64,000 nucleotides of DNA from Oscillospiraceae bacterium (lineage in GTDB: Bacteria > Bacillota > Clostridia > Oscillospirales > Acutalibacteraceae). Below the pieces are notes generated by a model. It was not told the origin of the DNA. It did not search any database and saw nothing but the letters and a program-made list of their open reading frames with translations. The stretch covers positions 1 through 64,000 of the forward strand of contig SVOY01000011.1 in NCBI GenBank assembly GCA_015066105.1, given 5' to 3'. Below are positions 1-64,000 of this stretch, one piece after another. A program made the translations under genes and the position numbers. Positions within the stretch are counted from its first letter, which is position 1, and every line of letters starts with the position of its first letter.

Positions 1-309
1 GCACGAGAGCGGCTGTTTGAAATAGTAATGCGATGTCAAACCTCTGTGCCGACTTTTAGTCGGCGAGCCAGTAGGCGGCCCTTATAGGGCCTGTGCAAAC
101 CACCAGTTCAACTGGTGGTTATGATTTGTAATGCGAAAGTCGGAATTCGGAATGATGGAAGTAGTCAGTAGTCAGGGCGGCTTTGACGCAGTTATTCTGA
201 GTAGGGAGCGACGCCACCGTCGCTCCTAATAATGCAATTAAAAGTGCAACTAAAGTGTTTGACAAGAACGAAGCCTGCTGTTAAAATGATATTGTAAAGA
301 GGTGATAAA
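1..309. other. Intergenic region with hairpin and heptamer repeats
   Basis: No credible gene is visible. The segment holds a perfect hairpin (AACCACCAG / CTGGTGGTT) near 101-121 with no clear T-run, a GTAGTCA heptamer doublet at 160-175, and a GGAATTCGGAATG-type motif near 140-153 like that at the ends of the repeats at 5502 and 12012. The promoter of the following gene lies at 259-287. Confidence 0.5.
259..287 (+). promoter_or_regulatory. SigmaA-type promoter for the DUF4304-like gene
   Basis: TTGACA at 259-264 and TAAAAT at 282-287, separated by exactly 17 nt, with the start codon 22 nt further on. Confidence 0.65.
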
Positions 310-1248
310 ATGCGAAGCAGAAATATAATGCTTAATGCATTGAACAGCACGGTTGTAAAAGAGCTTAAATCACAAGGGTTTACGGGAAAATATCCACACT
401 TTAAAAGAGAAAAAAAGAATTGCATTGAGCTGATTTCTTTTCAGACAAACAAATACGGCGGTTCTTTTACCGTTGAAGTGTCGGCAATTTTTCCTGACAG
501 CAAGGTTACTAATCTTATAGAGGAAAATACTGAAATTTCAAAAGCAAATGTTTTTTGCACTAACGAAAGATACCGCCTTAAAGGTATGTTTGACGGTTGG
601 TTTTATTACAGTGATGTTTACAGAATGCCTCAGGGCTTTTATCATAATGTGCCTGAAAAGGAAAAGGATACATTTAATCCCTCGGATGAATGGGAGCTGC
701 TGCAAGCCTTTGATGAGCTTGCAGCGGAAGAAATATGTGAGGAAGTAAGCTTACAGCTTGCTGATGCTTTTGATTGGCTTTTAAAGCTTGAAAGCAAGAA
801 CAGAAAGCACATTAAGAAAAAAGAACAAAAAAATGCAGAGGAAAAGGTTATAAATAAGCGTATATTTGTATTTCCGGTTGCGTTTATTCTGTTTTTTTCT
901 ATTGGTATGCTTCTGCTTGGATTTGATAAAGCATTCGGTGCACTTTTGATTGTAATTGCAATTATGGCTCTTACAATTATGTTTATGACTCCTGTAGGTT
1001 ATATTTTTTCGGAGGAAAGGTTAGTAATAAAGTACCTTTTTGGATTTAAAGAGGTTATAATATGGACAAATGTTTTAAGTGTTATGATGAGATTTGAAAC
1101 TTCAAAGGGTATTTATATCACGCAGAAGGATTATGAGCTATATTATCGTGCAGAAAACAAAAGACACTTTTTTATGCAGGGTAGAATTGCAAAAAATAAA
1201 AGAACAACAGAGCTAATGGAAAAATATTGCCCCAAAAGAATTGATTGA
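310..1248 (+). CDS. DUF4304-like membrane protein
   Basis: A 312-residue protein of unknown function. Residues about 8-160 resemble the DUF4304 family, which is a recognition from general pattern and not a search. A lysine-rich linker follows (about 165-180), then two adjacent hydrophobic segments (about 188-230). The C-terminal part, beginning GYIFSEERLVIKY, looks like a small PH-like or YcxB-type cytoplasmic domain. The topology suggests a cytoplasmic N domain tethered to the membrane. The start is the ATG at 310, because GAGGTGATAAA lies immediately upstream and a 17-spaced promoter precedes it. A terminator follows at 1253. It stands alone as a single-gene unit, and no function can be inferred from its neighbours. 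Confidence 0.7.
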   Translation: MRSRNIMLNALNSTVVKELKSQGFTGKYPHFKREKKNCIELISFQTNKYGGSFTVEVSAIFPDSKVTNLIEENTEISKANVFCTNERYRLKGMFDGWFYYSDVYRMPQGFYHNVPEKEKDTFNPSDEWELLQAFDELAAEEICEEVSLQLADAFDWLLKLESKNRKHIKKKEQKNAEEKVINKRIFVFPVAFILFFSIGMLLLGFDKAFGALLIVIAIMALTIMFMTPVGYIFSEERLVIKYLFGFKEVIIWTNVLSVMMRFETSKGIYITQKDYELYYRAENKRHFFMQGRIAKNKRTTELMEKYCPKRID

Positions 1249-1252
1249 TGTA

Positions 1253-1287
1253 AAGCACTCCCAAGCATTCCCCGGGAGTGCTTTTTT
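1253..1287 (+). terminator. Rho-independent terminator
   Basis: Stem AGCACTCCC / GGGAGTGCT with an 11-nt loop followed by a run of T, just after the DUF4304-like gene. Confidence 0.85.
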
Positions 1288-1305
1288 CATCGCTCGGCGC
1301 GTGCC

Positions 1306-1329
1306 GTTACTTTCTTGTAAGAAAGTAAC
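1306..1329. repeat. Palindrome with 11-bp arms
   Basis: GTTACTTTCTT and AAGAAAGTAAC arms around a central GT form a 24-bp palindrome in the gltX upstream region. There is no T-run, so it is not an obvious terminator. It may be a dispersed palindromic repeat. Confidence 0.5.
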
Positions 1330-1382
1330 CAAAGAACTTTGCATTTTATGTGTTTTAACCTTACATTTTTTCTCTCAACCTC

Positions 1383-1411
1383 TTGAATTTTCTCTTAAAA
1401 TTTGAGATAAT
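1383..1411 (+). promoter_or_regulatory. Probable gltX promoter
   Basis: TTGAAT at 1383-1388 and GATAAT at 1406-1411 with a 17-nt spacer. It lies about 50 nt before the gltX start. Confidence 0.5.
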
Positions 1412-1459
1412 AGACTGAATTATAATCTGTTATTATGCCAATTTGTCAGGAGGATTAAA

Positions 1460-3115
1460 ATGAGCGATAATCTTAAGCTCGCCGAGCTTTTATTTCCTAA
1501 TACAACAAAGACCCCTGCCGATATGGAAGAAATCTTTCCGCCGAGAAACCTTAAGGAAGGCGCAAGAGTAACACGTCTTGCTCCCTCACCCACAGGCTTT
1601 CTTCATTTCGGTAACCTCTTTGCAGGTATGGTTGCATATAAAACCGCAAAGGTAAGCGACGGTATCTTTTTTGTCCGTGTTGAGGACACCGACCAGAAGC
1701 GTAAGGTTGAGGGCGCAATCAAGGTAATGCTTGACGGCCTTGAGGCCTTTGATGTTGTTGCCGATGAGGGCGTTGTAGGCGAAGACATTGAAAAGGGCGA
1801 TTACGGCCCCTATTATCAGAGCAAGCGTAAGGATATCTACCACGTTTACGCAAAGCAGCTTGTTATTGACGGCCTTGCCTATCCCTGCTTCTGCAGTGCA
1901 GAGGAACTTGACGAAATCAGAGCCGAGCAGGAAAACGAGCCTCAGAAGGGCTATTGGGGCAAATATGCAAAGTGCCGCAGCCTCACCCTTTCAGATATTG
2001 AAAAGAACATTGCCGAGGGTAAGCAGTGGACTCTGCGCCTTAAGTCTCCCGGTGATGCACAGAAGAAATGCTTCTTTGACGATATGATCAAGGGCAAAAT
2101 TGAAATGCCTGAAAATGTGCAGGATGTTGTTCTTCTCAAGTCAGACGGTATTCCCACCTATCACTTTGCCCACGCCGTGGATGACCACCTTATGAGAACT
2201 ACCCATGTTGTACGCGGTGACGAGTGGATGTCAAGCTGTCCCGTTCATCTTCAGCTTTTCAAGTGCCTCGGCTTCAGAGCTCCCAAATACGCTCACGTTG
2301 CTCCCATTATGAAGGAGGAAAACGGCGGCAAGCGTAAGCTCAGTAAGCGTAAGGACCCGGAGGCAGCAGTTACCTTTTACATTGAGCAGGGCTACCCCAA
2401 GGAGAGCGTAAACGAGTACATTATGACTCTTATGAACTCCAATTTTGAGGATTGGAGAAAAACAAACAAGGATGCCGATATCGACTCCTTCCCCTTTAAT
2501 CTTAAAAAAATGAGCGTATCAGGTGCTCTTTTTGATATGGTTAAGCTGGGCGATGTAAGCAAGAATGTCATCTCCGTAATGGATGCAAAAAAGGTTTACG
2601 ATTACACCGTAAGCTGGGCAAAGGAATATGACAGTGAGCTTTACGGTCTTCTTACAAAGGACGAGGAGTATTCCGTCAGCCTTCTCAACATTGACCGTGA
2701 GGGCCCCAAGCCCCGCAAGGATATTGCCTGCTTCAGCGAGGTCAAGGCATACATCAGTTATATGTTTGACGAAATTTATGAGAAGAATTATGCACTTCCC
2801 GAAAACCTTACAAAGGAAATGGCGGCAGAAATTCTTGAAGCCTACCTTAAAGAATATACGGCCGCTGACGATAAGCAGGGCTGGTTTGACCGCATCAAGG
2901 GCCTTTGCGAGCCCCTTGGCTACACTCCCAACGTTAAGGAGTACAAGAAAAATCCCGACGCCTTCAAGGGTCACGTGGGTGACGTTTCAACGGTTATCCG
3001 TGTTGCCGTAACGGGCAGAAGAAATACGCCCGACCTCTGGGCTATTATGAGCCTCCTGGGTGAGGATAAGGTAAAAGCAAGACTCAGTGAAGCGCTTGAT
3101 TTTTACAGAGCATAA
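1460..3115 (+). CDS. gltX: Glutamyl-tRNA synthetase
   Basis: Class I aminoacyl-tRNA synthetase that charges tRNA-Glu with glutamate in the cytoplasm. The N-terminal catalytic fold begins with [12 protein letters not shown] (residues 41-52), where HFGN replaces the usual HIGN signature, followed by the VEDTD segment typical of GluRS. The KMSKS-equivalent KLSKRK lies at residues 293-298. The C-terminal part is the helical anticodon-binding region. At 551 residues it is longer than the common form of about 480, partly because of a 34-residue N-terminal extension. The start at 1460 follows CAGGAGGATTAAA. The gene sits 16 nt before glnS and they probably share one transcript. The pairing of GluRS and GlnRS suggests that Gln-tRNA is made directly here. 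Confidence 0.93.
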
Positions 3116-3131
3116 GAAAGGAAAGAACACA

Positions 3132-4787
3132 ATGGAAGAAGTAACAAAGGTTTCCAATTTTATACACGACTTCATTGATGAAGACCTGGAAAAGGGCGTT
3201 TACACCCACGTGCAGACCCGTTTTCCGCCCGAGCCTAACGGCTATCTCCACATAGGCCACGCAAAGGCAATTCAGATTGACTTTTCAACTGCCGAAAAGT
3301 ACGGCGGCACCTGCAATCTCCGCCTTGACGACACAAACCCCTCAAAGGAGGATGTGGAGTATGTTGATGCCATCAAGGAGGATATTCTCTGGCTCGGCTA
3401 CAAGTGGGATAAGGTGCTTTATGCATCCAGCTATTTCGATTTTATCTATGAATGTGCAATAAAGCTCATTGAGATGGGCAAGGCCTATGTTTGTGACCTC
3501 ACCGCTGATGAAATCCGCGAATACAGAGGCACACTCACCGAGCCCGGCAAGAACAGCCCCTACAGAGAAAGAAGCGTTGAGGAAAACCTTGACCTGTTCA
3601 GACGGATGACAGACGGCGAATTCCCCGACGGTGCAAGGGTGCTTCGTGCAAAGATTGATATGGCCTCGCCCAACATCAATATGCGTGACCCCGTAATTTA
3701 CAGAATTGCCCACGTGAGCCATCATCAGACGGGCGACAAGTGGTGTGTATATCCCATGTACGATTTTGCACACCCCATTTCAGATACAAGAGAGGGCGTA
3801 ACCCACTCCCTTTGCTCACTTGAGTTTGAAAACCACAGACCCCTTTACGATTGGTTCCTTCGCGAGCTCGGCTTTGAGACTCCCTCAAGACAGATTGAGT
3901 TTGCAAGGCTCAACCTCAACTACTGCCTTACAAGTAAGCGCAAGTGCCTTCAGCTTGTAAACGAGGGCATTGTTGACGGCTGGAATGACCCGAGAATGGT
4001 TACAATCAGCGGTATGAGAAGAAGAGGCTATCCTGCCGAGGCAATCCGTGACTTCATCAACCGTGTAGGCGTTTCAAAGGCCTTTTCCGTTGTTGATTTC
4101 GGCCTTCTTGAGGCTTGTGTAAGAGATAACCTCAATGTGAACGCTCCCCGCTGTATGGCTGTGCTCAGACCGCTCAAGGTTATAATCGATAACTATCCCG
4201 AGGACCTTACAGAGGAAATCGAGCTTCCCGTAAACCAGGACAGACCCGAAATGGGCACAAGAGTAATCCGCTTCTCAAAGGAAATCTTTGTTGAAAAAGA
4301 GGACTTTATGGTTGAGCCCCCGAAAAAGTATTTCCGTCTCTTCCCCGGCAACGAGGTAAGACTCAGAGGTGCGTATTTTGTAAAATGTGTGGGCTACGAC
4401 ACCGATGAAAAGGGCGAGGTTACCGCAGTTCACTGCACCTATGACCCCGAAAGCAAGGGCGGTAACTCACCCGACGGCAGAAAGGTCAAGGGTACTCTCC
4501 ACTGGGTAAGTGCCAAAAACAGCATCCCCTTTGAGGCAAGACTTTACGACAGACTTTTCGTAAACCCCAATCCCTCTGACGAAAGTGCAGGCTCCTTCAA
4601 GGATAACCTTAACCCCGATTCACTCACAATCCTTGAAAACTGCCGTCTTGAGGACGGTGTGGCTGACCTCAAGGCAGGGGACACCTTCCAGTTTATGCGT
4701 CAGGGCTACTTCTGCGTGGACACCACAACAACAGAGGATAAGCTCGTATTCAACAGAACCGTTGCACTTAATTCCTCTTGGAAATAA
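3132..4787 (+). CDS. glnS: Glutaminyl-tRNA synthetase
   Basis: Charges tRNA-Gln with glutamine. The class I signature is [14 protein letters not shown] (HIGH at about residues 40-43), and the KMSKS equivalent is LTSKRK at about 266-271. The C-terminal half carries the two beta-barrel anticodon-binding domains typical of GlnRS. The reading frame is open from 3087, inside gltX. I place the start at the ATG at 3132 because the first 15 codons read through the end of gltX and a GAAAGGAAAG-type site lies just upstream. The length of 551 residues is normal for bacterial GlnRS. Many Bacillota lack GlnRS and instead amidate Glu-tRNA-Gln with GatCAB, so a tandem gltX-glnS is notable. Confidence 0.94.
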
Positions 4788-4815
4788 GGCGATAAAGAGA
4801 TAAGGAGATATAAAA

Positions 4816-5499
4816 ATGAAAATAGCGTACAGAATTATTACCCCGATTATTGCGGCGGGAGCTCTTGTAATAGGTATTGTGCTTAAGCTTTTCCATTTTG
4901 CAATCGGCACCGCATCAGAGGAATTAAGTCAGCTTACACAGCTGCTTGAGGCATTTAACGTAAAAACAAAGTTTGAGTTTTCCGTTGTTGATATCATCAA
5001 GCTTCTTATGGGCGTTGACACCTCAAAGGAGAGCGAGGTTGACATTATGGCACTTATTGAGCCCATTCTTCCTCAGATTATCGCTTTTGTAGTGTTCTTC
5101 ATTCTCTCACTCTTAATGCTTGTTGCAGTGGGCACGGTTGCCGCCGCAACAAACAAGAGAAAGCTTGTAATCGGCCTTTCGGTAGGTGGCCTTGTGCTCT
5201 GCTTTATTGCAATTATCATCAGCAACAGTGCATTTACAAAAATTATGAGCGGCGAAATTCCTCTTTCAGATGTTGTAACCGCCTTCTCAGACAGCACCTG
5301 GGCTTCTCTTGCGGCGGCCTTTGTAACAATCAGCTCCGCAACGCTTTCCGGCGGCTTCTATGGCGTTTTCGGTATGTACATTCTTATAATTTTCTGGACA
5401 ATTATTGCCAATATGCTCATTAAAAATCCCATTCAGTTCCAGAAAAAGCACAGAAGAAAGAAGCCTCTTAAGAGCCTTTCAGCAGTGTTCAGAAGATAA
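4816..5499 (+). CDS. Hypothetical four-helix membrane protein
   Basis: A 227-residue integral membrane protein that I do not recognise. Hydrophobic segments lie at about residues 5-27, 85-108, 115-140 and 180-205, with a hydrophilic stretch of about 45 residues after the first helix. The C terminus is basic (KKHRRKKPLKS), consistent with a cytoplasmic tail. The start at 4816 follows AAGGAGATATAAAA. It begins 28 nt after glnS and is probably cotranscribed with it, but nothing links it functionally to tRNA charging. The bidirectional terminator hairpin of the repeat at 5502 follows it. Confidence 0.7.
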   Translation: MKIAYRIITPIIAAGALVIGIVLKLFHFAIGTASEELSQLTQLLEAFNVKTKFEFSVVDIIKLLMGVDTSKESEVDIMALIEPILPQIIAFVVFFILSLLMLVAVGTVAAATNKRKLVIGLSVGGLVLCFIAIIISNSAFTKIMSGEIPLSDVVTAFSDSTWASLAAAFVTISSATLSGGFYGVFGMYILIIFWTIIANMLIKNPIQFQKKHRRKKPLKSLSAVFRR

Positions 5500-5501
5500 G
5501 A

Positions 5502-5734
5502 GCAATGCGGAATGCGGAATTCGTAATTGAGGGTCGCTTCACTCCGGTTATATCCGCTTTTAAAGGGTTGAAAAAACAACATTTCCCCCGCCGAATACGA
5601 TTTATCTTTACTCAAAAAAAGAAAAAGCAGGTGATTTTCATTTTCTGAAACACCTGCTTTTTGCATTTTTTAATTTGGCCGGAGAAAACCTTCATTGTTT
5701 TTTTTGTGCCGGGCGCGATTGCGCATTGCGAATT
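5502..5734. repeat. Repeat family A, copy 1 (about 233 bp)
   Basis: Matches, in inverted orientation, the segment at 12012-12263 over most of its length. Shared blocks are the GCAATGCGGAATGCGGAATTC-type end, a stretch with GCGGATATAA, a GGCGGGGGAAATG block, a hairpin AAAAGCAGGTG / CACCTGCTTTT (about 5625-5664), GGCCAAATTAA, and an opposite end reading GCGCATTGCGAATT. The two ends are loosely inverted relative to each other. Short ORFs that cross it are repeated along with it and are not genes. Confidence 0.75.
5622..5664. terminator. Bidirectional terminator inside repeat A
   Basis: GCAGGTG / CACCTGC stem flanked by A-runs on the left and T-runs on the right. It can stop transcripts from the 4816 gene and read-through in the other direction. 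Confidence 0.6.
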
Positions 5735-5760
5735 AAAAAGGCGGCTTCAAGCCGCCTTTT
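5735..5760 (-). terminator. Terminator of mltG
   Basis: AAAAAGGCGGC / GCCGCCTTTTT stem immediately beyond the mltG stop codon. It is symmetric and can act on either strand. Confidence 0.75.
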
Positions 5761-6606
5761 TCAGTATATTCCGAGCTCACGGCACTTGCTGTCGTGTGCC
5801 TCCCAGGTTTCGTTGAAGTAGTAGTTCCAGTTCTCGTCGGTGACGAAAAAGTAGTAGTCCGTTTCATTGGGATAAAGGGCGGCCTCAATAGCGTGAGCGC
5901 CCGGGTTGCATATTGCGCCGAGGGGCAGACCTCTTTTTTCATAGGTGTCGTAATGTTCTGCCACGGTGTCGGCGTCGCGGCTTATATAGGGCGAGTCCTT
6001 GATGCAGTTGTTGATATAGTGGATTGAAACGTCACATTCAAGCCTGCCGTAATCGGGACTTTCAAGGCGGTTGTGAAGCACAGAGGATACGTTTGCCATA
6101 TGCTTGTGCTCGCTTGCCTCCTCCTGGATAATTGAGGCGAGAGTAATGATTTCGTCAAGGGTGTAGCCTATTTCCTTTGCTCTTTTTGTGTATGCACTGT
6201 TGAGCCTGAGGGCGGTGTTGTCAAGAAAACGCTTCAGAGCCGCTTCGGCACCCTCGCGGCGGTAAAACTCGTAGGTGTCGGGGAAGATATAGCCCTCGAG
6301 AACAAAGGGACGGTTTTCAGGCTCGGTTATTCCTTCAATAAAGCTGTAGCCGAGAGCCTTGAGAAAAGAAACATCGTTTGAAAGGGTGATGAATTCACTT
6401 GCGGTGCAGACCTTGTTTTTTTCTAAAAGCTCCGCAATCTCTTTTACCGTAAAGCCTTCCGGAAAGGTGACGGTAACGGTAAGCGATTCGGTGGTTGTGG
6501 GGGCGGTTGTTGAAGGGGGAAAGGTGGTCTCCTCTTCGTCTTTTTTACATGAAGCAAGAGAAAAAAGGCATAATATTATAAGAAGAAAAGCGAATAATCT
6601 TTTCAT
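5761..6606 (-). CDS. mltG: Endolytic murein transglycosylase MltG, lipoprotein form
   Basis: YceG/MltG family enzyme that cleaves nascent glycan strands in the cell wall and helps terminate peptidoglycan polymerisation. Residues 1-20 form a lipoprotein signal with lipobox LASC (Cys20), where many MltG proteins instead have a transmembrane helix. A threonine-rich linker follows, then a LysM-like region (about 45-95). The catalytic domain has VLEGYIFPDTYEF (102-114), ASIIQEEA with catalytic Glu at 163, and the C-terminal GLPLGAICNPG and YYFFV motifs. The length of 281 residues is short because the N-terminal part is reduced. The promoter must lie in the 6607-6760 interval that it shares with the divergent efp gene. 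Confidence 0.9.
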   Translation of the reverse strand: MKRLFAFLLIILCLFSLASCKKDEEETTFPPSTTAPTTTESLTVTVTFPEGFTVKEIAELLEKNKVCTASEFITLSNDVSFLKALGYSFIEGITEPENRPFVLEGYIFPDTYEFYRREGAEAALKRFLDNTALRLNSAYTKRAKEIGYTLDEIITLASIIQEEASEHKHMANVSSVLHNRLESPDYGRLECDVSIHYINNCIKDSPYISRDADTVAEHYDTYEKRGLPLGAICNPGAHAIEAALYPNETDYYFFVTDENWNYYFNETWEAHDSKCRELGIY

Positions 6607-6762
6607 TTTTTCACATCCTTTATATAATTGTCAGAAGACATTGCGCACCTTTATTTTACCACGTAAGCTAAGGAAAACCAATGACTATGCAAAAAAATTA
6701 TTAAATTTGTAAGATTTTGCATATTTATAGGCTTTAAATATCACGCTAATTTAAAAAAAGAC

Positions 6763-6791
6763 TTGAAAAATCTGCAGTTTTAGTATAAAAT
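6763..6791 (+). promoter_or_regulatory. Probable efp promoter
   Basis: TTGAAA at 6763-6768 and TAAAAT at 6786-6791 with a 17-nt spacer, 42 nt before the efp start codon. Confidence 0.55.
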
Positions 6792-6832
6792 AATGTGGTA
6801 TAAAAAATTATTTTTATTCGGAGGAATACAAA

Positions 6833-7399
6833 ATGGTATCAGCAGGTGATTTCAGAAACGGCGTTACATTCGAAATGGATGGCAACGTTCTTCAGATTAT
6901 CGAATTTCAGCACGTTAAGCCCGGTAAGGGTGCAGCCTTTGTACGTGCAAAGGTTAAGAACGTAATTACCGGTTCAGTTATTGAAAGAACTTTCAACCCC
7001 AGTGAAAAGTTCCCCACAGCCTTTGTTGAGAGAAAGGATATGGAATATTCCTACAGCGACGGCGGCCTCTACTACTTTATGGACCCCGAAAGCTACGAGC
7101 TTGTTCCCATCAACGAAAGCGAGCTTTCAGACAACTTCAAGTTCGTTAAGGAAAATATGACCTGTAAGGTTCTTTCCTACAAGGGTAACGTTTTCGGCGT
7201 TGAGCCTCCCAACTTTGTTGACCTTCAGGTTACAAAGACTGACCCCGGCTTTGCAGGCAACACTGCCACAAACACAACCAAGCCCGCTACACTTGAAACA
7301 GGTGCAGAGGTTAAGGTTCCCCTCTTCATTGACGAGGGCGAATACATTCAGATTGACACAAGAACAGGCGAATATCTCGGCCGTTCAAAGGGTGAATAA
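6833..7399 (+). CDS. efp: Elongation factor P
   Basis: Cytoplasmic translation factor that binds between the P and E sites and relieves stalling at polyproline stretches. The three beta-barrel domains of the family fit the 188-residue length. The tip loop reads [12 protein letters not shown] with Lys32 at the position that is modified in many bacteria. The C-terminal signature [16 protein letters not shown] is present. The start follows CGGAGGAATACAAA. No EF-P modification enzyme is visible nearby. A 143-residue acidic protein follows after 28 nt with its own ribosome site and is probably cotranscribed, with a terminator after it. Confidence 0.96.
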
Positions 7400-7427
7400 T
7401 CACTTATTTTAAAAGGAGGAAGCTACT

Positions 7428-7859
7428 ATGTCAGTTTCAGAAAAGGTTGCATATTTAAGAGGCCTTATGGAAGGTCTTGATATTGACGACGATAAGAAGG
7501 AAGGCAAGATGTTTGCCGCTATTATCGACGCACTTGATGAAATCGCATCAGACCTCAGCGACATCGACGAGGACCTTGAGGACCTTACCGATTATGTTGA
7601 AGAGCTTGACGAGGACCTTGGCGACGTAGAGGAATTTGTTTACGAATGCTTTGAGGATGACGATTGCGATTGCTGCTGTGACGACGATGACTGTGATTGC
7701 TGCTGCGACGATGATTGCATCGAGGTTACATGCCCCGCTTGTGAAGAGGATGTTTGCATCAGCTTTGACGAAATCGACGAGTCAGGCGAGGTTGAGTGCC
7801 CCTGCTGCGGTGCAGTTCTCGAATTCGAAATTGAAGAAGAGGAAGAAACAGAAGAATAA
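7428..7859 (+). CDS. Acidic cysteine-rich CD1247-type protein
   Basis: A 143-residue, strongly acidic protein. Residues 1-65 are helical (SEKVAYLRGLMEGL..., then repeated Asp/Glu heptads) and resemble the N-terminal domain found in clostridial CD1247-type proteins, by memory only. Residues about 78-100 contain two copies of a DCDCCCDDD-like block with eight or more cysteines. A zinc-ribbon-like module follows with CPAC and CPCCG pairs (about 104-125), then an all-acidic tail. It probably binds zinc or another metal. It follows efp by 28 nt with AAAGGAGGAAG upstream, so it is likely in the efp transcript. The function is unknown. It could be a metal buffer or an RNA-polymerase or ribosome accessory factor. 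Confidence 0.75.
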   Translation: MSVSEKVAYLRGLMEGLDIDDDKKEGKMFAAIIDALDEIASDLSDIDEDLEDLTDYVEELDEDLGDVEEFVYECFEDDDCDCCCDDDDCDCCCDDDCIEVTCPACEEDVCISFDEIDESGEVECPCCGAVLEFEIEEEEETEE

Positions 7860-7863
7860 GCTG

Positions 7864-7897
7864 AAAAAAGCCACAGCCTTTAGGGTTGTGGCTTTTT
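7864..7897 (+). terminator. Terminator after the efp operon
   Basis: GCCACAGCC / GGTTGTGGC stem followed by TTTTT, directly after the acidic protein gene. Confidence 0.85.
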
Positions 7898-7914
7898 AGT
7901 AGTCAATATTCAGC

Positions 7915-7943
7915 ACAAAAAAACCGCCCACTCGGGCGGTTTT
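7915..7943 (-). terminator. Terminator of rfbB (bidirectional)
   Basis: AAAACCGCCC / GGGCGGTTTT stem with A-runs and T-runs on both sides, between the converging efp operon and rfbB. Confidence 0.75.
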
Positions 7944-7944
7944 C

Positions 7945-7974
7945 TTACTACTAACTACTGACTACTGACTACTT
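7945..7974. repeat. TACTAAC/TACTGAC heptamer tract
   Basis: Tandem heptamers related to ACTACTT/ACTACTG, the same family as at 9081, 12311 and 29322. It overlaps the last codons of rfbB. Confidence 0.7.
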
Positions 7975-8966
7975 CTACGAAGGTATTCTCCGCTGAGAAT
8001 ATCCTCCCACCAGCCGGTGTTTGCAAGGTACCAGTTGACCGTAAGACGGAGTCCGTCGTTGAAATTGGTTTCGGGGTACCAGCCAAGCTCCCTTTGAATT
8101 TTTGACGGGTCTATGGCATAGCGTCTGTCGTGGCCCGGTCTGTCCTTTACAAAGGTGATAAGGCTATCGTCCTTACCGAGAATACGAAGAAGGGTGTGCA
8201 CAACCTCAAGGTTTGTTTTTTCGTTGTGGCCGCCCACGTTGTAGATTTCGCCGTGTCTGCCCTTGTGCACAATAAGGTCAATTGCCTTGCAGTGGTCCTC
8301 CACATAAAGCCAGTCACGTACGTTGAGACCGTTTCCGTAAACGGGCAGAGGCTTGCCCTCAAGGGCGTTTATAAGCATAAGGGGAATAAGCTTTTCCGGG
8401 AAGTGATAGGGGCCGTAATTGTTACTGCAGCGGCTGATTGTTACGGGCAGACCGTAGGTGCGGTAATAGGCCATAACAAGCAAATCCGCCGAGGCCTTGC
8501 TTGCCGAATAGGGCGAGGAGGTGTGAATGGGAGTCTCCTCGGTGAAAAAGAGGTCGGGGCGGTCAAGGGGAAGGTCGCCGTAAACCTCGTCGGTGGACAC
8601 CTGGTGATAGCGGATGTTGCCGTATTTTCTTGCCGCATCAAGCAACACCTGCGTGCCGAGAATGTTTGTTTTGAGAAACACCTCGGGAGCCTCTATCGAA
8701 CGGTCAACGTGGCTTTCTGCCGCAAAGTTGATTACGGCATCAAATTTCTCTTCTTCAAAAAGGCCGTAAACTGCCTTTCTGTCGGTTATGTCACCCTTGA
8801 AAAAACGGAAATTCGGGTTCTGCATTGCTTTTTCAAGTGTGGCAAGATTGCCCGCATAGGTGAGTGCATCAATGCACACTATGCGGTAAGTGGGGTGCTT
8901 TTTAAGCATATAGTATATGAAATTGGAGCCGATGAAGCCTGCGCCTCCCGTTACAAGAATGTTCAT
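7962..8966 (-). CDS. rfbB: dTDP-glucose 4,6-dehydratase
   Basis: Extended short-chain dehydrogenase that converts dTDP-glucose to dTDP-4-keto-6-deoxyglucose for rhamnose and related surface sugars. The Rossmann NAD motif TGGAGFIG lies at residues 6-13. The active-site pair is STDEVYG (Asp126, Glu127), with YSASK (Tyr153, Lys157). The family segment [21 protein letters not shown] is present. The length of 334 residues is normal. It stands alone, with no rfbA, rfbC or rfbD in view. The C-terminal residues RRSSQ are encoded by the GTAGTCA heptamer tract, and another tract lies upstream at 9081, so repeats bracket the gene. The start follows AAAGGAGGAAAACTG. Confidence 0.94.
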   Translation of the reverse strand: [334 protein letters not shown]

Positions 8967-9080
8967 CAGTTTTCCTCCTTTATGATAATTCGCTGTTATA
9001 TGGTTGTTGGTGTAGCAGCCTTTAATTTCGGGCCTCGTCTCTCAGCCCTCGGCCCTTGCCTTTGTCCTCGACCCTTGGCT

Positions 9081-9138
9081 CTTACTACTTACTACTTACT
9101 ACTTACTACTTACTACTTACTACTTACTACTTACTACT
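9081..9138. repeat. Heptamer tandem repeat (TTACTAC)n, about 8 copies
   Basis: Almost perfect tandem copies of a 7-bp unit between rfbB and the zinc-ribbon gene. The flanking text near 9030-9080 (CCCTCGGCCCTTGCC, GACCCTTGGCTC) recurs in inverted form near 29446-29468, next to another heptamer tract. Confidence 0.85.
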
Positions 9139-9166
9139 CCCATTATACCCCATCTGACAGTGCTTT

Positions 9167-9568
9167 TCAAGTTCTCTTTGTAAACTGCTTCTGACAGTGG
9201 GGGCAGGTGATGTTTATTTTACCTCTGCCTGCAGGCACTCTGAGCGTGCGGTGACACTTGGGACAGTTGTAATATTTGTGAGTCTTGTCCTGATACTGAT
9301 TGTACTTTTTGTAAAGGTATTTACGCCAGGGCTCACTTTTTTCAAGAAATTTTGCGTTTTCCTTCTGACGCTTGGGGAAGTTTGTTGAAAGTGCCCTGAA
9401 AAGAGCAACAAGATAAATAACCGTACCGAGGCTTCTCAGATAGTAAAACCTTGACGGGATAAAAAGGGTGAGAAGCAACGTGGTTACACAGCCGAGAATA
9501 ATGAGAAATATGTTGAGTTGGTCGTTGCCGTAGCGACCCTGAAGAAAGCCTTTTATTCTGTTGAGCAT
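9167..9568 (-). CDS. Small zinc-ribbon membrane protein
   Basis: A 133-residue protein of unknown role. Two hydrophobic segments (about residues 18-34 and 44-60) are followed by a basic stretch. The C-terminal zinc ribbon is YYNCPKCHRTLRVPAGRGK and ITCPHCQKQF, that is two CPxC pairs about 19 residues apart, on the cytoplasmic side if the positive-inside rule applies. Proteins of this layout are common in Clostridia as uncharacterised 'zinc-finger membrane proteins'. The start at 9568 is preceded by AAGAAGG. The gene lies between rfbB and a divergent PTS-like permease and is probably its own unit. Confidence 0.7.
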   Translation of the reverse strand: MLNRIKGFLQGRYGNDQLNIFLIILGCVTTLLLTLFIPSRFYYLRSLGTVIYLVALFRALSTNFPKRQKENAKFLEKSEPWRKYLYKKYNQYQDKTHKYYNCPKCHRTLRVPAGRGKINITCPHCQKQFTKRT

Positions 9569-9640
9569 AGGGGATAACCTTCTTTCTTTCTGTAAATATG
9601 TATCACAAACCTTGATTTTAAGTTTAAATAATCAAAATAA

Positions 9641-9669
9641 TTGATAAATTTAAAACTCTGTGCTATAAT
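9641..9669 (+). promoter_or_regulatory. Promoter of the PTS EIIC-like gene
   Basis: TTGATA at 9641-9646 and TATAAT at 9664-9669 with a 17-nt spacer. Confidence 0.7.
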
Positions 9670-9711
9670 AAAATCCGTCTTTTATATTAAATTATAAAGA
9701 AGGATTGAAAA

Positions 9712-10722
9712 ATGTCAATAATCAAAAAGTATTTTAAGCGTTATTTTGTTGATGCAATGAGCTTTATGGCTCTGGGCCTTTTTTCGTCGCTTATTGTAGG
9801 ACTTATTATTTCACAGCTTTCAAAAATCCCTCACCTTGAAATTCTTGCAACATTTTCCGAGGTGCTTTCAGCCTCATCACCCGTTGTGGGCGCGGCAATA
9901 GGTGCGGCAATAGCCTACGGTCTCAAGTCAAAGCCGTTGGTGATTTTTTCCTGCATTGCCGTTGGTGCCTTCGGCTATCAGCTGGGCGGCCCCGTGGGTG
10001 CTTATATTTCATCACTTGTTGCAAATGAAATTGCATCGCTTGTTGCGGGCAAAACAAAAATAGATATCGTGGTAACACCCCTTGTTACAATTATCACGGG
10101 CGGCTTTGTCAGCACCTTTGCAGGCCCTGTCCTCTTTGATATGATGACGGGTCTGGGTGACCTTATCAACTCGGCAACTCAGCTTCATCCCTTCCCTATG
10201 GGTATAAGCGTTTCCGTTATTGTAGGCCTTGTGCTTACGGCTCCCATAAGCTCGGCGGCTCTTTGCATTATGCTCGGCCTTGAGGGTATTGCCGCAGGTG
10301 CGGCGGCTGTGGGCTGCTGTGCTCAGATGGTGGGCTTTGCCGTTACCTCCTTTAAGGTTAACGGCGTGGGCGGACTTATAAGCCAGGGCCTCGGTACAAG
10401 TATGCTTCAGTTCGGTAATATTATGAAGCATCCGCAGATTATACTTGCCCCCACACTTGCAGGTGCGGTGCTCGGCCCCGTTTCAACCTGCCTTCTGAAA
10501 ATGACGAATACCCCCTCGGGTGCAGGTATGGGTACCAGTGGCCTTGTGGGTCAGTTCGGTGCTTATTCGGCCATGGTTGCCGAGCTCGGTCAGCTTGAAA
10601 CCGTTATAGTAATTGCAGTAATGCACTTTATTGCTCCTGCAATTCTGAGCCTTCTTTTCCATTGGATATTCAAAAAAATAGGCCTTGTCAAGGACAGCTG
10701 GCTTGCACTTGAAAATATATAA
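9712..10722 (+). CDS. PTS EIIC-type membrane permease
   Basis: A 336-residue polytopic membrane protein of the PTS_EIIC_2 type, with about nine hydrophobic segments and glycine-rich repeats such as VGAAIGAAIAYGL and TPSGAGMGTSGLVGQFGAY. EIIC domains form the sugar channel of phosphotransferase systems. No EIIA, EIIB, HPr or sugar enzyme lies nearby, so the substrate and even PTS-dependent transport are uncertain. Members of this family are often encoded alone in Clostridia. The start at 9712 follows GAAGGATTGAAA, with a good promoter 43 nt upstream. The HAD phosphatase and pseudouridine synthase genes follow at 12 nt and 1 nt spacing, so all three likely form one operon. Confidence 0.8.
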   Translation: MSIIKKYFKRYFVDAMSFMALGLFSSLIVGLIISQLSKIPHLEILATFSEVLSASSPVVGAAIGAAIAYGLKSKPLVIFSCIAVGAFGYQLGGPVGAYISSLVANEIASLVAGKTKIDIVVTPLVTIITGGFVSTFAGPVLFDMMTGLGDLINSATQLHPFPMGISVSVIVGLVLTAPISSAALCIMLGLEGIAAGAAAVGCCAQMVGFAVTSFKVNGVGGLISQGLGTSMLQFGNIMKHPQIILAPTLAGAVLGPVSTCLLKMTNTPSGAGMGTSGLVGQFGAYSAMVAELGQLETVIVIAVMHFIAPAILSLLFHWIFKKIGLVKDSWLALENI

Positions 10723-10734
10723 GGAGAAAACAGA

Positions 10735-11304
10735 ATGAACGTATTTGATTTTGACGAAACCATTTTTGACGGTGACACCGCTTTTGAATTTGTTACCGAA
10801 TTTGTTAAAAAGCACCCCAAGCTGCTTAAGCTTACACCTGATATTATCAAGGCGGTGCGTGACTATAAAAATCTCACCTTCCGCTTTGAGGACCTTGTTG
10901 ATAATTACGGCCCGATGATAAGCGACTTCATCATTTCGGAAAATGTTGATGCAAAGCAGATTGCCAAGGATTTCTGGGATAAGAGAGAGCACAGAATAAA
11001 GCCCTTCTATTTTGAAATTCAGAAGGAGGACGACCTTGTAATCAGTGCTTCGCCCACGTTTATGCTTGAGGAAATCTGCAACCGCATAGGCATAAAGCAT
11101 TACCTGGGCACCGAAATGAACCTTGAAAAGGGCACCTTTGAGCGTTGGTGCTTCCGTGATAAGAAGATAGAGTTCTTCCGCGAGGCCTACCCCGACGGAG
11201 TTATTGACGATTTTTACACCGATTCACTTCACGATGAATTCCTTTTCCCTTACGCAAAAAGGGTTTTCCTTGTAAAGGGACACAAGATAAAGCAGATAAA
11301 GTAA
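10735..11304 (+). CDS. HAD-IB-type phosphatase
   Basis: A 189-residue haloacid dehalogenase-superfamily phosphatase, probably cytoplasmic. Motif I is DFDETIFDGDT (residues 4-14), with nucleophile Asp4 and acid Asp6. A serine in VISASPTF (about 103-110) serves as motif II, Lys142/Lys143 near RDKKIEF are candidates for motif III, and IDDFYTDSLHDE (about 161-172) serves as motif IV. The helical cap between motifs I and II matches subclass IB, the phosphoserine or polar-lipid phosphatase type. The substrate cannot be told from sequence. It starts 12 nt after the EIIC-like gene with AAGGAGAAAACAG upstream, and the next gene begins 1 nt after its stop, so it sits in the middle of a three-gene operon. 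Confidence 0.85.
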   Translation: MNVFDFDETIFDGDTAFEFVTEFVKKHPKLLKLTPDIIKAVRDYKNLTFRFEDLVDNYGPMISDFIISENVDAKQIAKDFWDKREHRIKPFYFEIQKEDDLVISASPTFMLEEICNRIGIKHYLGTEMNLEKGTFERWCFRDKKIEFFREAYPDGVIDDFYTDSLHDEFLFPYAKRVFLVKGHKIKQIK

Positions 11305-11305
11305 T

Positions 11306-12013
11306 ATGGAAAGACTTGATAAAATCATTGCCTCTCAGGGTAAATATTCCCGAAGCGAGGTAAAAAAGCTTGTGAAGGCAGGGCTTGTTACACTCAACGG
11401 AGCCGTTGTGAGGTCAAGTGACGTAAAGTGTAACGTGAACGCCGATGAAATAATTGTTGACGGCATCAGCCTCAATTATAAAAAGCATATCTATATAATG
11501 CTCAACAAGCCTAAGGGTGTTATCAGCGCAACTGAGGACCCTGCACAGAAAACGGTTATAGACCTTGTGCCGCCCGCACTGAAAAGAGCAGGTCTTTTTC
11601 CTGCAGGCAGGCTTGACGGCGACACTACGGGCTTCGTGCTCATAACCGATGACGGGGACTTTGCTCACCGTATCCTTTCACCGAAAAATCATATAATGAA
11701 AACCTATCACGCCACGCTTCTGAGACCTCTTACCGCTGAGGATGTTGTTGCTTTTAAAGAGGGTCTTACCCTCGGCGACGGAACAAAATGCCTTGAGGCT
11801 CAGGTGAGAATGCTGCCCGACAGAGAAAATGTTGCAGAGGTTATAATCTGTGAGGGAAAGTACCACCAGGTCAAGCGTATGTTTGCTTCTCTGGGTAATA
11901 GGGTTGTTGAGCTCAGGCGTGTGAAAATGGGCGGACTCGATCTCGATGAAAGCCTTGCTGAGGGCGAATGCAGAGAGCTTACAGCTGAAGAGCTTGAGCT
12001 GGTGCAGTGTTGA
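11306..12013 (+). CDS. RsuA/RluB-family rRNA pseudouridine synthase
   Basis: Converts a specific uridine of ribosomal RNA to pseudouridine. An N-terminal S4 RNA-binding domain (residues 1-58, MERLDKIIASQGKYSRSEVKKLV) precedes the catalytic domain. The catalytic loop is PAGRLDGDTTGFVLITDDG with Asp104. The C-terminal EGKYHQVKRMFASLGNRVVELRR is typical of the RsuA subgroup that modifies 16S rRNA, but RluB-like 23S activity cannot be excluded, so no symbol is given. The ATG follows the HAD stop by one nucleotide (TAATATG) with no strong ribosome site, so translational coupling is likely. The length of 235 residues is normal. Confidence 0.9.
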   Translation: MERLDKIIASQGKYSRSEVKKLVKAGLVTLNGAVVRSSDVKCNVNADEIIVDGISLNYKKHIYIMLNKPKGVISATEDPAQKTVIDLVPPALKRAGLFPAGRLDGDTTGFVLITDDGDFAHRILSPKNHIMKTYHATLLRPLTAEDVVAFKEGLTLGDGTKCLEAQVRMLPDRENVAEVIICEGKYHQVKRMFASLGNRVVELRRVKMGGLDLDESLAEGECRELTAEELELVQC

Positions 12014-12263
12014 ATTCGCAATTCGCAATGCGCAATGCGCAATCGCGCCCTACAGCGTGAAAAATATGAAGTTGTCACCCGCCAAATTAAATAATGCAAA
12101 AAGCAGGTGCTTCAGAAAATGAAAATCACCTGCTTTTTTCTTTTTTTGTAGTAGAAAAACTATTCCGGGCGGGGGAAATGCTGTTTTTTCAACTTAGTAA
12201 AAGCGGATATAATCGGAGCGAAGCGACCCTTAATTCCGACTTCCGAATTCCGCATTCCGAATT
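12012..12263. repeat. Repeat family A, copy 2 (about 250 bp)
   Basis: Inverted relative to the copy at 5502-5734. It begins at the stop codon of the pseudouridine synthase with GAATTCGCAATTCGCAATG, contains the same GCAGGTG / CACCTGC hairpin (about 12104-12133), the GGCGGGGGAAATG and AGCGGATATAATCGGAG blocks, and ends with TCCGAATTCCGCATTCCGAA. The internal short ORF that begins MQKAGASENENHLLF is matched by MQKAGVSENENHLLF in copy 1, which reflects repeat identity and not a gene. Confidence 0.75.
12100..12140 (+). terminator. Terminator inside repeat A copy 2
   Basis: AAAAAGCAGGTG / CACCTGCTTTTTT stem with a long T-rich tail. It probably ends the EIIC-HAD-pseudouridine synthase transcript. 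Confidence 0.7.
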
Positions 12264-12286
12264 GACTTGCGCCTCTCGGCTCTGAA

Positions 12287-12334
12287 AAAAACGCCCGAAA
12301 GGGCGGTTTCCTTACTACTTACTACTCACTACTA
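12287..12334. repeat. Hairpin plus heptamer tract
   Basis: ACGCCC / GGGCGG hairpin (12291-12307) followed by TTACTAC-type heptamers at 12311-12334. The hairpin-heptamer pairing copies the arrangement at 7915-7974. Confidence 0.6.
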
Positions 12335-12366
12335 AAAAGCTCCCCGAAAACCGGGGAGCTTTTTCC
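12335..12366 (-). terminator. Terminator of aroK (bidirectional)
   Basis: AAAAGCTCCCCG / CGGGGAGCTTTT stem directly past the aroK stop codon. Confidence 0.85.
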
Positions 12367-12369
12367 TGC

Positions 12370-12873
12370 CTACTTCCTACAGCCTACTTTCCCAACCAGC
12401 CTATTCACACATTCCTCCGCCGTCAGACCCGTGCAGTCAAGGGTGATATCGGCGTATTTTTGGTAAAGGGGCAGCCTTTCTTTGTAAAGCTCCCTTACCG
12501 TTGTGCCCTTTTTCATGGCAACACCCCTGGTTTTAATGTTGGAAAGCCTTTTTTCAAGCTCGTCAACGCTTACATCAAGAAAAATCACGGTGCTGATTTC
12601 TCTGAGCTTTGCCATAGCCTCACTGCCGTAAACGGCACTGCCGCCCGTTGCAATTACACAGCTTTCAAAGCTTTCGCCGCAGATTATATCGTTTTCAAGC
12701 TTCAGAAAGCCCTCAGTGCCTTTTTCTTCAAGAATGGCACAAAGGCTTTTGCCTGCTTTTTTCTGTATGATAAGGTCTGTATCCGTAAAGTCGCAAAGAA
12801 GGCTTTTTGCGAGAATTACACCTATGGTGCTTTTGCCTGCGCCGGGCATACCTATAAGAGTAATGCTTTTCAT
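12370..12873 (-). CDS. aroK: Shikimate kinase
   Basis: Phosphorylates shikimate at the 3-hydroxyl in the chorismate pathway, in the cytoplasm. The P-loop is GMPGAGKST (residues 8-16). Shikimate-binding DTDLIIQ lies at about 32-38, and ATGGSAVY (about 76-83) is the conserved GGG-type shikimate-binding loop. The lid region with LYKERLPLYQKYA follows. The frame is open from 12903, but the ATG at 12873 is preferred, because GGGTGAT lies just upstream and the Walker motif then sits at its normal distance. The length of 167 residues is typical. It is a single-gene unit here, with no other aro genes in view. Confidence 0.92.
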   Translation of the reverse strand: MKSITLIGMPGAGKSTIGVILAKSLLCDFTDTDLIIQKKAGKSLCAILEEKGTEGFLKLENDIICGESFESCVIATGGSAVYGSEAMAKLREISTVIFLDVSVDELEKRLSNIKTRGVAMKKGTTVRELYKERLPLYQKYADITLDCTGLTAEECVNRLVGKVGCRK

Positions 12874-13056
12874 ATAATCACCCTTTCGTATGTATAATAG
12901 CATATCGGCACGCCGCTTTCAACGCTTTTTTTGCCGGGACTCGGTCCTGTGAAAAGAAAAAAGGGATAAAAATGAATATTATGTACTGTTTTGTTGCATA
13001 AATATGCAGTTTGTTGAATATTTGCGGAAAATTTTTCATAAAAATTCTTTTTTCTC

Positions 13057-13085
13057 TTGACATGTGGGCTTATATGTATTATAAT
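13057..13085 (+). promoter_or_regulatory. Promoter of the TAXI-TRAP operon
   Basis: Consensus TTGACA at 13057-13062 and TATAAT at 13080-13085, spacing 17 nt, about 90 nt before the gene start. Confidence 0.8.
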
Positions 13086-13176
13086 GAATAAAATACGAAA
13101 TATGCCTAAGGTTTATAAGTAAAATTTGCAGGTATATTTCAGATGAAAGAAAACTTTAAAACGGAGGTAAACAATC

Positions 13177-14229
13177 ATGAAAAAGTTTTTGGCAGTTCTT
13201 CTCGCAGCTCTCATGCTCTTCACACTTGCAGCCTGCGGCGGCAACGGTGACGGCGAGCAGACAACAGATCCCGCAGGCGACACCACAACAACAGCTGCAC
13301 CTGCAGGCGAGGACGAGGCAACAGAAGGCCAGGAAGACGAAATCATCAAAACAATCACAACAGGTACAGGCGGTACAACAGGTACATATTATGCCTTCAC
13401 CTCAGCTGTAGGCTCAATTCTTAACACAGATGCTTACAAGTTCAACGTTATTTCAACCGGCGGCTCACAGGCTAACATTGAAATGATTGCTGACGGCGAG
13501 GCTCAGTTCGCCATTGTTCAGAACGATGTTATGAACTACGCTTACGACGGCACAAACGGCTTTGCAGCTCCCATCAAGGACTTCTCAGCAGTTGCTTGCA
13601 TCTATTCAGAGGTTTGCCAGCTTGTTGCTACAGAAGCTTCAGGCATCAAGACCGTAGCTGACCTTAAGGGCAAGACCGTAGCAGTAGGTGACGTTGGCTC
13701 GGGCGTTTACTACAACGCAGTTCAGATTCTCGAAGCAGCAGGCCTTGACATTGATGAGGATATCAACAAGGTTACAGCTTCCTTCGGCGATTCAGCAACT
13801 CAGCTTAAGGACGGCTCAATTGACGCAGCCTTCATTACTGCAGGTGCTCCCACAACCGCTATTACAGACCTTGCTACAACAACAGACGTTGTTCTTGTTG
13901 ACCTTGGTAAGGACGTTATCGATTCACTCACAGCAGAGTACTCCTTCTACGAGGTATTTGAAGCAACAGCTGACAACACAAAGTATGACTTTGTAACAGA
14001 AACAACAAGCACAGTTGCTATCAAGGCTACCTTCATCGTTGACAACGATATGAGCGAGGCTCAGGTTTACGAAATCACAAAGAACCTCTGGGAGAAGCAG
14101 GACGAAATCGCAGCAGCACACGCAAAGGGCAACGAAATGGTTAAGGAAAATGCCGTTGCCGCAGTAGGCAAGGTTCCTGTACATCCCGGTGCAGAGAAAT
14201 ATTACAAGGAAATCGGCGTAATCGCATAA
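13177..14229 (+). CDS. TAXI-family TRAP substrate-binding lipoprotein
   Basis: Extracytoplasmic solute receptor of a TRAP transporter. Residues 1-20 are a lipoprotein signal with lipobox LAAC (Cys20), followed by a threonine- and alanine-rich linker to about residue 58. The TAXI signature is TTGTGGTTGTYYAF (about 61-74), followed by VISTGGSQANIEMIADGEAQFAIVQND. The ligand is unknown. TAXI receptors are reported for glutamate and other carboxylates. A 13-bp-stem hairpin and then the fused TRAP permease follow, so both are likely expressed from the promoter at 13057. The start follows CGGAGGTAAACAATC. Codon use is strongly biased, which suggests high expression. Confidence 0.9.
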   Translation: MKKFLAVLLAALMLFTLAACGGNGDGEQTTDPAGDTTTTAAPAGEDEATEGQEDEIIKTITTGTGGTTGTYYAFTSAVGSILNTDAYKFNVISTGGSQANIEMIADGEAQFAIVQNDVMNYAYDGTNGFAAPIKDFSAVACIYSEVCQLVATEASGIKTVADLKGKTVAVGDVGSGVYYNAVQILEAAGLDIDEDINKVTASFGDSATQLKDGSIDAAFITAGAPTTAITDLATTTDVVLVDLGKDVIDSLTAEYSFYEVFEATADNTKYDFVTETTSTVAIKATFIVDNDMSEAQVYEITKNLWEKQDEIAAAHAKGNEMVKENAVAAVGKVPVHPGAEKYYKEIGVIA

Positions 14230-14258
14230 GCTAAAAAAGTAATATTTTAATAAACACG

Positions 14259-14290
14259 AATAAATGCTGCATTAACCTGCAGCATTTATT
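14259..14290 (+). promoter_or_regulatory. Intercistronic hairpin between TRAP genes
   Basis: A perfect 13-bp stem (AATAAATGCTGCA / TGCAGCATTTATT) with a 6-nt loop and no strong T-run afterwards. It may act as a partial terminator or as a 3'-end stabiliser that gives the receptor more transcript than the permease. Confidence 0.6.
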
Positions 14291-14360
14291 TAAGTGTTGG
14301 GGAACTTTTGCAATAGTTCCCGAATGGAATAAAAAACGAAAGAAAGAGGAGGAAGGCTTG

Positions 14361-16469
14361 ATGGATGAAGCAAGAGCTTTTGTAGAAACAGAAGAAGCTG
14401 TTGATGCCGATGCCATAATGCAGGAATTCGACCGCGAAAGCAACGTGCGTGTTTTCACCGGCTGGAGAAAAAAGGTAATCACCGGAATTATGGCAGCTTT
14501 CAGCACATATATGATTTTTATGGCTCTGGTGCTGCAGAACGCCACAAAGCACACTAAGCTTACAACCTTTATGGCTTTTATTATGTTTATGGGATATATT
14601 ATGTTCCCTGCATATAAAAAGCAGACTAAAAAAATAAATTACGTTCCGTTTTATGATATAATTCTCGCCGTAGTCGGTGCAGGTTCATTTTTATATTACA
14701 CAATTTTCCAGGAAGACATTATCTTTATGTCAAGACGTATCGGCACACTGCAGATTGTGATTGCCCTTGTGGCAATTCTTCTGATGGTGGAGCTTTGCCG
14801 AAGGGCGGTAGGTCTGCCGATTATTTTCGTCGTGGGTGCCTTTGTTGCCTACGCGGCCTTCAAGGCCTTTTCGTCTAATCCGCAGATTGCTCTGAGAAGT
14901 CTTATGTACAGCCTTTTCTACGATGTTGCAAACGGACTTTTCTCAACCCCGGTTTACGTTTGTACAACCTTTATTGTGCTTTTCATTATTTTAGGTGCCC
15001 TCCTTGAAAGAACGGGTATCGGCACATTCTTCGTTGACCTTGCAAACTCTATTGCAGGCTCTTCAATCGGCGGTCCCGCAAAGGTTGCCGTTATTTCAAG
15101 TGCCCTTGAGGGTATGTATTCCGGTTCATCAGTTGCTAACACCGTCGGCTCGGGCTCAATTACAATTCCCCTTATGAAAAGAACGGGCTACAAGCCCGAG
15201 TTTGCCGCAGCTGTTGAGGCTGCCGCATCAACGGGCGGTCAGATAATGCCTCCCATTATGGGTGCTGCCGCCTTCCTTATGGCGGAAATGACAGAAATGC
15301 CCTATTCAAAAATTGCCGTAACTGCAATCCTTCCCGCACTTCTTTACTTTATGGGAATTTTCATTATGATTCACTTTGAAGCAAAGAAATTAGGCCTCAA
15401 GGGTCTGCCCAAGGATGCACTTCCCAACTTCTTCAAGCTTATGATGAAGAACGGCTATCTTCTTCTTCCCATTGTTATGCTTGTGCTTGCTATGAACAAG
15501 TTCAGTGCAGGTATTTCCGCCTGTATTGCAATTATGGGCGCTCTCATTGTTTCACTTGTTCCCCGTGAGCTCAACAAAAAGAATATGTGGCAGCTTGTTT
15601 ATCCGGCAATTCCCGCAGCCGCCTTCCTTGTAATTTGGCTTACGGGCATTGCAAAAATCAATGTTGCAATTCTTGCAGGTATGCTTATCAGCGTGGTACT
15701 TTCCTTTGTAACAAAAAAGACAACCACACTTACACCCACCGTTGTTGTCGAGTCTCTTGAAAACGGTGCAAGAAACACAATCGGTGTTGCTGTTGCCTGC
15801 GGTATGGCAGGTCTTATCTCCGGTGTTGTTACAATGACGGCACTCGGTCAGCTTCTTATCAACACTCTTGTTCCCATTGCACAGAACAGCACCTTCCTTG
15901 CTCTGTTCCTAACAATGATTTGCTGTATCATTCTCGGTATGGGCGTTCCCACAACGGCCAACTATGTTATTATGGCAACAATTACGGCCCCCATTCTCAT
16001 CAAAATGGGTATCCCCGTGCTTGCGGCTCATATGTTCGTGTTCTATTTCGGTATTGTTGCCGATATCACGCCTCCCGTTGCTCTTGCGGCTTATGCCGGC
16101 GCGGCGATTGCAAAGTGTAATCCCCTCAAGACGGGCGTAAATGCAACAAGACTTGCCATTACGGCCTTTATCGTTCCTTATATTTTCGCCTACAGTCCCG
16201 AGATGCTGTTTATCGGCGTTGAGCACTGGTATGATGTTGCCCTTATCTGCGTAACGGCTGTTATCGGTATTATCGGTGTTTCTGCCGGTATGGAGGGCTA
16301 TATGTACGTCAAATGCCCCTGGTGGCAGAGAATTCTCCTTCTCGGCGGCGGACTTCTTTGTATTATCCCCGGCATTGCTACCGATGCGGCAGGATTTGCT
16401 TGCATCGCTGTTGCCTTCGTTTTACAGAAGCTTGCCGAAAAGAAGCACCCCGAATTGAAAAATGCATAA
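14361..16469 (+). CDS. Fused TRAP transporter permease (4TM/12TM)
   Basis: A 702-residue inner-membrane protein that combines the small DctQ-like and large DctM-like TRAP subunits, the form that pairs with TAXI receptors. The N-terminal 50 residues are cytoplasmic, followed by about four helices (to about 150) and then the long DctM part with many helices. Family landmarks include VISSALEGMYSGSSVANTVGSGSITIPLMK (ion and substrate region, about 245-275), TGGQIMPPIMGAAAF, and MGVPTTANYVIMATITAP. Transport is ion-driven uptake of the ligand delivered by the upstream lipoprotein. The frame opens one TTG codon earlier, but the ATG at 14361 with GAGGAGGAAGG upstream is the better start. Confidence 0.92.
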   Translation: MDEARAFVETEEAVDADAIMQEFDRESNVRVFTGWRKKVITGIMAAFSTYMIFMALVLQNATKHTKLTTFMAFIMFMGYIMFPAYKKQTKKINYVPFYDIILAVVGAGSFLYYTIFQEDIIFMSRRIGTLQIVIALVAILLMVELCRRAVGLPIIFVVGAFVAYAAFKAFSSNPQIALRSLMYSLFYDVANGLFSTPVYVCTTFIVLFIILGALLERTGIGTFFVDLANSIAGSSIGGPAKVAVISSALEGMYSGSSVANTVGSGSITIPLMKRTGYKPEFAAAVEAAASTGGQIMPPIMGAAAFLMAEMTEMPYSKIAVTAILPALLYFMGIFIMIHFEAKKLGLKGLPKDALPNFFKLMMKNGYLLLPIVMLVLAMNKFSAGISACIAIMGALIVSLVPRELNKKNMWQLVYPAIPAAAFLVIWLTGIAKINVAILAGMLISVVLSFVTKKTTTLTPTVVVESLENGARNTIGVAVACGMAGLISGVVTMTALGQLLINTLVPIAQNSTFLALFLTMICCIILGMGVPTTANYVIMATITAPILIKMGIPVLAAHMFVFYFGIVADITPPVALAAYAGAAIAKCNPLKTGVNATRLAITAFIVPYIFAYSPEMLFIGVEHWYDVALICVTAVIGIIGVSAGMEGYMYVKCPWWQRILLLGGGLLCIIPGIATDAAGFACIAVAFVLQKLAEKKHPELKNA

Positions 16470-16503
16470 GCAATCAATGTTGTTTGATTGTTGACACCAT
16501 AGT

Positions 16504-16817
16504 AAAAAAGGTCACTTCTGAAAACGCCTACATCCCATAAGGAAGTATTTCTTTAAAAAGTGAAATAACTTCACAATAACGCGTTAAAAATCACCGATAT
16601 GCGTCAGCATTATCGGTGATTTTTGCCTTTTCTTGCAAAGCTATTTCGCATTTTAAAGTGCTTCGCAGTTTCGTAAGAACTGAAAATTTCTTGTGTTGAA
16701 GCCACAAAACGCAGCAAGGCTGTCGCCTTGCGAGGCTTCCCCGCAAAAATACGGGGAATTTTGTTCGAGAAACAAATACTGCCTTACGGGGTGTCGGCGA
16801 AAGAAGTGACCCTTTTG
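16504..16817. repeat. 314-bp element with inverted ends, family B relative
   Basis: The left end AAAAAAGGTCACTTCT and right end AGAAGTGACCCTTTT are inverted. The similarity extends about 45 bp inward (left has CATAAGGAAGTATTTC, right has GAAACAAATACTGCCTTACG). The interior has a terminator-like hairpin and no ORF. The TAAGGAAGT motif inside the end is also found in the 278-bp elements at 19515 and 34519, which suggests one broad family. It fills the space after the TRAP permease. Confidence 0.7.
16586..16624 (+). terminator. Terminator of the TRAP operon, inside the 314-bp element
   Basis: AAAAATCACCGATA / TATCGGTGATTTTT, a perfect 14-bp stem with an 11-nt loop and a T-tail. Confidence 0.8.
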
Positions 16818-16824
16818 TATCGTA

Positions 16825-16853
16825 AAACCACGCGTTTGACGCGTGGTTGTTTA
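16825..16853. other. Hairpin
   Basis: AACCACGCG / CGCGTGGTT stem with a 5-nt loop, similar in form to the hairpin near 101-121. It is probably a terminator-like or repeat-associated structure. Confidence 0.45.
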
Positions 16854-16948
16854 TTTGTATCTTTTTCGGCAGTGCAGGGGCTTACTCATAAAATTATCCT
16901 TCTCTAAATAGAATGTAATATAATCAAAAAGGAGGAATTATTGCAGCT

Positions 16949-17572
16949 ATGGAAAACCTTGACGATATGATAAGGCAGTACGCCGAGGCGCTTGAAGCAA
17001 TGGGACAGAGCTACGGCGGTGAGGCGGAGATTAGGGAAAAGCAAGAGGCGAATTTGCCGCAAAATGAGCAAAATGAGGGTGCTTCAGAGGAGGTTACAAG
17101 CTACTCTGAAAAAGATGAAAACGGCGAAAATGCACCCGAAACGGCTGAAATAACGGCTGAAAACGGCACGTTCGAGGGGGGAGCATACGTTGATACCGGG
17201 CCTGCCGCAGAAGCGGGCACAGCTAAGCCGGAGGCATCTGAGGTTACCTCAACGGCATCCTTTTCGGCGGCAGTTTTTTCGGGTGAGGGGACTTATCCCG
17301 TAAAGGGGGCAAGGGTGGTTGTCTACCGAGATGACAACATTTATGCTTTTCTTGAAACCGACGGTAACGGCGCAACAAAAAAGGTTACGCTTCCCGCATT
17401 TCCTGAGGAAAACTCCCTTGAGCCGCAGAACCCGGACAGAAGCATTGATTATTATGCCGACGTTTTTGCCGAGGGCTTTATAACACAAAAGGGGCTGCTT
17501 GTTTCCGGTGTGGGCGGCAGTGAAATTTTTCTCAGGGTGCTTATGATTCCCGAAGCTGAAAGGATTGGCTGA
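16949..17572 (+). CDS. Hypothetical protein with carboxypeptidase-regulatory-like domain
   Basis: A 207-residue protein. Residues 1-100 are acidic, low-complexity and probably disordered (Glu, Asn, Thr rich). Residues about 100-205 look like a beta-sandwich of the carboxypeptidase-regulatory or transthyretin kind (GARVVVYRDDNIYAFLETDGNGATKKVTLPAF). No signal peptide is visible. GGAGG lies about 13 nt before the ATG at 16949, which is long, but no better start is in frame. Its stop is followed one nucleotide later by the SpoIID-like gene (TGATATG), so translation is coupled. The neighbour suggests a role on a spore or cell-wall assembly, which is an inference only. Confidence 0.6.
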   Translation: MENLDDMIRQYAEALEAMGQSYGGEAEIREKQEANLPQNEQNEGASEEVTSYSEKDENGENAPETAEITAENGTFEGGAYVDTGPAAEAGTAKPEASEVTSTASFSAAVFSGEGTYPVKGARVVVYRDDNIYAFLETDGNGATKKVTLPAFPEENSLEPQNPDRSIDYYADVFAEGFITQKGLLVSGVGGSEIFLRVLMIPEAERIG

Positions 17573-17573
17573 T

Positions 17574-18977
17574 ATGGCTGTGCCTACTATACCTACAAGC
17601 ATAAGGGTGCATCTCGGCTCGCCCGGGTCATTGGCCGAAAATGTAACCGTATCCTTTCAGGATTATATAAAAAACGTTGCCTCGTCTGAGATTTATTCCA
17701 CCTGGCCCGAGGAGGCTATAAGGGCGAATATTCTCGCCCAGGTCTCCTTTGCCCTTAACAGAGTTTACACCGAGTGGTATCCCTCAATGGGCTATGATTT
17801 TGATATAACGAGTGACACCAATTTTGACCAGAAGTTTATAAAGGGCAGAAACATTTATGAAAATATCAGCCGTATTGTTGATGAGCTTTTTAACGATTAT
17901 ATAAGAAAAGAGGGCACAATCAACCCGTTTTTTGCCGCCTACTGCAACGGCACAACCGTCACCTGCGACGGGCTTTCTCAGTGGGGCACGGTGCCTCTTG
18001 CCGAAGACGGGCTTTCCGCCTTTGAGATACTTAAAAGCTACTACGGCGACGATATTGAGCTTGTGGTCAACGCGCCTCTTCAGGATAATCTGCCCTCTTA
18101 TCCCGACAGACCGCTTGTTGTGGGAGACCTTGACGAAAACGTGAGAAGAATGCAGCTTTACCTCAACCGCATTTCGGCAAATTACCCTGCTATACCCAAA
18201 ATCAGCGTTGTAAACGGACTTTTTGACGAGAATACGGAAAATGCCGTAAGGGCCTTTCAGCGGATATTCAATCTGACAGCCGACGGTATTATCGGCAAGG
18301 CGACCTGGTACAGAATTGTTTATATCTATTCTGCCGTCACCCGCCTTGCGGAGCTGACGGGCGAGGGGGTAGGCTATGAAAATCTGCCCAAGCGCTTTGA
18401 GGGTGATTTAAGTGTCGGCGACAGCGGCGGTCAGGTTGTAACACTGCAGTATTTTCTTGCAATAATCGCTTTTTTCAATTCAGCCGTGCCTCAGCCGGAT
18501 ATAGACGGAGTTTACGGTCAGGGCACAAGGCAGTCTGTGACTGCCTTTCAGCGTTTTGCGGGTCTGCCTCAGACGGGCAGTGTGAACAGAGCAACCTGGG
18601 ACAGCATTTACGGTGCCTATAAGGGCACGGTGGATTACCTAGAAGCAAGCGGAAATATAAATCCCGTTGCCACACAGCCCTTTCCCGGCGTTACCTTAAG
18701 AAGAGGTGATGTGGGTCCCTCCGTGCTCACCTTCAAAACCTATCTTAATTTTATATCGCGATACTTTTTTGATATTATGAGCCTGCCCGAAAACGGCGTT
18801 TTTGATACCCGTACGCAAAATGCGGTCAGACAGTTTCAGACAATTTTTTCTCTGCCGCAGACGGGGCAGGTCAACGAGGCTACATGGAATACCATTGCCG
18901 ACGTTTACCGTGTGCTCAGTGAGGGTCAGCAGAGGCTCGAGGGACAGTATCCCGGCTATGAACTGAGGGAGGAATAA
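17574..18977 (+). CDS. SpoIID-like domain with three peptidoglycan-binding repeats
   Basis: A 467-residue protein. The N-terminal 190 residues (SIRVHLG..., VSFQDYIKNVASSEIYSTWPEEAIRANILAQVSFAL, YCNGTTVTCDGLSQWG) resemble the SpoIID/LytB domain, which in sporulation acts on peptidoglycan stripped of stem peptides. Three PG_binding_1 modules follow (about 195-250, 285-345 and 370-445), each with a GxxDxxTxxAVxxFQ and a TGxxxxxTW core. No signal peptide is seen, so export or action in the mother cell is unclear. The first ATG at 17574 is used, because the upstream TTG overlaps the previous gene. It is part of a three-gene operon. Confidence 0.75.
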   Translation: MAVPTIPTSIRVHLGSPGSLAENVTVSFQDYIKNVASSEIYSTWPEEAIRANILAQVSFALNRVYTEWYPSMGYDFDITSDTNFDQKFIKGRNIYENISRIVDELFNDYIRKEGTINPFFAAYCNGTTVTCDGLSQWGTVPLAEDGLSAFEILKSYYGDDIELVVNAPLQDNLPSYPDRPLVVGDLDENVRRMQLYLNRISANYPAIPKISVVNGLFDENTENAVRAFQRIFNLTADGIIGKATWYRIVYIYSAVTRLAELTGEGVGYENLPKRFEGDLSVGDSGGQVVTLQYFLAIIAFFNSAVPQPDIDGVYGQGTRQSVTAFQRFAGLPQTGSVNRATWDSIYGAYKGTVDYLEASGNINPVATQPFPGVTLRRGDVGPSVLTFKTYLNFISRYFFDIMSLPENGVFDTRTQNAVRQFQTIFSLPQTGQVNEATWNTIADVYRVLSEGQQRLEGQYPGYELREE

Positions 18978-18979
18978 GC

Positions 18980-19471
18980 TTGAACGACAAACAAAAGGCA
19001 ACGGCAGAGCTTCAGCAGTGGCTGAGAAACATAAGCAAGAGCAAGGATGCTTCGCCTGCCGTTATACCCGACGGAATTTTTTCGGCAGAAACGAGAATTG
19101 AGGTTGAGAATTTTCAGCGTGAAAACGGCCTGCCCGTGACGGGCGTTGCAGACTATGAAACCTGGGAGGCGATAAGGCTTGCCGACAGCCTTGTGAGTGC
19201 AGGCAGGGAGCCGCCCGTGCAGATTGCGCCGATTGAAAGCAGTGATTTACCTCTTGAAAGGGGAATGAACAACCTTTTTACCGATACCCTTAAGCTTATG
19301 CTGCGATTAGTGGCGGAGAGCTTTGAAAACTTTGAGCTTTATGAAGAAGAGGGCTACGGTGAAAAAACTCAGAACGCCGTAAGAAGGTGGCAGGAAATTG
19401 CTTTTCTGCCCGTAACGGGTGAAACGGACAAGGAAACGTGGAACAGCCTGGCGGCATTTTATCTGTTATAG
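18980..19471 (+). CDS. Tandem peptidoglycan-binding domain protein
   Basis: A 163-residue protein made almost entirely of two PG_binding_1-like modules (about residues 5-66 and 95-160), with FSAETRIEVENFQRENGLPVTGVADYETWEAI as the first core and GEKTQNAVRRWQEIAFLPVTGETDKETWNSL as the second. It starts with TTG at 18980, supported by GGGAGGA 6 nt upstream, two nucleotides after the SpoIID-like gene. There is no catalytic domain and no signal peptide. It probably extends or partners the cell-wall recognition of the upstream protein. Confidence 0.75.
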   Translation: MNDKQKATAELQQWLRNISKSKDASPAVIPDGIFSAETRIEVENFQRENGLPVTGVADYETWEAIRLADSLVSAGREPPVQIAPIESSDLPLERGMNNLFTDTLKLMLRLVAESFENFELYEEEGYGEKTQNAVRRWQEIAFLPVTGETDKETWNSLAAFYLL

Positions 19472-19514
19472 CAAAAACAATAACCGTGTACCTTTTGTGA
19501 AACAGTACACGGTT

Positions 19515-19792
19515 GGGCGACACTTCGTAAGGAAGTTAGGGTTTTTACAGGCTCTTTTCCGCTTAAACATCACGAAAACTCCCCGTAATACACGAGTATG
19601 ACGGGGAGTTTATCATTTCCTTTAAACGAAAAATATCTCTGTAAAAACTGCTTTGCACCTTAAAATTATGGTATTTTTGATGCAGAACAAGGCGAAAAGC
19701 ACAGAAATCCTTTCGGATTTCGAGCATTTTCAACGCAGTTATGCGCAGAAATAGCAAATTTTAAGGCCTAATATCCTTATGAAGTGGCGCCC
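19515..19792. repeat. Repeat family B, copy 1 (278 bp, inverted ends)
   Basis: Terminal inverted repeats GGGCGACACTTCGTAAGG (left) and CTTATGAAGTGGCGCCC (right). The whole element aligns with 34519-34796, which is also exactly 278 bp. Shared blocks include the hairpin CTCCCCGT / ACGGGGAG near the left end, GCAGAACAAGGC, AGCACAGAAATCC and TTCGAGCATTTT. The right end abuts the stop codon of the esterase. No transposase is encoded, so it resembles a MITE. The short ORF with KMLEIRKDFCAF is repeated with the element and is not a gene. Confidence 0.85.
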
Positions 19793-20752
19793 TTATTGTT
19801 CATTTTTTTCTTTTATGCCAAACCAGCTTTTTGTGCAGGCGAGCATAAGCTCATCGGCATATTGCTTGTTTTTCTTGTTGCTTTTAAGGCTGTGCTTTGT
19901 GTCCTCAAAAACCACAAGCTCATGGTTAACGCGGTATTCGCTCAGCTTTTCGCAAAGCAGCTGACTGCCGATAAAGGGTGCGGTGCGGTCGTTTTCTCCG
20001 TGGAGAATAACGGTGGGCACTGTTTCTGACGAAACGTAGCTTATGGGTGAGTATTCGTCAAGCAGGGCAGTAAATTCGCTGCGGTTTTCCGGCGTAATTT
20101 TTTCGCCGAACACCCTTGACATAAAATTACACATATACTCCTCGTCGCCGAGAGTGTTCTCTGTGAAGAAAACGTCAAGAGAAAGGTCGGGCACGGGCGA
20201 AAGCGCAAAAACGCCGACGGGCTCAATGGGGGATATATCCTTATATTTATAGGCATAAAGGAGTGAGAGGTGGCCGCCTGCCGAATGGCCGCATAAAATT
20301 ACCCGTGTCAGATTGACAGAATAGCTTGCGGCAAAGGTTTTAATCTGATTGATTGCAAGGGTAATATCGTCAATGATATCGTAGATATCGTTTTTGCCGT
20401 CTCTTACAAGGCGGTAGTTTATTGATGCCGTTGCATAGTCGGAGTTTGACTGAAAGGTGTCAAAGCTTTTTTTGACCGATACCTTGTCTCCGCCGCGCCA
20501 GCCGCCGCCGTGAAGATAGATAACTATGCCGATTTCCTCTCTTGCGTCAACGGGAAGGCTGAGGTCGAAGGTCTGCTTGTCGTGCTCACCGTAGCGTATG
20601 TTTTCAAAAATAAGAAGCTCGGGCTCGGTTATCTCTGCCTCCTGCTCGGGCTTTTCCGGGTATGGGGTGCCGTATTCTGCATAGCCCACGGCAACTGTCA
20701 AGGAGATAAACAGCATTACTGCAAGAGCTATTGAGACAAATCTTGAATGCAT
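19793..20752 (-). CDS. Secreted alpha/beta hydrolase (esterase type)
   Basis: A 319-residue serine hydrolase of the esterase/lipase (BD-FAE-like) group. Residues 1-24 are a signal peptide or anchor. The oxyanion-hole segment is YLHGGGWRGGDK (about 83-94), the nucleophile elbow is GHSAGGH (Ser about 173), Asp lies in HGENDRTAP and His in DTKHSL. It is clearly paralogous to the hydrolase at 31528, with matching segments around HGGGW, SAGxHL, LYxYxxK, SPISYVSS. The likely substrate is a small acyl ester or an acetylated or feruloylated sugar. It is transcribed alone. Its 3' end touches a 278-bp repeat, so its natural terminator may have been replaced by the hairpin of the element. Confidence 0.85.
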   Translation of the reverse strand: MHSRFVSIALAVMLFISLTVAVGYAEYGTPYPEKPEQEAEITEPELLIFENIRYGEHDKQTFDLSLPVDAREEIGIVIYLHGGGWRGGDKVSVKKSFDTFQSNSDYATASINYRLVRDGKNDIYDIIDDITLAINQIKTFAASYSVNLTRVILCGHSAGGHLSLLYAYKYKDISPIEPVGVFALSPVPDLSLDVFFTENTLGDEEYMCNFMSRVFGEKITPENRSEFTALLDEYSPISYVSSETVPTVILHGENDRTAPFIGSQLLCEKLSEYRVNHELVVFEDTKHSLKSNKKNKQYADELMLACTKSWFGIKEKNEQ

Positions 20753-20793
20753 ATCAGATCTCCTTTCGCAAAATAAATTATCTCAACGGGAAT

Positions 20794-20842
20794 AAAAACA
20801 GATGTATTTAAGTGCTCGGATGAACTCTAAATACATCTGTTA
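20794..20842 (-). terminator. Terminator of rpsF-ssb-rpsR
   Basis: AACAGATGTATTTA / TAAATACATCTGTT, a 14-bp stem with a 17-nt loop. On the minus strand it is followed by a T-run. Confidence 0.85.
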
Positions 20843-20873
20843 TGCTTTTGCTTTTTCGGCCTCAGGCTGAAAA

Positions 20874-21119
20874 TCAGTCAGCTGTGTAAGCCATGAGTGC
20901 TACCTGACGTGCACGCTTGATAGCAGTTGTGAGTTCGCGCTGATGACGAGCACAGGTGCCTGTCACTCTGCGGGGAAGGATTTTAGCTCTGTCAGAAGTG
21001 AACTTACGAAGCTTCTGAACATCCTTGTAATCGATTTCTTCAACCTTATCTACACAGAATGCGCAAACCTTTTTGCGTGACTTTCTGTTAGGACGGTTGG
21101 AATTCTTTTCATATGCCAT
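20874..21119 (-). CDS. rpsR: Ribosomal protein bS18
   Basis: Component of the small ribosomal subunit that pairs with bS6 on the platform. The 81-residue protein has the family core [56 protein letters not shown]. It carries CAFC near the N terminus, a zinc-binding-type remnant in bS18. It is the last gene of rpsF-ssb-rpsR, 27 nt after ssb, and a terminator follows. The start has AGGAGGAATACGT upstream. Order and strand match the standard Bacillota arrangement. Confidence 0.96.
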
Positions 21120-21146
21120 GATACGTATTCCTCCTGTTGTTATTTT

Positions 21147-21587
21147 TTAGAAAGGTAAATCTTCGTCGTCGGTGATTTCTTCAAAATCGTTTGCAGTAGC
21201 TGTCTGATAAGAGGGGGCAACTGCAGGAGCCACATGAGCGGCGGGCGTTGCGGAAGTTCCGCTTTCAGCCTTTGAGCCGCAGAAGCTTACTTCTCTTGCA
21301 AGAACCTCGTAAGCAGTTCTCTTTGCTCCGTTTGAGTCCTCGTAGCTTCTTGACTGAAGCTGACCCTGAACGGCAATCATAGAGCCCTTTGCGAAGTATC
21401 TGCAAACAAAGTTTGCTGTGTTCTCCCATGCAACGATGGGGATGAAATCTGCCTGTCTCTGCTCGCCCTGTCTTACAAAGGAGCGGTCTACGGCGATTCT
21501 GAAGGTTGCAACGGATTTACCGGTTGTTGTGGTGCGAAGCTCGGGGTCTGCAACAAGGCGACCCATAAGTGTTACGCAGTTAAGCAT
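21147..21587 (-). CDS. ssb: Single-stranded DNA-binding protein
   Basis: Binds and protects single-stranded DNA during replication and repair. An N-terminal OB fold (residues 1-104) begins MLNCVTLMGRLVADPELRTTTTGKSVATFRIAVDR and contains the tetramer-type core with FVCRYFAKGSMIAVQGQLQSRSYED. A low-complexity alanine- and threonine-rich linker follows, with the acidic tip DDEDLPF at the C terminus that recruits partner proteins. The length of 146 residues is normal. It lies between rpsF (12 nt upstream) and rpsR, so its dosage is tied to ribosomal proteins and to the operon leader. Confidence 0.96.
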   Translation of the reverse strand: MLNCVTLMGRLVADPELRTTTTGKSVATFRIAVDRSFVRQGEQRQADFIPIVAWENTANFVCRYFAKGSMIAVQGQLQSRSYEDSNGAKRTAYEVLAREVSFCGSKAESGTSATPAAHVAPAVAPSYQTATANDFEEITDDEDLPF

Positions 21588-21599
21588 TTCGGCTCCTCC

Positions 21600-21890
21600 T
21601 TACTTTCTGATTGTGAGAACGCGAAGAACACCTTCAGTGATGCCTGCTACACGCTCAAGCTCTGCGGGGAGAGCAGGTGCAGCTTCATAGTTCATAAGAA
21701 CATAAGCACCCTGTGTTTCATCGTTAATCTCGTAAGCAAGGTTACGAACACCGTTCATGCCGCCGAAGGGCTCTGCTGAAACAAGTGTGCCGTTTGCGCT
21801 GATGAGAGCCTGGAACTTCTCGCTGAGAGCAGTAACAGCTTCTTCACCCTTTGCAACTGAGAATACGAACATTGATTCATACTTGTTCAT
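21600..21890 (-). CDS. rpsF: Ribosomal protein bS6
   Basis: Small-subunit protein that forms the bS6:bS18 heterodimer on 16S rRNA. The family start is NKYESMFVF, followed by ALSEKFQALISANG and GGMNGVRNLAYEINDETQGAYVLMNYEA. The 96-residue length is normal. It is the first gene of the operon, with AAGGAGGTAAAAAAAAC upstream and an 85-nt leader that may carry the bS6:bS18 feedback element (see 21893-21945). The promoter is at 21981-22009. Confidence 0.96.
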   Translation of the reverse strand: MNKYESMFVFSVAKGEEAVTALSEKFQALISANGTLVSAEPFGGMNGVRNLAYEINDETQGAYVLMNYEAAPALPAELERVAGITEGVLRVLTIRK

Positions 21891-21892
21891 GT

Positions 21893-21945
21893 TTTTTTTA
21901 CCTCCTTATGGTCTCTGGCCCCGAAACTCAATTATTCGGAGCAAG
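21893..21945 (-). promoter_or_regulatory. Candidate bS6:bS18 autoregulatory leader hairpin
   Basis: In the transcript the segment reads GCTCCGAA...TTTCGGGGC before the ribosome site, forming a stem with CCG-type trinucleotides. Leaders of rpsF operons are known to carry a hairpin with a CCG element bound by bS6:bS18. Position and base content fit, but I have not matched a covariance model. Confidence 0.4.
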
Positions 21946-21980
21946 GAAAATTATCGCAATGCATACTGCGACAGTTACCG

Positions 21981-22009
21981 ATTATACCAACAAAAGTGTA
22001 GGTTGTCAA
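21981..22009 (-). promoter_or_regulatory. Promoter of rpsF-ssb-rpsR
   Basis: On the minus strand TTGACA (22009-22004) and TATAAT (21986-21981), with exactly 17 nt between them. Confidence 0.85.
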
Positions 22010-22062
22010 GGGTTTTGTGAAAAAAACTCCTTGCTGAAAAAACATAAAGGAGTTTTTGTTTA

Positions 22063-22512
22063 TTAAGAAAGTGTGCCTGAAGCACTGCAGCTGAGTGTGA
22101 TTGTTCTTTCTACAGTTTTTATTGGTATGCCTAAAACATATTGCTTGGCAATTACATCACCTGTTGCTTTGTTACCGCTTTTACTTGCTGTTGCAGAAGT
22201 GATCTTCCAATTATCGTTATAAATGTTATAGGCTATCGTAGCCTTTGTGCAGGTAGCAGAGCTGCCAGTGTAAGTAAAGGTTCCTCTGAGAGTTGCGTCC
22301 CAAAGTTTTTCGTTGTCATTATTATAATGATTTATTGTCTTTGTTCCGCTTTTTGTGTTACTTGCACGGCTTATTGATTCCTCTGTCAACTCTATTATCA
22401 AATAAGAACCGTCTTTTAAGTAAATAATCTCTGATGTGTTTTTTGCTGAAACAGTTGTAAAACCGCTTAGGATGCATAACATTGTTAAAATAGTTGCAAT
22501 TAACTTTTTCAT
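22063..22512 (-). CDS. Secreted protein of PadR cassette 1
   Basis: A 149-residue exported protein with a cleavable signal peptide (residues 1-23, ending VSAK). The mature part is predicted beta-rich. The segment LWDATLRGTFTYTGSSATCTKATIAYNIYNDNWKITSATASKSGNKA matches in order the product at 40844 (LWSVYLKGTFTYNGKTVSCTDASARYHIYDNDWEMIYCNSEKSGATA), and the ends VLGIPIKTVERTITLSCSASGTLS and KLGVPLKEIESSITLTCDVNGKIS also match. The function is unknown. The start at 22512 overlaps the stop of the membrane protein gene by 4 nt. It is the last gene of a PadR-HAAS-secreted protein operon. Confidence 0.75.
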   Translation of the reverse strand: MKKLIATILTMLCILSGFTTVSAKNTSEIIYLKDGSYLIIELTEESISRASNTKSGTKTINHYNNDNEKLWDATLRGTFTYTGSSATCTKATIAYNIYNDNWKITSATASKSGNKATGDVIAKQYVLGIPIKTVERTITLSCSASGTLS

Positions 22513-22922
22513 ATAGTCACCTCATAATTTTCATCGTGTACGTCTACACCTTCCGGTGCCTCAATAGCCGGACCGTACACAGTAATATCAGGACCGTCAT
22601 CATGGGCATCATACACGGCAATGCAAACGCCCAACAGCCAAATTATTAAAGCAACAATTACACCTATAATCAAAGCCTTCTTTTTGTTAACGGCCCTTTT
22701 TATATCAGCAGGCGTAACAAAATCCGCAAGGTAGGTTTTTGCTATTTCCTCGGCTGAGCCGAAGTGACTGTAAAGCTGTGAAATATCAGTAATGTTTTCG
22801 TTTTCAATATAATCTCTTATTGAAGCTTCAATATCTTCAAGTATTGTTTTCTTTTGCTTTTTGGGGCAAACAAGATTATTGTCGATAGCATGAAGATAAA
22901 TTTTTATATCCTTTTCAATCAT
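22509..22922 (-). CDS. HAAS-type membrane protein of PadR cassette 1
   Basis: A 137-residue protein. Residues 1-72 form a helical cytoplasmic domain of the HAAS/DUF1700 kind (YLHAIDNNLVCPKKQKKTILEDIEASIRDYIENE...YSHFGSAEEIAKTYLADF). Proteins like this are found next to PadR regulators and are thought to act with them. One transmembrane helix follows (about 86-108), then an acidic external tail. It shares the CPxKQKK and FGxxExIAxxx motifs with the protein at 40452. Its start overlaps the PadR stop by 4 nt and its stop overlaps the secreted protein start by 4 nt, so translation of all three is coupled. Confidence 0.75.
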   Translation of the reverse strand: MIEKDIKIYLHAIDNNLVCPKKQKKTILEDIEASIRDYIENENITDISQLYSHFGSAEEIAKTYLADFVTPADIKRAVNKKKALIIGVIVALIIWLLGVCIAVYDAHDDGPDITVYGPAIEAPEGVDVHDENYEVTI

Positions 22923-23275
22923 AGCTTTTCCCCTTCCTCTCTGTCGAGTATCAGGCTGATGCCCAAGCTGATTTCGTCATATTCACCGAGTATCTGCTTA
23001 AGGTATTCTTTGCCGCTCGGTTCAAGGTGATAGTATTTTCTTTTTCGTTTTTTGCCTGCCGCTTCTTCTCTTACGGAAAGATAGCCACGCTCAATAAGCT
23101 TGTAAAGTATAAGGTACAGCGTACCCTCAAGCATAGTAAATCTGCCGCCGCTTTTTTCTTCCATAAGCCTGCAAAGCTGATAACCGTAAAGGTCTTCCTT
23201 TGAAAGAAGATAAAGTGCAAGAAGCTCGGCGGCGCCCCTTTTAAAATTTTCCTGATTTTGACTCAAAGCAACCAC
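22919..23275 (-). CDS. PadR-family transcriptional regulator, cassette 1
   Basis: A 118-residue DNA-binding protein. The winged helix-turn-helix fills residues about 10-90 (ELLALYLLSKEDLYGYQLCRLMEEKSGGRFTMLEGTLYLILYKLIERGYLS), with the PadR-typical GYQL, the wing KKRKRKYYHLEPSGKEYL, and a C-terminal dimer helix. It is probably an autorepressor. The first gene of a three-gene operon, it diverges from the secreted protein gene at 23474 across a 198-nt interval that must hold its operator. Paralogous to the regulator at 40120. Confidence 0.88.
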   Translation of the reverse strand: MVALSQNQENFKRGAAELLALYLLSKEDLYGYQLCRLMEEKSGGRFTMLEGTLYLILYKLIERGYLSVREEAAGKKRKRKYYHLEPSGKEYLKQILGEYDEISLGISLILDREEGEKL

Positions 23276-23348
23276 CCTTCACTATAATATCAACATTATA
23301 TTACCACTGATTATTATTGTTGTAAATACTTTTACTGCAAATATATTG

Positions 23349-23376
23349 TTGACAAATGTGATTTAATATGTATAAT
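23349..23376 (+). promoter_or_regulatory. Promoter of the divergent secreted protein gene
   Basis: TTGACA at 23349-23354 and TATAAT at 23371-23376, 16-nt spacer. It lies in the PadR cassette 1 control region, so PadR may act on it. Confidence 0.65.
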
Positions 23377-23473
23377 GAAATTAAAGGAGAATGAAAGAGG
23401 TGATACCGGTGCAGAGGTGAAGGCGTTTTGGTTAAATCAGCTTGAAACTTAATATATATAGGAGGAAAATAAT

Positions 23474-24481
23474 ATGAAGAAGTTTATATCTGTTTTTATT
23501 TGTGTGTGTACACTTGTTTGTTCCTGTACATTTTTTGTTGATGCAAGTTCGCTTTATCCTGTTAAGGTTAAAAAAATTAACGAGTATGATGTTTACAGTG
23601 AATATTCAAAAATGACTGATAAACAGCTTAAAAAAGAAGGTCTAACGCAAGGACAGATTAAATATATCAGAAAATTCAATTTCGAAGATGCTATCAAATA
23701 CAGAGCAAGTCTATCGGATGAAACACTTGAAAGTTATGGTTACTCAAAAAAAGAGATCGAAGAACTAAGGACAGTGGCTTCATCAGATAAAATATCAGAG
23801 GCTGATATTCGTTCAATTTCGGAATCAACACTAAAATCTTATTTAAGAGCAATTAAACGCGGAAAAGATACAAGCGGAAGTGACACAATAAATTATTATT
23901 GTCTTATGGAATATAAATTCAAATGGAACAGACCGCCGTTCTTTACTTTTGTGGATAGCGTGGCTATTGCTTATAAAACCGAAAATTCAAGAGAAATGAT
24001 ATATCAAAGAGTTTTTGACGGCGGTAATATAATTGCTAGTGATTATAGCAGATATAAATTAAAGGTAGATTATTATAATAGTCTTTCAGGAGAAGATTAT
24101 AGTGAATACTATGAATGGGAACTTGATGATTCTGGTTCTGCAATTAGCGCATCTTTTTATCCCGGCATAAACAATTATTATACAGACCCTAACACTGATC
24201 AGACTTATTCAATAATATGTAAATCGGGATCCGGATGGTTCCGCTTAGGTTACAAATATTCCTCAACCGCTCCTTACTTTTGTGCGAAGTACGGACATTC
24301 GCTAATTACTCTTGAGCCTTCTTTTTCAATATCAGCACCATTCGATATTAACTTTAGTTTCGGCGTTGATACGCAAACGCAAAATGGATGGTTCGATAGT
24401 GATCTCACAGTAAATGCTAATTCTAGTCATACGGACGGCATTTTCGGTGTCGGTGATACAGGGTATAAAACCTACCTATAA
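23474..24481 (+). CDS. Secreted hypothetical protein divergent from PadR
   Basis: A 335-residue protein with an N-terminal signal peptide (residues 1-24, ending VDAS). Residues 40-130 are charged and helical with a repeated pattern (LTQGQIKYIRKFN, YGYSKKEIEELRTV), and the C-terminal 200 residues are rich in Tyr, Ser and aromatic residues, as in beta-structured exported proteins. I do not recognise the family. TAGGAGGAAAATAAT precedes the ATG. It is transcribed away from the PadR cassette, matching the placement of the secreted protein at 39528 near cassette 2. Base composition is more AT-rich than in the neighbouring housekeeping genes. Confidence 0.7.
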   Translation: MKKFISVFICVCTLVCSCTFFVDASSLYPVKVKKINEYDVYSEYSKMTDKQLKKEGLTQGQIKYIRKFNFEDAIKYRASLSDETLESYGYSKKEIEELRTVASSDKISEADIRSISESTLKSYLRAIKRGKDTSGSDTINYYCLMEYKFKWNRPPFFTFVDSVAIAYKTENSREMIYQRVFDGGNIIASDYSRYKLKVDYYNSLSGEDYSEYYEWELDDSGSAISASFYPGINNYYTDPNTDQTYSIICKSGSGWFRLGYKYSSTAPYFCAKYGHSLITLEPSFSISAPFDINFSFGVDTQTQNGWFDSDLTVNANSSHTDGIFGVGDTGYKTYL

Positions 24482-24503
24482 CAAATAAAAAGGATGTGTT
24501 TTT

Positions 24504-24749
24504 ATGGCCGGGGTAATAATCAGATTAATAATTTCTGCAGTTGTTTTTTACGTGCTCGGAGTAGGCTCGCTTTGGCTTGAAAACCTCGGTAGCGGAGGCG
24601 GTGTGTTCTTCATTGCAGGACTTGTAGGTGTTGCTTTTGTAAATATACTTATTTCTTTGAGTGATGCCAAGGGTGAGGTAGTTGAGCTTCGCAAGGAAAT
24701 TGCCGAGCTTAAAAAGAAGCCGGAAGAACCCAAGAGTGATGAAAAATAA
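24504..24749 (+). CDS. Small two-helix membrane protein with coiled-coil tail
   Basis: An 81-residue protein. Residues 1-50 contain two hydrophobic segments (IIRLIISAVVFYVLGVGSLWL and VFFIAGLVGVAFVNILISL), and residues 54-81 are a charged, helical, coiled-coil-like tail (KGEVVELRKEIAELKKKPEEP). It lies 22 nt after the secreted protein gene and probably shares its transcript. A terminator follows. The function is unknown. Confidence 0.6.
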   Translation: MAGVIIRLIISAVVFYVLGVGSLWLENLGSGGGVFFIAGLVGVAFVNILISLSDAKGEVVELRKEIAELKKKPEEPKSDEK

Positions 24750-24756
24750 AACATAA

Positions 24757-24797
24757 AAGAGGTAACGCGAAAAGCCGTGTTACCTCTCAATTTTTTA
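24757..24797 (+). terminator. Terminator after the small membrane protein gene
   Basis: AGAGGTAACGCG / CGTGTTACCTCT stem followed by TTTTTT. Confidence 0.8.
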
Positions 24798-24847
24798 TAA
24801 GCTAAATTCCGAATTTCCAATTCCGCATTTCCGAATTTGTGCGGCTC

Positions 24848-25774
24848 TTACCCCTCAAACAAGCCCACACTCATATACCTTTCACCCGAATCGGGGAGAA
24901 GGACAACAATGCTTTTGCCCTTGTTTTCCTCTCTGAGGGCAATTTCCCTTGCCGCACAAATAGCCGCACCCGAGGAGATGCCTGCGAGTATACCCTCGCT
25001 TTTTGCAAGACTTCGGCACATAGAGAATGCATCCTCGGTTTTTACCGTAAGCACCTCGTCAATGACATCCATATTGAGATTGTCGGGAATAAAGTTTGCA
25101 CCGATACCTTGTATTCCGTGCTTGCCCACAATGCCCTTTGTGATAAGCGGTGAGTCAAAGGGCTCAACACCTATTACCTTTATGTCGGGATTTTTTTCTT
25201 TAAGGTAAGCACCCGTGCCGGAAACAGTACCGCCGGTGCCGATGCAGGCAACAAAAATGTCAACCCTGCCCTCGGTGTCACGGTAAATCTCCTCACCCGT
25301 TGAAAGCACGTGGCTTTCGGGGTTATCGGGATTATCAAACTGTGAGGGAATAAAGGAGTTGGGAGTGCTTTCGTGAAGCTCTCTTGCCTTTTCAACAGAG
25401 CCGAGCATACCCTTTACGCCCTCGGTGAGAACAATCTGTGCACCGTAGGCCTTAAGGAGCTTCTGCCTTTCAACGCTCATTGTGTCGGGCATAACAAGCA
25501 CCGCCTTGTAGCCCATGCTGACAGCCGCGGCGGCAAGGCCTATGCCGGTGTTGCCGCTTGTGGGCTCAATGATTGTTGCACCCTCGCTGATAAGGCCCTT
25601 TTCAGCCGCCTTTTTAAGCATATTGACGGCAACCCTGTCCTTGACAGAGCCTGCCGGATTAAAATACTCAAGCTTGAGTAAAAGCCTTGCGTTTATTTTT
25701 TCTCCTTCTGCAAGGCGTGATGCCTCAAGAAGGGGAGTATTACCCACAAGGGAAGAAAAATCGCTGTAAATCAT
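24848..25774 (-). CDS. cysK: Cysteine synthase A
   Basis: PLP-dependent O-acetylserine sulfhydrylase that makes L-cysteine from O-acetylserine and sulfide. The PLP lysine is Lys45 in NPAGSVKDRVA. The substrate loop is EPTSGNTGIGLA (70-81), and the glycine-rich phosphate loop is GIGTGGTVSGTG. The length of 308 residues is normal. It lies 15 nt after nrdR on the same strand, and the isomerase gene precedes that, so the three probably form one operon. No cysE is present in the window. Confidence 0.95.
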   Translation of the reverse strand: MIYSDFSSLVGNTPLLEASRLAEGEKINARLLLKLEYFNPAGSVKDRVAVNMLKKAAEKGLISEGATIIEPTSGNTGIGLAAAAVSMGYKAVLVMPDTMSVERQKLLKAYGAQIVLTEGVKGMLGSVEKARELHESTPNSFIPSQFDNPDNPESHVLSTGEEIYRDTEGRVDIFVACIGTGGTVSGTGAYLKEKNPDIKVIGVEPFDSPLITKGIVGKHGIQGIGANFIPDNLNMDVIDEVLTVKTEDAFSMCRSLAKSEGILAGISSGAAICAAREIALREENKGKSIVVLLPDSGERYMSVGLFEG

Positions 25775-25789
25775 AAGCTCACCCCGGTT

Positions 25790-26245
25790 TTATTTTTCCC
25801 CGAGAAGCTTTGCCAATTCATCCATAAAGGTATTTATATCCTTGAACTGACGGTAAACCGAGGCAAAGCGGACATAGGCAACCTCATCGAGAGCCTTGAG
25901 CTTGTCCATTGCAAGCTCACCGATGTGAATTGAGGTGACCTCTCTGTCAAGCGAATTCTGAAGCTCGGCCTCAATTTCGCTTACGATTTTGTCAATCTGC
26001 TCAATCGAAACGGGGCGCTTTTCGCAGGCGCGCAGCATTCCGTTGAAGAGCTTCACACGGTCAAATGCCTGACGGGACTTATCCTTTTTAACAACGACAA
26101 TGGGAACGCTTTCGATGATTTCATAGGTGGTGAATCGCTTCTGGCAGGCAATGCACTCACGGCGGCGACGGATTTTTTCACCCTCGTCGGTGGGACGTGA
26201 GTCGATAACCTTGCTTTCTTCGTAGCCGCAGAACGGACATTTCAT
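25790..26245 (-). CDS. nrdR: Transcriptional repressor NrdR
   Basis: ATP/dATP-sensing repressor of ribonucleotide reductase genes. The N-terminal zinc ribbon has Cys3, Cys6, Cys31 and Cys34 ([16 protein letters not shown]...[16 protein letters not shown]), and an ATP-cone domain covers about residues 49-139 ([24 protein letters not shown]). The 151-residue length is normal. No nrd genes and no paired NrdR boxes were spotted in the window, so its targets are elsewhere. It sits between the isomerase (28 nt upstream) and cysK. Confidence 0.96.
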
Positions 26246-26273
26246 AAATATTTCCCCTTTCGGATTTGTGATA

Positions 26274-27080
26274 TCAGCCTTGACGTACTTTGTTTAAAAT
26301 AGCCTCAAGATATTTTGCAGAGTTTAAAATCTCATTTTCTTTACTGAAATTCTTTGAGTAAAGCTCAATCATATATTTGCCGTTATAGCCTTTTTTGTGC
26401 AAGGCGGTGAAAAGTGCGGCAAAATCAGCCAGGCCTTCCTCTGAGGGCGGCAGACAGTCACAGCTTTCGCTGTAGTCGCTCAGGTGAACGTGAACAATGT
26501 TTTTGCCCATAGCTTCAATGAATTCCAGGGGGTCTGCCTTTGCGCGGCGTGCCTGCTTTACGTCAAGCACCATTTTAAAATTGTCACCCAGATAGCTTTG
26601 CATGGTCTTCATAAATTCCGGTTTTTCACCGATGAAGTCAACCACGTTTTCGTGGGCGACGATACAGCCGAAGGGCCTTGCCGCCTCGTTGAGCCTTGCA
26701 AAGCGGTCGGCATACTGCTCGTCTGAAATATCAATAAAGCCCCTTGAGCCGTGAAGCACAATGTATTTTGCACCGAGGGTTGCCGCGGCATCAAAATACC
26801 TTTTATAGTTGTCAACACCGTCAAGAAAGCGCCTTTCGTAGCTTGAAAAAAAGTTGTAGCCCTCGGCAAAGGAACGGTAGGGGTGAAGCGAGGTTACGTT
26901 TATGCCGTAGGCATCGCGGATTGCCTTGAGCTCTTTTACAAAGGAGCGGTCAAGCTCACTGCGGGAGTTGAAAAAAATCTCGCTGTGTCTGAAGCCGAGC
27001 TCAGCTATATGCAAAAAGGCTTTTTCTGTTTCCATGGGGTAAAAGCAAGCCGAGGATGCTCCGATTTCCATTTTTTTCAC
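26274..27080 (-). CDS. Sugar phosphate isomerase/epimerase-like TIM barrel
   Basis: A 268-residue protein of the xylose isomerase-like TIM-barrel (AP endonuclease 2) superfamily. Metal-site residues are visible in LHGSRGF (about 108-114), VAHENVVDF (about 141-149), [15 protein letters not shown] (about 170-184) and [10 protein letters not shown] (about 196-205), and MIELYSK carries the last Glu. Family members isomerise or epimerise sugars and related polyols. The true substrate is unknown. It is the first gene of an apparent operon with nrdR and cysK, with no other sugar gene next to it. Confidence 0.82.
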
Positions 27081-27213
27081 TCCTTTTCCTAAGATAAATG
27101 AATATATGTTTAATCCTTATAATTATATCAAAGTGATAGCGAAAAAACAACTGACCGAAGAGAAAAAGTTTTAACATAAATACTGTGCATTGTGCTAAAA
27201 ATTGCCCGAAAAG

Positions 27214-27242
27214 GAAAAAACTGCCCCGTGGGACAGCTTTTC
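27214..27242 (-). terminator. Terminator of the exported protein gene
   Basis: AAAACTGCCC / GGGACAGCTTTT hairpin with A-rich and T-rich flanks, downstream of 27280. Confidence 0.65.
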
Positions 27243-27279
27243 CTTTGGCTTTATATATGGGAGAGGAAGTCGGAATAAA

Positions 27280-27927
27280 TCAGGACAGAACTCCGCCGAT
27301 GCTTTCAGCAGCAAAGAGAAATGCATCGTAGATGCCTGCCGTTGCGGTTTTAAGGTCCTCAAGCAGGTCGCCCGTGTAGGAGTTGACGGTTGCAGGCTTT
27401 ATTGAAAGGTAGGCGGGATTGTTGCCTCTGCCCGTTGCGTCAACGTAAAAATCTGCAGGCACGTAAACAAAATAGGCTGTGCCCTTTTTGATGGGCTGAC
27501 CGTTGAGGCTGAAGGCAAGATTTGTTTTTGCCGTATCAACGGTGAAGCCGATGCCGCTGAGTCCGCCGAGAAGTCCGGAAAGCTCACCCTCTGCGGCAAG
27601 GTTGTATTCCTTTTTGCCTGCAAACCAGGTTGTAAGGCTTGCTCTGTCGATTGTGTAAAGTGCGGAATAGGTGCCGTCGGCATTCTGAGTGCAAAGGCGC
27701 AGATTTTCCGTTGAAGCACCGTAGGCGGTGAACTGATTGTTGAGGCAGAATGCCACTGCACCCTTGCAGGAGGCATCGTTGTAATAGGCGTAATAGTTTT
27801 TGTCCTCAAGCACGTCAACACGCTCAATGCCCGGCTGCTGGCTGCCCGTTGTGGCGGAAACCACAATTGTGCCGACACATACCGCCGCCAAAACAAGCGA
27901 AATAAGAATTGCTATTTTTCTTTTCAT
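27280..27927 (-). CDS. Exported hypothetical protein
   Basis: A 215-residue protein with an N-terminal membrane or signal segment (residues 5-25). The mature part contains alternating short beta segments (NYYAYYNDASCKGAVAFCLNNQFTAYGAS) and a glycine-leucine-rich stretch (LSGLLGGLSGIGFTV). I do not recognise the family. It starts 27 nt after the anti-sigma-like gene on the same strand, so it probably belongs to the ECF sigma operon and may be the surface protein or stress target that this module controls. GGAGTGAGTAACC lies upstream of the ATG. Confidence 0.65.
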   Translation of the reverse strand: MKRKIAILISLVLAAVCVGTIVVSATTGSQQPGIERVDVLEDKNYYAYYNDASCKGAVAFCLNNQFTAYGASTENLRLCTQNADGTYSALYTIDRASLTTWFAGKKEYNLAAEGELSGLLGGLSGIGFTVDTAKTNLAFSLNGQPIKKGTAYFVYVPADFYVDATGRGNNPAYLSIKPATVNSYTGDLLEDLKTATAGIYDAFLFAAESIGGVLS

Positions 27928-27953
27928 GGTTACTCACTCCGTTACTTATATAA

Positions 27954-28703
27954 TTATGATGTTATACCCATTGAAACTGCGTACTGCTTAGTGTCCTCGT
28001 TGCCGTATTTTTCGGCAATAGCATAAATTGAATTTCCTGAAGCATCCTTTATGTTGATGTCATAGCCGCGTTCAACAAAGCTTTCTACCGCCTCGCTGTC
28101 GCAAAAGGCTACGGCAAAGAAGAAGGCAAGCCGCTCAAAGGGATTCATTGTCAGCTTATCCCGCATTGAAAGCTCGGTGACAACCTTATCCGTGTCACCC
28201 ATAAGTGCCCCCTCAATAAGTCCGTCAAGGCCCGTTGAGCCGAGAGAGTCGCGGACGGAAAGAGCAATACTGCGAAGAGTATCGTAGGAGATAAGGTTGG
28301 AGAAATTAAGGGCGAAGTCAAGGGTCTCCTTTGTGATTACGCCCGGCACGGAAAGAAGCTTCTGAATAATATCCTCGTCGCCGGTGCTGATTGCAACCAT
28401 AAGAGGGTTATCCTCCGGCGGCTGCTGAGTGGTTGCCTGCAGGGTTGTCGGCTCTTTGCTTGCGGGGATAAGGCCGCCCTTAAGGCCTGCGGCAAGGGTT
28501 GCGGCAAATACGAGCAAAAACACTGCGGCAAAGGGAAGAAGCTTTATAAGTGGGAAGGCTCTTATGTCGGTGCTTTTGCCGACACCGGCACGTGCCTTTA
28601 TTTTTTGGCTGAGCTCTCGGCTGCAGGGCTCGGCGATGTCCTTAAGGACAAGGTCTGTCTCTTCTTCATTGAGGTCAAGGAAAAATAATTCAAGCTCATC
28701 CAT
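27954..28703 (-). CDS. Membrane anti-sigma-like protein with ankyrin-like external region
   Basis: A 249-residue protein. The cytoplasmic N domain (1-48) is acidic and helical (MDELELFFLDLNEEETDLVLKDIAEPC), a transmembrane helix follows (about 53-76), and the external region of about 170 residues has repeats reminiscent of ankyrin motifs (NPLMVAISTGDEDIIQKLLS; FVERGYDINIKDASGNSIYAIAEKYG). The layout of sigma factor gene, then short N domain, then one helix, is that of an anti-sigma factor, but no zinc-binding HxxxCxxC is present. The ATG at 28703 overlaps the end of the sigma gene by 8 nt and has GGGAGGTG upstream. The frame extends further but lies within the sigma gene. Confidence 0.7.
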   Translation of the reverse strand: MDELELFFLDLNEEETDLVLKDIAEPCSRELSQKIKARAGVGKSTDIRAFPLIKLLPFAAVFLLVFAATLAAGLKGGLIPASKEPTTLQATTQQPPEDNPLMVAISTGDEDIIQKLLSVPGVITKETLDFALNFSNLISYDTLRSIALSVRDSLGSTGLDGLIEGALMGDTDKVVTELSMRDKLTMNPFERLAFFFAVAFCDSEAVESFVERGYDINIKDASGNSIYAIAEKYGNEDTKQYAVSMGITS

Positions 28704-29244
28704 AAAAAACACCTCCCAGCTCAGCTTTAAGCTTGCTTTTGCTTCGTTCAAGCCTCTTTTGCACGGCTCCTTCGCTCATACCGAGTACCCTTCCTGTTTC
28801 TGCCGCCGTTTCGCCAAGGTAAAACCTTCTGATTACTATCGTTTTATCGGGCTCCTCAAGCTTTGAAAGGGCAGAGAAAACAGCTGATTTTCTCTCCTCG
28901 GTCAGGGTAAAATCCTCAGCCGCAGAGGGTATTGACTCGGCGGCCTCGTCTGAAATGAGCTCGCTTGCTCTTTTCAGCCTTCTGTAAAAATCAATGGCTC
29001 TTCGTTTTGTTATAACGGCAAGGTAGGCCTTGATGCTTGCTTTTTCAAGGTCAATTTTATCAATCTCGCCGTAAAACGCAAGGAAGCTGTCGCTGACACA
29101 TTCCTCAACGTCCTCTTTGGTTCCGAGGGGGAGAATTATGCCTGCGGCTATTTTATACAAAAGCCCCGAGTAAAGGTCTATGACCGCAGATAAGCCGGAG
29201 CTTTTATTTTTTTTCAGTTTTTTTAAAAGCTCTTTATCCGTCAT
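28696..29244 (-). CDS. ECF-type RNA polymerase sigma factor
   Basis: A 182-residue sigma-70 family protein. Region 2 covers about residues 15-90 (AVIDLYSGLLYKIAAGI...EECVSDSFLAFYGEIDKIDLEKASIKAYLAVITKRRAIDFYR). Region 4 covers about 120-178 and includes FSALSKLEEPDKTIVIRRFYLGETAAETGRVLGMSEGAVQKRLERSKSKL, a helix-turn-helix. It is cotranscribed and translationally coupled with the anti-sigma-like gene. The cognate promoter motif is not identified here. Confidence 0.9.
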   Translation of the reverse strand: MTDKELLKKLKKNKSSGLSAVIDLYSGLLYKIAAGIILPLGTKEDVEECVSDSFLAFYGEIDKIDLEKASIKAYLAVITKRRAIDFYRRLKRASELISDEAAESIPSAAEDFTLTEERKSAVFSALSKLEEPDKTIVIRRFYLGETAAETGRVLGMSEGAVQKRLERSKSKLKAELGGVFYG

Positions 29245-29547
29245 AAAAAACTTTACCTCCGTGACCTTTCATTATTATATACGTACGGAAAAGGCGAAAA
29301 CCGACAGGGGGGGGATAAAAAAGTAGTAAGTAGTTAGTAGTAAGTAGTAAGGAAATCGCCCTTTCTGTAAAATCAAGACATCGGTAAGTGATTTGTGTCA
29401 GGACATCGGTAAGTCGGTGGTAAGTGCATCTCACACCGGAGGTCAAGGGTAGAGGGCCAAGGGCAAAGGTGCACCCGGCGGTGCAGAAAAAAAGCTGCGG
29501 CCGCATAAAAAAGTTCAAGGCACGGTTAAGTGCCTTGATGAATGAAA
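29245..29547. other. Intergenic region with heptamer tract and repeats
   Basis: Holds a GTAGTAA heptamer tract at 29322-29351 and a tandem ACATCGGTAAGT motif (about 29380 and 29402). The segment AGGGCCAAGGGCAAAGG near 29452-29468 recurs in inverted form near 9040-9062. No gene is supported. Confidence 0.6.
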
Positions 29548-30456
29548 TTATACAGTCGCTTTTTCGTATTTTCTGAAGAAGGAAAGCATCTCATTGATTG
29601 CACGCTGAGACTCCTCGTTAAAGGGATAAATAACGGGGAAAACGTGAGGCAGGTCAACGCCGTTCCACTTTTCAAAATCCATCAGCTGACAGTCAATGCC
29701 CTCTTTTTTGTAAAGCTCTGCGGCAAGGCGTGTTTCCTTTCTTGCAAGAAAATCGCCGCTTGAGGTGAGCATAAAGGTGGGCGGCATTTTGCCGAGAGTG
29801 AGAATATCCCCAAGGTTTACGTAATTTGCAAAGGGCTTCTTCTCAAAGCCCTTGCCGAGCATAATTTTCGTGTAGAAATTCATGGGGAAGTCACCGTTCA
29901 TACGGGGAACGGGTGAGGTCAGACCCACTGCGTTGAATTTAAGAGAAAAATCAACGGTGTCGTAAAGCTCACGCATTTTTTCGCTTTCGCTGAGCATTGC
30001 GGTGAATGCGGCAAGCATTCCGCCCGCACTGTCACCGGTAAGGAAAATGTTATCACTGTCGCAGGGGAAATCGCAAAGGTGCTCCTTAATCCACAAAAGG
30101 CAGTGAGAAATATCCTGAAGCTGCTGCTGCGCCGTTACCTCGGGGTAAAGGCGGTAGCTCATATTGAAAACAACGTAGCCCTTTGTTGTAAGCTCAAGGC
30201 AGTAATACTTGTTAAGCTCCTTGTCGCCGTACATCCAGCCGCCGCCGTGAATGTCAATTATAACGGGGAGTCTGTCGGCTTCCTTTGTGCCCTCGGGAAC
30301 GTAAACATCGAGCTGATGGTGCACGTGGCCGTCATCAAGATAAAAGATGTTGTTGTTCTCCTTTATACCCGAAGGCGGAGTGAGGGTGGCAATTCTCTTG
30401 TCATCCATTCTTTTGGTGTTCTGCCAGAAGGCGGCTAAAATCTTGTCCGTTAACAT
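29548..30456 (-). CDS. Alpha/beta hydrolase, HSL-like
   Basis: A 302-residue serine hydrolase without a signal peptide. The oxyanion motif is IDIHGGGWMYGDKE (about 67-80), the nucleophile elbow is GDSAGGM (Ser about 145), Asp is likely in TSSGDFLARK and His in DLPHVFPV near the C terminus. This GDSAGG type is closer to hormone-sensitive-lipase-like esterases than the two GxSAGxH enzymes at 19793 and 31528. It begins 45 nt after the upstream gene on the same strand and could share a transcript with it. The likely substrate is a small acyl ester. Confidence 0.85.
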   Translation of the reverse strand: MLTDKILAAFWQNTKRMDDKRIATLTPPSGIKENNNIFYLDDGHVHHQLDVYVPEGTKEADRLPVIIDIHGGGWMYGDKELNKYYCLELTTKGYVVFNMSYRLYPEVTAQQQLQDISHCLLWIKEHLCDFPCDSDNIFLTGDSAGGMLAAFTAMLSESEKMRELYDTVDFSLKFNAVGLTSPVPRMNGDFPMNFYTKIMLGKGFEKKPFANYVNLGDILTLGKMPPTFMLTSSGDFLARKETRLAAELYKKEGIDCQLMDFEKWNGVDLPHVFPVIYPFNEESQRAINEMLSFFRKYEKATV

Positions 30457-30501
30457 TTTATTGCACCTCTCTCGTTGAAATCAAGCGGAAATTATTTTCA
30501 A

Positions 30502-31359
30502 TTACATTGTGGGGGGCATTCCGCCGCCCTGGGCCATTGCCTGTGCAAACATACCGGGCTTCTTTTCCTTTTTGGGCTTGTATGCAGGGGGATTTTCAAG
30601 CTTCTTTTTGGCTCTTTTGCCTGCGGGAGAAGCAAGATAACGGTTGACCTCGATTACGGGGGGAGCCATTGTCTCGCTCATATAATCAACACAGCGTGCA
30701 AGAAGAATCTTGTCGTTGTTGAGGTTGCTGAGGATCGTTACGGCGATAAGGCTCTGGGTGTCGTTGGTGCCGTCCTCGTAAATTTCGTTGAGAATCTGGA
30801 AAAGCTTTTTCATTGTCTGAGGATTGTTTTCCTTGATAGCGTTTATAACCTTTTCGGTGCCGTATTTTGTAAAAAATTCCTCACCCATAAACTCGCCGTA
30901 CTCGCTCAGATTGTCCTTGTAGTAGGGACGAAGCTCGGGGAATACAAGGCAAAGCTTGCTTGCAAGGGTGTTGGCATCGTAGAAGGAGCCGTTTTTGACC
31001 GCAGCCTTTGAAACGGTCTGGGGCGTCTTCTGACTGCTCTTTTTTGCGGCGATTGCTTTTTTTGCCGCAAACTTTTCGTTAAGGGTTTCCTTTGCCTCTG
31101 AAACAATAAACTTGATGTCTGAGGCGGAAGCGTCATCTTCAAGAAGTGAAACGCTGAGCTTTTTGCTTGCGGTGTCAACGCTTTCACCGGAGAAAATGAT
31201 GAACTTGCTGTCGCTGTTTTCAAGCACAACGGCACCCTTGTCACCGCTGTAGCATACGGCGTTTTCCTTTTCTGCTTCATCCTTTGCAAAGCCGAGAGCG
31301 GTGAGCGTAGCGTCGAGCTCATTTACAATTACGCTGAAGTTTTCGTTAAAGTTACTCAT
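30502..31359 (-). CDS. Hypothetical helical cytoplasmic protein
   Basis: A 285-residue soluble protein that I do not recognise. The N-terminal 90 residues (MSNFNENFSVIVNELDATLTALGFAKDEAEKENAVCYSGDKGAVVLENSDSKFIIFSG) look like an alpha/beta domain, and the middle 110 residues are a helical bundle. The C terminus is lysine-rich and ends in a Met/Gly/Pro segment (MFAQAMAQGGGMPPTM). The open frame begins at 31434, but the ATG at 31359 has AAAGGAGTTAATCC directly upstream and is preferred. No functional clue comes from the neighbouring hydrolase gene. Confidence 0.6.
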   Translation of the reverse strand: MSNFNENFSVIVNELDATLTALGFAKDEAEKENAVCYSGDKGAVVLENSDSKFIIFSGESVDTASKKLSVSLLEDDASASDIKFIVSEAKETLNEKFAAKKAIAAKKSSQKTPQTVSKAAVKNGSFYDANTLASKLCLVFPELRPYYKDNLSEYGEFMGEEFFTKYGTEKVINAIKENNPQTMKKLFQILNEIYEDGTNDTQSLIAVTILSNLNNDKILLARCVDYMSETMAPPVIEVNRYLASPAGKRAKKKLENPPAYKPKKEKKPGMFAQAMAQGGGMPPTM

Positions 31360-31461
31360 ATGGATTAACTCCTTTGGAATGTTTTCGTTTATACAAAAAT
31401 GTATTATATCATAAAAATAGCGGCTTGTCATCATAAAATAGAAATATTTTTTCTTTTGCCG

Positions 31462-31490
31462 TTGAAAAAATGCTGTCGGGGGAGTATAAT
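31462..31490 (+). promoter_or_regulatory. Promoter of the hydrolase at 31528
   Basis: TTGAAA at 31462-31467 and TATAAT at 31485-31490 with 17 nt between. Confidence 0.7.
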
Positions 31491-31527
31491 TAAGCCGATA
31501 TAAAGTTTTTTAAGTGAGGTAATTAAA

Positions 31528-32406
31528 ATGCTTTCTAAAATTACGGCCATTATTATGACCATAATTTCCATAATCAGCGGCTACGGTGCTCAGCTGACCT
31601 CGGGCAGTGAGGTGCTTTACGATGTTGAGTACGGAAAGTATACCCGTCAGGTTGCGGATGTTGTATTTCCGGGTGAGTATGAGCCGGAGCAGGGTGTTAT
31701 CCTTTTCATTCACGGCGGCGGCTGGATAAGCGGCAGTAAATCCGGCTTTACAAGCAAGGCGATTTCCATGAGCAAAAAGTTCAACTGCATCACCGCCTCA
31801 ATGAATTACCGCTACGCCTCGGAAAAGGTTGACTGCGAGCACATACTCGACGACATTGACAAAACCCTTGCAAAAATAAAGGATCTGGCGCAGGCGCGGG
31901 GCATAAAGACCGATAAGGTTATGCTCGTCGGCTATTCGGCGGGAGCTCACCTTGCCCTGCTTTATTCCTATTCGAGAAAAAACACTGCACCCATTGAGCC
32001 TGCGGCGGTTGTTTCCTACAGCGGACCCGCCGACCTGACAAGCACGGATTTCATAAAAAACAACGCGCTCAGCGGTGAGGATTTTATGCTTGAGCTTATG
32101 TCAAAGCTGACAGGTGAAACCATTACAAAATCCAATTTCAACAAAAAGAAGTCCGCTCTTTTAAAAATTTCTCCCATAAGTTATGTAAGCTCGTCGTGTG
32201 TTCCCACGCTGATTGTGCAGGGCTCAAAGGACAGAATAGTCTTTCCGGCGGATACACGTGAATTTGCCGAAAAGCTTGAGCAAAAGGGCGTAACGTACCG
32301 GTATTTTGAGCTTAAAAATTCGGGACACCAGCTCAAGGATGACCCCGATGATTTTTCCGAGAGCAACAGGGTGCTTGCGGCTTATGTGAAAAAATATATT
32401 AAATAA
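31528..32406 (+). CDS. Secreted alpha/beta hydrolase, paralogue of 19793
   Basis: A 292-residue esterase-type hydrolase. Residues 1-25 are hydrophobic and serve as signal or anchor. Motifs in order: FIHGGGWISGSK (about 58-69), GYSAGAHLALLYSY with nucleophile Ser about 140, QGSKDRIVFP with Asp, and LKNSGHQLKDD with His. The order and spacing match the hydrolase at 19793 (both contain SPISYVSS before the Asp motif), so they are paralogues. A consensus promoter lies 38 nt upstream. It is a single gene unit. The substrate is unknown. Confidence 0.86.
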   Translation: MLSKITAIIMTIISIISGYGAQLTSGSEVLYDVEYGKYTRQVADVVFPGEYEPEQGVILFIHGGGWISGSKSGFTSKAISMSKKFNCITASMNYRYASEKVDCEHILDDIDKTLAKIKDLAQARGIKTDKVMLVGYSAGAHLALLYSYSRKNTAPIEPAAVVSYSGPADLTSTDFIKNNALSGEDFMLELMSKLTGETITKSNFNKKKSALLKISPISYVSSSCVPTLIVQGSKDRIVFPADTREFAEKLEQKGVTYRYFELKNSGHQLKDDPDDFSESNRVLAAYVKKYIK

Positions 32407-32440
32407 GCATATAGCGTGTTAACAAATTCTGTATAAAATA

Positions 32441-32469
32441 TTGACAAAAATAAAGCAATGAATTATAAT
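32441..32469 (+). promoter_or_regulatory. Promoter of the secreted InlB-like protein gene
   Basis: TTGACA at 32441-32446 and TATAAT at 32464-32469, spacing 17 nt, a consensus match. Confidence 0.85.
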
Positions 32470-32521
32470 TACCTTGTATATTGGTATACACCAAATAATA
32501 ATTCTGAACGGAGGAAATCCT

Positions 32522-32977
32522 ATGAAAAAAACATTAGCACTCGTTCTTGCAATGCTTGTTGCATTTTCAATGTTCGGTATGGTTGCAGCGGCAGCAGACG
32601 AAAATCTTGTAGTAGTTAAGTTTGTATATCAGACAGAAACTGACACAGAGGTAATCGACACCATTAAGGTTGCTCCTGGTGTGGGCATCACTCCCGACCT
32701 TGTTCCCGATGCTCCCAACGAATTCAAGGTTGAAAAGGACGGCAAGACCTACAAGTACACCTTCAAGGGCTGGAAGTCAAGCGAGAACCAGCAGACCTAT
32801 TACGATTCGGGTATCCCCACCCCCACAGAAGCACAGCTCGGTAAAATAATCGTTTACAGTGCTGAATATTCGGTAGAGGATTATTCAGAGCGTCAGAGCT
32901 TCTGGAATCTTATTGAGTCAATCTTCGAAAGAATCAACATGATTTTTGAATACTTTGCAACAATCTTTAACTGGTAA
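32522..32977 (+). CDS. Small secreted protein with InlB-type repeat-like domain
   Basis: A 151-residue exported protein. The signal peptide spans residues 1-24 (MKKTLALVLAMLVAFSMFGMVAAA). The mature domain, about 75 residues (LVVVKFVYQTETDTEVIDTIKVAPGVGI... YKYTFKGWKSSENQ... IIVYSAEYS), resembles the Listeria-Bacteroides (InlB B) repeat, a beta-grasp surface module. A short hydrophobic amphipathic C-terminal segment (FWNLIESIFERINMIFEYFATIFNW) may attach it to the membrane. The ATG at 32522 follows CGGAGGAAATCCT. A strong promoter and terminator make it a high-expression single-gene unit. Confidence 0.75.
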   Translation: MKKTLALVLAMLVAFSMFGMVAAAADENLVVVKFVYQTETDTEVIDTIKVAPGVGITPDLVPDAPNEFKVEKDGKTYKYTFKGWKSSENQQTYYDSGIPTPTEAQLGKIIVYSAEYSVEDYSERQSFWNLIESIFERINMIFEYFATIFNW

Positions 32978-32988
32978 GCTTAAACAGA

Positions 32989-33024
32989 AAAACGGCAGTC
33001 TGTCTTTTGACAGACTGCTTTTTA
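32989..33024 (+). terminator. Terminator
   Basis: GCAGTCTGTC / GACAGACTGC stem with a 4-nt loop and TTTTTA tail. Confidence 0.9.
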
Positions 33025-33026
33025 TA

Positions 33027-33055
33027 TTGCAAGCGGTATATTTCTGTGTTATAAT
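33027..33055 (+). promoter_or_regulatory. Promoter of the metallophosphoesterase gene
   Basis: TTGCAA at 33027-33032 and TATAAT at 33050-33055 with 17-nt spacing. Confidence 0.7.
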
Positions 33056-33092
33056 AAATAAAAAATAAAAGAACAAAAAAGGGGATAAATAT

Positions 33093-34472
33093 ATGAAAAC
33101 CAATTTATATTTTCACCAGGCTATGCACAAAATCATTACCGTTGCTTTTGCGGGACTTTTCGGGGTTTACTGCTTTTTTTCGGGTGTAAAAGAGGTTAAG
33201 GCTGAAAAGGCTGAGAATTTTGAGCCCGTGCTTCGTTTTGCCGTATGCAGTGACGTTCATCTGAGCAATCAGGATGACGGACCGCAGAATGGGGAAAAAT
33301 TTCGCAAAATGTTCAGCGTTGCCTATGATTTTGCGGCAAAGAGCGATTATAAAGGGCTTGATGCCGTTCTCGTTGCAGGCGATATGACCGACAGCGGCAA
33401 GGCTGAGGAATATGAGATTTACCGTGACATTACAAAGGAATGTGTAAAAGAGGGTACACAGCTTCTTACCGTAATGGGCAACCATGAGCATATTGAGTAC
33501 CGTGACACAACGGCACCCGAAAAGGCAATAGAGGTGTTTAAGCAGTACGTAAGCGACGAGGTTGATTTTCATAAGGTAATCGGCGGCTATCATTTTATCG
33601 GCGTATCCTATGATGCAAGCGGTAAAGAGGAGTTTAAAACAAAGACCGAATGGCTGAGGGCTGAGCTTGACAAGGCCGTTGCCGATACGGGCGACAAGCC
33701 GATTTTTGTAATGCAGCATCCTCACCCTGCCCTCACCGTTTACGGCAGTGTAAACTGGGCAAATATGGATATAAGGCTTGTGCTTAAGGATTATCCTCAG
33801 GTAGTGGATTTCTCGGGTCATTCCCATTATGCGCCAAACGACCCCCGTTCAATTCATCAGAGCACCTTCACCGCAATCGGCTCCGGCGGAATCAAGGGTA
33901 CAATGGGCAACCTCAGCTATATTTCCGGCGATGAGTACGGCGACGGTGAAACAGGCACCTTCTGGCTTTGCGAGGTTGACAAGGACGGCAATGTAAGGCT
34001 CCGCCTTTATGACCTCATCAGCGATTGCTTCTTTGAGGATATTGATTATCTTTTGAAGGATGTAGGTAATAAAAAGAGACGCGTTTATACCTTCTCAAGA
34101 ATGATGGCTCAGGATACGGCACCGATTTTCCCCGACGAGGCAAAAATCAGTGCGGATGTAAATGATGAGGGCGAGCTTCTTATAAGCTTCCCCGAGGCTT
34201 CCGGCTATTACAGAGCCGAAAACTATAAAATCACCTTAAGCAGTAACGGCGAGACCGTTGAAAACAAGGTTGTGCTTTCTGATTACACAAGGGCAACAGA
34301 TTTTGAAAAGACGGTTAACTTCGGTGAGCTTAAGGCGGGGCAGTATACGGTGAAAATAAGAGCCTTCAGCCCCTACGCAAAGCTCGGCGACACCCTTGAA
34401 TGGGGCTTTGAGGTGGATGACAGCGGCAGGGTTGATACTGCGGCGGCAAGCGTTGCAGAGGTAAAGAAATAA
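33093..34472 (+). CDS. Exported calcineurin-like metallophosphoesterase
   Basis: A 459-residue protein. An N-terminal hydrophobic segment (about residues 10-30) exports or anchors it. The catalytic domain shows the full set of metal motifs: SDVHLSNQD (about 51-59), VAGDMTDSG (about 91-99), MGNHEH (about 128-133), MQHPHP (about 208-213) and FSGHSHY (about 246-252). A C-terminal beta domain, about 350-440, looks like a fibronectin-type fold. The likely role is hydrolysis of extracellular phosphoesters or nucleotides. It is a single transcription unit and a 278-bp repeat lies directly downstream. Confidence 0.88.
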   Translation: MKTNLYFHQAMHKIITVAFAGLFGVYCFFSGVKEVKAEKAENFEPVLRFAVCSDVHLSNQDDGPQNGEKFRKMFSVAYDFAAKSDYKGLDAVLVAGDMTDSGKAEEYEIYRDITKECVKEGTQLLTVMGNHEHIEYRDTTAPEKAIEVFKQYVSDEVDFHKVIGGYHFIGVSYDASGKEEFKTKTEWLRAELDKAVADTGDKPIFVMQHPHPALTVYGSVNWANMDIRLVLKDYPQVVDFSGHSHYAPNDPRSIHQSTFTAIGSGGIKGTMGNLSYISGDEYGDGETGTFWLCEVDKDGNVRLRLYDLISDCFFEDIDYLLKDVGNKKRRVYTFSRMMAQDTAPIFPDEAKISADVNDEGELLISFPEASGYYRAENYKITLSSNGETVENKVVLSDYTRATDFEKTVNFGELKAGQYTVKIRAFSPYAKLGDTLEWGFEVDDSGRVDTAAASVAEVKK

Positions 34473-34518
34473 TCTGAATATCAAGCAAAAAGGAGCTGTA
34501 AAAAAACGAAGGTTTTTT

Positions 34519-34796
34519 GGGCGACCCTTCGCAAGGAAGTTGAGGTTTTTATCGGCTCTTTTGCGCTAAAACATCATAAAAAATTCCCGTATACGCGAGT
34601 ATTACGGGAATTTTACTATTTCGTTTTATTCGAAAAATACCTCGATAAAAACTGCCGTGCACCTTAAATTTCTGATAGTTTTGCTGCAGAACAAGGCAAA
34701 AAGCGCAGAAATCCTTGCGGATTTCGAGCATTTTTAACACCGTTATGCACAAAAATAGCGAAATTTAAGGCTTAACATCCTTACGAAGGGGCGCCC
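34519..34796. repeat. Repeat family B, copy 2 (278 bp, inverted ends)
   Basis: Ends GGGCGACCCTTCGCAAGG and CTTACGAAGGGGCGCCC. It has the same length and orientation as 19515-19792 and shares the hairpin near the left end (AATTCCCGTA / TACGGGAATT, about 34581-34613), GCAGAACAAGGCAAAAAGC, AGAAATCC and TTCGAGCATTTTTAACAC blocks. No transposase lies inside. It occupies the space after the metallophosphoesterase gene. Confidence 0.85.
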
Positions 34797-34854
34797 TTAC
34801 AGCTCCTTTTTGTTTCATTTACCCCACTTTGCTGTATATCGCAACGGGAGCTTT

Positions 34855-37098
34855 TTATTCTGCTACAAAGCCGTAGAAGAAGGTATCGTCCCTGAGCACA
34901 AAGCGTACCATATAGCCCTCATCGTCAAGGGGAGCGTAGGAGCCCCTGAAGGAGTTGAAGTATTTTTCTATTGTGGCCCTGTCCTCGTAAGTAACGATAT
35001 CGCTCTTGTTTTTGTATGTGAAGTCTGAGTACTCATATTCTGACTCGGAATCATTGATTCGGTCAATAAGCATTCTTTTGTCAACGGCATGGAAAATATC
35101 AGAGTTTACAACGCCATCGTTTTCAAGGGCTGTTTTATAGGGTAAAACCTTTATGCTCTTTATATCCTCGGCGGTGATATCTTCAAGGCTGAAATTGTAT
35201 TTTTCAATAAGGGCAAGAGTTTTTGTCATGGCAGGATAAATGGGAATAAAGCGGTAGTAGGAGTGCGCAAAGGAAAGCTTGTCCTTTTCTTGATTGTATT
35301 CAAGGGTATAGGTAATGTAAAACCTTATTTTCTCCTTCGGGCAGAAGATGTCCTCTTCCTTAAGGGACACAAGCTCACTTGCCATTACCCTTTTGAACTC
35401 GTCAAGCTCCTTTTTGCTCATAATGTTTTTCATAAGCTCGCCCTTTGTGAGGGTGGAGTTGCAGATAATTGCGGGCAAATTCAGAAACTCATCGGTAAGA
35501 GTTATAATGTAGTCTTTTCTGTCCCATTCGGCACCCTCAAAGCTGAGGTAGTCTTCAGTTTCAATCATACCCAGCTCACTCTGCTCCTTTTCAAGGTCAA
35601 AGCCTTCTGCTGTCAGTATTCTGTAAGCCGTATTCCTGTACCATTCGGTTTCAACAGCCTTAAGGCTTTCCTTTGCCGCGGCAGAGGAAACGCCGCGATA
35701 ATACCTTACAACAATTCTGCCGTCCTTAAGCTTGTAAATAAAGCCGATGTTGTTGTCGCCCTTGTCAAGGCTCTTTACCGTCTGTTTGTGAAGCTCATAC
35801 ACAAAATCAATGTCAGCAGCGGCCGTCATCTGTCCGTAAAGGGCAGGGGACTGGCCTATGTAGCCGCCCTCGGTGTAGTCGGTTTTTAAAAAGTCGCCGC
35901 TTGCCGCCGGGCAGAGAATGACGGATTCGATATTATCCCTTTCGGGCACACTTGTATAATAGCCGAAAGCATTGGTGTTGCAGGTGATAATTACAGCAAG
36001 GCTGAGCACTGCCGCAACCGCCATACCCTTTAAATTGCGCCTTATATCATCCTTGTTGCGGAAAACGAGGGCGACAAGGCCGATGTAAATGAGGGCGGGG
36101 AGAACAATGCAGAGCACCGTAACCGGAAGCTCTGATTTGTTGCTGAGGTTTGTCAAAACCGCAAAGGCACCGAGTGAAAGCACTGCGGCACTGAAAATCA
36201 CCGCAGCCTTGTTGCTGCCGAAGGCGCCTGCCGTTTCAGCCTTTCTTCTGATGAGAAGCTTTTTAGCCATAACTGTAAGAACAGCAAAAAGGATGAACCA
36301 GGCAATCATAGGCATAAAATCTGCCGCCGCAGCTGTTTTTGCCTTTTCGCCCGTAGTCTGATTTGAAATGCTGTATATAACATCCTGAAAGCTGTTAATC
36401 GGGTCAGCCCTTTTTAACGCGGTTGTGGGCTGAAAGCAGTAGGCGGCAAAGCGGAGTGACCATTTGGGCGAAATTGCCACACCGTTAATAAGGTTTTTCA
36501 TTATCTGCTCAACGGAGTTGAAGGCGATTGCGGGAAGGAAAAATACAAGGGCCGAATAGGCAGCTGCCTCAAAAATATTGCCCGTGCTCACTGCAAAAAC
36601 AGAGCCTATACCGAAGCCTAAAAGCATAAGGCTTAAAAGTGCAAGGGAGATAAAGAGCATTGCCCTGATACACTCGGGTGTTACGGTGTATTGAAGCTTG
36701 TTGCCGATAAAGGAAATTATCATAGGTACAACAGAGCTTAAAACCATAAATGGCATTGCGGCAAGCAATCTGTTGCGGTAAAGCTCATTTCTCGTAAGGG
36801 GGAGAGAAAGGTATACATTGCACTTTTTTGTTGAAAAAAGGAATGAGAAGGCGTGGAGCGCCGTAAGGGCACCGCAGGAAAGATAAAGCAGACAGTAAAT
36901 AAAAAATTCACCTGCGTGGCCGTAGCTTAAAATTGCATAATTGTAGTCATCCCAGTAATGTGCGACACCAAAGGGGTCCGAAAAGCAGATGTAACCGAAA
37001 AAGAGCATTGCAGCCGTCGGAAACAGCCATTCACTGCGAAGACAGCGGATGAGGTCATATTTCGGTGCTCTATTTTGTAAAGATTTGCTGCAGGTCAT
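34855..37098 (-). CDS. ABC-2-type transporter permease
   Basis: A 747-residue membrane protein. The N-terminal third has several hydrophobic segments with features of ABC-2 permeases. A further helix cluster at about residues 255-400 is followed by a large extracytoplasmic domain of about 350 residues (from about 400 to the end). It is the membrane partner of the adjacent ATPase. Its ATG at 37098 overlaps the ATPase gene by 29 nt and has GGAGGGTGA upstream, while the earlier in-frame GTG at 37107 lacks a site. The operon GntR-ATPase-permease resembles the YtrA-type cell-envelope or antimicrobial-response systems. Confidence 0.82.
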   Translation of the reverse strand: MTCSKSLQNRAPKYDLIRCLRSEWLFPTAAMLFFGYICFSDPFGVAHYWDDYNYAILSYGHAGEFFIYCLLYLSCGALTALHAFSFLFSTKKCNVYLSLPLTRNELYRNRLLAAMPFMVLSSVVPMIISFIGNKLQYTVTPECIRAMLFISLALLSLMLLGFGIGSVFAVSTGNIFEAAAYSALVFFLPAIAFNSVEQIMKNLINGVAISPKWSLRFAAYCFQPTTALKRADPINSFQDVIYSISNQTTGEKAKTAAAADFMPMIAWFILFAVLTVMAKKLLIRRKAETAGAFGSNKAAVIFSAAVLSLGAFAVLTNLSNKSELPVTVLCIVLPALIYIGLVALVFRNKDDIRRNLKGMAVAAVLSLAVIITCNTNAFGYYTSVPERDNIESVILCPAASGDFLKTDYTEGGYIGQSPALYGQMTAAADIDFVYELHKQTVKSLDKGDNNIGFIYKLKDGRIVVRYYRGVSSAAAKESLKAVETEWYRNTAYRILTAEGFDLEKEQSELGMIETEDYLSFEGAEWDRKDYIITLTDEFLNLPAIICNSTLTKGELMKNIMSKKELDEFKRVMASELVSLKEEDIFCPKEKIRFYITYTLEYNQEKDKLSFAHSYYRFIPIYPAMTKTLALIEKYNFSLEDITAEDIKSIKVLPYKTALENDGVVNSDIFHAVDKRMLIDRINDSESEYEYSDFTYKNKSDIVTYEDRATIEKYFNSFRGSYAPLDDEGYMVRFVLRDDTFFYGFVAE

Positions 37099-37978
37099 AG
37101 CCTTCACCCTCCATTTCGCTTAAAAATACCTCTTCAAGGGTCATTGCCGAAGGACGGACATCAACCACGGGCAGGGTCTGCATTGCCTGCTGCACTCTTT
37201 TAAGGTTATCCGCGCCAAGCACGTGAAAGGATGCGCCGTTACCCTGCACCTGAAGCTTTTTCACCGGCAGTGCGGCAAGCACCTCTTTTTTGACGGTAGA
37301 GGAAAAAATAATCTGGAACTTTCTGTTTACTGTGGGAATATCGTCAATACTGCAGGAAAAGGTGAGCCTTTTGCCGTTGACAAGCCCCACGTGGTCACAA
37401 ATTCCGCCAAGGTCGCTGAGGCTGTGGCTTGAGATGATTACACTGCATTTTGTTTCTGCAATATATTCAAGAAAAAGGTTTTTGCAGGTTTCCTTTTTCT
37501 GAGGGTCAAGGCCGTCAAAAACCTCGTCAAGCAGCATAAAGTCAGGCCTTGAAGAAAGGGCAAAGGCAATTTCCGCCTGCCTTTTCATACCCTTTGAAAA
37601 GGAGCGGAGTCTCGCCCTTTTGTTAAGTGAAAAAAGGCTGAGTATTCTTTCAAAAAGCTCCGTGTCAAAGCCGCTGAACATTCCCTTGTAAAAATTTGCC
37701 ATGCTTTCAACCGTTGAGTTTGCCATAAAGTACATATCATCGGGGATGTAAAAAAGGCCCTGCCTTATTTCGCCGTTGTCGTAGGCGTTTTCACCGTCTA
37801 AAAGCACCTTGCCCGAGTCGGGCCTGTAGATTCCTGCCGCAGTTTTCAAAAGGGTCGTTTTACCTGCACCGTTGTAGCCAATCAGGCCGTAAATTGAGCT
37901 GTCGCCCACGGTGAAGGAAATATCCTCAACGGCAGTGAAGTCACCGAAGCTTTTGGTGACATTTTTAACTTCAATCAT
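37070..37978 (-). CDS. ABC transporter ATP-binding protein
   Basis: A 302-residue ATPase. Walker A GYNGAGKTT (residues 34-42), signature region RSFSKGMKRQAEIAFALS (about 126-142), Walker B FMLLDEVFDGLD (about 147-158), and the switch His in VIISSH. The C-terminal 80 residues form an accessory domain. It energises the downstream permease. It begins 2 nt after the GntR stop and overlaps the permease gene, so the three genes form a tightly coupled operon controlled by the GntR product. Confidence 0.93.
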   Translation of the reverse strand: MIEVKNVTKSFGDFTAVEDISFTVGDSSIYGLIGYNGAGKTTLLKTAAGIYRPDSGKVLLDGENAYDNGEIRQGLFYIPDDMYFMANSTVESMANFYKGMFSGFDTELFERILSLFSLNKRARLRSFSKGMKRQAEIAFALSSRPDFMLLDEVFDGLDPQKKETCKNLFLEYIAETKCSVIISSHSLSDLGGICDHVGLVNGKRLTFSCSIDDIPTVNRKFQIIFSSTVKKEVLAALPVKKLQVQGNGASFHVLGADNLKRVQQAMQTLPVVDVRPSAMTLEEVFLSEMEGEGYDLQQIFTK

Positions 37979-37980
37979 TA

Positions 37981-38355
37981 TTATTTCACCTGTTTCAGAA
38001 GAAAAGTATCGTCAACAAGGGTTAAAACCTCCTCTTTGGTAACTCCCTTAGCCCGTGCGGAGCGAAGAGAAAGGCTGAGATTATCCATTGCTTCCTTTTT
38101 CAGGCTTTCGTTGGCACTGTAAAAGGGGCTTACAAAAACGCCCTTACCCTGCAGGGAATAAACTATACCCTTTGCCTCAAGCTCAGAAAAGGCCCTTTTA
38201 ACCGTGTTGACATTGAGTGAGAGCTCGCTTGCCAGTGAGCGTATTGAGGGCAGTCTGGTGTCGGGTGTGTAAACGCCCGAGTTTATAAGCCATATAACCT
38301 GCTCTTCAATCTGCTCATAGACGGGAACCCTTGAATGTAAGTCGATAGCTATCAT
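37981..38355 (-). CDS. GntR-family (YtrA-type) regulator
   Basis: A 124-residue repressor. The winged helix-turn-helix (about residues 8-75) includes VPVYEQIEEQVIWLINSGVYTPDTRLPSIRSLASELSLNVNTVKRAFSELEAKGIVYSLQGKGVFV, and a short helical tail replaces the large effector domain, as in the YtrA subfamily. The frame is open from 38583, but the ATG at 38355 with CAAAGGAGAAAACCT upstream gives the normal length. Its own promoter is overlapped by a long palindrome (see 38399), which supports autorepression of the regulator-ABC operon. Confidence 0.92.
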   Translation of the reverse strand: MIAIDLHSRVPVYEQIEEQVIWLINSGVYTPDTRLPSIRSLASELSLNVNTVKRAFSELEAKGIVYSLQGKGVFVSPFYSANESLKKEAMDNLSLSLRSARAKGVTKEEVLTLVDDTFLLKQVK

Positions 38356-38398
38356 AGGTTTTCTCCTTTGATTTTGGTTTACGTAAACTTGGTGTGAT

Positions 38399-38425
38399 AA
38401 CTGTGCTATCACTGATATCACAGTT
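38399..38425. promoter_or_regulatory. Palindromic operator for the GntR-type regulator
   Basis: A 27-bp palindrome with arms AACTGTG / CACAGTT and inner TATCA / TGATA. It starts directly at the -10 box and covers the likely transcription start of the GntR-ABC operon. Confidence 0.75.
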
Positions 38426-38454
38426 AATATAACACGGCAATCTGTGTTTGTCAA
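38426..38454 (-). promoter_or_regulatory. Promoter of the GntR-ABC operon
   Basis: On the minus strand TTGACA (38454-38449), 17-nt spacer, TATATT (38431-38426), followed at once by the palindrome. Confidence 0.85.
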
Positions 38455-38516
38455 GAGGAACGGGTGAATTTTACGGAAAATTATGAGTATTTGTATGCAA
38501 GGTATAAAGCTATAAA

Positions 38517-38560
38517 AAAAGAACCCGACACCGCCTGAAGGGCAGGTGTACGGGTTCGGC
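38517..38560 (-). terminator. Terminator of the tail-anchored exported protein gene
   Basis: GAACCCG...ACACC / GGTGT...CGGGTTC stem followed on the minus strand by TTTTTTT. Confidence 0.85.
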
Positions 38561-38563
38561 TGT

Positions 38564-39427
38564 TTACTGCTGTGTCTGTTCAAAGGTGATTGTTGTTGCC
38601 CATTGCTTTATCTGCTCTGAGTATGCTTCAACATCCTGATCAAGGGTTGCAAACTGAACAATCCAGAAGGCGTTATCGGTTTTGAAAATATAGGATTTAT
38701 AGCTGTAGGTTTCATCTGTGTCGGGGTTCTGAAAAAGGTAGGTGAAATATGTAAGGTCATTTTCTCTTTTCAGTGCAGAGTCGGTAAGGCTGTAGTTTTC
38801 CGCTATCAGCTCGCCGTATTGCTTAAGGCTGTACTCCTTAAGCTCAGGGTAATCCTCAAAGGTGTCCTTAACAACAAGCACAACAACATCCTCATTTGCG
38901 AATACTCCGTTGTAGCCCTCCTCGTACAAATCAAAAAATTCATCGGTGAGGGTTATGCTCAGCTCTTCGGCGGTAAAAATTCCGTCAGAAGCGGGCAGGA
39001 AGCTTGATACAACGCCGGCTATCAAACCGATTATCATAGCTATAATGAGAACAACAATACCTTTTTTGTTGTTCTTCCTGCGGTTGGAAACAGCCTCCGT
39101 GCTTGCGTTGTTATCAAAAATAAAGGCGTGTCCGTTAGCGGGATTATATCTGTTCTGCCCTGTGAGATAAATGTTCTCTTCGCCGGCAGGCAGCTGATAA
39201 AAGTCGTTGGAATAATTTTTGCTGAGCTTATCGCTTATAACAAAAACCTTTGCCGCCTCGTAGCCTATAGGGAAGGATTTTTCCGCGCCGTTTTTAAGGT
39301 CGCCGATTTTACGGCAGGACACACCGCTTATGTTTGTGTCGCCGGAAACAGGGTCTTCGATATAGATTTTTGATTTGTTCAAACAGGCAACGTATTTCTT
39401 TGCTCTTTTGATAGTTAACGTCCTCAT
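38564..39427 (-). CDS. Hypothetical protein with central transmembrane helix
   Basis: A 287-residue protein. The cytoplasmic N-terminal half (1-105) is beta-rich (MRTLTIKRAKKYVACLNKSKIYIEDPVSG). One transmembrane helix lies at about 123-147 (GIVVLIIAMIIGLIAGVVSSFL), and an external domain follows (about 150-287). The frame starts upstream at 39475, but the ATG at 39427 with GGAGAAAAAATT is preferred. The layout suggests a membrane-tethered sensor or binding protein, with the cytoplasmic part similar to small beta-sandwich 'PEGA-like' adaptors. The family is not recognised. Confidence 0.65.
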   Translation of the reverse strand: MRTLTIKRAKKYVACLNKSKIYIEDPVSGDTNISGVSCRKIGDLKNGAEKSFPIGYEAAKVFVISDKLSKNYSNDFYQLPAGEENIYLTGQNRYNPANGHAFIFDNNASTEAVSNRRKNNKKGIVVLIIAMIIGLIAGVVSSFLPASDGIFTAEELSITLTDEFFDLYEEGYNGVFANEDVVVLVVKDTFEDYPELKEYSLKQYGELIAENYSLTDSALKRENDLTYFTYLFQNPDTDETYSYKSYIFKTDNAFWIVQFATLDQDVEAYSEQIKQWATTITFEQTQQ

Positions 39428-39527
39428 AATTTTTTCTCCTTTTTGCGCGATTTGTTTTTGATAATTATAACACAAGTTTTATAAAATTACAACGTCACTT
39501 CGAATTGTAGCTGTTAAATTATTAAGC

Positions 39528-39941
39528 TTAGCTTACAGTAAACTCACCGCTTGCATATCCCCATGTTCCGTCACCGTTAAGTCTGTATTTTACATTAATG
39601 CGATATTCTCCTTTTTCAAGACCATCAAAGTCTTCGAAAAGGTTACCGAGTTCAATTGAGTCTACCGCATTTCCACCATGATGAATTGAGTAAGCCACTT
39701 CTGTATAACCGTAAGCAACATTGGCATTCTGCCAATCGCCGTTTTCATCCTTCTTTTCAATGGAAATTACATTTGGACGGTTAATAGTTCTTCTTGTGTT
39801 GTTTTCACATTCAAAGGTAATTATTGCACTTTCTGTTGTAACAGGTCTTACAGTTACCTTGACATTGTCCGGCTTTGCCGGAAGAATTACTGACAAAACA
39901 GACATAAAGATTGCTAAAATTGTACTGAAAATTGTTGACAT
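39528..39941 (-). CDS. Secreted Ig-like protein divergent from PadR cassette 2
   Basis: A 137-residue exported protein with signal peptide (residues 1-22, ending LPAK). The mature part looks like a bacterial immunoglobulin-like fold (VKVTVRPVTTESAIITFECENNTRRTINRPNVISIEKKDENGDWQNANVA...GEYRINVKYRLNGDGTWGYASGEFTV), close in appearance to Big_14-type domains. Its promoter (39986-40014) faces the PadR gene, and the -35 box lies beside the palindrome at 40017, so PadR probably controls both directions. The function is unknown. Confidence 0.72.
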   Translation of the reverse strand: MSTIFSTILAIFMSVLSVILPAKPDNVKVTVRPVTTESAIITFECENNTRRTINRPNVISIEKKDENGDWQNANVAYGYTEVAYSIHHGGNAVDSIELGNLFEDFDGLEKGEYRINVKYRLNGDGTWGYASGEFTVS

Positions 39942-39985
39942 AATTATCTTCCTTTCTTGGATTAATTTATTCCGGGGGCGTTTTC

Positions 39986-40014
39986 ATTATAGCAAAACCT
40001 ATATTTTATGTCAA
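39986..40014 (-). promoter_or_regulatory. Promoter of the Ig-like protein gene
   Basis: On the minus strand TTGACA (40014-40009), 17-nt spacer, TATAAT (39991-39986). Confidence 0.85.
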
Positions 40015-40016
40015 TA

Positions 40017-40039
40017 TATATTTTGTATAACAAAATATA
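40017..40039. promoter_or_regulatory. Probable PadR operator palindrome
   Basis: Arms TATATTTTGT and ACAAAATATA, perfect 10-bp inverted repeat with a 3-nt spacer, placed between the two divergent promoters. A partial second site (TATATTTTATGTCA) lies at 40000-40013. Confidence 0.7.
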
Positions 40040-40058
40040 AGGCTTTGCAAAAATACCT

Positions 40059-40087
40059 TTGACTTGTCCTTTATTCTGTGATAATAT
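40059..40087 (+). promoter_or_regulatory. Promoter of PadR cassette 2
   Basis: TTGACT at 40059-40064 and TAATAT at 40082-40087 with a 17-nt spacer. Confidence 0.7.
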
Positions 40088-40119
40088 ATAAAAAAACAAA
40101 AAGAAAAGGAGTTGCTGCC

Positions 40120-40455
40120 TTGCTTAACACGGATAATTTCAAACGGGGAACAGTCGACCTTGTTGTTCTCAATGTTTTGAGAGATAAAGATATGTACGGC
40201 TATGAAATTGTAAAAGCAATTGACGAAAAAAGCGGTGGCAGATTTCAACTGCCTTTAGGTACACTGTATCCTGTTTTATACCGTTTCTTGGAAAATGGCT
40301 ATCTTTCAGACCGGGATGAAATAGTCAACAAAAGACTGCGTAAGTATTATCACCTTGAGAAAAAGGGTGAGGATTTTTATGAAGAGGCTCTTGCAGAATA
40401 CAGAAGAATTTCAGAGGGAGTCAACATGATAACGCAAGGCGGTGAAAGTGAATGA
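40120..40455 (+). CDS. PadR-family transcriptional regulator, cassette 2
   Basis: A 111-residue regulator. The winged helix-turn-helix includes NFKRGTVDLVVLNVLRDKDMYGYEIVKAIDEKSGGRFQLPLGTLYPVLYRFLENGYLS, followed by the wing KRLRKYYHLEKKGEDFY. It starts with TTG at 40120, because AAAAGGAG lies 9-12 nt upstream and the earlier in-frame GTG lacks a site and lies in the promoter. It is the first gene of a three-gene operon with 4-nt overlaps, paralogous to 22919. The likely operator is the palindrome at 40017. Confidence 0.88.
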   Translation: MLNTDNFKRGTVDLVVLNVLRDKDMYGYEIVKAIDEKSGGRFQLPLGTLYPVLYRFLENGYLSDRDEIVNKRLRKYYHLEKKGEDFYEEALAEYRRISEGVNMITQGGESE

Positions 40456-40847
40456 AAAAAGATTTATTGTTAAACGAATATATTTCATCGGTTTCTTCAT
40501 TGATAATCTGTCCGTCAAAGCAGAAAAAAGCTTTTCTTGCTGAGCTTAGTTCTGATGTGGAAGGCTTTCTCGCTGAAAATAAAAACGCAACGAAAGAGGA
40601 TGTTGAAAAAATTTTCGGAACCCCCGAATCAATTGCGACAAGCTTTATTTCAAATGCTGACAGTGTGAAAATCAAACGAAAGTTATCAATAAAAAACATT
40701 ATTATTCTCGCAGTTATTCTTGCTCTACTCATTTATCTTGCCTTTGCTGTAATAAGCTTGATTGATGTACACGCAGAAGCACACGGATATTTTGAGGAAG
40801 GCATTGTTCCTGCAATTATCAGTGTTATGAAAGGTTGTGCATTATGA
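40452..40847 (+). CDS. HAAS-type membrane protein, cassette 2
   Basis: A 131-residue protein with a cytoplasmic helical domain (1-75: LLNEYISSVSSLIICPSKQKKAFLAELSSDVEGFLAENKN...KIFGTPESIATSFI), one transmembrane helix (about 82-105) and a short external tail. The CPxKQKK motif and order match the paralogue at 22509. The start overlaps the PadR stop, and the stop overlaps the next ATG (ATGA at 40844-40847), so the operon is translationally coupled. It probably transmits a membrane signal to PadR or helps to stabilise the regulator, which is an inference. Confidence 0.78.
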   Translation: MKKDLLLNEYISSVSSLIICPSKQKKAFLAELSSDVEGFLAENKNATKEDVEKIFGTPESIATSFISNADSVKIKRKLSIKNIIILAVILALLIYLAFAVISLIDVHAEAHGYFEEGIVPAIISVMKGCAL

Positions 40848-41377
40848 AAAGAATAATTTCAATTGTGTTGGCTCTTACTTTTTTTATGCTTCTGTTTATA
40901 CCTTTAGCTCAGGCGGCTTATACTTCACATACCGAACATTTTGATGACGGCTCATATATGGTAGCCGGCTTTGATGGAAATACGGAGCACGAAGAAGCTG
41001 ATGCCACTCTCAGTTTCATAGGAAAATTGATTGAAGCAATTAAAAATATCATAAATTTTATCTTGGGTAAAAGCGATTATAAAACTACGGAAACTGAGAA
41101 GTATATTCATTACTATGATAAAAACGGTGTCCGCTTGTGGAGTGTCTATCTTAAAGGCACATTCACATATAACGGTAAAACGGTAAGTTGCACGGATGCT
41201 TCCGCAAGATATCATATTTATGATAATGATTGGGAAATGATTTATTGCAATTCAGAAAAAAGCGGAGCGACGGCAAAAGCAAACTTCAAGCTTAAGCAAT
41301 ATAAACTTGGTGTACCGCTTAAAGAAATCGAAAGCTCAATAACTCTTACCTGTGATGTAAATGGGAAAATATCATAA
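40844..41377 (+). CDS. Secreted protein of PadR cassette 2
   Basis: A 177-residue exported protein with signal peptide (residues about 1-23, ending AQAA). The mature part contains an insert rich in Ile and Lys (about 60-80) that the cassette 1 paralogue lacks, then the shared beta domain (LWSVYLKGTFTYNGKTVSCTDASARYHIYDNDW and KLGVPLKEIESSITLTCDVNGKIS). I chose the ATG at 40844, whose last base starts the stop of the preceding gene. It ends just before the composite terminator at 41386. The function is unknown. The pairing with a PadR cassette suggests it is an envelope protein made under that regulator's control. Confidence 0.75.
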   Translation: MKRIISIVLALTFFMLLFIPLAQAAYTSHTEHFDDGSYMVAGFDGNTEHEEADATLSFIGKLIEAIKNIINFILGKSDYKTTETEKYIHYYDKNGVRLWSVYLKGTFTYNGKTVSCTDASARYHIYDNDWEMIYCNSEKSGATAKANFKLKQYKLGVPLKEIESSITLTCDVNGKIS

Positions 41378-41385
41378 AACTTAAT

Positions 41386-41465
41386 TCAACTGCTCTCCAC
41401 GTGAGGGCAGTTTTTCTTTGCAAATAAAAAATCTCCACCGACATTTACATCGGTGGAGAAATCTT
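41386..41465. terminator. Composite terminator, copy 1 of an 80-bp direct repeat
   Basis: Two hairpins in a row: CTGCTCTC...GAGGGCAG followed by TTTTT (plus strand), and TCTCCACCGA / TCGGTGGAGA preceded by AAAAAA (minus strand T-run). The same composite recurs at 46055-46134 with about 80 percent identity by eye. Confidence 0.75.
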
Positions 41466-41520
41466 ATACGGTTGTACAATATTCTGTAATTATAAAAAGT
41501 ATCTTTCAAACATAAACAAC

Positions 41521-41584
41521 AAATCCGAACGCTTCAACTATAAGGTAAGGGTTCGGATTTGTTCTGTGTGGTCGAGGCGACAGG
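41521..41584. repeat. Left 64-bp direct repeat of the island (attachment-like)
   Basis: Identical at 61 of 64 positions to 60552-60615. It comprises the terminator hairpin (AATCCGAAC / GTTCGGATT) and the CCA-bearing 3' end of tRNA-Pro. The copies lie 19,031 bp apart in direct orientation and bracket the accessory genes. Confidence 0.85.
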
Positions 41585-41688
41585 GTGCGGGTGTCCGGTG
41601 GACACCTCTGTGCACAGCACAGAAGCACCGACCGAGGCGGCAGCCGAGACTTTGAACCTGCGGCCCTGTGCTTCTAAAGCAGATGTGA
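41569..41688 (-). pseudogene. Disrupted tRNA-Pro copy with hairpin-rich insertion
   Basis: Compared with the intact tRNA-Pro at 60600-60676, this copy has the 3' acceptor strand with CCA, then a roughly 65-bp insertion inside the T arm, then a segment corresponding to the T arm and anticodon arm with changes in the anticodon loop (TTTAGAA on the tRNA strand in place of TTTGGGA), and no D arm or 5' acceptor. The insertion contains two perfect inverted repeats, GGTGTCC / GGACACC and CTGTGC / GCACAG. It cannot yield a functional tRNA. Confidence 0.75.
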
Positions 41689-41702
41689 TTTGCTTGCAGA
41701 AA

Positions 41703-41728
41703 AAAAGCAGTAACCCTCAGGTTACTGC
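41703..41728 (-). terminator. Terminator at the recombinase 3' end
   Basis: GCAGTAACC / GGTTACTGC hairpin with A-rich left and right flanks. On the minus strand it is followed by TTTTTT and overlaps the last codons of the recombinase gene. Confidence 0.7.
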
Positions 41729-43203
41729 AAAAATGGTCGAGCGGGTGGAGATGAATCCGAACCTTCAGTTAAAAAATTATTCTCTTTTTTAAAAGGTATT
41801 CTTTTTGTACCGTCTTTGTAGTTGAGTAAGATTTCAATGCAGTCATCAAAGACAACCACACGGTTTACAAAAGAATCAATAAGTCTTCGCCTGTATTCGA
41901 GGAAATCGGTATCGTAGGTTCTCATTTTATCAAACCAATCGTGCAGTTGCTTTTCCGTTAATTGCGGTCTGCCGATTTTCTCTCGGGCAAGCATTATTTC
42001 AACCTCTTCCTTTCTGCTCTCAAGCTCTTCAAGTCTTTGTCTTGTTGAAGAAGTATAAATGCCGTCCTGAATAGCGTTGAGCATATTGTTGATTTGCTTT
42101 TCGATATGAGATAAGTCCTTTTCTAATCTTGGTATGTTTGTGTTTTCTTTTGAATATTCTTCAAGAATTATTCTGATGAGCTTCTCTATTTTGAGATTAT
42201 CATTAAGAAATTCTTTCACTTCCGATAAAACAGTATCTTCAATCCAATCTTTCTTAACCGCCTTTTTCTTACAACCTTTACGCTTCTTGGCACTGGCACA
42301 CTTGTAATAATGATACTTTTTCATTGTATGACTCGTACCGCTTTCACCAACCATAAAGGACTCACAATCACCGCAATATAGCTTTGTGGTCAGCAGATAA
42401 TCGTCTTCAGCTTTGTGCATGGCAGGAGCCTTTTTATTTGTCTTGAGTCTTTCCTGCACCGCATCAAACAGCTCCTTTGATATAAGAGCCGGCATACCGT
42501 TAGGTGTGATTATATCTTTGTAACGGTACTCACCGATATAACGTCGGTTCTGGAGAAGTCTTGATATGCAGTTAAGATTCATTTTGCCGCCTAAACTGTT
42601 TCCGAGTCCCTTTGAGTCAAGATATTTAACTATTTCTTTCATTGTTACACCGTCCTTGTATTTATTAAACGCTTCAATAACAAGCGGAGCGGTTAGTGGG
42701 TCAATCTCATAATACTTATCCTTGCTTATCTTGTAGCCAACAGGTATGGTGCCGCCGTTATACTTGCATTTAAGAGCGTTCTCCGTCATCCCTCTGACAA
42801 TTTTCTCTGCAAGCTCTGCCGAATAATATTCAGCCATACCCTCAAGAACAGATTCAAGAATAATGCCTTCTGCGCCTTGTGATATTGCTTCTGTAGCGGA
42901 TATTACTTTCACATTATTTTTCTTGAGTAAATGCTTGTAGTAAGCAGAGTCATATCTGTTACGGGCAAAGCGGTCAAGCTTCCACACAATGATTACATCA
43001 AACATATTTTTAGAACTATCTGCAACCATTCGCTGAAAGTCTGGTCTGTTATCCGTTTTAGCGGATAATGCTCTGTCAATATATGAGCCGAGCACAGTAA
43101 TTCCGTTCCTTTCCGCATAAGCAGTACATTCTCTTAACTGCCCGTCAATAGATTCCTCTCTTTGATTTTCGCTTGAATATCTCGCATATATTACACCTTT
43201 CAT
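41722..43203 (-). CDS. Large serine recombinase (TndX/TnpX-like)
   Basis: A 493-residue site-specific recombinase. The resolvase-type catalytic domain (1-140) begins MKGVIYARYSSENQREESIDGQL with nucleophile Ser10 or Ser11 and includes WKLDRFARNR. The Recombinase domain (about 155-265) follows, then a zinc beta-ribbon (CGDCESF...KCASAKKRKGCKKK), and a coiled coil (about 345-410). Such enzymes excise and insert Tn4451-type elements without a tyrosine integrase. The ATG at 43203 has GGAGGTTGAT upstream. The 3' end runs through a hairpin into a CGAGCGGGTGGAGATGAATCC segment that itself resembles a tRNA 3' end. It lies right beside the left 64-bp repeat of the island. Confidence 0.9.
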   Translation of the reverse strand: MKGVIYARYSSENQREESIDGQLRECTAYAERNGITVLGSYIDRALSAKTDNRPDFQRMVADSSKNMFDVIIVWKLDRFARNRYDSAYYKHLLKKNNVKVISATEAISQGAEGIILESVLEGMAEYYSAELAEKIVRGMTENALKCKYNGGTIPVGYKISKDKYYEIDPLTAPLVIEAFNKYKDGVTMKEIVKYLDSKGLGNSLGGKMNLNCISRLLQNRRYIGEYRYKDIITPNGMPALISKELFDAVQERLKTNKKAPAMHKAEDDYLLTTKLYCGDCESFMVGESGTSHTMKKYHYYKCASAKKRKGCKKKAVKKDWIEDTVLSEVKEFLNDNLKIEKLIRIILEEYSKENTNIPRLEKDLSHIEKQINNMLNAIQDGIYTSSTRQRLEELESRKEEVEIMLAREKIGRPQLTEKQLHDWFDKMRTYDTDFLEYRRRLIDSFVNRVVVFDDCIEILLNYKDGTKRIPFKKENNFLTEGSDSSPPARPFLQ

Positions 43204-43262
43204 TTTATCAACCTCCAATATGATTATATATTTTTATTTCTTTTACTCAAATGTGTGAGATT

Positions 43263-43293
43263 GCAGTGCCTCTGATTTTCTCAAAGGCACTGC
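43263..43293. other. Hairpin between the small gene and the recombinase gene
   Basis: GCAGTGCC / GGCACTGC stem with a 15-nt loop. A T-run follows on the plus strand only, so its role for the minus-strand genes is unclear. Confidence 0.5.
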
Positions 43294-43300
43294 TTTTTAA

Positions 43301-43513
43301 TTAAACTGCTGTTTGAACTTTTAAATCTGTTTTAGACTCTTTTTCTATTCTCTGTGATTTTTCTGCTTCCAAATCTTTTAAGATTTCAGGAAGAAGCACC
43401 CGTGCCAAGGAATAGTAAACTGAGTCGGGTATATTGACTTCTGCCAAAGTGCTTTTCAATACCCTTAAACACAGAACTTTTATTGCTTTACAAAACAACT
43501 TAAATTCTTTCAT
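43301..43513 (-). CDS. Small helical protein of the mobile module
   Basis: A 70-residue protein (MKEFKLFCKAIKVLCLRVLKSTLAEVNIPDSVYYSLARVLLPEIL...) predicted to be helical, with a charged C terminus. Its ATG lies within the end of the parB-like gene (8-nt gap region overlaps by a few bases), with GAGGTGATT upstream. Proteins of this size are common beside ParB-like genes in clostridial mobilizable elements, but I cannot name its function. Confidence 0.6.
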   Translation of the reverse strand: MKEFKLFCKAIKVLCLRVLKSTLAEVNIPDSVYYSLARVLLPEILKDLEAEKSQRIEKESKTDLKVQTAV

Positions 43514-43517
43514 CCAA

Positions 43518-44399
43518 TCACCTCGCATCCCTATCTCTCTGTTTAATCAGAAACTTTCTGTAATGCTCGCAAGCCTTCATTACAAATTCCTCAAGTTCTT
43601 TTTTATCCGCCCTCGGTGCAAACTGCTGTAACCGTTCAAGAGGAAATTTTATCGTTTCTTTTTGGTTTGCCTTGTCTTCTTGCATAATGGCTTCAATCTG
43701 TTCTGTATTCAATTCATTACTCTGACTGAGCTTTTTGAAGCGAACTGCCTGCGAGAATGATGGTGTGCGTTCTTCTTCCTCTATCGTGCCGAGAAGAGCA
43801 TACTGCTGTTCATCCGTTAAATATGAAAGCTCAACAGCAGGAGTGAGTGCGATTTTACCTTCATCAACAAGGTCAAGCAGTTCAGGGATAAGATTTGTCA
43901 AACGGATATATCTCTGCACCGTTTTATAGCTCTCACCTGCATTTTCTCCTATTGCTGACAAAGTGCGATTGTCGTCAGACTTCGGGACAGGTTGTCCCAA
44001 AGTTAAATCGTTTCTCTTGCCCTGCGATTTAAGAGCCTCATACTTGAGCTTATAAGCAAACGCCTTCTCGCTCGGTAAAATATGTTCTCTGTGAAGATTG
44101 CTGTCAACAAGCATAATTGCCGCTTCATCTCTGCTTATGGCGTAAATTAAAGCAGGGACTGTTTTCATCCCTGCCTTTACTGCCGCGTGTAAGCGTCTAT
44201 GTCCGCTTATCACCTCGTATTCTTTTTCTGCTTCTTCAATAGGTCTTACAATTATAGGGGATAATATCCCTTGTTCCTTTATGCTTTCTATGAGCAGAGC
44301 CATCTCCTCGTTATCTAATACTTTGTAGGGGTGTCCCTCAAATGAATGAATTTTTTCAGTCGGTATATTTACCGGTGCCTTTAATTTTTTACTTGCCAT
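43518..44399 (-). CDS. ParB/Spo0J-like partition or regulatory protein
   Basis: A 293-residue protein. The ParB N-terminal nuclease-like domain (about 10-100) contains HPYKVLDNEEMALLIESIKEQGILSPIIVRP and the GxxRR box as ISGHRRLHAAVKAG, the CTP-binding region of the family. A helix-turn-helix follows (about 125-190: ENAGESYKTVQRYIRLTNLIPELLDLVDEGKIALTPAVELSYL). There is no partner ParA in view. In mobile elements this protein may aid maintenance or transfer. The start overlaps the upstream MobC-like gene by 11 nt. Confidence 0.88.
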   Translation of the reverse strand: MASKKLKAPVNIPTEKIHSFEGHPYKVLDNEEMALLIESIKEQGILSPIIVRPIEEAEKEYEVISGHRRLHAAVKAGMKTVPALIYAISRDEAAIMLVDSNLHREHILPSEKAFAYKLKYEALKSQGKRNDLTLGQPVPKSDDNRTLSAIGENAGESYKTVQRYIRLTNLIPELLDLVDEGKIALTPAVELSYLTDEQQYALLGTIEEEERTPSFSQAVRFKKLSQSNELNTEQIEAIMQEDKANQKETIKFPLERLQQFAPRADKKELEEFVMKACEHYRKFLIKQRDRDAR

Positions 44400-44769
44400 T
44401 TTTAATAGCCTCCTTTTTTATTTTTCTGATTTGTTTTTTTAGCTTATTGTCATAGTGTACATAGTGCATACGGTGTAAGCTTCTGTCTGTTTCGTACATC
44501 CTTTCCTTTACGGCTTCAAGTTCTTCACCTATCGGTGTATTCTTTAAATCATATTTCAGACAAAGATTTCCGATTAAAGAGCCGACCTTTCTGAATACCA
44601 CAAGAAACTTTATGGCATCTTGGGTTGGTTTCTCTTGTATCGGGTAACCTGCGATAATGTACCGCAGAAGTGCTTCTTTCGGGAAGAAGCTTCTTTTCGC
44701 ATATCCCTGTATTTTTTCGTAGTCCTCATTAGTTATGCGTACCGCTATTCGGTTGTTTCTGCTTCGCAT
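44389..44769 (-). CDS. MobC-like ribbon-helix-helix mobilization protein
   Basis: A 126-residue basic protein. The N-terminal part (NRIAVRITNEDYEKIQGYAKRSFFPKEALLRYIIAGYPIQEKP) is typical of MobC-type relaxosome accessory proteins with a ribbon-helix-helix fold, followed by a helical domain. It is expected to bind oriT. AAAAGGAGATG precedes the start, and it overlaps the upstream RHH gene by 25 nt. The corresponding relaxase gene is missing from this window. Confidence 0.7.
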   Translation of the reverse strand: MRSRNNRIAVRITNEDYEKIQGYAKRSFFPKEALLRYIIAGYPIQEKPTQDAIKFLVVFRKVGSLIGNLCLKYDLKNTPIGEELEAVKERMYETDRSLHRMHYVHYDNKLKKQIRKIKKEAIKNGK

Positions 44770-45077
44770 TTTTTCATCTCCTTTTTAATTTTGGGTATCA
44801 GTTCTTCAATGTCCCTTAATGCTTCCCGCAGCATCTGAACATCAAAAACTACTTTGTGCCACAGTCGGTCTGCAACACTTTCCAATCGGTCAAGAATCGG
44901 ATTCAATGTTAAAGTAAACTCTGTGTAGTTCATCTTCGGTGTGGGTATCATTTCACTTTCTCTTGTTTGTTTTCGCACATATTCTGACCGTGTTAGCCTT
45001 AACGATGCCGCATCTGAATCAAGCTCTTTTAATTCTTCTTCGTCAAGGTAACAGTACAAGGTTTTTGTTAATTTCAT
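44745..45077 (-). CDS. Small ribbon-helix-helix mobilization-type protein
   Basis: A 110-residue protein. MKLTKTLYCYLDEEELKELDSDAASLRLTRSEYVRKQTRES is a ribbon-helix-helix-like start, followed by a long helix of the MobC or relaxosome type (ILDRLESVADRLWHKVVFDVQMLREALRDIEELIPKIKKEM). The open frame begins at 45164, but the ATG at 45077 has AAGGAGGATAGAA upstream. It lies between the oriT-like palindrome at 45121 and the MobC-like gene, which supports a mobilization function. Confidence 0.65.
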   Translation of the reverse strand: MKLTKTLYCYLDEEELKELDSDAASLRLTRSEYVRKQTRESEMIPTPKMNYTEFTLTLNPILDRLESVADRLWHKVVFDVQMLREALRDIEELIPKIKKEMKKCEAETTE

Positions 45078-45094
45078 TTCTATCCTCCTTTCTT

Positions 45095-45165
45095 CGGGTG
45101 TTAGGGTGTCCTTAACAAGCGGATTTGTATGCACAAATCCAGTGCTTGCTAAGACTAATGCCATC
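45095..45165. other. Candidate oriT-like region
   Basis: A perfect palindrome GGATTTGT-ATGC-ACAAATCC at 45121-45140 is flanked by ACAAGC and GCTTG, upstream of the mobilization-type genes. Palindromes with nearby nick-like motifs in front of mob genes are typical of transfer origins. No relaxase is present to act on it here. Confidence 0.4.
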
Positions 45166-45266
45166 TTTTCTGTGTTTAAAATTACCCTTCACTTATATAC
45201 GACATAAGCGCATACAAAATGTTCCAAGGTTTTCAAAAAAATTGAAAAATATTTTTTGGGCATAAA

Positions 45267-45300
45267 AAAACACCTGTTACTTTTGGGGTAACAAGTGTAA
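45267..45300 (-). terminator. Orphan terminator-like hairpin
   Basis: ACCTGTTAC / GTAACAAGT stem with an A-run on the left, which gives a minus-strand terminator although no minus-strand gene lies just to its right. Confidence 0.5.
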
Positions 45301-45308
45301 TTAAAATA

Positions 45309-45337
45309 TTGAATTGTTTGTTTTGGAATGGTATAAT
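45309..45337 (+). promoter_or_regulatory. Promoter of the HAD hydrolase gene
   Basis: TTGAAT at 45309-45314 and TATAAT at 45332-45337, spacing 17 nt. Confidence 0.7.
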
Positions 45338-45372
45338 TATTTTAACGAATATGAGTTTGCAGGTGAATTTAT

Positions 45373-46023
45373 ATGTTTAAAGTTATTGTTTTTGATTTCG
45401 ATTATACTCTTGGAGATTCTACAAATGGTATTGTATTAAGTATAAACTATGCATTAGAACAATTAGGATATAGTCCTAAAAGCACCGATGAAATAAAAAA
45501 GACAATAGGCTTATCGTTAAAAGATACATATTTTCATTTGACCGGAAATGAGAATTTGAAAGAAGCAGAACAATTCGCAAAATTCTTTAAAGAAAAAGCA
45601 GATAAAGTTATGGTTGAAAATACGAGTTTATATGAAGGGGTAAAAGATACTTTAACAAACTTAAGGGATAATGGATATATATGTGCTATTGTAACAACAA
45701 AATTTCATTATAGAATTGAGCAGATATTAAATAAACATAATGCATCTGACCTGATAGATGTAATTGTTGGTGCGGAAGATGTAAAAATAGAGAAACCTAA
45801 CCCCGAAGGATTACTGTGGCTTATAGATTATTTAGGCGTAGAAAAAACTGATATACTTTACATCGGCGACAGCATTGTTGATGCCCAAACTGCTGAAAAT
45901 GCAAAAGTTAAATTTGCAGCTGTGTTGACAGGAACAACATCAAGGGCAGATTTCGAAAATTATAGTAACATATACATAGGTGAGAATGTGCCTGATGTTA
46001 GTAAAAACATTTTGAGTTTATAA
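45373..46023 (+). CDS. HAD-superfamily hydrolase (phosphoglycolate phosphatase-like)
   Basis: A 216-residue HAD phosphatase. Motif I is FDFDYTLGDS (nucleophile Asp8, acid Asp10), motif II TTK (about 108-110), motif III Lys in EKPNPEGL, and motif IV LYIGDSIVDAQTAENA. The alpha-helical cap between I and II places it with phosphoglycolate-phosphatase-like subfamily I enzymes. It is visibly AT-rich and lies between the mobilization genes and the sigma-like gene, with its own promoter. The substrate is unknown. It may be cargo of the island. Confidence 0.85.
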   Translation: MFKVIVFDFDYTLGDSTNGIVLSINYALEQLGYSPKSTDEIKKTIGLSLKDTYFHLTGNENLKEAEQFAKFFKEKADKVMVENTSLYEGVKDTLTNLRDNGYICAIVTTKFHYRIEQILNKHNASDLIDVIVGAEDVKIEKPNPEGLLWLIDYLGVEKTDILYIGDSIVDAQTAENAKVKFAAVLTGTTSRADFENYSNIYIGENVPDVSKNILSL

Positions 46024-46054
46024 AAACTTTCAATTTATAGAACCGAATATTACT

Positions 46055-46134
46055 CAACTGCTCTCTCTGTGAGGGCAGTTTTTTGCACAACAAAAAATCT
46101 CCACCGACTTATTTATCGGTGGAGAAATCTTATA
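46055..46134. terminator. Composite terminator, copy 2 of the 80-bp direct repeat
   Basis: Two hairpins in the same order and orientation as at 41386-41465: CTGCTCTC...GAGGGCAG with T-run (plus strand), and TCTCCACCGA / TCGGTGGAGA (minus strand). It serves the converging HAD and sigma-like genes, and contains the sigma-like stop codon region. Confidence 0.75.
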
Positions 46135-46933
46135 CTGTAATTTTTAACTGTGATTTTATCTTTTTCAGTTTTTTGCCAACAGCACTATGTGTTTTATACC
46201 CTAACTTCTTCGCAATTTCCTCTTGGGTGTAACCTTGAATGTGCAACAGAAGTATTTTTCTGTCCTCTTCAGGTAATGCTCCGATTACCGCTTTTGCTTC
46301 GGCAATATCAAAGGCATCCTCCGCAGGATACTTATCGTCAACATCAGACATCGACACAACCTGTGTCTTTGTTCGGGTGTGATTCCACTTGCGGTTAAAG
46401 TCTTGTTTTGGATAATTCTGCTTGCGGTTTGAAAAATCCTCATGAGTGAGATTACTGTCAACAGTTTCTGCGACTTCACTAAAAGCCATAGCATCCATAA
46501 GGTCGCTCATTCTTTGATTCAGAAATTCATCAGCCGCACCCGGTTCAAAAAACAGCTCAGGGCGATGCTCAAATGCACCTGTAAGAATCTCTTCAATGGC
46601 ATCAGGGTTCTGCTCGGCAAGGTCATACAATATCTCTGCGACATATATGCCGTTATTATCACGAAGCACCGACAAGGGGCTATCCTTCCCGTAAGCGGCA
46701 GGATCATATTTCTGACCTTTTTCTCTTGCTAAACCGTTCCAAGCCGCACCGTGAATTTCTCGCACTCTACCCATTTGCTCCTGGTCTTCGAGTGAGATTG
46801 TGCCGTTTTCATAATCTTTATCACTGTGCCGCCGACGAGCCGAAAAATCATCTTTTAAAAAGTTCTGACGGTACTCCTCTGCGGTATGTTCCTTGCCGAC
46901 ACCGAGAAGCTCAAGCAAAATTTCTTTGTCCAT
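46130..46933 (-). CDS. Sigma-70 region 4-like DNA-binding protein
   Basis: A 267-residue protein. The C-terminal 60 residues (AVIGALPEEDRKILLLHIQGYTQEEIAKKLGYKTHSAVGKKLKKIKSQL) are a sigma region 4 helix-turn-helix. The N-terminal 190 residues are acidic and helical, with no region 2 visible. Proteins like this occur in conjugative or mobilizable clostridial elements. It may recognise promoters as a transcription regulator without being a complete sigma factor. Its start follows GAAAGGTAAAGAT. The 3' end lies in the composite terminator repeat. Confidence 0.7.
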   Translation of the reverse strand: MDKEILLELLGVGKEHTAEEYRQNFLKDDFSARRRHSDKDYENGTISLEDQEQMGRVREIHGAAWNGLAREKGQKYDPAAYGKDSPLSVLRDNNGIYVAEILYDLAEQNPDAIEEILTGAFEHRPELFFEPGAADEFLNQRMSDLMDAMAFSEVAETVDSNLTHEDFSNRKQNYPKQDFNRKWNHTRTKTQVVSMSDVDDKYPAEDAFDIAEAKAVIGALPEEDRKILLLHIQGYTQEEIAKKLGYKTHSAVGKKLKKIKSQLKITV

Positions 46934-47024
46934 ATCTTTACCTTTCTTTCATTATTCCTATATAAAATGATTATATTCTTAAGCAATGTCGAAAAAAGAA
47001 AAAATACAAATAATATAACCTTAA

Positions 47025-49130
47025 TTATATAATTTTGCTGTTTATAAATTCACAACCACAATCACAAGTATATTTCAATTCTTCTTGATCAAAACCTATA
47101 TTCATTGGATGTTTACAGTTCTTGCAAACTGGCACTGCTTGAAATTTTCTATATGGCCTATACTTTGGTGCAAATAGTTGTTCTGCGTAATCTACCATTT
47201 TTTCATTAATTATATCAATGACTTCGTCTACAGTGAAAGCTTTCTCTATGCCCACGATATTTACTATGCGAATTAATTCTTTTGATAAATCTTTTTTGGC
47301 TTCTTCATCCATATTCAAAAGAGAAGAACCCTTCTGACCTTTATTTATAGGTTCAGAAATATCACTAAACCCCATGTCAATGACAAAATTTGTGTATGTT
47401 CTGTTTGTTCCCCAAGCGGCACCAGCCTCAGCTAAGCATATATTTGAATCATAGTACGATCTGCTAAATAGAAAAATGACATGGATATCTTCTCTAAAGC
47501 ATTCATTCAAATAAGAACAAATATCATAACCGGCAGGAACACCAAAATCAGAATTAGATGTAAAAATAATATTTGGGCGTAATTCAGGGCACATTTTTAG
47601 TAAAACGTCGATCAAAAAATTACCGAAATTTTCGCAATCCTTTTTGTGACTTATTAAAATTCTTTTAGTAGGATTAGAAATATTCGCCGCTCTTGTAAAC
47701 TGAAAAAAATCATCTTCAAAAGCTTGTTGATGTTCAATAGGAAGATTATCTAAAACTTCTTTAGATTTTATAGCACCTTTTTTAAATCTGCTTTTAATTT
47801 CTCTACGTTCTTCTTCTTTGGCTAAATCTTCCATTAGTTGTCTATGTTTCTTCATATCGTCAGCAATTTTTTGTCTTTTCGCTACAAGCTTGCTAACTAT
47901 TCCTTTACAAAGAGCTATTAACAATTGAACCCTTTCATCTTGTACCGAAAAATTATCTCGGCCAGCTGTGGCTATATCTTCCAATCCTTCAACATCTAAA
48001 ATATCAAAAGATATTTCTCCTTCTATATAGTTTATAAAAGTAGCGGTCATTCCTAAGTAGTTTAAAAAAGATGATGTAGCCAATTTGTTTCTAACATAAA
48101 TACGAAGTTGATTGGGATTATAGTGCATATTTTTTTTGAAATTTTCGCAGTTTAACTTAGCGTCACTTTGTTCAATAGTTGAGTGTATACCAATCCAACC
48201 CTCTAAAACATATTGATATTTTTTATCATCTATTTCTATTTCACCATAAATTGACTTTGAAAGTTTTTGGCTTTTTCCTGTTTCATCCTTTAATGTTGTA
48301 TCGATTAATTTCGGAACAGGCAATACTTCACGTTTTGTTTGATAGATTTGTTCTTTGGTATTTAATGATTTGTCTCTGAAATATATGATCTCATTGCTCA
48401 AGTCAGCAAACTTGGTCTCATCTGTTGTGTAAATTATGGCCATGTTTTTATGAGCAATACTTTTAGTTACAGGTTTAAATTTGACCTCATCGCTATCCTT
48501 TTTTAAAACGCAAAGTTTTATGTTTTGTGATAAATTTGTTGTCAAAAAATAATTAGCAAGTTTATGTTCTAACGCATCTTCTGCGGCTTCTCCAAAATTA
48601 CTAATTTTAACATTCTTTAACAGAATAATTGTTCCCTTTTTTGATTCGATTAAATCTTTGCCAAAAACATCCTCCATCTGCAATGGATATGCAACCTCAA
48701 TTAGTTGAGGCTTTTTATCATCTTTTTGTTCTTTTGAAATTTCAAGCATCCATGCTCTCGGAACATTCATAAATGCTGTCTTCGTAATTATGTAATATTG
48801 GTTAGATAAATATAATGCAGCTAATTTTCCAATGCCTTTTCGTCCCATTATTTTAACTGCTTCTTCAGGGTTAAGATTCTCTCGTTTATTTCTTCCGACT
48901 ACAGCATAGTTGGATTCTAATGTTTCTTCATTCATTCCTTCGCCATCATCATAAATTGCTATGGTTGCAGAATTTCTATCTCTAATATCCATATAAATAT
49001 ATACATTTTCTGCTTTTGCATCCAGCCCATTAGCTACTAATTCTGCAATAGCTGCACTAATGTTTGCATACAACTGTTTTCCAAACATTTTTAAAGCAAG
49101 ATATGTCATACTAAAATCAATGTTCTTCAT
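47025..49130 (-). CDS. GHKL ATPase-TIR-zinc ribbon defence-type protein
   Basis: A 701-residue protein. Residues 1-about 220 form a GHKL (Hsp90/MutL/MORC-like) ATPase: N box AAIAELVANGLDA (Asn34), DDGEGM (61-66) and GRKGIGKLAAL (96-106). A long middle part (about 220-480) has a coiled-coil stretch (KKHRQLMEDLAKEEERREIKSRF). Residues about 488-625 form a TIR-like domain (KRILISHKKDC, IIFTSNSDFGVPAGYDI, FLFSRSYYDSNICLAEAGAAW) with candidate catalytic Glu568. The C-terminal zinc ribbon has Cys669, Cys672 and a CDCGC cluster (689-693). GGAGGTAAAAA precedes the ATG, and the gene overlaps the methyltransferase gene by 14 nt. TIR domains often cleave NAD in anti-phage immunity, so this is a plausible effector-sensor fusion. 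Confidence 0.85.
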   Translation of the reverse strand: MKNIDFSMTYLALKMFGKQLYANISAAIAELVANGLDAKAENVYIYMDIRDRNSATIAIYDDGEGMNEETLESNYAVVGRNKRENLNPEEAVKIMGRKGIGKLAALYLSNQYYIITKTAFMNVPRAWMLEISKEQKDDKKPQLIEVAYPLQMEDVFGKDLIESKKGTIILLKNVKISNFGEAAEDALEHKLANYFLTTNLSQNIKLCVLKKDSDEVKFKPVTKSIAHKNMAIIYTTDETKFADLSNEIIYFRDKSLNTKEQIYQTKREVLPVPKLIDTTLKDETGKSQKLSKSIYGEIEIDDKKYQYVLEGWIGIHSTIEQSDAKLNCENFKKNMHYNPNQLRIYVRNKLATSSFLNYLGMTATFINYIEGEISFDILDVEGLEDIATAGRDNFSVQDERVQLLIALCKGIVSKLVAKRQKIADDMKKHRQLMEDLAKEEERREIKSRFKKGAIKSKEVLDNLPIEHQQAFEDDFFQFTRAANISNPTKRILISHKKDCENFGNFLIDVLLKMCPELRPNIIFTSNSDFGVPAGYDICSYLNECFREDIHVIFLFSRSYYDSNICLAEAGAAWGTNRTYTNFVIDMGFSDISEPINKGQKGSSLLNMDEEAKKDLSKELIRIVNIVGIEKAFTVDEVIDIINEKMVDYAEQLFAPKYRPYRKFQAVPVCKNCKHPMNIGFDQEELKYTCDCGCEFINSKII

Positions 49131-50115
49131 TTTTTACCTCCTGCATATTAATAGCAATTTGTTTTGAGATTTCTTGAATCACGTTAACAACCACGCTGTT
49201 TCCGAATTGTGAATAACATTCGGAATCCAAACTAGAAATTTTGAAATCATCGGGGAAACCCATAGCTCGTGCACATTCTCGTGGGGATAATCGCCTAACC
49301 TTATTGTCTATTAAGTACATTCCGGTTTTGCCGGCTAATCCACCACCTTGTGAAGACAAAGTAATCGCTTGACCTTTAATTGAATATATTCTCTCTCCTT
49401 GTCTACCTAATCCTACTTGGCCTATCCTTGTTATCTTATTTGTTATTTCTACAGATTTATTCTTTTCTGTATCTATTTCATATTCTCGATTTATATAGTA
49501 TTTACTTGAAACACTCTTTTCTAATATAGATTCTAATGCAATTGTTCTATGCATAGGCTCAGGAAAAATAAATTTTTTAATTTTTAGACTTTTTTTAAAA
49601 GCTACAATATATATTCTTTTACGAGATTGGGGAACACCGTAGTCTGCCGAGTTTAACACCTTGCAAAATACTCTATATCCCACTTTATCAAGTTTATCAA
49701 TAATAGTTTTTAATGTTTCACCATCATCGTGTTTTTCAAGATTTTTTACATTTTCCAAAAGTATTACTTTAGGCTTGTGAAATCTAGCAATACGGATTAT
49801 ATCAAAAAACAACTTTCCGTTTGGATCATTGAATCCTTTTTTTGATCCAGAGATACTAAACGGTTGGCACGGGAATCCTGCACATAGTATATCATGAGAA
49901 GGTATTTCAGCACATGTGATCTTTTTTATATCACCTTGAGGTTTTATTCCGAAATTATTATAATACACTTCTGACGCTGCCTTATTTATATCCGAAGCAA
50001 AAACACACTTGGCACCTAATGAAGAAAGAGCCAAGTGGAACCCTCCTATCCCACAAAACAGATCAATAAAAGTATAACCTTCAAACAATTTATCAGAATC
50101 ATTTACTTTAAACAT
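49117..50115 (-). CDS. DNA (cytosine-5-)-methyltransferase
   Basis: A 332-residue type II-like C5 methyltransferase. Motif I is FIDLFCGIGGF (16-26), motif IV is GFPCQPFS with catalytic Cys83, motif VI is ENV (121-123), motif VIII is QSRKR (163-167), and motif X is YSQFGNSVVVNVI near the C terminus. The target recognition region (about 190-260) is short. The recognition site cannot be read from sequence. No restriction nuclease gene is adjacent. The overlapping downstream GHKL-TIR gene is the likely partner, giving a modification-plus-effector pair. GAGGTTGATTAG precedes the ATG. Confidence 0.95.
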   Translation of the reverse strand: MFKVNDSDKLFEGYTFIDLFCGIGGFHLALSSLGAKCVFASDINKAASEVYYNNFGIKPQGDIKKITCAEIPSHDILCAGFPCQPFSISGSKKGFNDPNGKLFFDIIRIARFHKPKVILLENVKNLEKHDDGETLKTIIDKLDKVGYRVFCKVLNSADYGVPQSRKRIYIVAFKKSLKIKKFIFPEPMHRTIALESILEKSVSSKYYINREYEIDTEKNKSVEITNKITRIGQVGLGRQGERIYSIKGQAITLSSQGGGLAGKTGMYLIDNKVRRLSPRECARAMGFPDDFKISSLDSECYSQFGNSVVVNVIQEISKQIAINMQEVKNEEH

Positions 50116-50219
50116 CTAATCAACCTCGACAAGAATAAAAATACTTCTATTTTATTCTATCATAAACTAAGAATTTCAACAAGTTTTTGTTTGCATCTTT
50201 ATATAATAAGTGTGTGCTT

Positions 50220-50268
50220 ATCAAAAAAGTAACACCGTTTTTTTCACATTTTATCGAACTTTGTCGAC
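50220..50268 (-). promoter_or_regulatory. Upstream control region of the methyltransferase operon
   Basis: On the minus strand TCGACAAAGTTCGA (TCGA-N6-TCGA arms) is followed 20 nt later by GTTACTTTTTT. The same two blocks with the same order and nearly the same spacing lie at 55069-55112 in front of the Detocs-like operon. Confidence 0.6.
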
Positions 50269-50316
50269 TTCCACAATTCATACCCACCCAATCTGTACAA
50301 CTCTCCCAACAATATA

Positions 50317-50356
50317 ATAACCGCCTTACCTGCAAACACAAGTAAGGCGGTCTTTC
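50317..50356 (-). terminator. Terminator of the ABC exporter operon
   Basis: ACCGCCTTAC / GTAAGGCGGT stem with a 12-nt loop, downstream of the second ABC gene. Confidence 0.7.
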
Positions 50357-50387
50357 ATATTCACTTTTACAAATTCAAATCAAAGCG

Positions 50388-52211
50388 TTACACCTTATAA
50401 TACTGTGCCTGGGCGTTCCACAGCTCACTGTATTTATTACCCGACTTAAGCAGCTGCTCATGTGTACCTTTTTCCACAAGCCTTGCCTTATCAAACACAG
50501 CAATCCTGTCACAGAAAATACAACTTGAAAGTCTGTGGGAAATGTAAATTGCAGTTTTGTTTTCCGTAAAGGAGTTGAAACGGCTGTAAATTTCATTCTC
50601 CGCCACGGGGTCAAGAGCCGCCGTAGGCTCGTCAAGAATTACAAGCGGACGGTCCTTGTAAAGAACTCTTGCAAGAGCTAACTTTTGAGCCTCACCGCCT
50701 GAAATGTCAACACCGTTTTTATCAATGTTTTTGTAAAGGTAAGTGTTCTCTTTTTCGGTCATTCGCTCCACTCTGTCCTTGATGTTGGCTTGTTCAAGTG
50801 TGCGGTAAAGTCTGTCTTTGTCATACTCCTTGTCAGCGGCAATATTGTCACAAAGAGGTACGGCAAAAAGCTTAAAATCCTGAAATACAACGGAATAAAG
50901 CTTCATCAGACTTTCCTTTGAATACTCTTTAATGTTAATGCCGTTAATAAGTATTTCACCGCTGTCAACATCATAAAGTCTGCACATAAGCTTGATGAAA
51001 GTGGTTTTACCGCTGCCGTTTCTGCCCACAACTGCAAGGTGCTCACCGTTATGAATAGTCAGATTTATGTTCTCCAAAGCATAGCTTTCGCTGCCCGGGT
51101 ACTTAAAGGAAACATCTTTGAATTCAATCTCAAACTGTGATGTAAGGTCTATTTCCTTTTCACCGTAAACCATATCATCCTCAGTGTGCATTATCTCGTA
51201 GTAATAGTTTACAAGAGGTACCATTTCCTCAGTTTTACCGAAGGTTACAGCCATCTTCATAACACCGCTGATTATCTGCATAAAGGAGCCACAGTAAAGG
51301 ACAAGTGAACCGATACCGAAAAGACCGTAAAGACCTTTTACGCCGATAAACAGATAAACGCCAAAGCCCACTACCGAGCCGAGAATAGCAATAAATGAGC
51401 TTGATTTTGCAGAGTTCATAGAAGCTTTTTTCAGCACCAGCTCACCCTCAGTTAAAATCTTGTGGGTAGCGGTTTTCTCAATAATATCCTGCTCCTTGTA
51501 AAGACGGATTTCCTTGCCTGTCTTGTAGTCGGAGAACATATCAAGAAAATAGTAAAAAATCTTATCAAGACGGGAGTATTCGTCTGATGCTTTGAAATAT
51601 TCCTTGTTCATCTTTGTTGCTACAATGAGCATAATGACAACCATAACCCCAATCGCACCGAAAATACTCAGCAGAAAAGCAGGTCTTTCAAAGAAAGTAT
51701 CTCCCGTTTTCTGAAAGCCGATTTTGAAAAGCGGAAGAATCAGTACAGCTGAAATTATAACTGTCAGTGCACCCGAAACAAAATCCCTGAACATCCAGGA
51801 AAACTGAACAAAAGCTGAAAAGACTCTGTCCTGTGCTTCTGAGTGCTTATGGATAAGCTCTTTGAAGTTGCTGTCTTCAAGCTTTTTAAACTCAACAGAG
51901 AAAAGCTTTGAAGCAATACTTTTAAGCTCTCTGTTATAGAGCATTGAGCGAAGCATATAGTAAATGTCATTAAGATATCTGTTAAGGAAAAACAGAACAA
52001 AGTTGATGCCGACCGCAAGGCAGATGTAGCCTATGAGCCGTTTGGCATCTGCACCCGTATCAAGCAAATCAATAATCTTTGCCGAAAACCAGATGTTGAT
52101 AAAAGGCATAACACCGGTGACAACAGCCGCAGTAACAGTTGTGGGCATAAGCTTTCTTTCAAGGCGTTGCATTTCTTTAAATGCATAGGTAATAGACTTA
52201 AACTTTTTCAT
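50388..52211 (-). CDS. ABC exporter half-transporter B (heterodimer)
   Basis: A 607-residue fused membrane and ATPase protein. The transmembrane domain (about 1-345) has six helices, followed by an ATPase domain with Walker A VGRNGSGKTTF, signature VDISGGEAQKLALARVL, Walker B PLVILDEPTAALDPVAEN and the switch His in ISHRLSS. It pairs with the product of 52198. Heterodimeric exporters of this type move drugs, peptides or lipids outwards. Their start overlaps the partner gene by 14 nt. Composition is more GC-rich than in the flanking defence genes, which suggests a separate origin. Confidence 0.9.
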   Translation of the reverse strand: MKKFKSITYAFKEMQRLERKLMPTTVTAAVVTGVMPFINIWFSAKIIDLLDTGADAKRLIGYICLAVGINFVLFFLNRYLNDIYYMLRSMLYNRELKSIASKLFSVEFKKLEDSNFKELIHKHSEAQDRVFSAFVQFSWMFRDFVSGALTVIISAVLILPLFKIGFQKTGDTFFERPAFLLSIFGAIGVMVVIMLIVATKMNKEYFKASDEYSRLDKIFYYFLDMFSDYKTGKEIRLYKEQDIIEKTATHKILTEGELVLKKASMNSAKSSSFIAILGSVVGFGVYLFIGVKGLYGLFGIGSLVLYCGSFMQIISGVMKMAVTFGKTEEMVPLVNYYYEIMHTEDDMVYGEKEIDLTSQFEIEFKDVSFKYPGSESYALENINLTIHNGEHLAVVGRNGSGKTTFIKLMCRLYDVDSGEILINGINIKEYSKESLMKLYSVVFQDFKLFAVPLCDNIAADKEYDKDRLYRTLEQANIKDRVERMTEKENTYLYKNIDKNGVDISGGEAQKLALARVLYKDRPLVILDEPTAALDPVAENEIYSRFNSFTENKTAIYISHRLSSCIFCDRIAVFDKARLVEKGTHEQLLKSGNKYSELWNAQAQYYKV

Positions 52212-53985
52212 TCTGCAACACCTGCCCTTCCTTGTAATAGTAGCTCTGAAGCTGATACATTCTGTAATATCCGCCCTTGAGTTCCATCAGCTCCTCATGT
52301 GTACCGCTTTCCGTAATTCTGCCGTCAGAGACAAAGAGTATACGGTCACAGAAGAGTGTTGAGGAAAGCCTATGTGAGATGAAAAAGGATATTTTATTCT
52401 GTGTCAGCTCATTGTATTTGAGATACAGCTCATTCTCTGCAATAGGGTCAAGAGCAGCCGTTGGCTCATCAAGAATAAGTACGGGAGCGTTTTTGTAAAC
52501 AGCTTTTGCGAGAAGCAACTTCTGCTTTTCACCGCCCGAAAAGTCTGCCGCATCCTTGTAAACATCCTTAACCATAAAGGTGCTTTCTTTTTCGGGTAAG
52601 CCTTCTATCTTCTCTCTGATACCTGCTTTATCAAATGCAGAATAAAGCTTCTCTTTATCATAGTCAGAGGTGAGACAGATATTTTCTGCAATAGTCATTG
52701 GCATAAAGGTGTAATCCTGAAATACAGGTGCAAAAAGGTCAAAGAAATCGCTCTTTGAAATATCCTTACTGCTAATGCCGTTAACATGAATTTCACCCTC
52801 ACTCGGATAGTACAGACCGCAAAGGAGCTTCACGGCCGTGGTTTTTCCCGCACCGTTTTCACCGACGATTGCAATGTTTTCACCTGCATTTACCTTAAAG
52901 GACATATTCTTGATTGTACTTTCTTCGGCGGAAGGATATGTAAAGGATACATTCTTAAATTCAATTGATGTTATATCGCTGAGCTTATATGAAGTCTTGC
53001 TATTATCGTTTTCATCCTCAGCTTCTGTAAAATCACGGAAAGCCTGACAGTCATTACAGCAACGCTCAAGGTCTGAAACGCAGATAACAAGGTTCATTAT
53101 CCAATTGGAAAAACCCGTAATGATACCGAAATAGAAGATGAAATCAGAAACGCTCAGCTCGTTTTTGTAAACGAGATAAACAAGATAGGCATAGGCAACA
53201 AGCTCTCTTATCATATTTAGAAAAGCTCTTGTGCCGCTGACATTAAAGCTCTGGTGCATATACTTGCCCGTTATCTTCTGAAGCTCATAAACAAACTTAG
53301 CATAGGCTGAAATGAAGTAATCGGAAAAGCCGTAAAGTCTGATATCCTTTGCGGCGGTATTATCTTTGCTCAGCTCATAATAGTAGTCAAGCTTAACAAA
53401 GATACTGCCTCTTGCCCTTTTTACATTCTTCTCTTTTTCATTGAGATAACGAAGCAGGAAAAACTCCCCCACACAGGTAAGAAGGATGAGCAAAATCATA
53501 ATAATGTTGATTTTGTAAATGAGTGTAAGAGAAGTTATTACGCCGAGAACACAAACGAGAAAGGCGTTGCAAAGAGTAATAAAGTACGCCGAGGAAGACC
53601 AATGGCTTCGGTAAAATTCCATAGCTACTTTGTTCTTTTCTCTGCCCTCAAGGCTTTCAATGTTTATGTAGTCTGTATGTATGTTTTTCTTAAAAGCCAT
53701 AACCGCATAACGCATACGGATTACTCTCGCACTGCCCTGTAAAAGCTCATTGAGAAACGGGTCAAGCCAGGTTGTAACCGTAACAAGTACACTCAAAAGA
53801 GCGACTATCAAGGTAAGCTTACCGACGGTAACGCCCTCATTTATGCAGTCAATCATTGCTTTGGGGATAAAGGCTGTTATGATAGGAAGAAAAACCATAG
53901 CGGGAACTCTTACACAAAAGTACAAAAGGCTTTTCTTATCCCACTCTATCCAGTTTTTAATCATATACTTTAAGTTGTCTTTCAT
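52198..53985 (-). CDS. ABC exporter half-transporter A (heterodimer)
   Basis: A 595-residue fused membrane and ATPase protein. Six helices lie in residues 1-about 330, then Walker A VGENGAGKTTAV, signature ADFSGGEKQKLLLAKAV, Walker B PVLILDEPTAALDPIAEN and ISHRLSS. It is the first gene of the exporter operon, with AAGGAGTTGATTAG before the ATG. The 300-nt untranslated leader carries a 12-bp closing stem, a terminator hairpin and a further hairpin (53986-54292). A heterodimeric exporter behind such a leader recalls the bmrB-bmrCD attenuation arrangement in Bacillus. Substrate unknown. Confidence 0.9.
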   Translation of the reverse strand: MKDNLKYMIKNWIEWDKKSLLYFCVRVPAMVFLPIITAFIPKAMIDCINEGVTVGKLTLIVALLSVLVTVTTWLDPFLNELLQGSARVIRMRYAVMAFKKNIHTDYINIESLEGREKNKVAMEFYRSHWSSSAYFITLCNAFLVCVLGVITSLTLIYKINIIMILLILLTCVGEFFLLRYLNEKEKNVKRARGSIFVKLDYYYELSKDNTAAKDIRLYGFSDYFISAYAKFVYELQKITGKYMHQSFNVSGTRAFLNMIRELVAYAYLVYLVYKNELSVSDFIFYFGIITGFSNWIMNLVICVSDLERCCNDCQAFRDFTEAEDENDNSKTSYKLSDITSIEFKNVSFTYPSAEESTIKNMSFKVNAGENIAIVGENGAGKTTAVKLLCGLYYPSEGEIHVNGISSKDISKSDFFDLFAPVFQDYTFMPMTIAENICLTSDYDKEKLYSAFDKAGIREKIEGLPEKESTFMVKDVYKDAADFSGGEKQKLLLAKAVYKNAPVLILDEPTAALDPIAENELYLKYNELTQNKISFFISHRLSSTLFCDRILFVSDGRITESGTHEELMELKGGYYRMYQLQSYYYKEGQVLQNEKV

Positions 53986-54292
53986 CTAATCAACTCCTTA
54001 TTTTGAAATTCGTGTTGATAAGAATTAACGGCCACTTCCGTTTCAAGGGTGCAATAATTCTGACACGGCCAAGCAGAACAACGGGTGGGTTATTCCCTGT
54101 TCTGCCGGCACCCATAAAACAAAAAAGTGTGTGCAAACCAAAGTTCTGCACACACGAAAAATGCAAAGCTTCGTTTTGCTACCACACAAACTTTCGGACA
54201 AATCTCACAGAGAACGCCAAAATAGAAGCCTGCATTTTTACCGAAATAAAAACACGACTCCGCAAAATCTGTCCATATTAAGTTTGTGTGGT
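53986..54292 (-). ncRNA. Structured leader RNA of the ABC exporter operon
   Basis: Predicted to start at about 54292, immediately below promoter P2. The first 12 nt (CCACACAAACTT, 54291-54280) pair perfectly with 54193-54182 (AAGTTTGTGTGG), enclosing 86 nt. Next comes a terminator-like hairpin GTGTGTGC / GCACACAC (54155-54127) followed by TTTTTT, then an 8-bp hairpin GCAGAACA / TGTTCTGC (54105-54073) before the ribosome site. No known riboswitch consensus (T-box, ykkC, SAM) was recognised. Confidence 0.6.
54121..54156 (-). terminator. Attenuator-type terminator in the ABC leader
   Basis: 8-bp GC-alternating stem (GTGTGTGC / GCACACAC) with internal extra pairs and a T-run on the minus strand, 136 nt before the ABC start codon. 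Confidence 0.65.
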
Positions 54293-54298
54293 GGGTTT

Positions 54299-54327
54299 AT
54301 TATATCAAATCACACTTGTAAGTGCAA
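54299..54327 (-). promoter_or_regulatory. Promoter P2 of the ABC exporter leader
   Basis: On the minus strand TTGCAC (54327-54322), 17 nt, TATAAT (54304-54299). Confidence 0.75.
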
Positions 54328-54340
54328 GTGGATTGTAAAA

Positions 54341-54378
54341 ATAAAAATGCGTCTCTGACCGTGAAATCAGAAACGCAT
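54341..54378 (-). terminator. Terminator after the 18-codon ORF
   Basis: TGCGTTTCTGA / TCAGAGACGCA-type stem (two mismatches) with a T-rich tail on the minus strand, ending just before promoter P2. Confidence 0.7.
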
Positions 54379-54397
54379 AAATCCGTATAGATATATA

Positions 54398-54454
54398 TTA
54401 TTTGCAAACGGACAAAACGGTAGCTGATTTCATTAAACAAAGCTTATTCATCAT
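54398..54454 (-). CDS. Candidate 18-residue peptide upstream of the ABC exporter
   Basis: The ORF encodes MMNKLCLMKSATVLSVCK. A ribosome site AAAGGCAGGTGG lies 6 nt before the ATG, a 17-spaced promoter (54487-54515) lies above it, and a terminator (54341) follows, so a transcript of about 140 nt is expected. It has two cysteines and no clear transmembrane helix. It may be a leader peptide for attenuation, a small secreted or signalling peptide, or a decoy ORF on a small RNA. No homology can be claimed. It is oriented like the exporter genes, 413 nt upstream. Confidence 0.5.
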   Translation of the reverse strand: MMNKLCLMKSATVLSVCK

Positions 54455-54486
54455 TTTGTCCACCTGCCTTTCAGTAATTTTTTATC

Positions 54487-54515
54487 AGTATAGCACTGAC
54501 AATGTGAAAAGTCAA
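54487..54515 (-). promoter_or_regulatory. Promoter P1 of the peptide transcript
   Basis: On the minus strand TTGACT (54515-54510), 17-nt spacer, TATACT (54492-54487). Confidence 0.75.
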
Positions 54516-54529
54516 TATTTTACAGTATG

Positions 54530-54916
54530 TCAGGTGTAAATAATAGAGTCGAATATAATCTCTTCGGCACAGTGGCGGTAGCTGTTCATAAGCCCTACCC
54601 ATTTTATTTGGTCGGCAGCTTTTAAATTCTCGTTAGTCCCGTCAGCTTCTGCCATATGCGACACAATGCGATTGAACATATCTTCTGCCTGGTCATTGAT
54701 GCCGCAAAGGTAATCGTGAAGGGTGCCGTTTATAAGGTAAGTGTAATAGGTTGACTTGCAGTGCTTTTTGAGGTGGTTGAGGTGAAGCTGACCCCATTTG
54801 CCGATAAGGCGATCGTCCTTAGGTTCGGGGAGTATTAAGTCAGGCAAATAATAGTCGCCGTGAAGGGTATAATTGATACCGGTTTGTTCGTTTGTGATGT
54901 GTTTGGATAATGACAT
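54530..54916 (-). CDS. tnpV: TnpV-like transposon protein
   Basis: A 128-residue protein that matches the Tn4451-type TnpV pattern: INYTLHGDYYLPDLILPEPKDDRLIGKWGQLHLNHLKKHCKSTYYTYLINGTLHDYLCGINDQAEDMFNRIVSHMAEADG. The biochemical function is not established. It usually travels with serine-recombinase elements, consistent with the recombinase at 41722. The frame begins at 54949, but the ATG at 54916 with AAGGAGGACTTTT is the better start. It separates the ABC exporter from the Detocs-like operon. Confidence 0.75.
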   Translation of the reverse strand: MSLSKHITNEQTGINYTLHGDYYLPDLILPEPKDDRLIGKWGQLHLNHLKKHCKSTYYTYLINGTLHDYLCGINDQAEDMFNRIVSHMAEADGTNENLKAADQIKWVGLMNSYRHCAEEIIFDSIIYT

Positions 54917-54992
54917 AGAAAAGTCCTCCTTATATTTTGGTGAGACCATTGTACAAGGAGGATAGGGATTTGTCGAATGTGTGGGATTTGGA

Positions 54993-55182
54993 ATTTATGT
55001 TAGTAATTGATTTTAGGGTGACTTTCGTTGTGAATGCACACAATTGGTAAGGCATAATTTTGGCTGTTTCGACAAAGTTCGATTATTTTCGATAAATTAA
55101 TGTTACTTTTTGCAAGTTTTATAACTATATAAATAAGAAGGTGAATAGACAACTATTAACTTCATAATTTAGGGGGAAGAAT
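54993..55182 (+). promoter_or_regulatory. Control region of the Detocs-like operon
   Basis: TCGACAAAGTTCGA at 55069-55082 and GTTACTTTTTG starting near 55102, about 20 nt apart, then TA-rich DNA (ATAACTATATAAATAAG). The first block overlaps a TTTGTCGAA-type sequence on the minus strand, which resembles a Spo0A box. Compare 50220-50268. Confidence 0.6.
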
Positions 55183-58100
55183 ATGAAGGAAACATACTTA
55201 TCAAATGTAATTAAACTTATTAAAGGAACAAATGGTCAAGGTTTACAACTGTTACCACACATAAAAAGGACTTTTGGCTACAATAATTATGAACATACTA
55301 TAAAAACAATAATGAATAATATATCTTACAAAGATTATTTTACTAAAGAACTGTTTCCAACTGATATTGATAATATAATTACTAGAGATTATATACCTTT
55401 ATCCTTTGATATGCGTGAAGAATTGGATTATTATATTTTAAATGAAATACTTTGCTTTGTATCTTTATTTCAATGCTTTAATAATGAATTGAAATGTTTT
55501 GTTAAGTTGCGAAACAACTTTGAATACTATTTGTTTTCTGGCCAGTATGAAAATGCTAATAAAATATTGCTTAACATTAAGGAAAAATTCGGATTTAGTT
55601 TTTGGTTAATTGAATCTCAATTATTACTTGCCAATTTTTCGATGAGTGTTGTTCAAGCAGAAAGCTTTTATCAGAATTTAAAAAACGAGTGTAATGATTA
55701 TTATATAAAAAGTTATATAAGAGCATTGAGAAGAAAAACAAATACATATGAAAGCGCAAAGGATTCTCAAAATTTTATAAACAAAAAAGCCAAGGATTTT
55801 ACTGAAATTAAAAAGAATATAAGCGAGTATAAACAAATATATTTTAGTTTTAACAATAATAGATTTGAAGAACTTTCAAAAAACAGTATAAAACTTTTAC
55901 TGGGAATGGCACCCAATTTAAATTTGGTAGATATGTTTTTGCTGATAGATAAAATTATTATATATATTATTGCTGATCGAATTTTTTCGGACACAGATGT
56001 AAAAAAAATTATAAATGTTATTTCTGATTTTTCTGTGCCTTTACGCTGCAAATGCATATGTGATTTAATCAACAAAAAAATAGATGAACAAGAAAAATTG
56101 ACAGAAATAGTGTATGATCTAAAAATGGAAATTAACTATGCTGTTAAAAACAACTTTTCGAATTGCAAAAAAGTTGAAATTAAACAATATTGCGCCTCTT
56201 TTGATGTAGTTTTAAGTAATACTATGTTGAAGCTTTTGGGACAAAAAAGTATAAAATTTGATAGTGATTTATTGGGCATGCTGGTTGAAGTTATAGAGCT
56301 TTGTTTGCTTAAAGATGGAAATTACAATATATTTACTAAGATTGTTAATAATGCAGAAAGATTATTACTGCTTTTAGATAGCACTACAATGAATTTCGGT
56401 TATACAAATTTTTATACTGATGTTTTTAAGGGCGATAATAGTCAATTTTTTAAAAGTGTAGTTTCTAGCGGTTATTACAATAGATATGCATTATCTTTAA
56501 TAAATTTTGACAACGATGAATTATTTAAAGTATTTAATGACCGTTTTGGTTGTTTCGAATGTAATTGGTATCACAATATTTCAATTGACGAAAGATTAAA
56601 ATATGACCAAATAACGATGGAGTTATATAATATTGAAAACACAGCTGCTGTTGACAATATGTTATATATGATGCAATCAAAAACAACTGTATTGGATATT
56701 ATTCTTTTCAACAGGTGTTGTGAAAGACTATATGTAATATATATCAATAATGGAGAAATTATTTTAGCAATAAAACTGTATGTAGATTTACAGTTTGAAT
56801 CCAAATTTAAAGTTTGTAATTTTGATAATGATCTATTAACACGCAAGTTAAATGGTGTGATTATTCCAAAGTTATATTCAAATATAGATTTTTGTATATA
56901 CGCTCATTTGACAAACTTTAGAGGTGCTGTTGGTCTAAGATATAATACGCAAGTCGCAAATTCAATTATGGCTATTTTGAAGGCGAATAAGATGAAATTC
57001 CCTTCTGAGCTATACAATCAAATTGATATGAACAGTTGGTTGGAACGAGCAAAATATGCTTATTTATTTAGACATATTTGTGGAGAAGATTTGTTGAAGA
57101 GCAGATTGACAGGATACTCAATTAATACAGAAACCATGTCAGAACAGACAAAAATAGTATTAGAAGAAAGAAAGCAGTTACTTCTTTTAACAAAGAGTTT
57201 AGAATCAAGTGAAGAAATAAGTCAAATAGAGTCGCAAATAGAAAAGATTGATAGGAAAATAGGTTCAATTGACAATGTAAACTTATCGGATTATATGGTT
57301 TTATATGCTAAAATCTTAGAGGACGCTATCAGTGTTTCGGATACAGATATAATATTGCCGTTTTATAAAAGTATAAATAATATTAAAGTCCAACAAACCA
57401 AGTGTAATTTCGATGATTTTTCTTCTGGAGAATTTTTGATTTTCAGAGACTCATTCGTTAAATATAAGGAAGCTTATTTGAAATCTTTAGATGAACAAAT
57501 TGGTATAAATATAAGACACGGTTTCTTGAAAAACGAAATAATCAATTTTTTTTATGAGAGACATATTGCATTTAAGAAATTTCCCAGTAAAGAATCTGAA
57601 GTGTCGGCTTGTATAGATAACAAAATAATAAAATTAAGAGAATCTGAAGAAAACACATTCTTGATCGGATATATTTACGACATAGTTAATTTTTCAAAGG
57701 ATCTATATAATTTTGTTGATCACTTACTTGTGACACTTCGAATAAAAAGTTCTTCCGAAGAAACTGATGGTGCTTTTGACATATTCATACAGAATAAAGA
57801 GATTTCAAAATTGGCTAAAATATTAATTGAAACAAACAACCCATACGAATTTAAAAACAAGCTTCATAAAGAAATGAGCGAGATTATCGATCCTAGATTG
57901 CAAATTATTGGAAATTATATCGAAAAAACCATCAAACAAGTGTGCGTAAATTTAATTAATGAACATTTTGAAAAACCCTACTTAAATGATTATAAAATGT
58001 TAGAAAAAATGAAAAACGTAAAAAACGATGTTGCGAACATAGCAGGAGAAATAAAAAAGTGGTTTAAATTCGTAAAAAATGGTGATGAGTTGTGTTCAAT

Positions 58101-58584
58101 CAGTAAATATTTTTCTGCTTTAAAAAACAAAAAAAACTATATTTTTTATTCGTTGAGCGATAATATTCCAGATGGCATAAAATTTTATCAATTGCATATA
58201 TTAGATTTAATTCTATTGAATCTAATTATGAATGCAGAAGAACACTCAGGATTAGACAAGCATCAATTAAAAATCCACACCTCATTAAGCGTTAATAAAA
58301 ACATAATGAAAATATATTTCAGCAATAATCTTAGTGTCGAAACTAACAAAGACTACATTTTAGAAAAAATGGCGGTATTAGAGTGTAACTTAAGCAATTG
58401 CAAAAATAATAATTATGTAAACAAAGGAAGCGGAAATGGTTTTTTTCATATTGCTCATGCATTAAATTCTTTAGTGGATTCAAATTGGCAGGTGTCTTTT
58501 TGCAAAGATGAACTTCCAAAAAAATTTGCACTAAATATAACTATAGATTGGAGCGGATTAATTGAAAAAAGTATTAGTGATTGA
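55183..58584 (+). CDS. dtcA: Detocs-type sensor histidine kinase-like protein (DtcA-like)
   Basis: A 1133-residue, AT-rich gene product. The N-terminal 750 residues are helical and lack membrane segments, a plausible repeat-type sensor region. IRHGFL at about residue 779 is a candidate phospho-acceptor His. The C-terminal ATPase domain (about 960-1130) has N-box LLNLIMNAEEHSG (Asn1013 and Asn1017 region) and glycine box KGSGNGFFH (1081-1089). Such a cytoplasmic kinase followed by a lone receiver and a receiver-nucleosidase is the arrangement of the Detocs anti-phage system, where DtcA detects infection and phosphorylates DtcC. The start has AGGGGGAAG upstream. The stop overlaps the next gene by 23 nt. 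Confidence 0.78.
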   Translation: MKETYLSNVIKLIKGTNGQGLQLLPHIKRTFGYNNYEHTIKTIMNNISYKDYFTKELFPTDIDNIITRDYIPLSFDMREELDYYILNEILCFVSLFQCFNNELKCFVKLRNNFEYYLFSGQYENANKILLNIKEKFGFSFWLIESQLLLANFSMSVVQAESFYQNLKNECNDYYIKSYIRALRRKTNTYESAKDSQNFINKKAKDFTEIKKNISEYKQIYFSFNNNRFEELSKNSIKLLLGMAPNLNLVDMFLLIDKIIIYIIADRIFSDTDVKKIINVISDFSVPLRCKCICDLINKKIDEQEKLTEIVYDLKMEINYAVKNNFSNCKKVEIKQYCASFDVVLSNTMLKLLGQKSIKFDSDLLGMLVEVIELCLLKDGNYNIFTKIVNNAERLLLLLDSTTMNFGYTNFYTDVFKGDNSQFFKSVVSSGYYNRYALSLINFDNDELFKVFNDRFGCFECNWYHNISIDERLKYDQITMELYNIENTAAVDNMLYMMQSKTTVLDIILFNRCCERLYVIYINNGEIILAIKLYVDLQFESKFKVCNFDNDLLTRKLNGVIIPKLYSNIDFCIYAHLTNFRGAVGLRYNTQVANSIMAILKANKMKFPSELYNQIDMNSWLERAKYAYLFRHICGEDLLKSRLTGYSINTETMSEQTKIVLEERKQLLLLTKSLESSEEISQIESQIEKIDRKIGSIDNVNLSDYMVLYAKILEDAISVSDTDIILPFYKSINNIKVQQTKCNFDDFSSGEFLIFRDSFVKYKEAYLKSLDEQIGINIRHGFLKNEIINFFYERHIAFKKFPSKESEVSACIDNKIIKLRESEENTFLIGYIYDIVNFSKDLYNFVDHLLVTLRIKSSSEETDGAFDIFIQNKEISKLAKILIETNNPYEFKNKLHKEMSEIIDPRLQIIGNYIEKTIKQVCVNLINEHFEKPYLNDYKMLEKMKNVKNDVANIAGEIKKWFKFVKNGDELCSISKYFSALKNKKNYIFYSLSDNIPDGIKFYQLHILDLILLNLIMNAEEHSGLDKHQLKIHTSLSVNKNIMKIYFSNNLSVETNKDYILEKMAVLECNLSNCKNNNYVNKGSGNGFFHIAHALNSLVDSNWQVSFCKDELPKKFALNITIDWSGLIEKSISD

Positions 58585-59092
58585 TGATCAAGAGTTTAAG
58601 ATGGAAGATATTGTAAGTCAACTAAACAAGAAAAAAATAATGGTTGATTCTGCATGTAATCTTTATTCATCTAAACAACAAATTGATAATAATTCATACG
58701 ATTTAATATTGTTAGATATGACAATAACGGATGCTTTGTCGATTAATGAATTTGTTGGAATAGATGTATTAAGTTATTTAGAGGAGACAGGTTCTAAGGC
58801 ACCGGTTATAATGGTTACACAATTCTATAATTTTAGAGACTTTAGTGCGTCGGAACAGAACAATGGTTTTTGTCTAATTAACAATAGATTTAACAAAGAT
58901 ATTGAATATGAATTTTCTACAAATATAGATATTCACTTTTTACCAAATTTGCATGAATATCTTTGTCAAAACTTTAAAAACTATTTTGGGTGTACTTTAT
59001 ATGTACAAAACGATCCCATGTGGATTGATAATTTAAAAGAAATGTTGTTTAAATTAGGAGGAAAACAATATGAGGATTTTATTATTAGATGA
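58562..59092 (+). CDS. dtcB: Stand-alone receiver-domain protein (DtcB-like)
   Basis: A 176-residue protein. The receiver fold has KKVLVIDDQEF (acidic Asp8, Asp9), phospho-acceptor Asp52 in YDLILLDM, and VIMVTQFYN (Thr), but with divergent C-terminal strands and a tail of about 50 residues with no DNA-binding output. It starts with TTG at 58562, since the first in-frame ATG would remove the first beta strand, and GGAGCGG precedes it. In Detocs the lone receiver is proposed to act as a phosphate sink that prevents accidental firing. It overlaps dtcA and dtcC by 23 nt each, so translation is coupled. Confidence 0.75.
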   Translation: MKKVLVIDDQEFKMEDIVSQLNKKKIMVDSACNLYSSKQQIDNNSYDLILLDMTITDALSINEFVGIDVLSYLEETGSKAPVIMVTQFYNFRDFSASEQNNGFCLINNRFNKDIEYEFSTNIDIHFLPNLHEYLCQNFKNYFGCTLYVQNDPMWIDNLKEMLFKLGGKQYEDFIIR

Positions 59093-60239
59093 TAAAAAAG
59101 ATCGTACACAAGATGTAGAAGAAATAGCTAATGACTATAAATTTGAATTGATAACGTCTCATTCATTAGAAGATGCCGAAACAAAATTAAAACATAGCAA
59201 GTATGATATTGTTATCATAGATTTGGTTGTACCGAGTAAATACAATAATCGTGAACTATCAAAAAACGCAGGATTCGAATTGGTAAAATACATTTATGAA
59301 ACAACAGATGACATTAATATGCCTCATAGTGTCGTTGTAGTAAGTGATAACTTGAAAGATGTAGATTATCTTGAAGAATTGAATTATTATCCAGTATCAA
59401 TCATTGACACAAATATGGAAACTTGGACAGATAGTTTAAGAATGGTTATTGATAATTGTTTGTTGAAAATTAGACCGATTGACATTGCAATAATTACAGC
59501 TGTAGATGTAGAATTTAATGCGTTATATAACGATTGTGGCTGGACCGAAGAGTTAAAAGTAGGTGCAATTACTTTTTATCAAAAGGATTTTGTAACAAAA
59601 TCAAAAAGTCAAATATCGGCGGTACTCGTACAAACCGAAGATAAGGGTATGGTAGCAACAAGCTTTTTAATGTCTAAATTGTTTGAGCACTTTATGCCTA
59701 AAAATGTTTTTATGATAGGAATTTCAGCAGGCAATCCTGATAAAACAAACTTTGGGGATATTATTGTTGCTACTTCTTGTTGCGATTATAGTAAAGGAGC
59801 TATAACGGATGATGAGAATGGAAATTTAAAATTCGAATCTGAACCTAGTTTGGTTAGCGCTCCAGATAAGCTAGTCAATGTTTTTAAGAGGTATTCTTTA
59901 GAACAAGACTTAAGTTATGAAATAAGAAAAAGTGTAAAGATGAATAACTATAACACCGACATTAAAATTAAGTTAGGATTGATGGCGTGCGGTCCGCTTG
60001 TTGTAAAAAGCAAAACTATTACTGATAATTATATTCGCCCATATAATAAAAACTATTTAGGTATAGATATGGAATCTTTTGCAGTTTACAGCTTTTGCCA
60101 AAAGAACAAGTGCGAAAGCTTTATAGTGATAAAAAGTGTGAGCGATCATGGGGATAGAGACAAAACGCACACACATCAAGAATATTGTTCTAAACTTTCT
60201 GCAGAATTGTTAAAACACTACATATATAACGAATTATGA
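59070..60239 (+). CDS. dtcC: Receiver-nucleoside phosphorylase effector (DtcC-like)
   Basis: A 389-residue fusion. Residues 1-120 are a receiver (MRILLLDDKKD; phospho-acceptor Asp51 in YDIVIIDLV). Residues about 135-389 are a purine nucleoside phosphorylase-like (PNP_UDP_1) domain: DIAIITAVDVEFNAL, VFMIGISAGNPDKTNFGDIIVAT, YLGIDMESFAVY and VIKSVSDHGDRDK, where the GIDME and VSD motifs hold the expected substrate and catalytic residues. In Detocs this effector cleaves ATP into adenine and ribose-triphosphate and so starves infected cells. AGGAGGAAAACAAT precedes the ATG. The operon ends here, with a terminator-type hairpin at 60479. Confidence 0.82.
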   Translation: MRILLLDDKKDRTQDVEEIANDYKFELITSHSLEDAETKLKHSKYDIVIIDLVVPSKYNNRELSKNAGFELVKYIYETTDDINMPHSVVVVSDNLKDVDYLEELNYYPVSIIDTNMETWTDSLRMVIDNCLLKIRPIDIAIITAVDVEFNALYNDCGWTEELKVGAITFYQKDFVTKSKSQISAVLVQTEDKGMVATSFLMSKLFEHFMPKNVFMIGISAGNPDKTNFGDIIVATSCCDYSKGAITDDENGNLKFESEPSLVSAPDKLVNVFKRYSLEQDLSYEIRKSVKMNNYNTDIKIKLGLMACGPLVVKSKTITDNYIRPYNKNYLGIDMESFAVYSFCQKNKCESFIVIKSVSDHGDRDKTHTHQEYCSKLSAELLKHYIYNEL

Positions 60240-60349
60240 TATTTTTAATAATTGATATCTGTTATTGTAGCGTTATCTTTTATTTGATTAACAGAATTTA
60301 GTAATTGTGATTATTATATGTTGTATTGTAGATAAAAATTAAAAAAGAG

Positions 60350-60465
60350 AAGACCTGGACATTCTATTTGAGTGAGCTAGTTACATTATAAAGAAAATGT
60401 CGACCCAAAAGATGTAGAAGATACTATCAATAAATGGAAAAAACATATAACATCTAATTGATGCT
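60350..60465 (+). pseudogene. Possible gene remnant
   Basis: A short frame reads KENVDPKDVEDTINKWKKHI before a stop, with an upstream in-frame stop and no start or ribosome site. It resembles the end of a helical protein, and could be a decayed gene at the island edge. Low support. Confidence 0.2.
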
Positions 60466-60478
60466 TTCAGAAACATAA

Positions 60479-60522
60479 ACAGTGAACCTTTTTGATGAAA
60501 TTCTCGAAAAAGGTTCACTGTA
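60479..60522 (+). terminator. Terminator after the Detocs-like operon
   Basis: AGTGAACCTTTTTGA / TCGAAAAAGGTTCACT, a perfect stem of 15 bp, about 240 nt after the stop. Confidence 0.6.
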
Positions 60523-60551
60523 CTTTATTTGATATTGTCAAAACATATGAA

Positions 60552-60615
60552 AAATCCGAACGCTTCACCTATAAGGTAAGGGTTCGGATTTGTTCTATAT
60601 GGTCGAGGCGACAGG
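60552..60615. repeat. Right 64-bp direct repeat of the island (attachment-like)
   Basis: Matches 41521-41584 at 61 of 64 positions. It includes the tRNA-Pro terminator and the tRNA 3' end with CCA. With the left copy it brackets the 19-kb accessory segment. Confidence 0.85.
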
Positions 60616-60676
60616 ATTTGAACCTGCGGCCCTCTGCTCCCAAAGCAGATGCGCTACCAAACTGCGCTACGCCTCG
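60600..60676 (-). tRNA. tRNA-Pro (UGG anticodon)
   Basis: A 77-nt cloverleaf including encoded CCA. The acceptor CGAGGCG pairs with CGCCTCG. The D loop is AGCGCAGTTTGGTAGCGC, the anticodon arm is TCTGCTTTGGGAGCAGA with UGG, and the T arm is CAGGTTCAAATCCTG. The discriminator is A. A terminator hairpin follows on the minus strand (60552-60590). Confidence 0.95.
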
Positions 60677-60823
60677 ATATTAAGTTGTGGGTGTTTTGTT
60701 ATGCTTTGGTCGCCCTCTTGCGGTTTCCAAAATTTCTTTGCACCTTGGGGCGGTGCAGAAATTTTGACCGCTGCGCCATTTCGCACTCCCTTTTTCCGCC
60801 ACCGGCGGCGGTCGTGCTCAAAG

Positions 60824-60861
60824 CCCAAAGCAGATGCGCTACCAAACTGCGCTACGCCTCG
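60824..60861 (-). pseudogene. 5' fragment of a tRNA-Pro copy
   Basis: The minus strand reads CGAGGCGTAGCGCAGTTTGG and on through the D arm to CTGCTTTGGG, as in the intact gene, then diverges after the anticodon loop. It is a partial tRNA-Pro that lies 148 nt upstream of the intact tRNA. Confidence 0.75.
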
Positions 60862-61028
60862 ATGCTTGCGGGTGTTTTCAGCCTCGTTAGTATACACTAA
60901 AAAGCTTTTTTTGTCAACTGCCGCGACAATAAAACAACCTTACCGTTGATTTCTTTTCCTTGTTATGATTGAAAAATATGACAAATTGTGCTATTATTGT
61001 CCAAAGCAAAACGATAGGAGATGTACCA

Positions 61029-62420
61029 ATGACAAAACAATTACCAAAAAGAAAAATGTACCGTTATTGCCTTGCCGATATTGCAAAGGGTCTGTTTACC
61101 GGTATGATAAGCAACTACCTTCTGTACTTCTTTCAGCCAACGGCCAAGAGCGGTCTGCCTAACCTTCTGCCGGATAATAAATTCCTCGGCTTTATCACAA
61201 TAATGGCCTTCGTTACCGCGATAGGTAAGATTGTTGATGCCGTTACGGACCCCATTGTTGCGTCGCTTTCAGATAAGTGTACCCATAAAAGCGGCAGACG
61301 TATGCCCTTCCTTCGCTATGCCGCTCTTCCCTACGCTCTTTCCGTTATACTTATATTCTATGCACCCTTCCCCGAGGGCTCAGCCCTCAACGCCGTGTGG
61401 GTCGGCTTTTTCCTTGTAACCTATTATACGGCCTACACCTTCTTCTTCATCCCGAGAAATGCCCTTGTCCCCGAGATTATTCCCGATGCAAAGGTAAGAG
61501 TAGGCTACTACGGCATAAGCACCGTGTTTTTTATGGGCTCAAGCTCCTTTATGTATGCCGCAACTCTCTTTGTGGATATGTTCAAGAATGCGGGACTTTC
61601 TCCCCTTTGGGCGTGGCGTGCGGTTTTCAGCATTTTTGCCGCTATCGGCATCGTCTGCCTGCTGCTGAGTGCCTATGCCTTCAATGAAAAGGATTACGTT
61701 GAAGAAAATGTAAAGCCCAAGGAGTCAATGCTTAAATCCTTCGGTAAGGTTTTTCAGAACAGACAGTTTGTTATTTTCAGCCTCGGCGACCTTTTTGTGG
61801 GCGTTTCAATGGCGTTTTTCCAGACAGCAATGCTCTATTACATAACAATGCTGCTCAATGTGCCAGAATCCCAGTCCTTCCTTGTTATGCTCTGCGCAAT
61901 TGCCGTCGCAATCTGTCTTTTCCCGCTCATTATTAAAATCAGCCGCAGGTATAACAAGAAAATCCCCCTTGTTATTGCAAGCGTTGTGTTTACTCTTGTG
62001 TTCGGCCTTATCTATTTCGGTGACAAAATTGCGGCACTTGCACCGGGCAACGAGCTGTTTATCGGCCTTGGCATGGGCATTGTCGTGTCCTTCCCCTTTG
62101 CCGCGATAAATATTCTGCCTCAATCGGTTGTTTCCGATATTATTCAGCAGGACTGCCTTGTAAACGGAGTAAACCGCGAGGGCATCTTTTCTGCCGTTAA
62201 GACCTTCATTGAAAAAATCTGCTCCGCCGTTGCAATGATGGGCGTTTCAAGTATTCTTGCCGTAGGCGCCGCGCAGGGTGAGAGTGTAGGTCTCCGGGGC
62301 GTTAAGCTGACAGGCGTTTTTGCCGGCCTTTTCAGTCTGCTGTCCGTCGTCTTCTTTATGCTTTATAACGACAAAAAGGTTACGGCTTCCATTGAGGAGC
62401 ACAAGAAGTCAGCAAAATAA
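61029..62420 (+). CDS. MFS/GPH-family sugar-cation symporter
   Basis: A 463-residue polytopic membrane protein with about twelve helices. The N-terminal motif DIAKGLFTGMISNYLLYFFQPTAKSG and the cytoplasmic loop DAVTDPIVASLSDKCTHKSGRRMPFLRYAALP are typical of glycoside-pentoside-hexuronide:cation symporters. It probably imports an oligosaccharide or related compound. The ATG at 61029 with AGGAGATGTACCA upstream is used instead of the open frame at 60969. It is a single transcription unit, and a terminator follows at 62427. Confidence 0.87.
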   Translation: MTKQLPKRKMYRYCLADIAKGLFTGMISNYLLYFFQPTAKSGLPNLLPDNKFLGFITIMAFVTAIGKIVDAVTDPIVASLSDKCTHKSGRRMPFLRYAALPYALSVILIFYAPFPEGSALNAVWVGFFLVTYYTAYTFFFIPRNALVPEIIPDAKVRVGYYGISTVFFMGSSSFMYAATLFVDMFKNAGLSPLWAWRAVFSIFAAIGIVCLLLSAYAFNEKDYVEENVKPKESMLKSFGKVFQNRQFVIFSLGDLFVGVSMAFFQTAMLYYITMLLNVPESQSFLVMLCAIAVAICLFPLIIKISRRYNKKIPLVIASVVFTLVFGLIYFGDKIAALAPGNELFIGLGMGIVVSFPFAAINILPQSVVSDIIQQDCLVNGVNREGIFSAVKTFIEKICSAVAMMGVSSILAVGAAQGESVGLRGVKLTGVFAGLFSLLSVVFFMLYNDKKVTASIEEHKKSAK

Positions 62421-62426
62421 AACAAT

Positions 62427-62470
62427 AAACCATTGTAACAGCCGGGAAAAGGCTTTACAATGGTTTTTTT
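62427..62470 (+). terminator. Terminator of the symporter gene
   Basis: AAACCATTGTAA / TTACAATGGTTT stem with an inner AGCC / GGCT pair and TTTTTTT tail. Confidence 0.9.
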
Positions 62471-62489
62471 ATGTCTGTGAGGATTGTTT

Positions 62490-63398
62490 TTACCTGCGGC
62501 CGCACTCGTTTATAAACATAGGTATCTGTGCACTGAGGTTTGCCATCATTGCGTGCTCGGGATAGCTTTTTGAAATTTTTTCGGAATAGTATCGGCTCTT
62601 GTATTCCTCCACTATGCCGTCAAAATCCTTGCCGCTTTCGTGGGCTCTCACAATGAGCTCCCGGCACTCCTCGGTTGCCTTTTTTGAGGCAGTGAGATAG
62701 TCGGTGATATCCTCGCCGTAAAGGTAACCGCTGTGGGGGATAAGCAGCTCCCTTGCACCGAGACTGAGAGCTTTTTCGATTGAATCGAGAGTCATACGGT
62801 AGCCTATGAGACAGCCGGGGAAAACCATACTCTCGTCAGCTAAGATGCCGAGTGTTTCGCAGGAGACAAGCATTTTTTCCCTTTCAAAATAATAACCCAT
62901 ACAGCATTTTGTGTGCCCGGGAAGAGCTACTGCGCGCACGGTGCTGCTGCCGAGCGCGATTTCTTCGCCGTCCTTGACGGTAAGGTCGCAATAAAGCAGG
63001 TCGGCAGCTGCCTCGGCCTTTTCTTTTTTATATGCCCTTGCGGCAAAGTCGTCCATCTCTTGCATTTTTTTGCGGGCGGTGGGCTTTTTTAGTATGTAGT
63101 CGCAGTATTCACTGCCGATTACCCTCACCCCGGGAAAGGCCTTTCTCAAAGCCGGCACGCCCATAGCGTGGTCGTAATGAGAATGGGTCAGCAGAATAAA
63201 GTCAAGCGTTTTTGTGCCCGAATTACTGCGGATTTTTTTCACCGTAGCTTCGGAGCAGAAGGCAAAGCCGGTGTCAACAAGAATGTTTGCTCCGTCAGCC
63301 TTTAAAAGAAAACAGTCACCGCCCGTATTTCCCGAGCAGTTGACCGTTAAAATTGCTGATTTTTGTGAGGCGTTGAGCTTATCAAGTCCGTGTATCAT
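62490..63398 (-). CDS. MBL-fold metallo-hydrolase
   Basis: A 302-residue protein of the metallo-beta-lactamase fold. The metal motif is THSHYDHAMG (HxHxDH, about 71-80). Further ligands are in LPGHTKCC (about 157-164) and IPHSGYLYG (about 218-226). The N-terminal strand ILTVNCSGNTGGDCFLL is also family-like. The substrate is not predictable. Its ATG overlaps the pflA stop (ATGA-type overlap at 63395-63398), so it is translated together with the glycyl-radical activating enzyme gene. It could act in fermentation or detoxification. Confidence 0.88.
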   Translation of the reverse strand: MIHGLDKLNASQKSAILTVNCSGNTGGDCFLLKADGANILVDTGFAFCSEATVKKIRSNSGTKTLDFILLTHSHYDHAMGVPALRKAFPGVRVIGSEYCDYILKKPTARKKMQEMDDFAARAYKKEKAEAAADLLYCDLTVKDGEEIALGSSTVRAVALPGHTKCCMGYYFEREKMLVSCETLGILADESMVFPGCLIGYRMTLDSIEKALSLGARELLIPHSGYLYGEDITDYLTASKKATEECRELIVRAHESGKDFDGIVEEYKSRYYSEKISKSYPEHAMMANLSAQIPMFINECGRR

Positions 63399-64000
63399 TT
63401 TTTTATCCTCGGCCTTTCATCGCGAAGGCCCTCCATAATATAGCTTTTTGCCTTGACTGCCTGCTGTACGGAAAGCGCCTCAACCCCCTCAAGAGGGTAG
63501 TCTATGCCGAGCTCGCCGTACTTGCTGACGCCCATTGTGTGATAGGGCAGCACATCAAGAGCCTTGAGATTTTTTAGGTGTGCAAGGTACCTGCCGAGCC
63601 TTTTAAGGTCATCCCTGTTGTCGGTGTAGCCCTTTACAACAACATGCCTTACCCAAAGGGGGATACCGTTGTCGCTCAGATATTCGGCAAAGTCAAGGAC
63701 ATTTCTGTTATCGGCACCCGTGAGCACTTTGTGCTTTTGGGGGTCAATGTGCTTGATGTCAAGCATAACAAGGTCGGTGTACTTTATCAGCTCGTCAAAG
63801 CTTGTGACAAGCTCAGCGTTGCTTTTGTTGAAAACAATGCCCGAGGTGTCAAGGCAGGTGTGAATATCCTGCTGCTTTGCTTTTTTAAAAAGCTCAGTTA
63901 CAAAATCAAGCTGTAAAAGAGGCTCACCACCGGTTACGGTGATGCCGCCTCTTTTGTAAAATTCTCGGTTTTTGTTATATTGCTCCAAAATTTCCTCGGC
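63395..64000 (-). CDS. pflA: Pyruvate formate-lyase activating enzyme, 3' part
   Basis: A partial gene that runs off the right edge of the window. Its N-terminal part, with the radical SAM CxxxCxxC cluster, lies beyond. The visible 200 residues include GGITVTGGEPLLQLDFV (SAM-binding GGEP motif), DTSGIVF, VMLDIKHIDPQKHKVLTG and WVRHVVVKGYTD, then the C-terminal LDVLPYHTMG and KYGELGIDYPLEGV. Together these are typical of PflA, which installs the glycyl radical on pyruvate formate-lyase under anaerobic conditions. No pflB is in view. Confidence 0.9.
   Translation of the reverse strand, partial: AEEILEQYNKNREFYKRGGITVTGGEPLLQLDFVTELFKKAKQQDIHTCLDTSGIVFNKSNAELVTSFDELIKYTDLVMLDIKHIDPQKHKVLTGADNRNVLDFAEYLSDNGIPLWVRHVVVKGYTDNRDDLKRLGRYLAHLKNLKALDVLPYHTMGVSKYGELGIDYPLEGVEALSVQQAVKAKSYIMEGLRDERPRIKK

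Follow-up and report, generated by a model that had tools for sequence, protein, structure and literature searches.

GHKL proteins that carry a C-terminal TIR domain were described in 2008 by Iyer, Abhiman and Aravind, who placed the GHKL-S5-TIR family paraMORC4 in restriction-modification neighbourhoods with DNA methylases and, in the part of the paper available, proposed its TIR domain as a nuclease or a binding site (PMC2292703). In the TIR protein SpbK of Bacillus subtilis, the available text reports that the substitutions G194R and W197A cause filament and NADase defects and abolish defence, and that the structural model has E192 as one of the residues at NAD (PMC12847820). For VcSduA, a Shedu protein with a GHKL domain, defence needs both ATPase and effector residues, according to the accessible part of the report (PMC12137116). 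Among methyltransferases of restriction systems, M.HgiDII has the site GTCGAC and M.BbrUII is a C5 methyltransferase, as given in the accessible text of PMC5867850. No description of a methylation-gated TIR or NADase system was found among the matches listed, which comprised titles and the starts of abstracts, with most subscription papers outside this scope, and the available part of PMC11514479 does not mention TIR.

The locus studied here lies in a window of 64,000 nucleotides, the whole stretch of DNA that was analysed; the features described below are on the minus strand. The dcm gene (49117..50115) encodes a C5-cytosine DNA methyltransferase of 332 aa of the M.HhaI type (PF00145, E 7e-98). 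The second gene (47025..49130) starts 14 nt inside dcm, confirming the overlap first observed in the initial annotation, and encodes a 701-aa GHKL ATPase-coiled coil-TIR-zinc ribbon protein. It comprises a GHKL ATPase domain at about residues 1-200 (48531..49130, boundary approximate), an S5/transducer-like middle domain at about residues 201-398 (47937..48530), a coiled-coil helix at residues 399-462 in the AlphaFold2 model (47745..47936), a TIR domain of the SpbK type at residues 488-625 (47256..47669) and a zinc-ribbon-like C-terminal tail with C669, C672, C689 and C693 (47028..47132). Upstream, the ABC transporter gene is followed by a hairpin that resembles a terminator (50319..50352, 15 pairs, 7 G-C; consensus scan), which suggests that transcription of the pair starts within 50116-50318, where the scan lists no minus-strand promoter-like site. 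The next gene downstream of the pair in the window is sigma-70-region-4-like, and serine recombinase, NikA-like and ParB-like genes nearby give a mobile or defence island setting.

Sequence analysis and structure prediction gave the domain identities, intact predicted catalytic residues, a recurrent pairing and purifying selection (dN/dS 0.079 and 0.018). Our main reading, to which we assign a probability of about 0.58, is a defence pair that resembles a restriction-modification system but has NAD depletion in place of restriction, with the methyltransferase and GHKL module as specificity unit and the TIR-ribbon part as exchangeable effector. The HhaI-type methyltransferase would mark the cell's own sites (predicted GCGC), while the GHKL-S5 part, which is related to the N-terminal halves of restriction enzymes of the BbrUII/HgiDII type, would dimerise with ATP and clamp or scan DNA. 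Unmethylated sites on incoming DNA would make it gather the TIR domains into a composite SpbK-type active site, NAD would be destroyed and the infected cell would stop. In such a scheme, methylation would gate the effector and the pair would have an anti-phage role.

The methyltransferase matched M.HhaI with 351 bits (E 4.5e-104) over residues 7-322, with 162 of 314 aligned residues identical (52%). Q237, E239, R240, S252 and G255-G257 of M.HhaI are kept and K89 and Y254 are changed, all of which we take to be recognition positions. Since C81, E119, R163 and R165 are also kept, the catalytic motifs and the recognition loop of the M.HhaI type are present; these four residues, together with Q237, E239 and R240, presumably have functional roles in enzymes of this type. 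The predicted target is GCGC, and GTCGAC was set aside as a target because dcm is HhaI-like. GCGC avoidance was not counted as evidence for the site: observed/expected ratios lean to depletion in carriers, with 0.66 in sampled DNA of the window's genome (rank 10/16 among palindromes, others being more depleted) and 0.56 in a second carrier of the system (G016), compared with 0.68, 0.96, 0.97, 1.06 and 1.12 in five genus-mates without a match to it, but the samples are small (20-40 kb for each genus-mate), G+C differs and other palindromes are lower. The changes at K89 and Y254, like the rank of GCGC among the palindromes, weigh against the main reading.

In the GHKL half, E30, N34, D37, D61, G63, G65, G96-R97-K98-G99 and G101-K102 are invariant in all 34 aligned GHKL-TIR proteins, as are K349 and R391 of the middle domain (residues 201-398), which is our candidate site-sensing region. 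Foldseek with the full-length model gave HSP90, SMCHD1 and MORC2 among the first 50 rows listed. The BbrUII/HgiDII profile NF050001 matched the 701-aa protein with 156.6 bits, below its curated cut-off of 550, and the match is limited to profile positions 8-407 of 659, reaching residue 469. Two members of the wider GHKL family, L075 and L085, matched the same profile end to end (746 and 745 bits). Their C-terminal D...ELK motif, read by eye and without a convincing Pfam match, is presumably a PD-(D/E)XK nuclease motif, and BbrUII and HgiDII are, going by the NCBIfam name, active restriction enzymes. In the window's protein, restriction enzyme models cover only the N-terminal GHKL part, and no nuclease domain was recognised in searches with Pfam, PADLOC-DB 2.0.0 and NF050001. 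This agrees with the earlier proposal that TIR stands in place of a nuclease, and suggests that the GHKL half resembles the portion of a restriction enzyme that senses DNA, with a probable NAD-destroying domain replacing the DNA scissors.

Relatives were surveyed in 84 loci: the window, the best 80 among 230 loci that a contig scan confirmed (L014-L093), and L010, L012 and L013. The sample is neither random nor complete, many loci are metagenome-assembled, and it holds near-copies (window/L014, L057/L062, L068/L069 and L035/L036/L039). Locus labels are mechanical: L035, L036 and L039 are "other", though L035 reaches the HATPase_c threshold. In this set, which includes the best 80 of 230, dcm lies within 300 bp of GHKL-TIR in 38 of 49 loci, bearing out the coupling to a methyltransferase first proposed; in 31 of the 49 it precedes GHKL-TIR on the same strand, in 25 the two overlap, and in 11 it is lacking within 300 bp. 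At greater distance, dcm is found at 453-489 bp (L025, L059, L072) or 2.7 kb (L058). L045 is a broken GHKL-TIR gene whose first fragment is overlapped by dcm, L038 and L071 meet contig ends with no dcm within 300 bp, and the 6-kb contig of L051 has none. In L049, L055 and L070, GHKL-TIR lies among DISARM genes and no adjacent dcm was found. A single-protein scan of viral contigs gave no confirmed relative (29 stretches matched a pattern). Among phage records there were two partial matches to the GHKL part and one to the TIR part. The 27 plasmid records all matched in the N-terminal part (residues up to 418), none with 80% coverage.

Sequence analysis also revealed a conflict between the module trees and a correlated divergence of methyltransferase and GHKL. 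The window shares 46% identity with L015 in GHKL and 57% in the methyltransferase, while with L031 it shares 49% in TIR-ribbon and only 22% in GHKL. AU tests back the conflict from both modules. In the GHKL tree, the window groups with six TIR-A proteins (99/97), and the GHKL data reject a topology that unites the three ribbon proteins (AU p 1.7e-4; 28 author-chosen rows, without the long-branched L046). The TIR tree joins it to L031 and L038 (99/94), and the TIR data stand against the set of the window and six TIR-A proteins (AU p 8e-6). The wider GHKL tree omits L014, L036, L039, L045, L047, L063 and L069. Long branches, the window's among them, occur in both GHKL and TIR trees.

In a Mantel set of 38 loci, without L014, L069, L045, L010 and loci lacking dcm within 500 bp, methyltransferase distance followed that of GHKL when TIR was held (partial r 0.41, a value reached in 0 of 2000 permutations) more than that of TIR when GHKL was held (partial r 0.17, p 0.016). 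Inside two groups, the correlations were 0.43 and 0.24 for GHKL versus −0.16 and −0.03 for TIR. Over all loci, the TIR-methyltransferase correlation also exceeds most permutations (p 0.016; 4/500), and with the window left out, GHKL residues 281-420 correlate less with the methyltransferase than TIR does (0.20 vs 0.28). GHKL residues 1-140 correlate best with methyltransferase divergence over all loci, and the middle domain surpasses them inside the two groups. L025 breaks the matched pairing, having a GHKL of the window's set and a nearest dcm without the HhaI-type loop. The best reading is that methyltransferase and GHKL may form a matched self/non-self cartridge, with TIR as a swappable NADase effector; such modular exchange was not found described in the literature searched.

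We consider it unlikely that GHKL responds to a phage protein, to a change in DNA structure or to the methyltransferase itself being lost, instead of to unmethylated sites, with TIR still depleting NAD. The three GHKL-TIR genes amid DISARM genes would fit this, and SpbK offers a counterpoint to methylation gating, its trigger being a phage protein, the portal protein, and not DNA, according to the available text (PMC12847820); the proximity of dcm in 38 of the 49 loci (set including the best 80 of 230) and the persistence of the methyltransferase-GHKL correlation with TIR held argue against it.

The TIR domain was modelled and searched separately, since HSP90-type proteins filled the Foldseek list of the full-length model. 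The fold recovered was SpbK-type, upholding the TIR call for residues 488-625, and its nearest solved relative is the NADase SpbK (PDB 9PHB). Glu568 (codon 47427..47429), G570 and W573 align with SpbK E192, G194 and W197, for which an offset of 24 in the numbering was deduced from the agreement of residue letters, and are invariant in 34/34 aligned GHKL-TIR proteins, so that the original choice of Glu568 as candidate stands. The domain is thus predicted to be a NADase and would be the effector of the window's protein. That TIR acts instead as a nuclease, as suggested in 2008 by parallel with the C-terminal nucleases of paraMORC3 and MutL (PMC2292703, available part), seems improbable: L075 and L085 do match a restriction enzyme model end to end, but the closest solved relative is a NADase and the invariant residues correspond to the NAD-site Glu and to residues of SpbK self-association. 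The zinc ribbon of the initial annotation was retained, its four cysteines being kept in 4/4 aligned ribbon proteins; Pfam ribbon matches to the tail are sub-threshold only, so the call rests on these cysteines and predicted strands. The ribbon perhaps binds DNA.

It is very improbable that the TIR signals through cyclic ADP-ribose to an effector encoded elsewhere: SpbK yields canonical cADPR besides ADPR (PMC12847820, available text), but no candidate effector was seen beside the pair, whose neighbour is the sigma-70-region-4-like gene and differs from the ORFs around L031's copy (L009), the systematic neighbour survey having covered dcm, Vsr, GHKL and TIR genes. A selfish addiction module with little anti-phage benefit, in which cells that lose the methyltransferase die and the mobile element is thereby retained, has the slightest probability. 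The neighbouring recombinase, NikA-like and ParB-like genes favour it and the predicted design would mimic post-segregational killing; it is compatible with defence.

More broadly, and with somewhat less than an even chance, the pair may belong to a class of two-cartridge systems with a co-evolving methyltransferase-GHKL methylation sensor and an interchangeable effector, which could be a TIR NADase (three or more lineages), HEPN, a histidine-kinase-like module or a nuclease; the window would combine an HhaI-type (GCGC) cartridge with an SpbK-type TIR-ribbon for methylation-gated NAD depletion. If this is right, DNA cleavage is not a necessary part of restriction-modification: the same methylation code would trigger cell shutdown and connect two branches of bacterial immunity that have been studied apart. 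The 2008 in silico idea of a possible TIR nuclease also becomes sharply testable, with E568 as the residue and GCGC as the site. Sensor/effector exchange would also explain the divergent C-terminal halves in the GHKL family, some members of which are named restriction enzymes.

Among known systems, paraMORC4 has, like the window's protein, N-terminal GHKL and S5, C-terminal TIR and a DNA methylase nearby. The initial description of the pair as possibly undescribed is therefore superseded for GHKL-S5-TIR near DNA methylases, published in 2008; the absence of a named system with the same domain order holds in PADLOC-DB 2.0.0, where the protein matched four models in part (spbK, MzaB and two of REase_II, E up to 0.01) and no matched model spans the whole fusion, and fails for the GHKL-S5-TIR order of paraMORC4. 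The paraMORC4 TIRs carry the motif Hx[ST]xD, which is absent from the window's TIR (HKKDC) and present in its strict form in 11/34 aligned GHKL-TIR proteins, and the available part of the paper names no zinc ribbon and no module-tree conflict (PMC2292703). BbrUII/HgiDII (NF050001) share GHKL and the middle domain, and dcm adjoins the family matches L075 and L085 as in the window; TIR and ribbon replace their C-terminal part. HEF_HK/Response_reg_2 paraMORCs (PMC8011034) and Ymh-HEPN paraMORCs (PMC3710099) are also GHKL proteins near DNA methylases or restriction-modification genes, with, in the texts available, a histidine-kinase-like C-terminal module and HEPN, respectively, where the window has TIR; the C-terminal HATPase_c of HEF_HK is absent, HATPase matches lying only at 25-143 of the 701-aa protein. 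VcSduA likewise joins GHKL to an effector, there a PD-(D/E)xK nuclease that is reported to restrict phage while the cell survives (PMC12137116, available part); no Pfam match to the Shedu type I-D nuclease (DUF4263) was found at E up to 1, TIR being there instead. SpbK shares the TIR fold, the NAD-site Glu and the self-association residues, and its PADLOC-DB 2.0.0 profile matched over positions 115-275 of 308 only; in SpbK the N-terminal domain senses the phage portal YonE (PMC12847820, available text), whereas in the window's protein this part is GHKL.

The GHKL-TIR gene (47025-49130, minus strand, 701 aa) lies downstream of the cytosine methyltransferase gene dcm (49117-50115, minus strand, 332 aa) and starts 14 nt inside it, confirming the overlapping pair reported in the initial annotation. 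The two genes look like a single transcription unit, since a terminator-like hairpin (50319-50352, minus strand) separates dcm from the upstream ABC transporter gene. In the interval from the hairpin to dcm, a consensus scan listed no promoter-like site on the minus strand. G+C content at the pair is about 0.31 versus 0.44-0.48 over much of the window. Comparison with L014, a locus that is a near-copy of the window, gave dN/dS values of 0.079 for the GHKL-TIR gene and 0.018 for dcm, and both are therefore under purifying selection.

On one side of the pair, a serine recombinase (41722-43218), a ParB-like gene and two NikA-like genes (together 41722-45164) are signs of a mobile element, which may carry it. 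A sigma-70 region-4-like gene (46130-46933) lies just downstream, and also adjoins the pair in L003, a locus from the same genome as L014. At the place of the window stretch that holds a HAD hydrolase gene (45294-46053), L014 contains other DNA (8084-9924), and L003 an AraC-like gene, as judged by eye. The other side holds ABC transporter genes, a TnpV gene and, between the latter and tRNA-Pro, a very AT-rich three-gene candidate defence operon (55183-60239, plus strand, G+C about 0.27) similar to the candidate system PDC-M60 (A 2e-11, B 4e-10, C 2e-57), with a receiver domain in B and a phosphorylase-type domain in C.

Relatives were sought in one genome per species (84,980 species) using an alignment of four proteins as query, and the best 80 of 230 confirmed loci were tabulated with the window and three loci from other searches. 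Among these 84 loci (best 80 of 230 plus four), 49 encode GHKL-TIR proteins, 15 a GHKL protein with a histidine-kinase-like end, and 20 others; dcm was found within 300 bp in 38, 15 and 19 of them, respectively. Of the 38 GHKL-TIR loci so counted, 31 have dcm upstream of the GHKL gene and in the same orientation, and the two genes overlap in 25. The remaining 11 comprise three with dcm at 453-489 bp, one with dcm at 2.7 kb, one broken gene beside dcm, two at a contig edge, one with nothing seen in a short contig, and three among DISARM genes (L049, DrmMI; L055, DrmMI and DrmA; L070, DrmD), where no dcm was found near the GHKL-TIR gene. Hosts of the best 80 of 230 loci span many bacterial phyla plus two archaeal records (L052 and L065). 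The system is rare near the window's own genome: only one other of 197 relatives' genomes, G016, has a full-length match (97%), and its record is locus L014.

Some loci showed other arrangements. A single dcm is flanked by two different GHKL-TIR genes in L046 (3990-9631), and in L045 a GHKL-TIR gene split into three reading frames (4917-6991) adjoins a dcm frame of full length. The pairs of L010, L015, L061, L064, L068, L074 and others have a Vsr-like endonuclease gene nearby; none was found in the window at 42001-53000.

Across a separately chosen set of 38 GHKL-TIR loci with dcm within 500 bp, methyltransferase distance correlated with GHKL distance after controlling for TIR (partial r 0.41, a value reached in 0 of 2000 permutations), and less strongly with TIR distance after controlling for GHKL (0.17, p 0.016). 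The corresponding GHKL and TIR values were 0.43 and -0.16 in the long group (16 loci), and 0.24 and -0.03 in the short group (22 loci). Since the sequences are related and not independent, these correlations are indications rather than proofs. Length is not the explanation, because GHKL gave the higher value in 15 of 16 comparisons, some by small margins (0.12 vs 0.09), when four locus sets were combined with four GHKL stretches (the whole module or 140-residue pieces of it); the exception was GHKL 281-420 without the window (0.20 vs 0.28 for TIR). In addition, when the dcm closest to each of the 84 loci (best 80 of 230 plus four) was checked for the HhaI recognition-loop pattern QGERIYS, it was found for the window, L014, L015, L016, L017, L018 and L048 and for none of the rest. 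The GHKL modules of these loci fall in one set, with L014 counted as a near-copy of the window, and L025 is an exception, having a GHKL of this set with a different methyltransferase.

The TIR domain appears to follow another history. Identities of the window for GHKL, methyltransferase and TIR are 46%, 57% and 20% with L015, and 22%, 24% and 49% with L031. The GHKL tree (28 chosen rows) grouped the window with L015-L018, L025 and L048 (99/97) and rejected monophyly of the three ribbon proteins (AU p 1.7e-4), whereas the TIR tree (49 rows) placed it with L031 and L038 (99/94), adjoining four stand-alone SpbK-like TIRs (96/92), and rejected its placement with L015-L018, L025 and L048 (AU p 8e-6); long branches, the window's included, call for caution with both trees. 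In the tails shown, inspected by eye, the ribbon was seen only in the window, L014, L031 and L038, and thus appears to go with the TIR.

The window dcm is 52% identical to M.HhaI over 314 aligned residues. The catalytic cysteine, Q237, E239, R240, S252 and G255-G257 are kept, while K89 and Y254 are replaced; in M.HhaI these positions serve catalysis or target recognition. From this likeness and the kept residues, GCGC is the best guess for the predicted target. The observed/expected ratio of GCGC was 0.66 for the host (about 248 kb). Among six genus-mates that were sampled, the second carrier gave 0.56 and the five without a match 0.68, 0.96, 0.97, 1.06 and 1.12; these counts at most lean towards GCGC depletion in carriers.

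Glu568, Gly570 and Trp573 align with residues 216, 218 and 221 of the chain of SpbK, a Bacillus subtilis TIR NADase (PDB 9PHB), which would be E192, G194 and W197 in the numbering of PMC12847820, judging by matching residue letters at an offset of 24. According to that paper, the G194R and W197A changes impair filaments as well as NADase activity and do away with defence, and E192 is among the residues modelled at NAD. All three are invariant among 34 aligned GHKL-TIR proteins, as are GHKL E30, N34, D37, D61, G63, G65, G96-G99 and G101-L103. The most likely mechanism of the pair, with a probability of roughly 0.6, is a methylation-gated NADase, the gating by methylation being its least certain step.

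Other C-terminal modules occur across the wider GHKL family, in which the window's GHKL falls in a well-supported set of 31 (SH-aLRT 100, in the larger GHKL tree from which the 28 rows were chosen) with another TIR lineage, TIR-A, and kinase-like types. The BbrUII/HgiDII restriction enzyme model (NF050001) is matched end to end by L075 (746 bits) and L085 (745 bits). The C-terminal domain of L081 is Ymh (E 2.5e-16), of a HEPN family for which fusions to paraMORCs are already published (PMC3710099), and that of L021 is HATPase_c, similar to the end of L012. In L012 a response-regulator-like gene, judged by eye, comes next after the GHKL gene, the same arrangement as in the systems of PMC8011034.

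The initial reading of a possibly undescribed defence pair, in which the TIR may be the effector, was supported only in part. The recurrent pairing with dcm (38 of 49, best 80 of 230 plus four) and the SpbK-aligned Glu568 support it, but the kind of system, GHKL-TIR beside methylases, is already known: paraMORC4, described in 2008 in restriction-modification neighbourhoods, contains GHKL-TIR proteins, the TIR being regarded by its authors as possibly a nuclease or binding site (PMC2292703). The Hx[ST]xD motif given there for the paraMORC4 TIR is absent from the window TIR, so the window protein is paraMORC4-type in architecture and not a member. No description of a methylation-gated TIR system was found in the literature searched; GHKL-controlled defence has been experimentally shown with a nuclease, in VcSduA (PMC12137116). 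As far as these searches reach, what is new relative to these systems is the proposed mechanism, the conflict between the module trees and the HhaI cartridge, a proposed matched specificity unit of methyltransferase and GHKL to which the TIR would be joined as an exchangeable effector.
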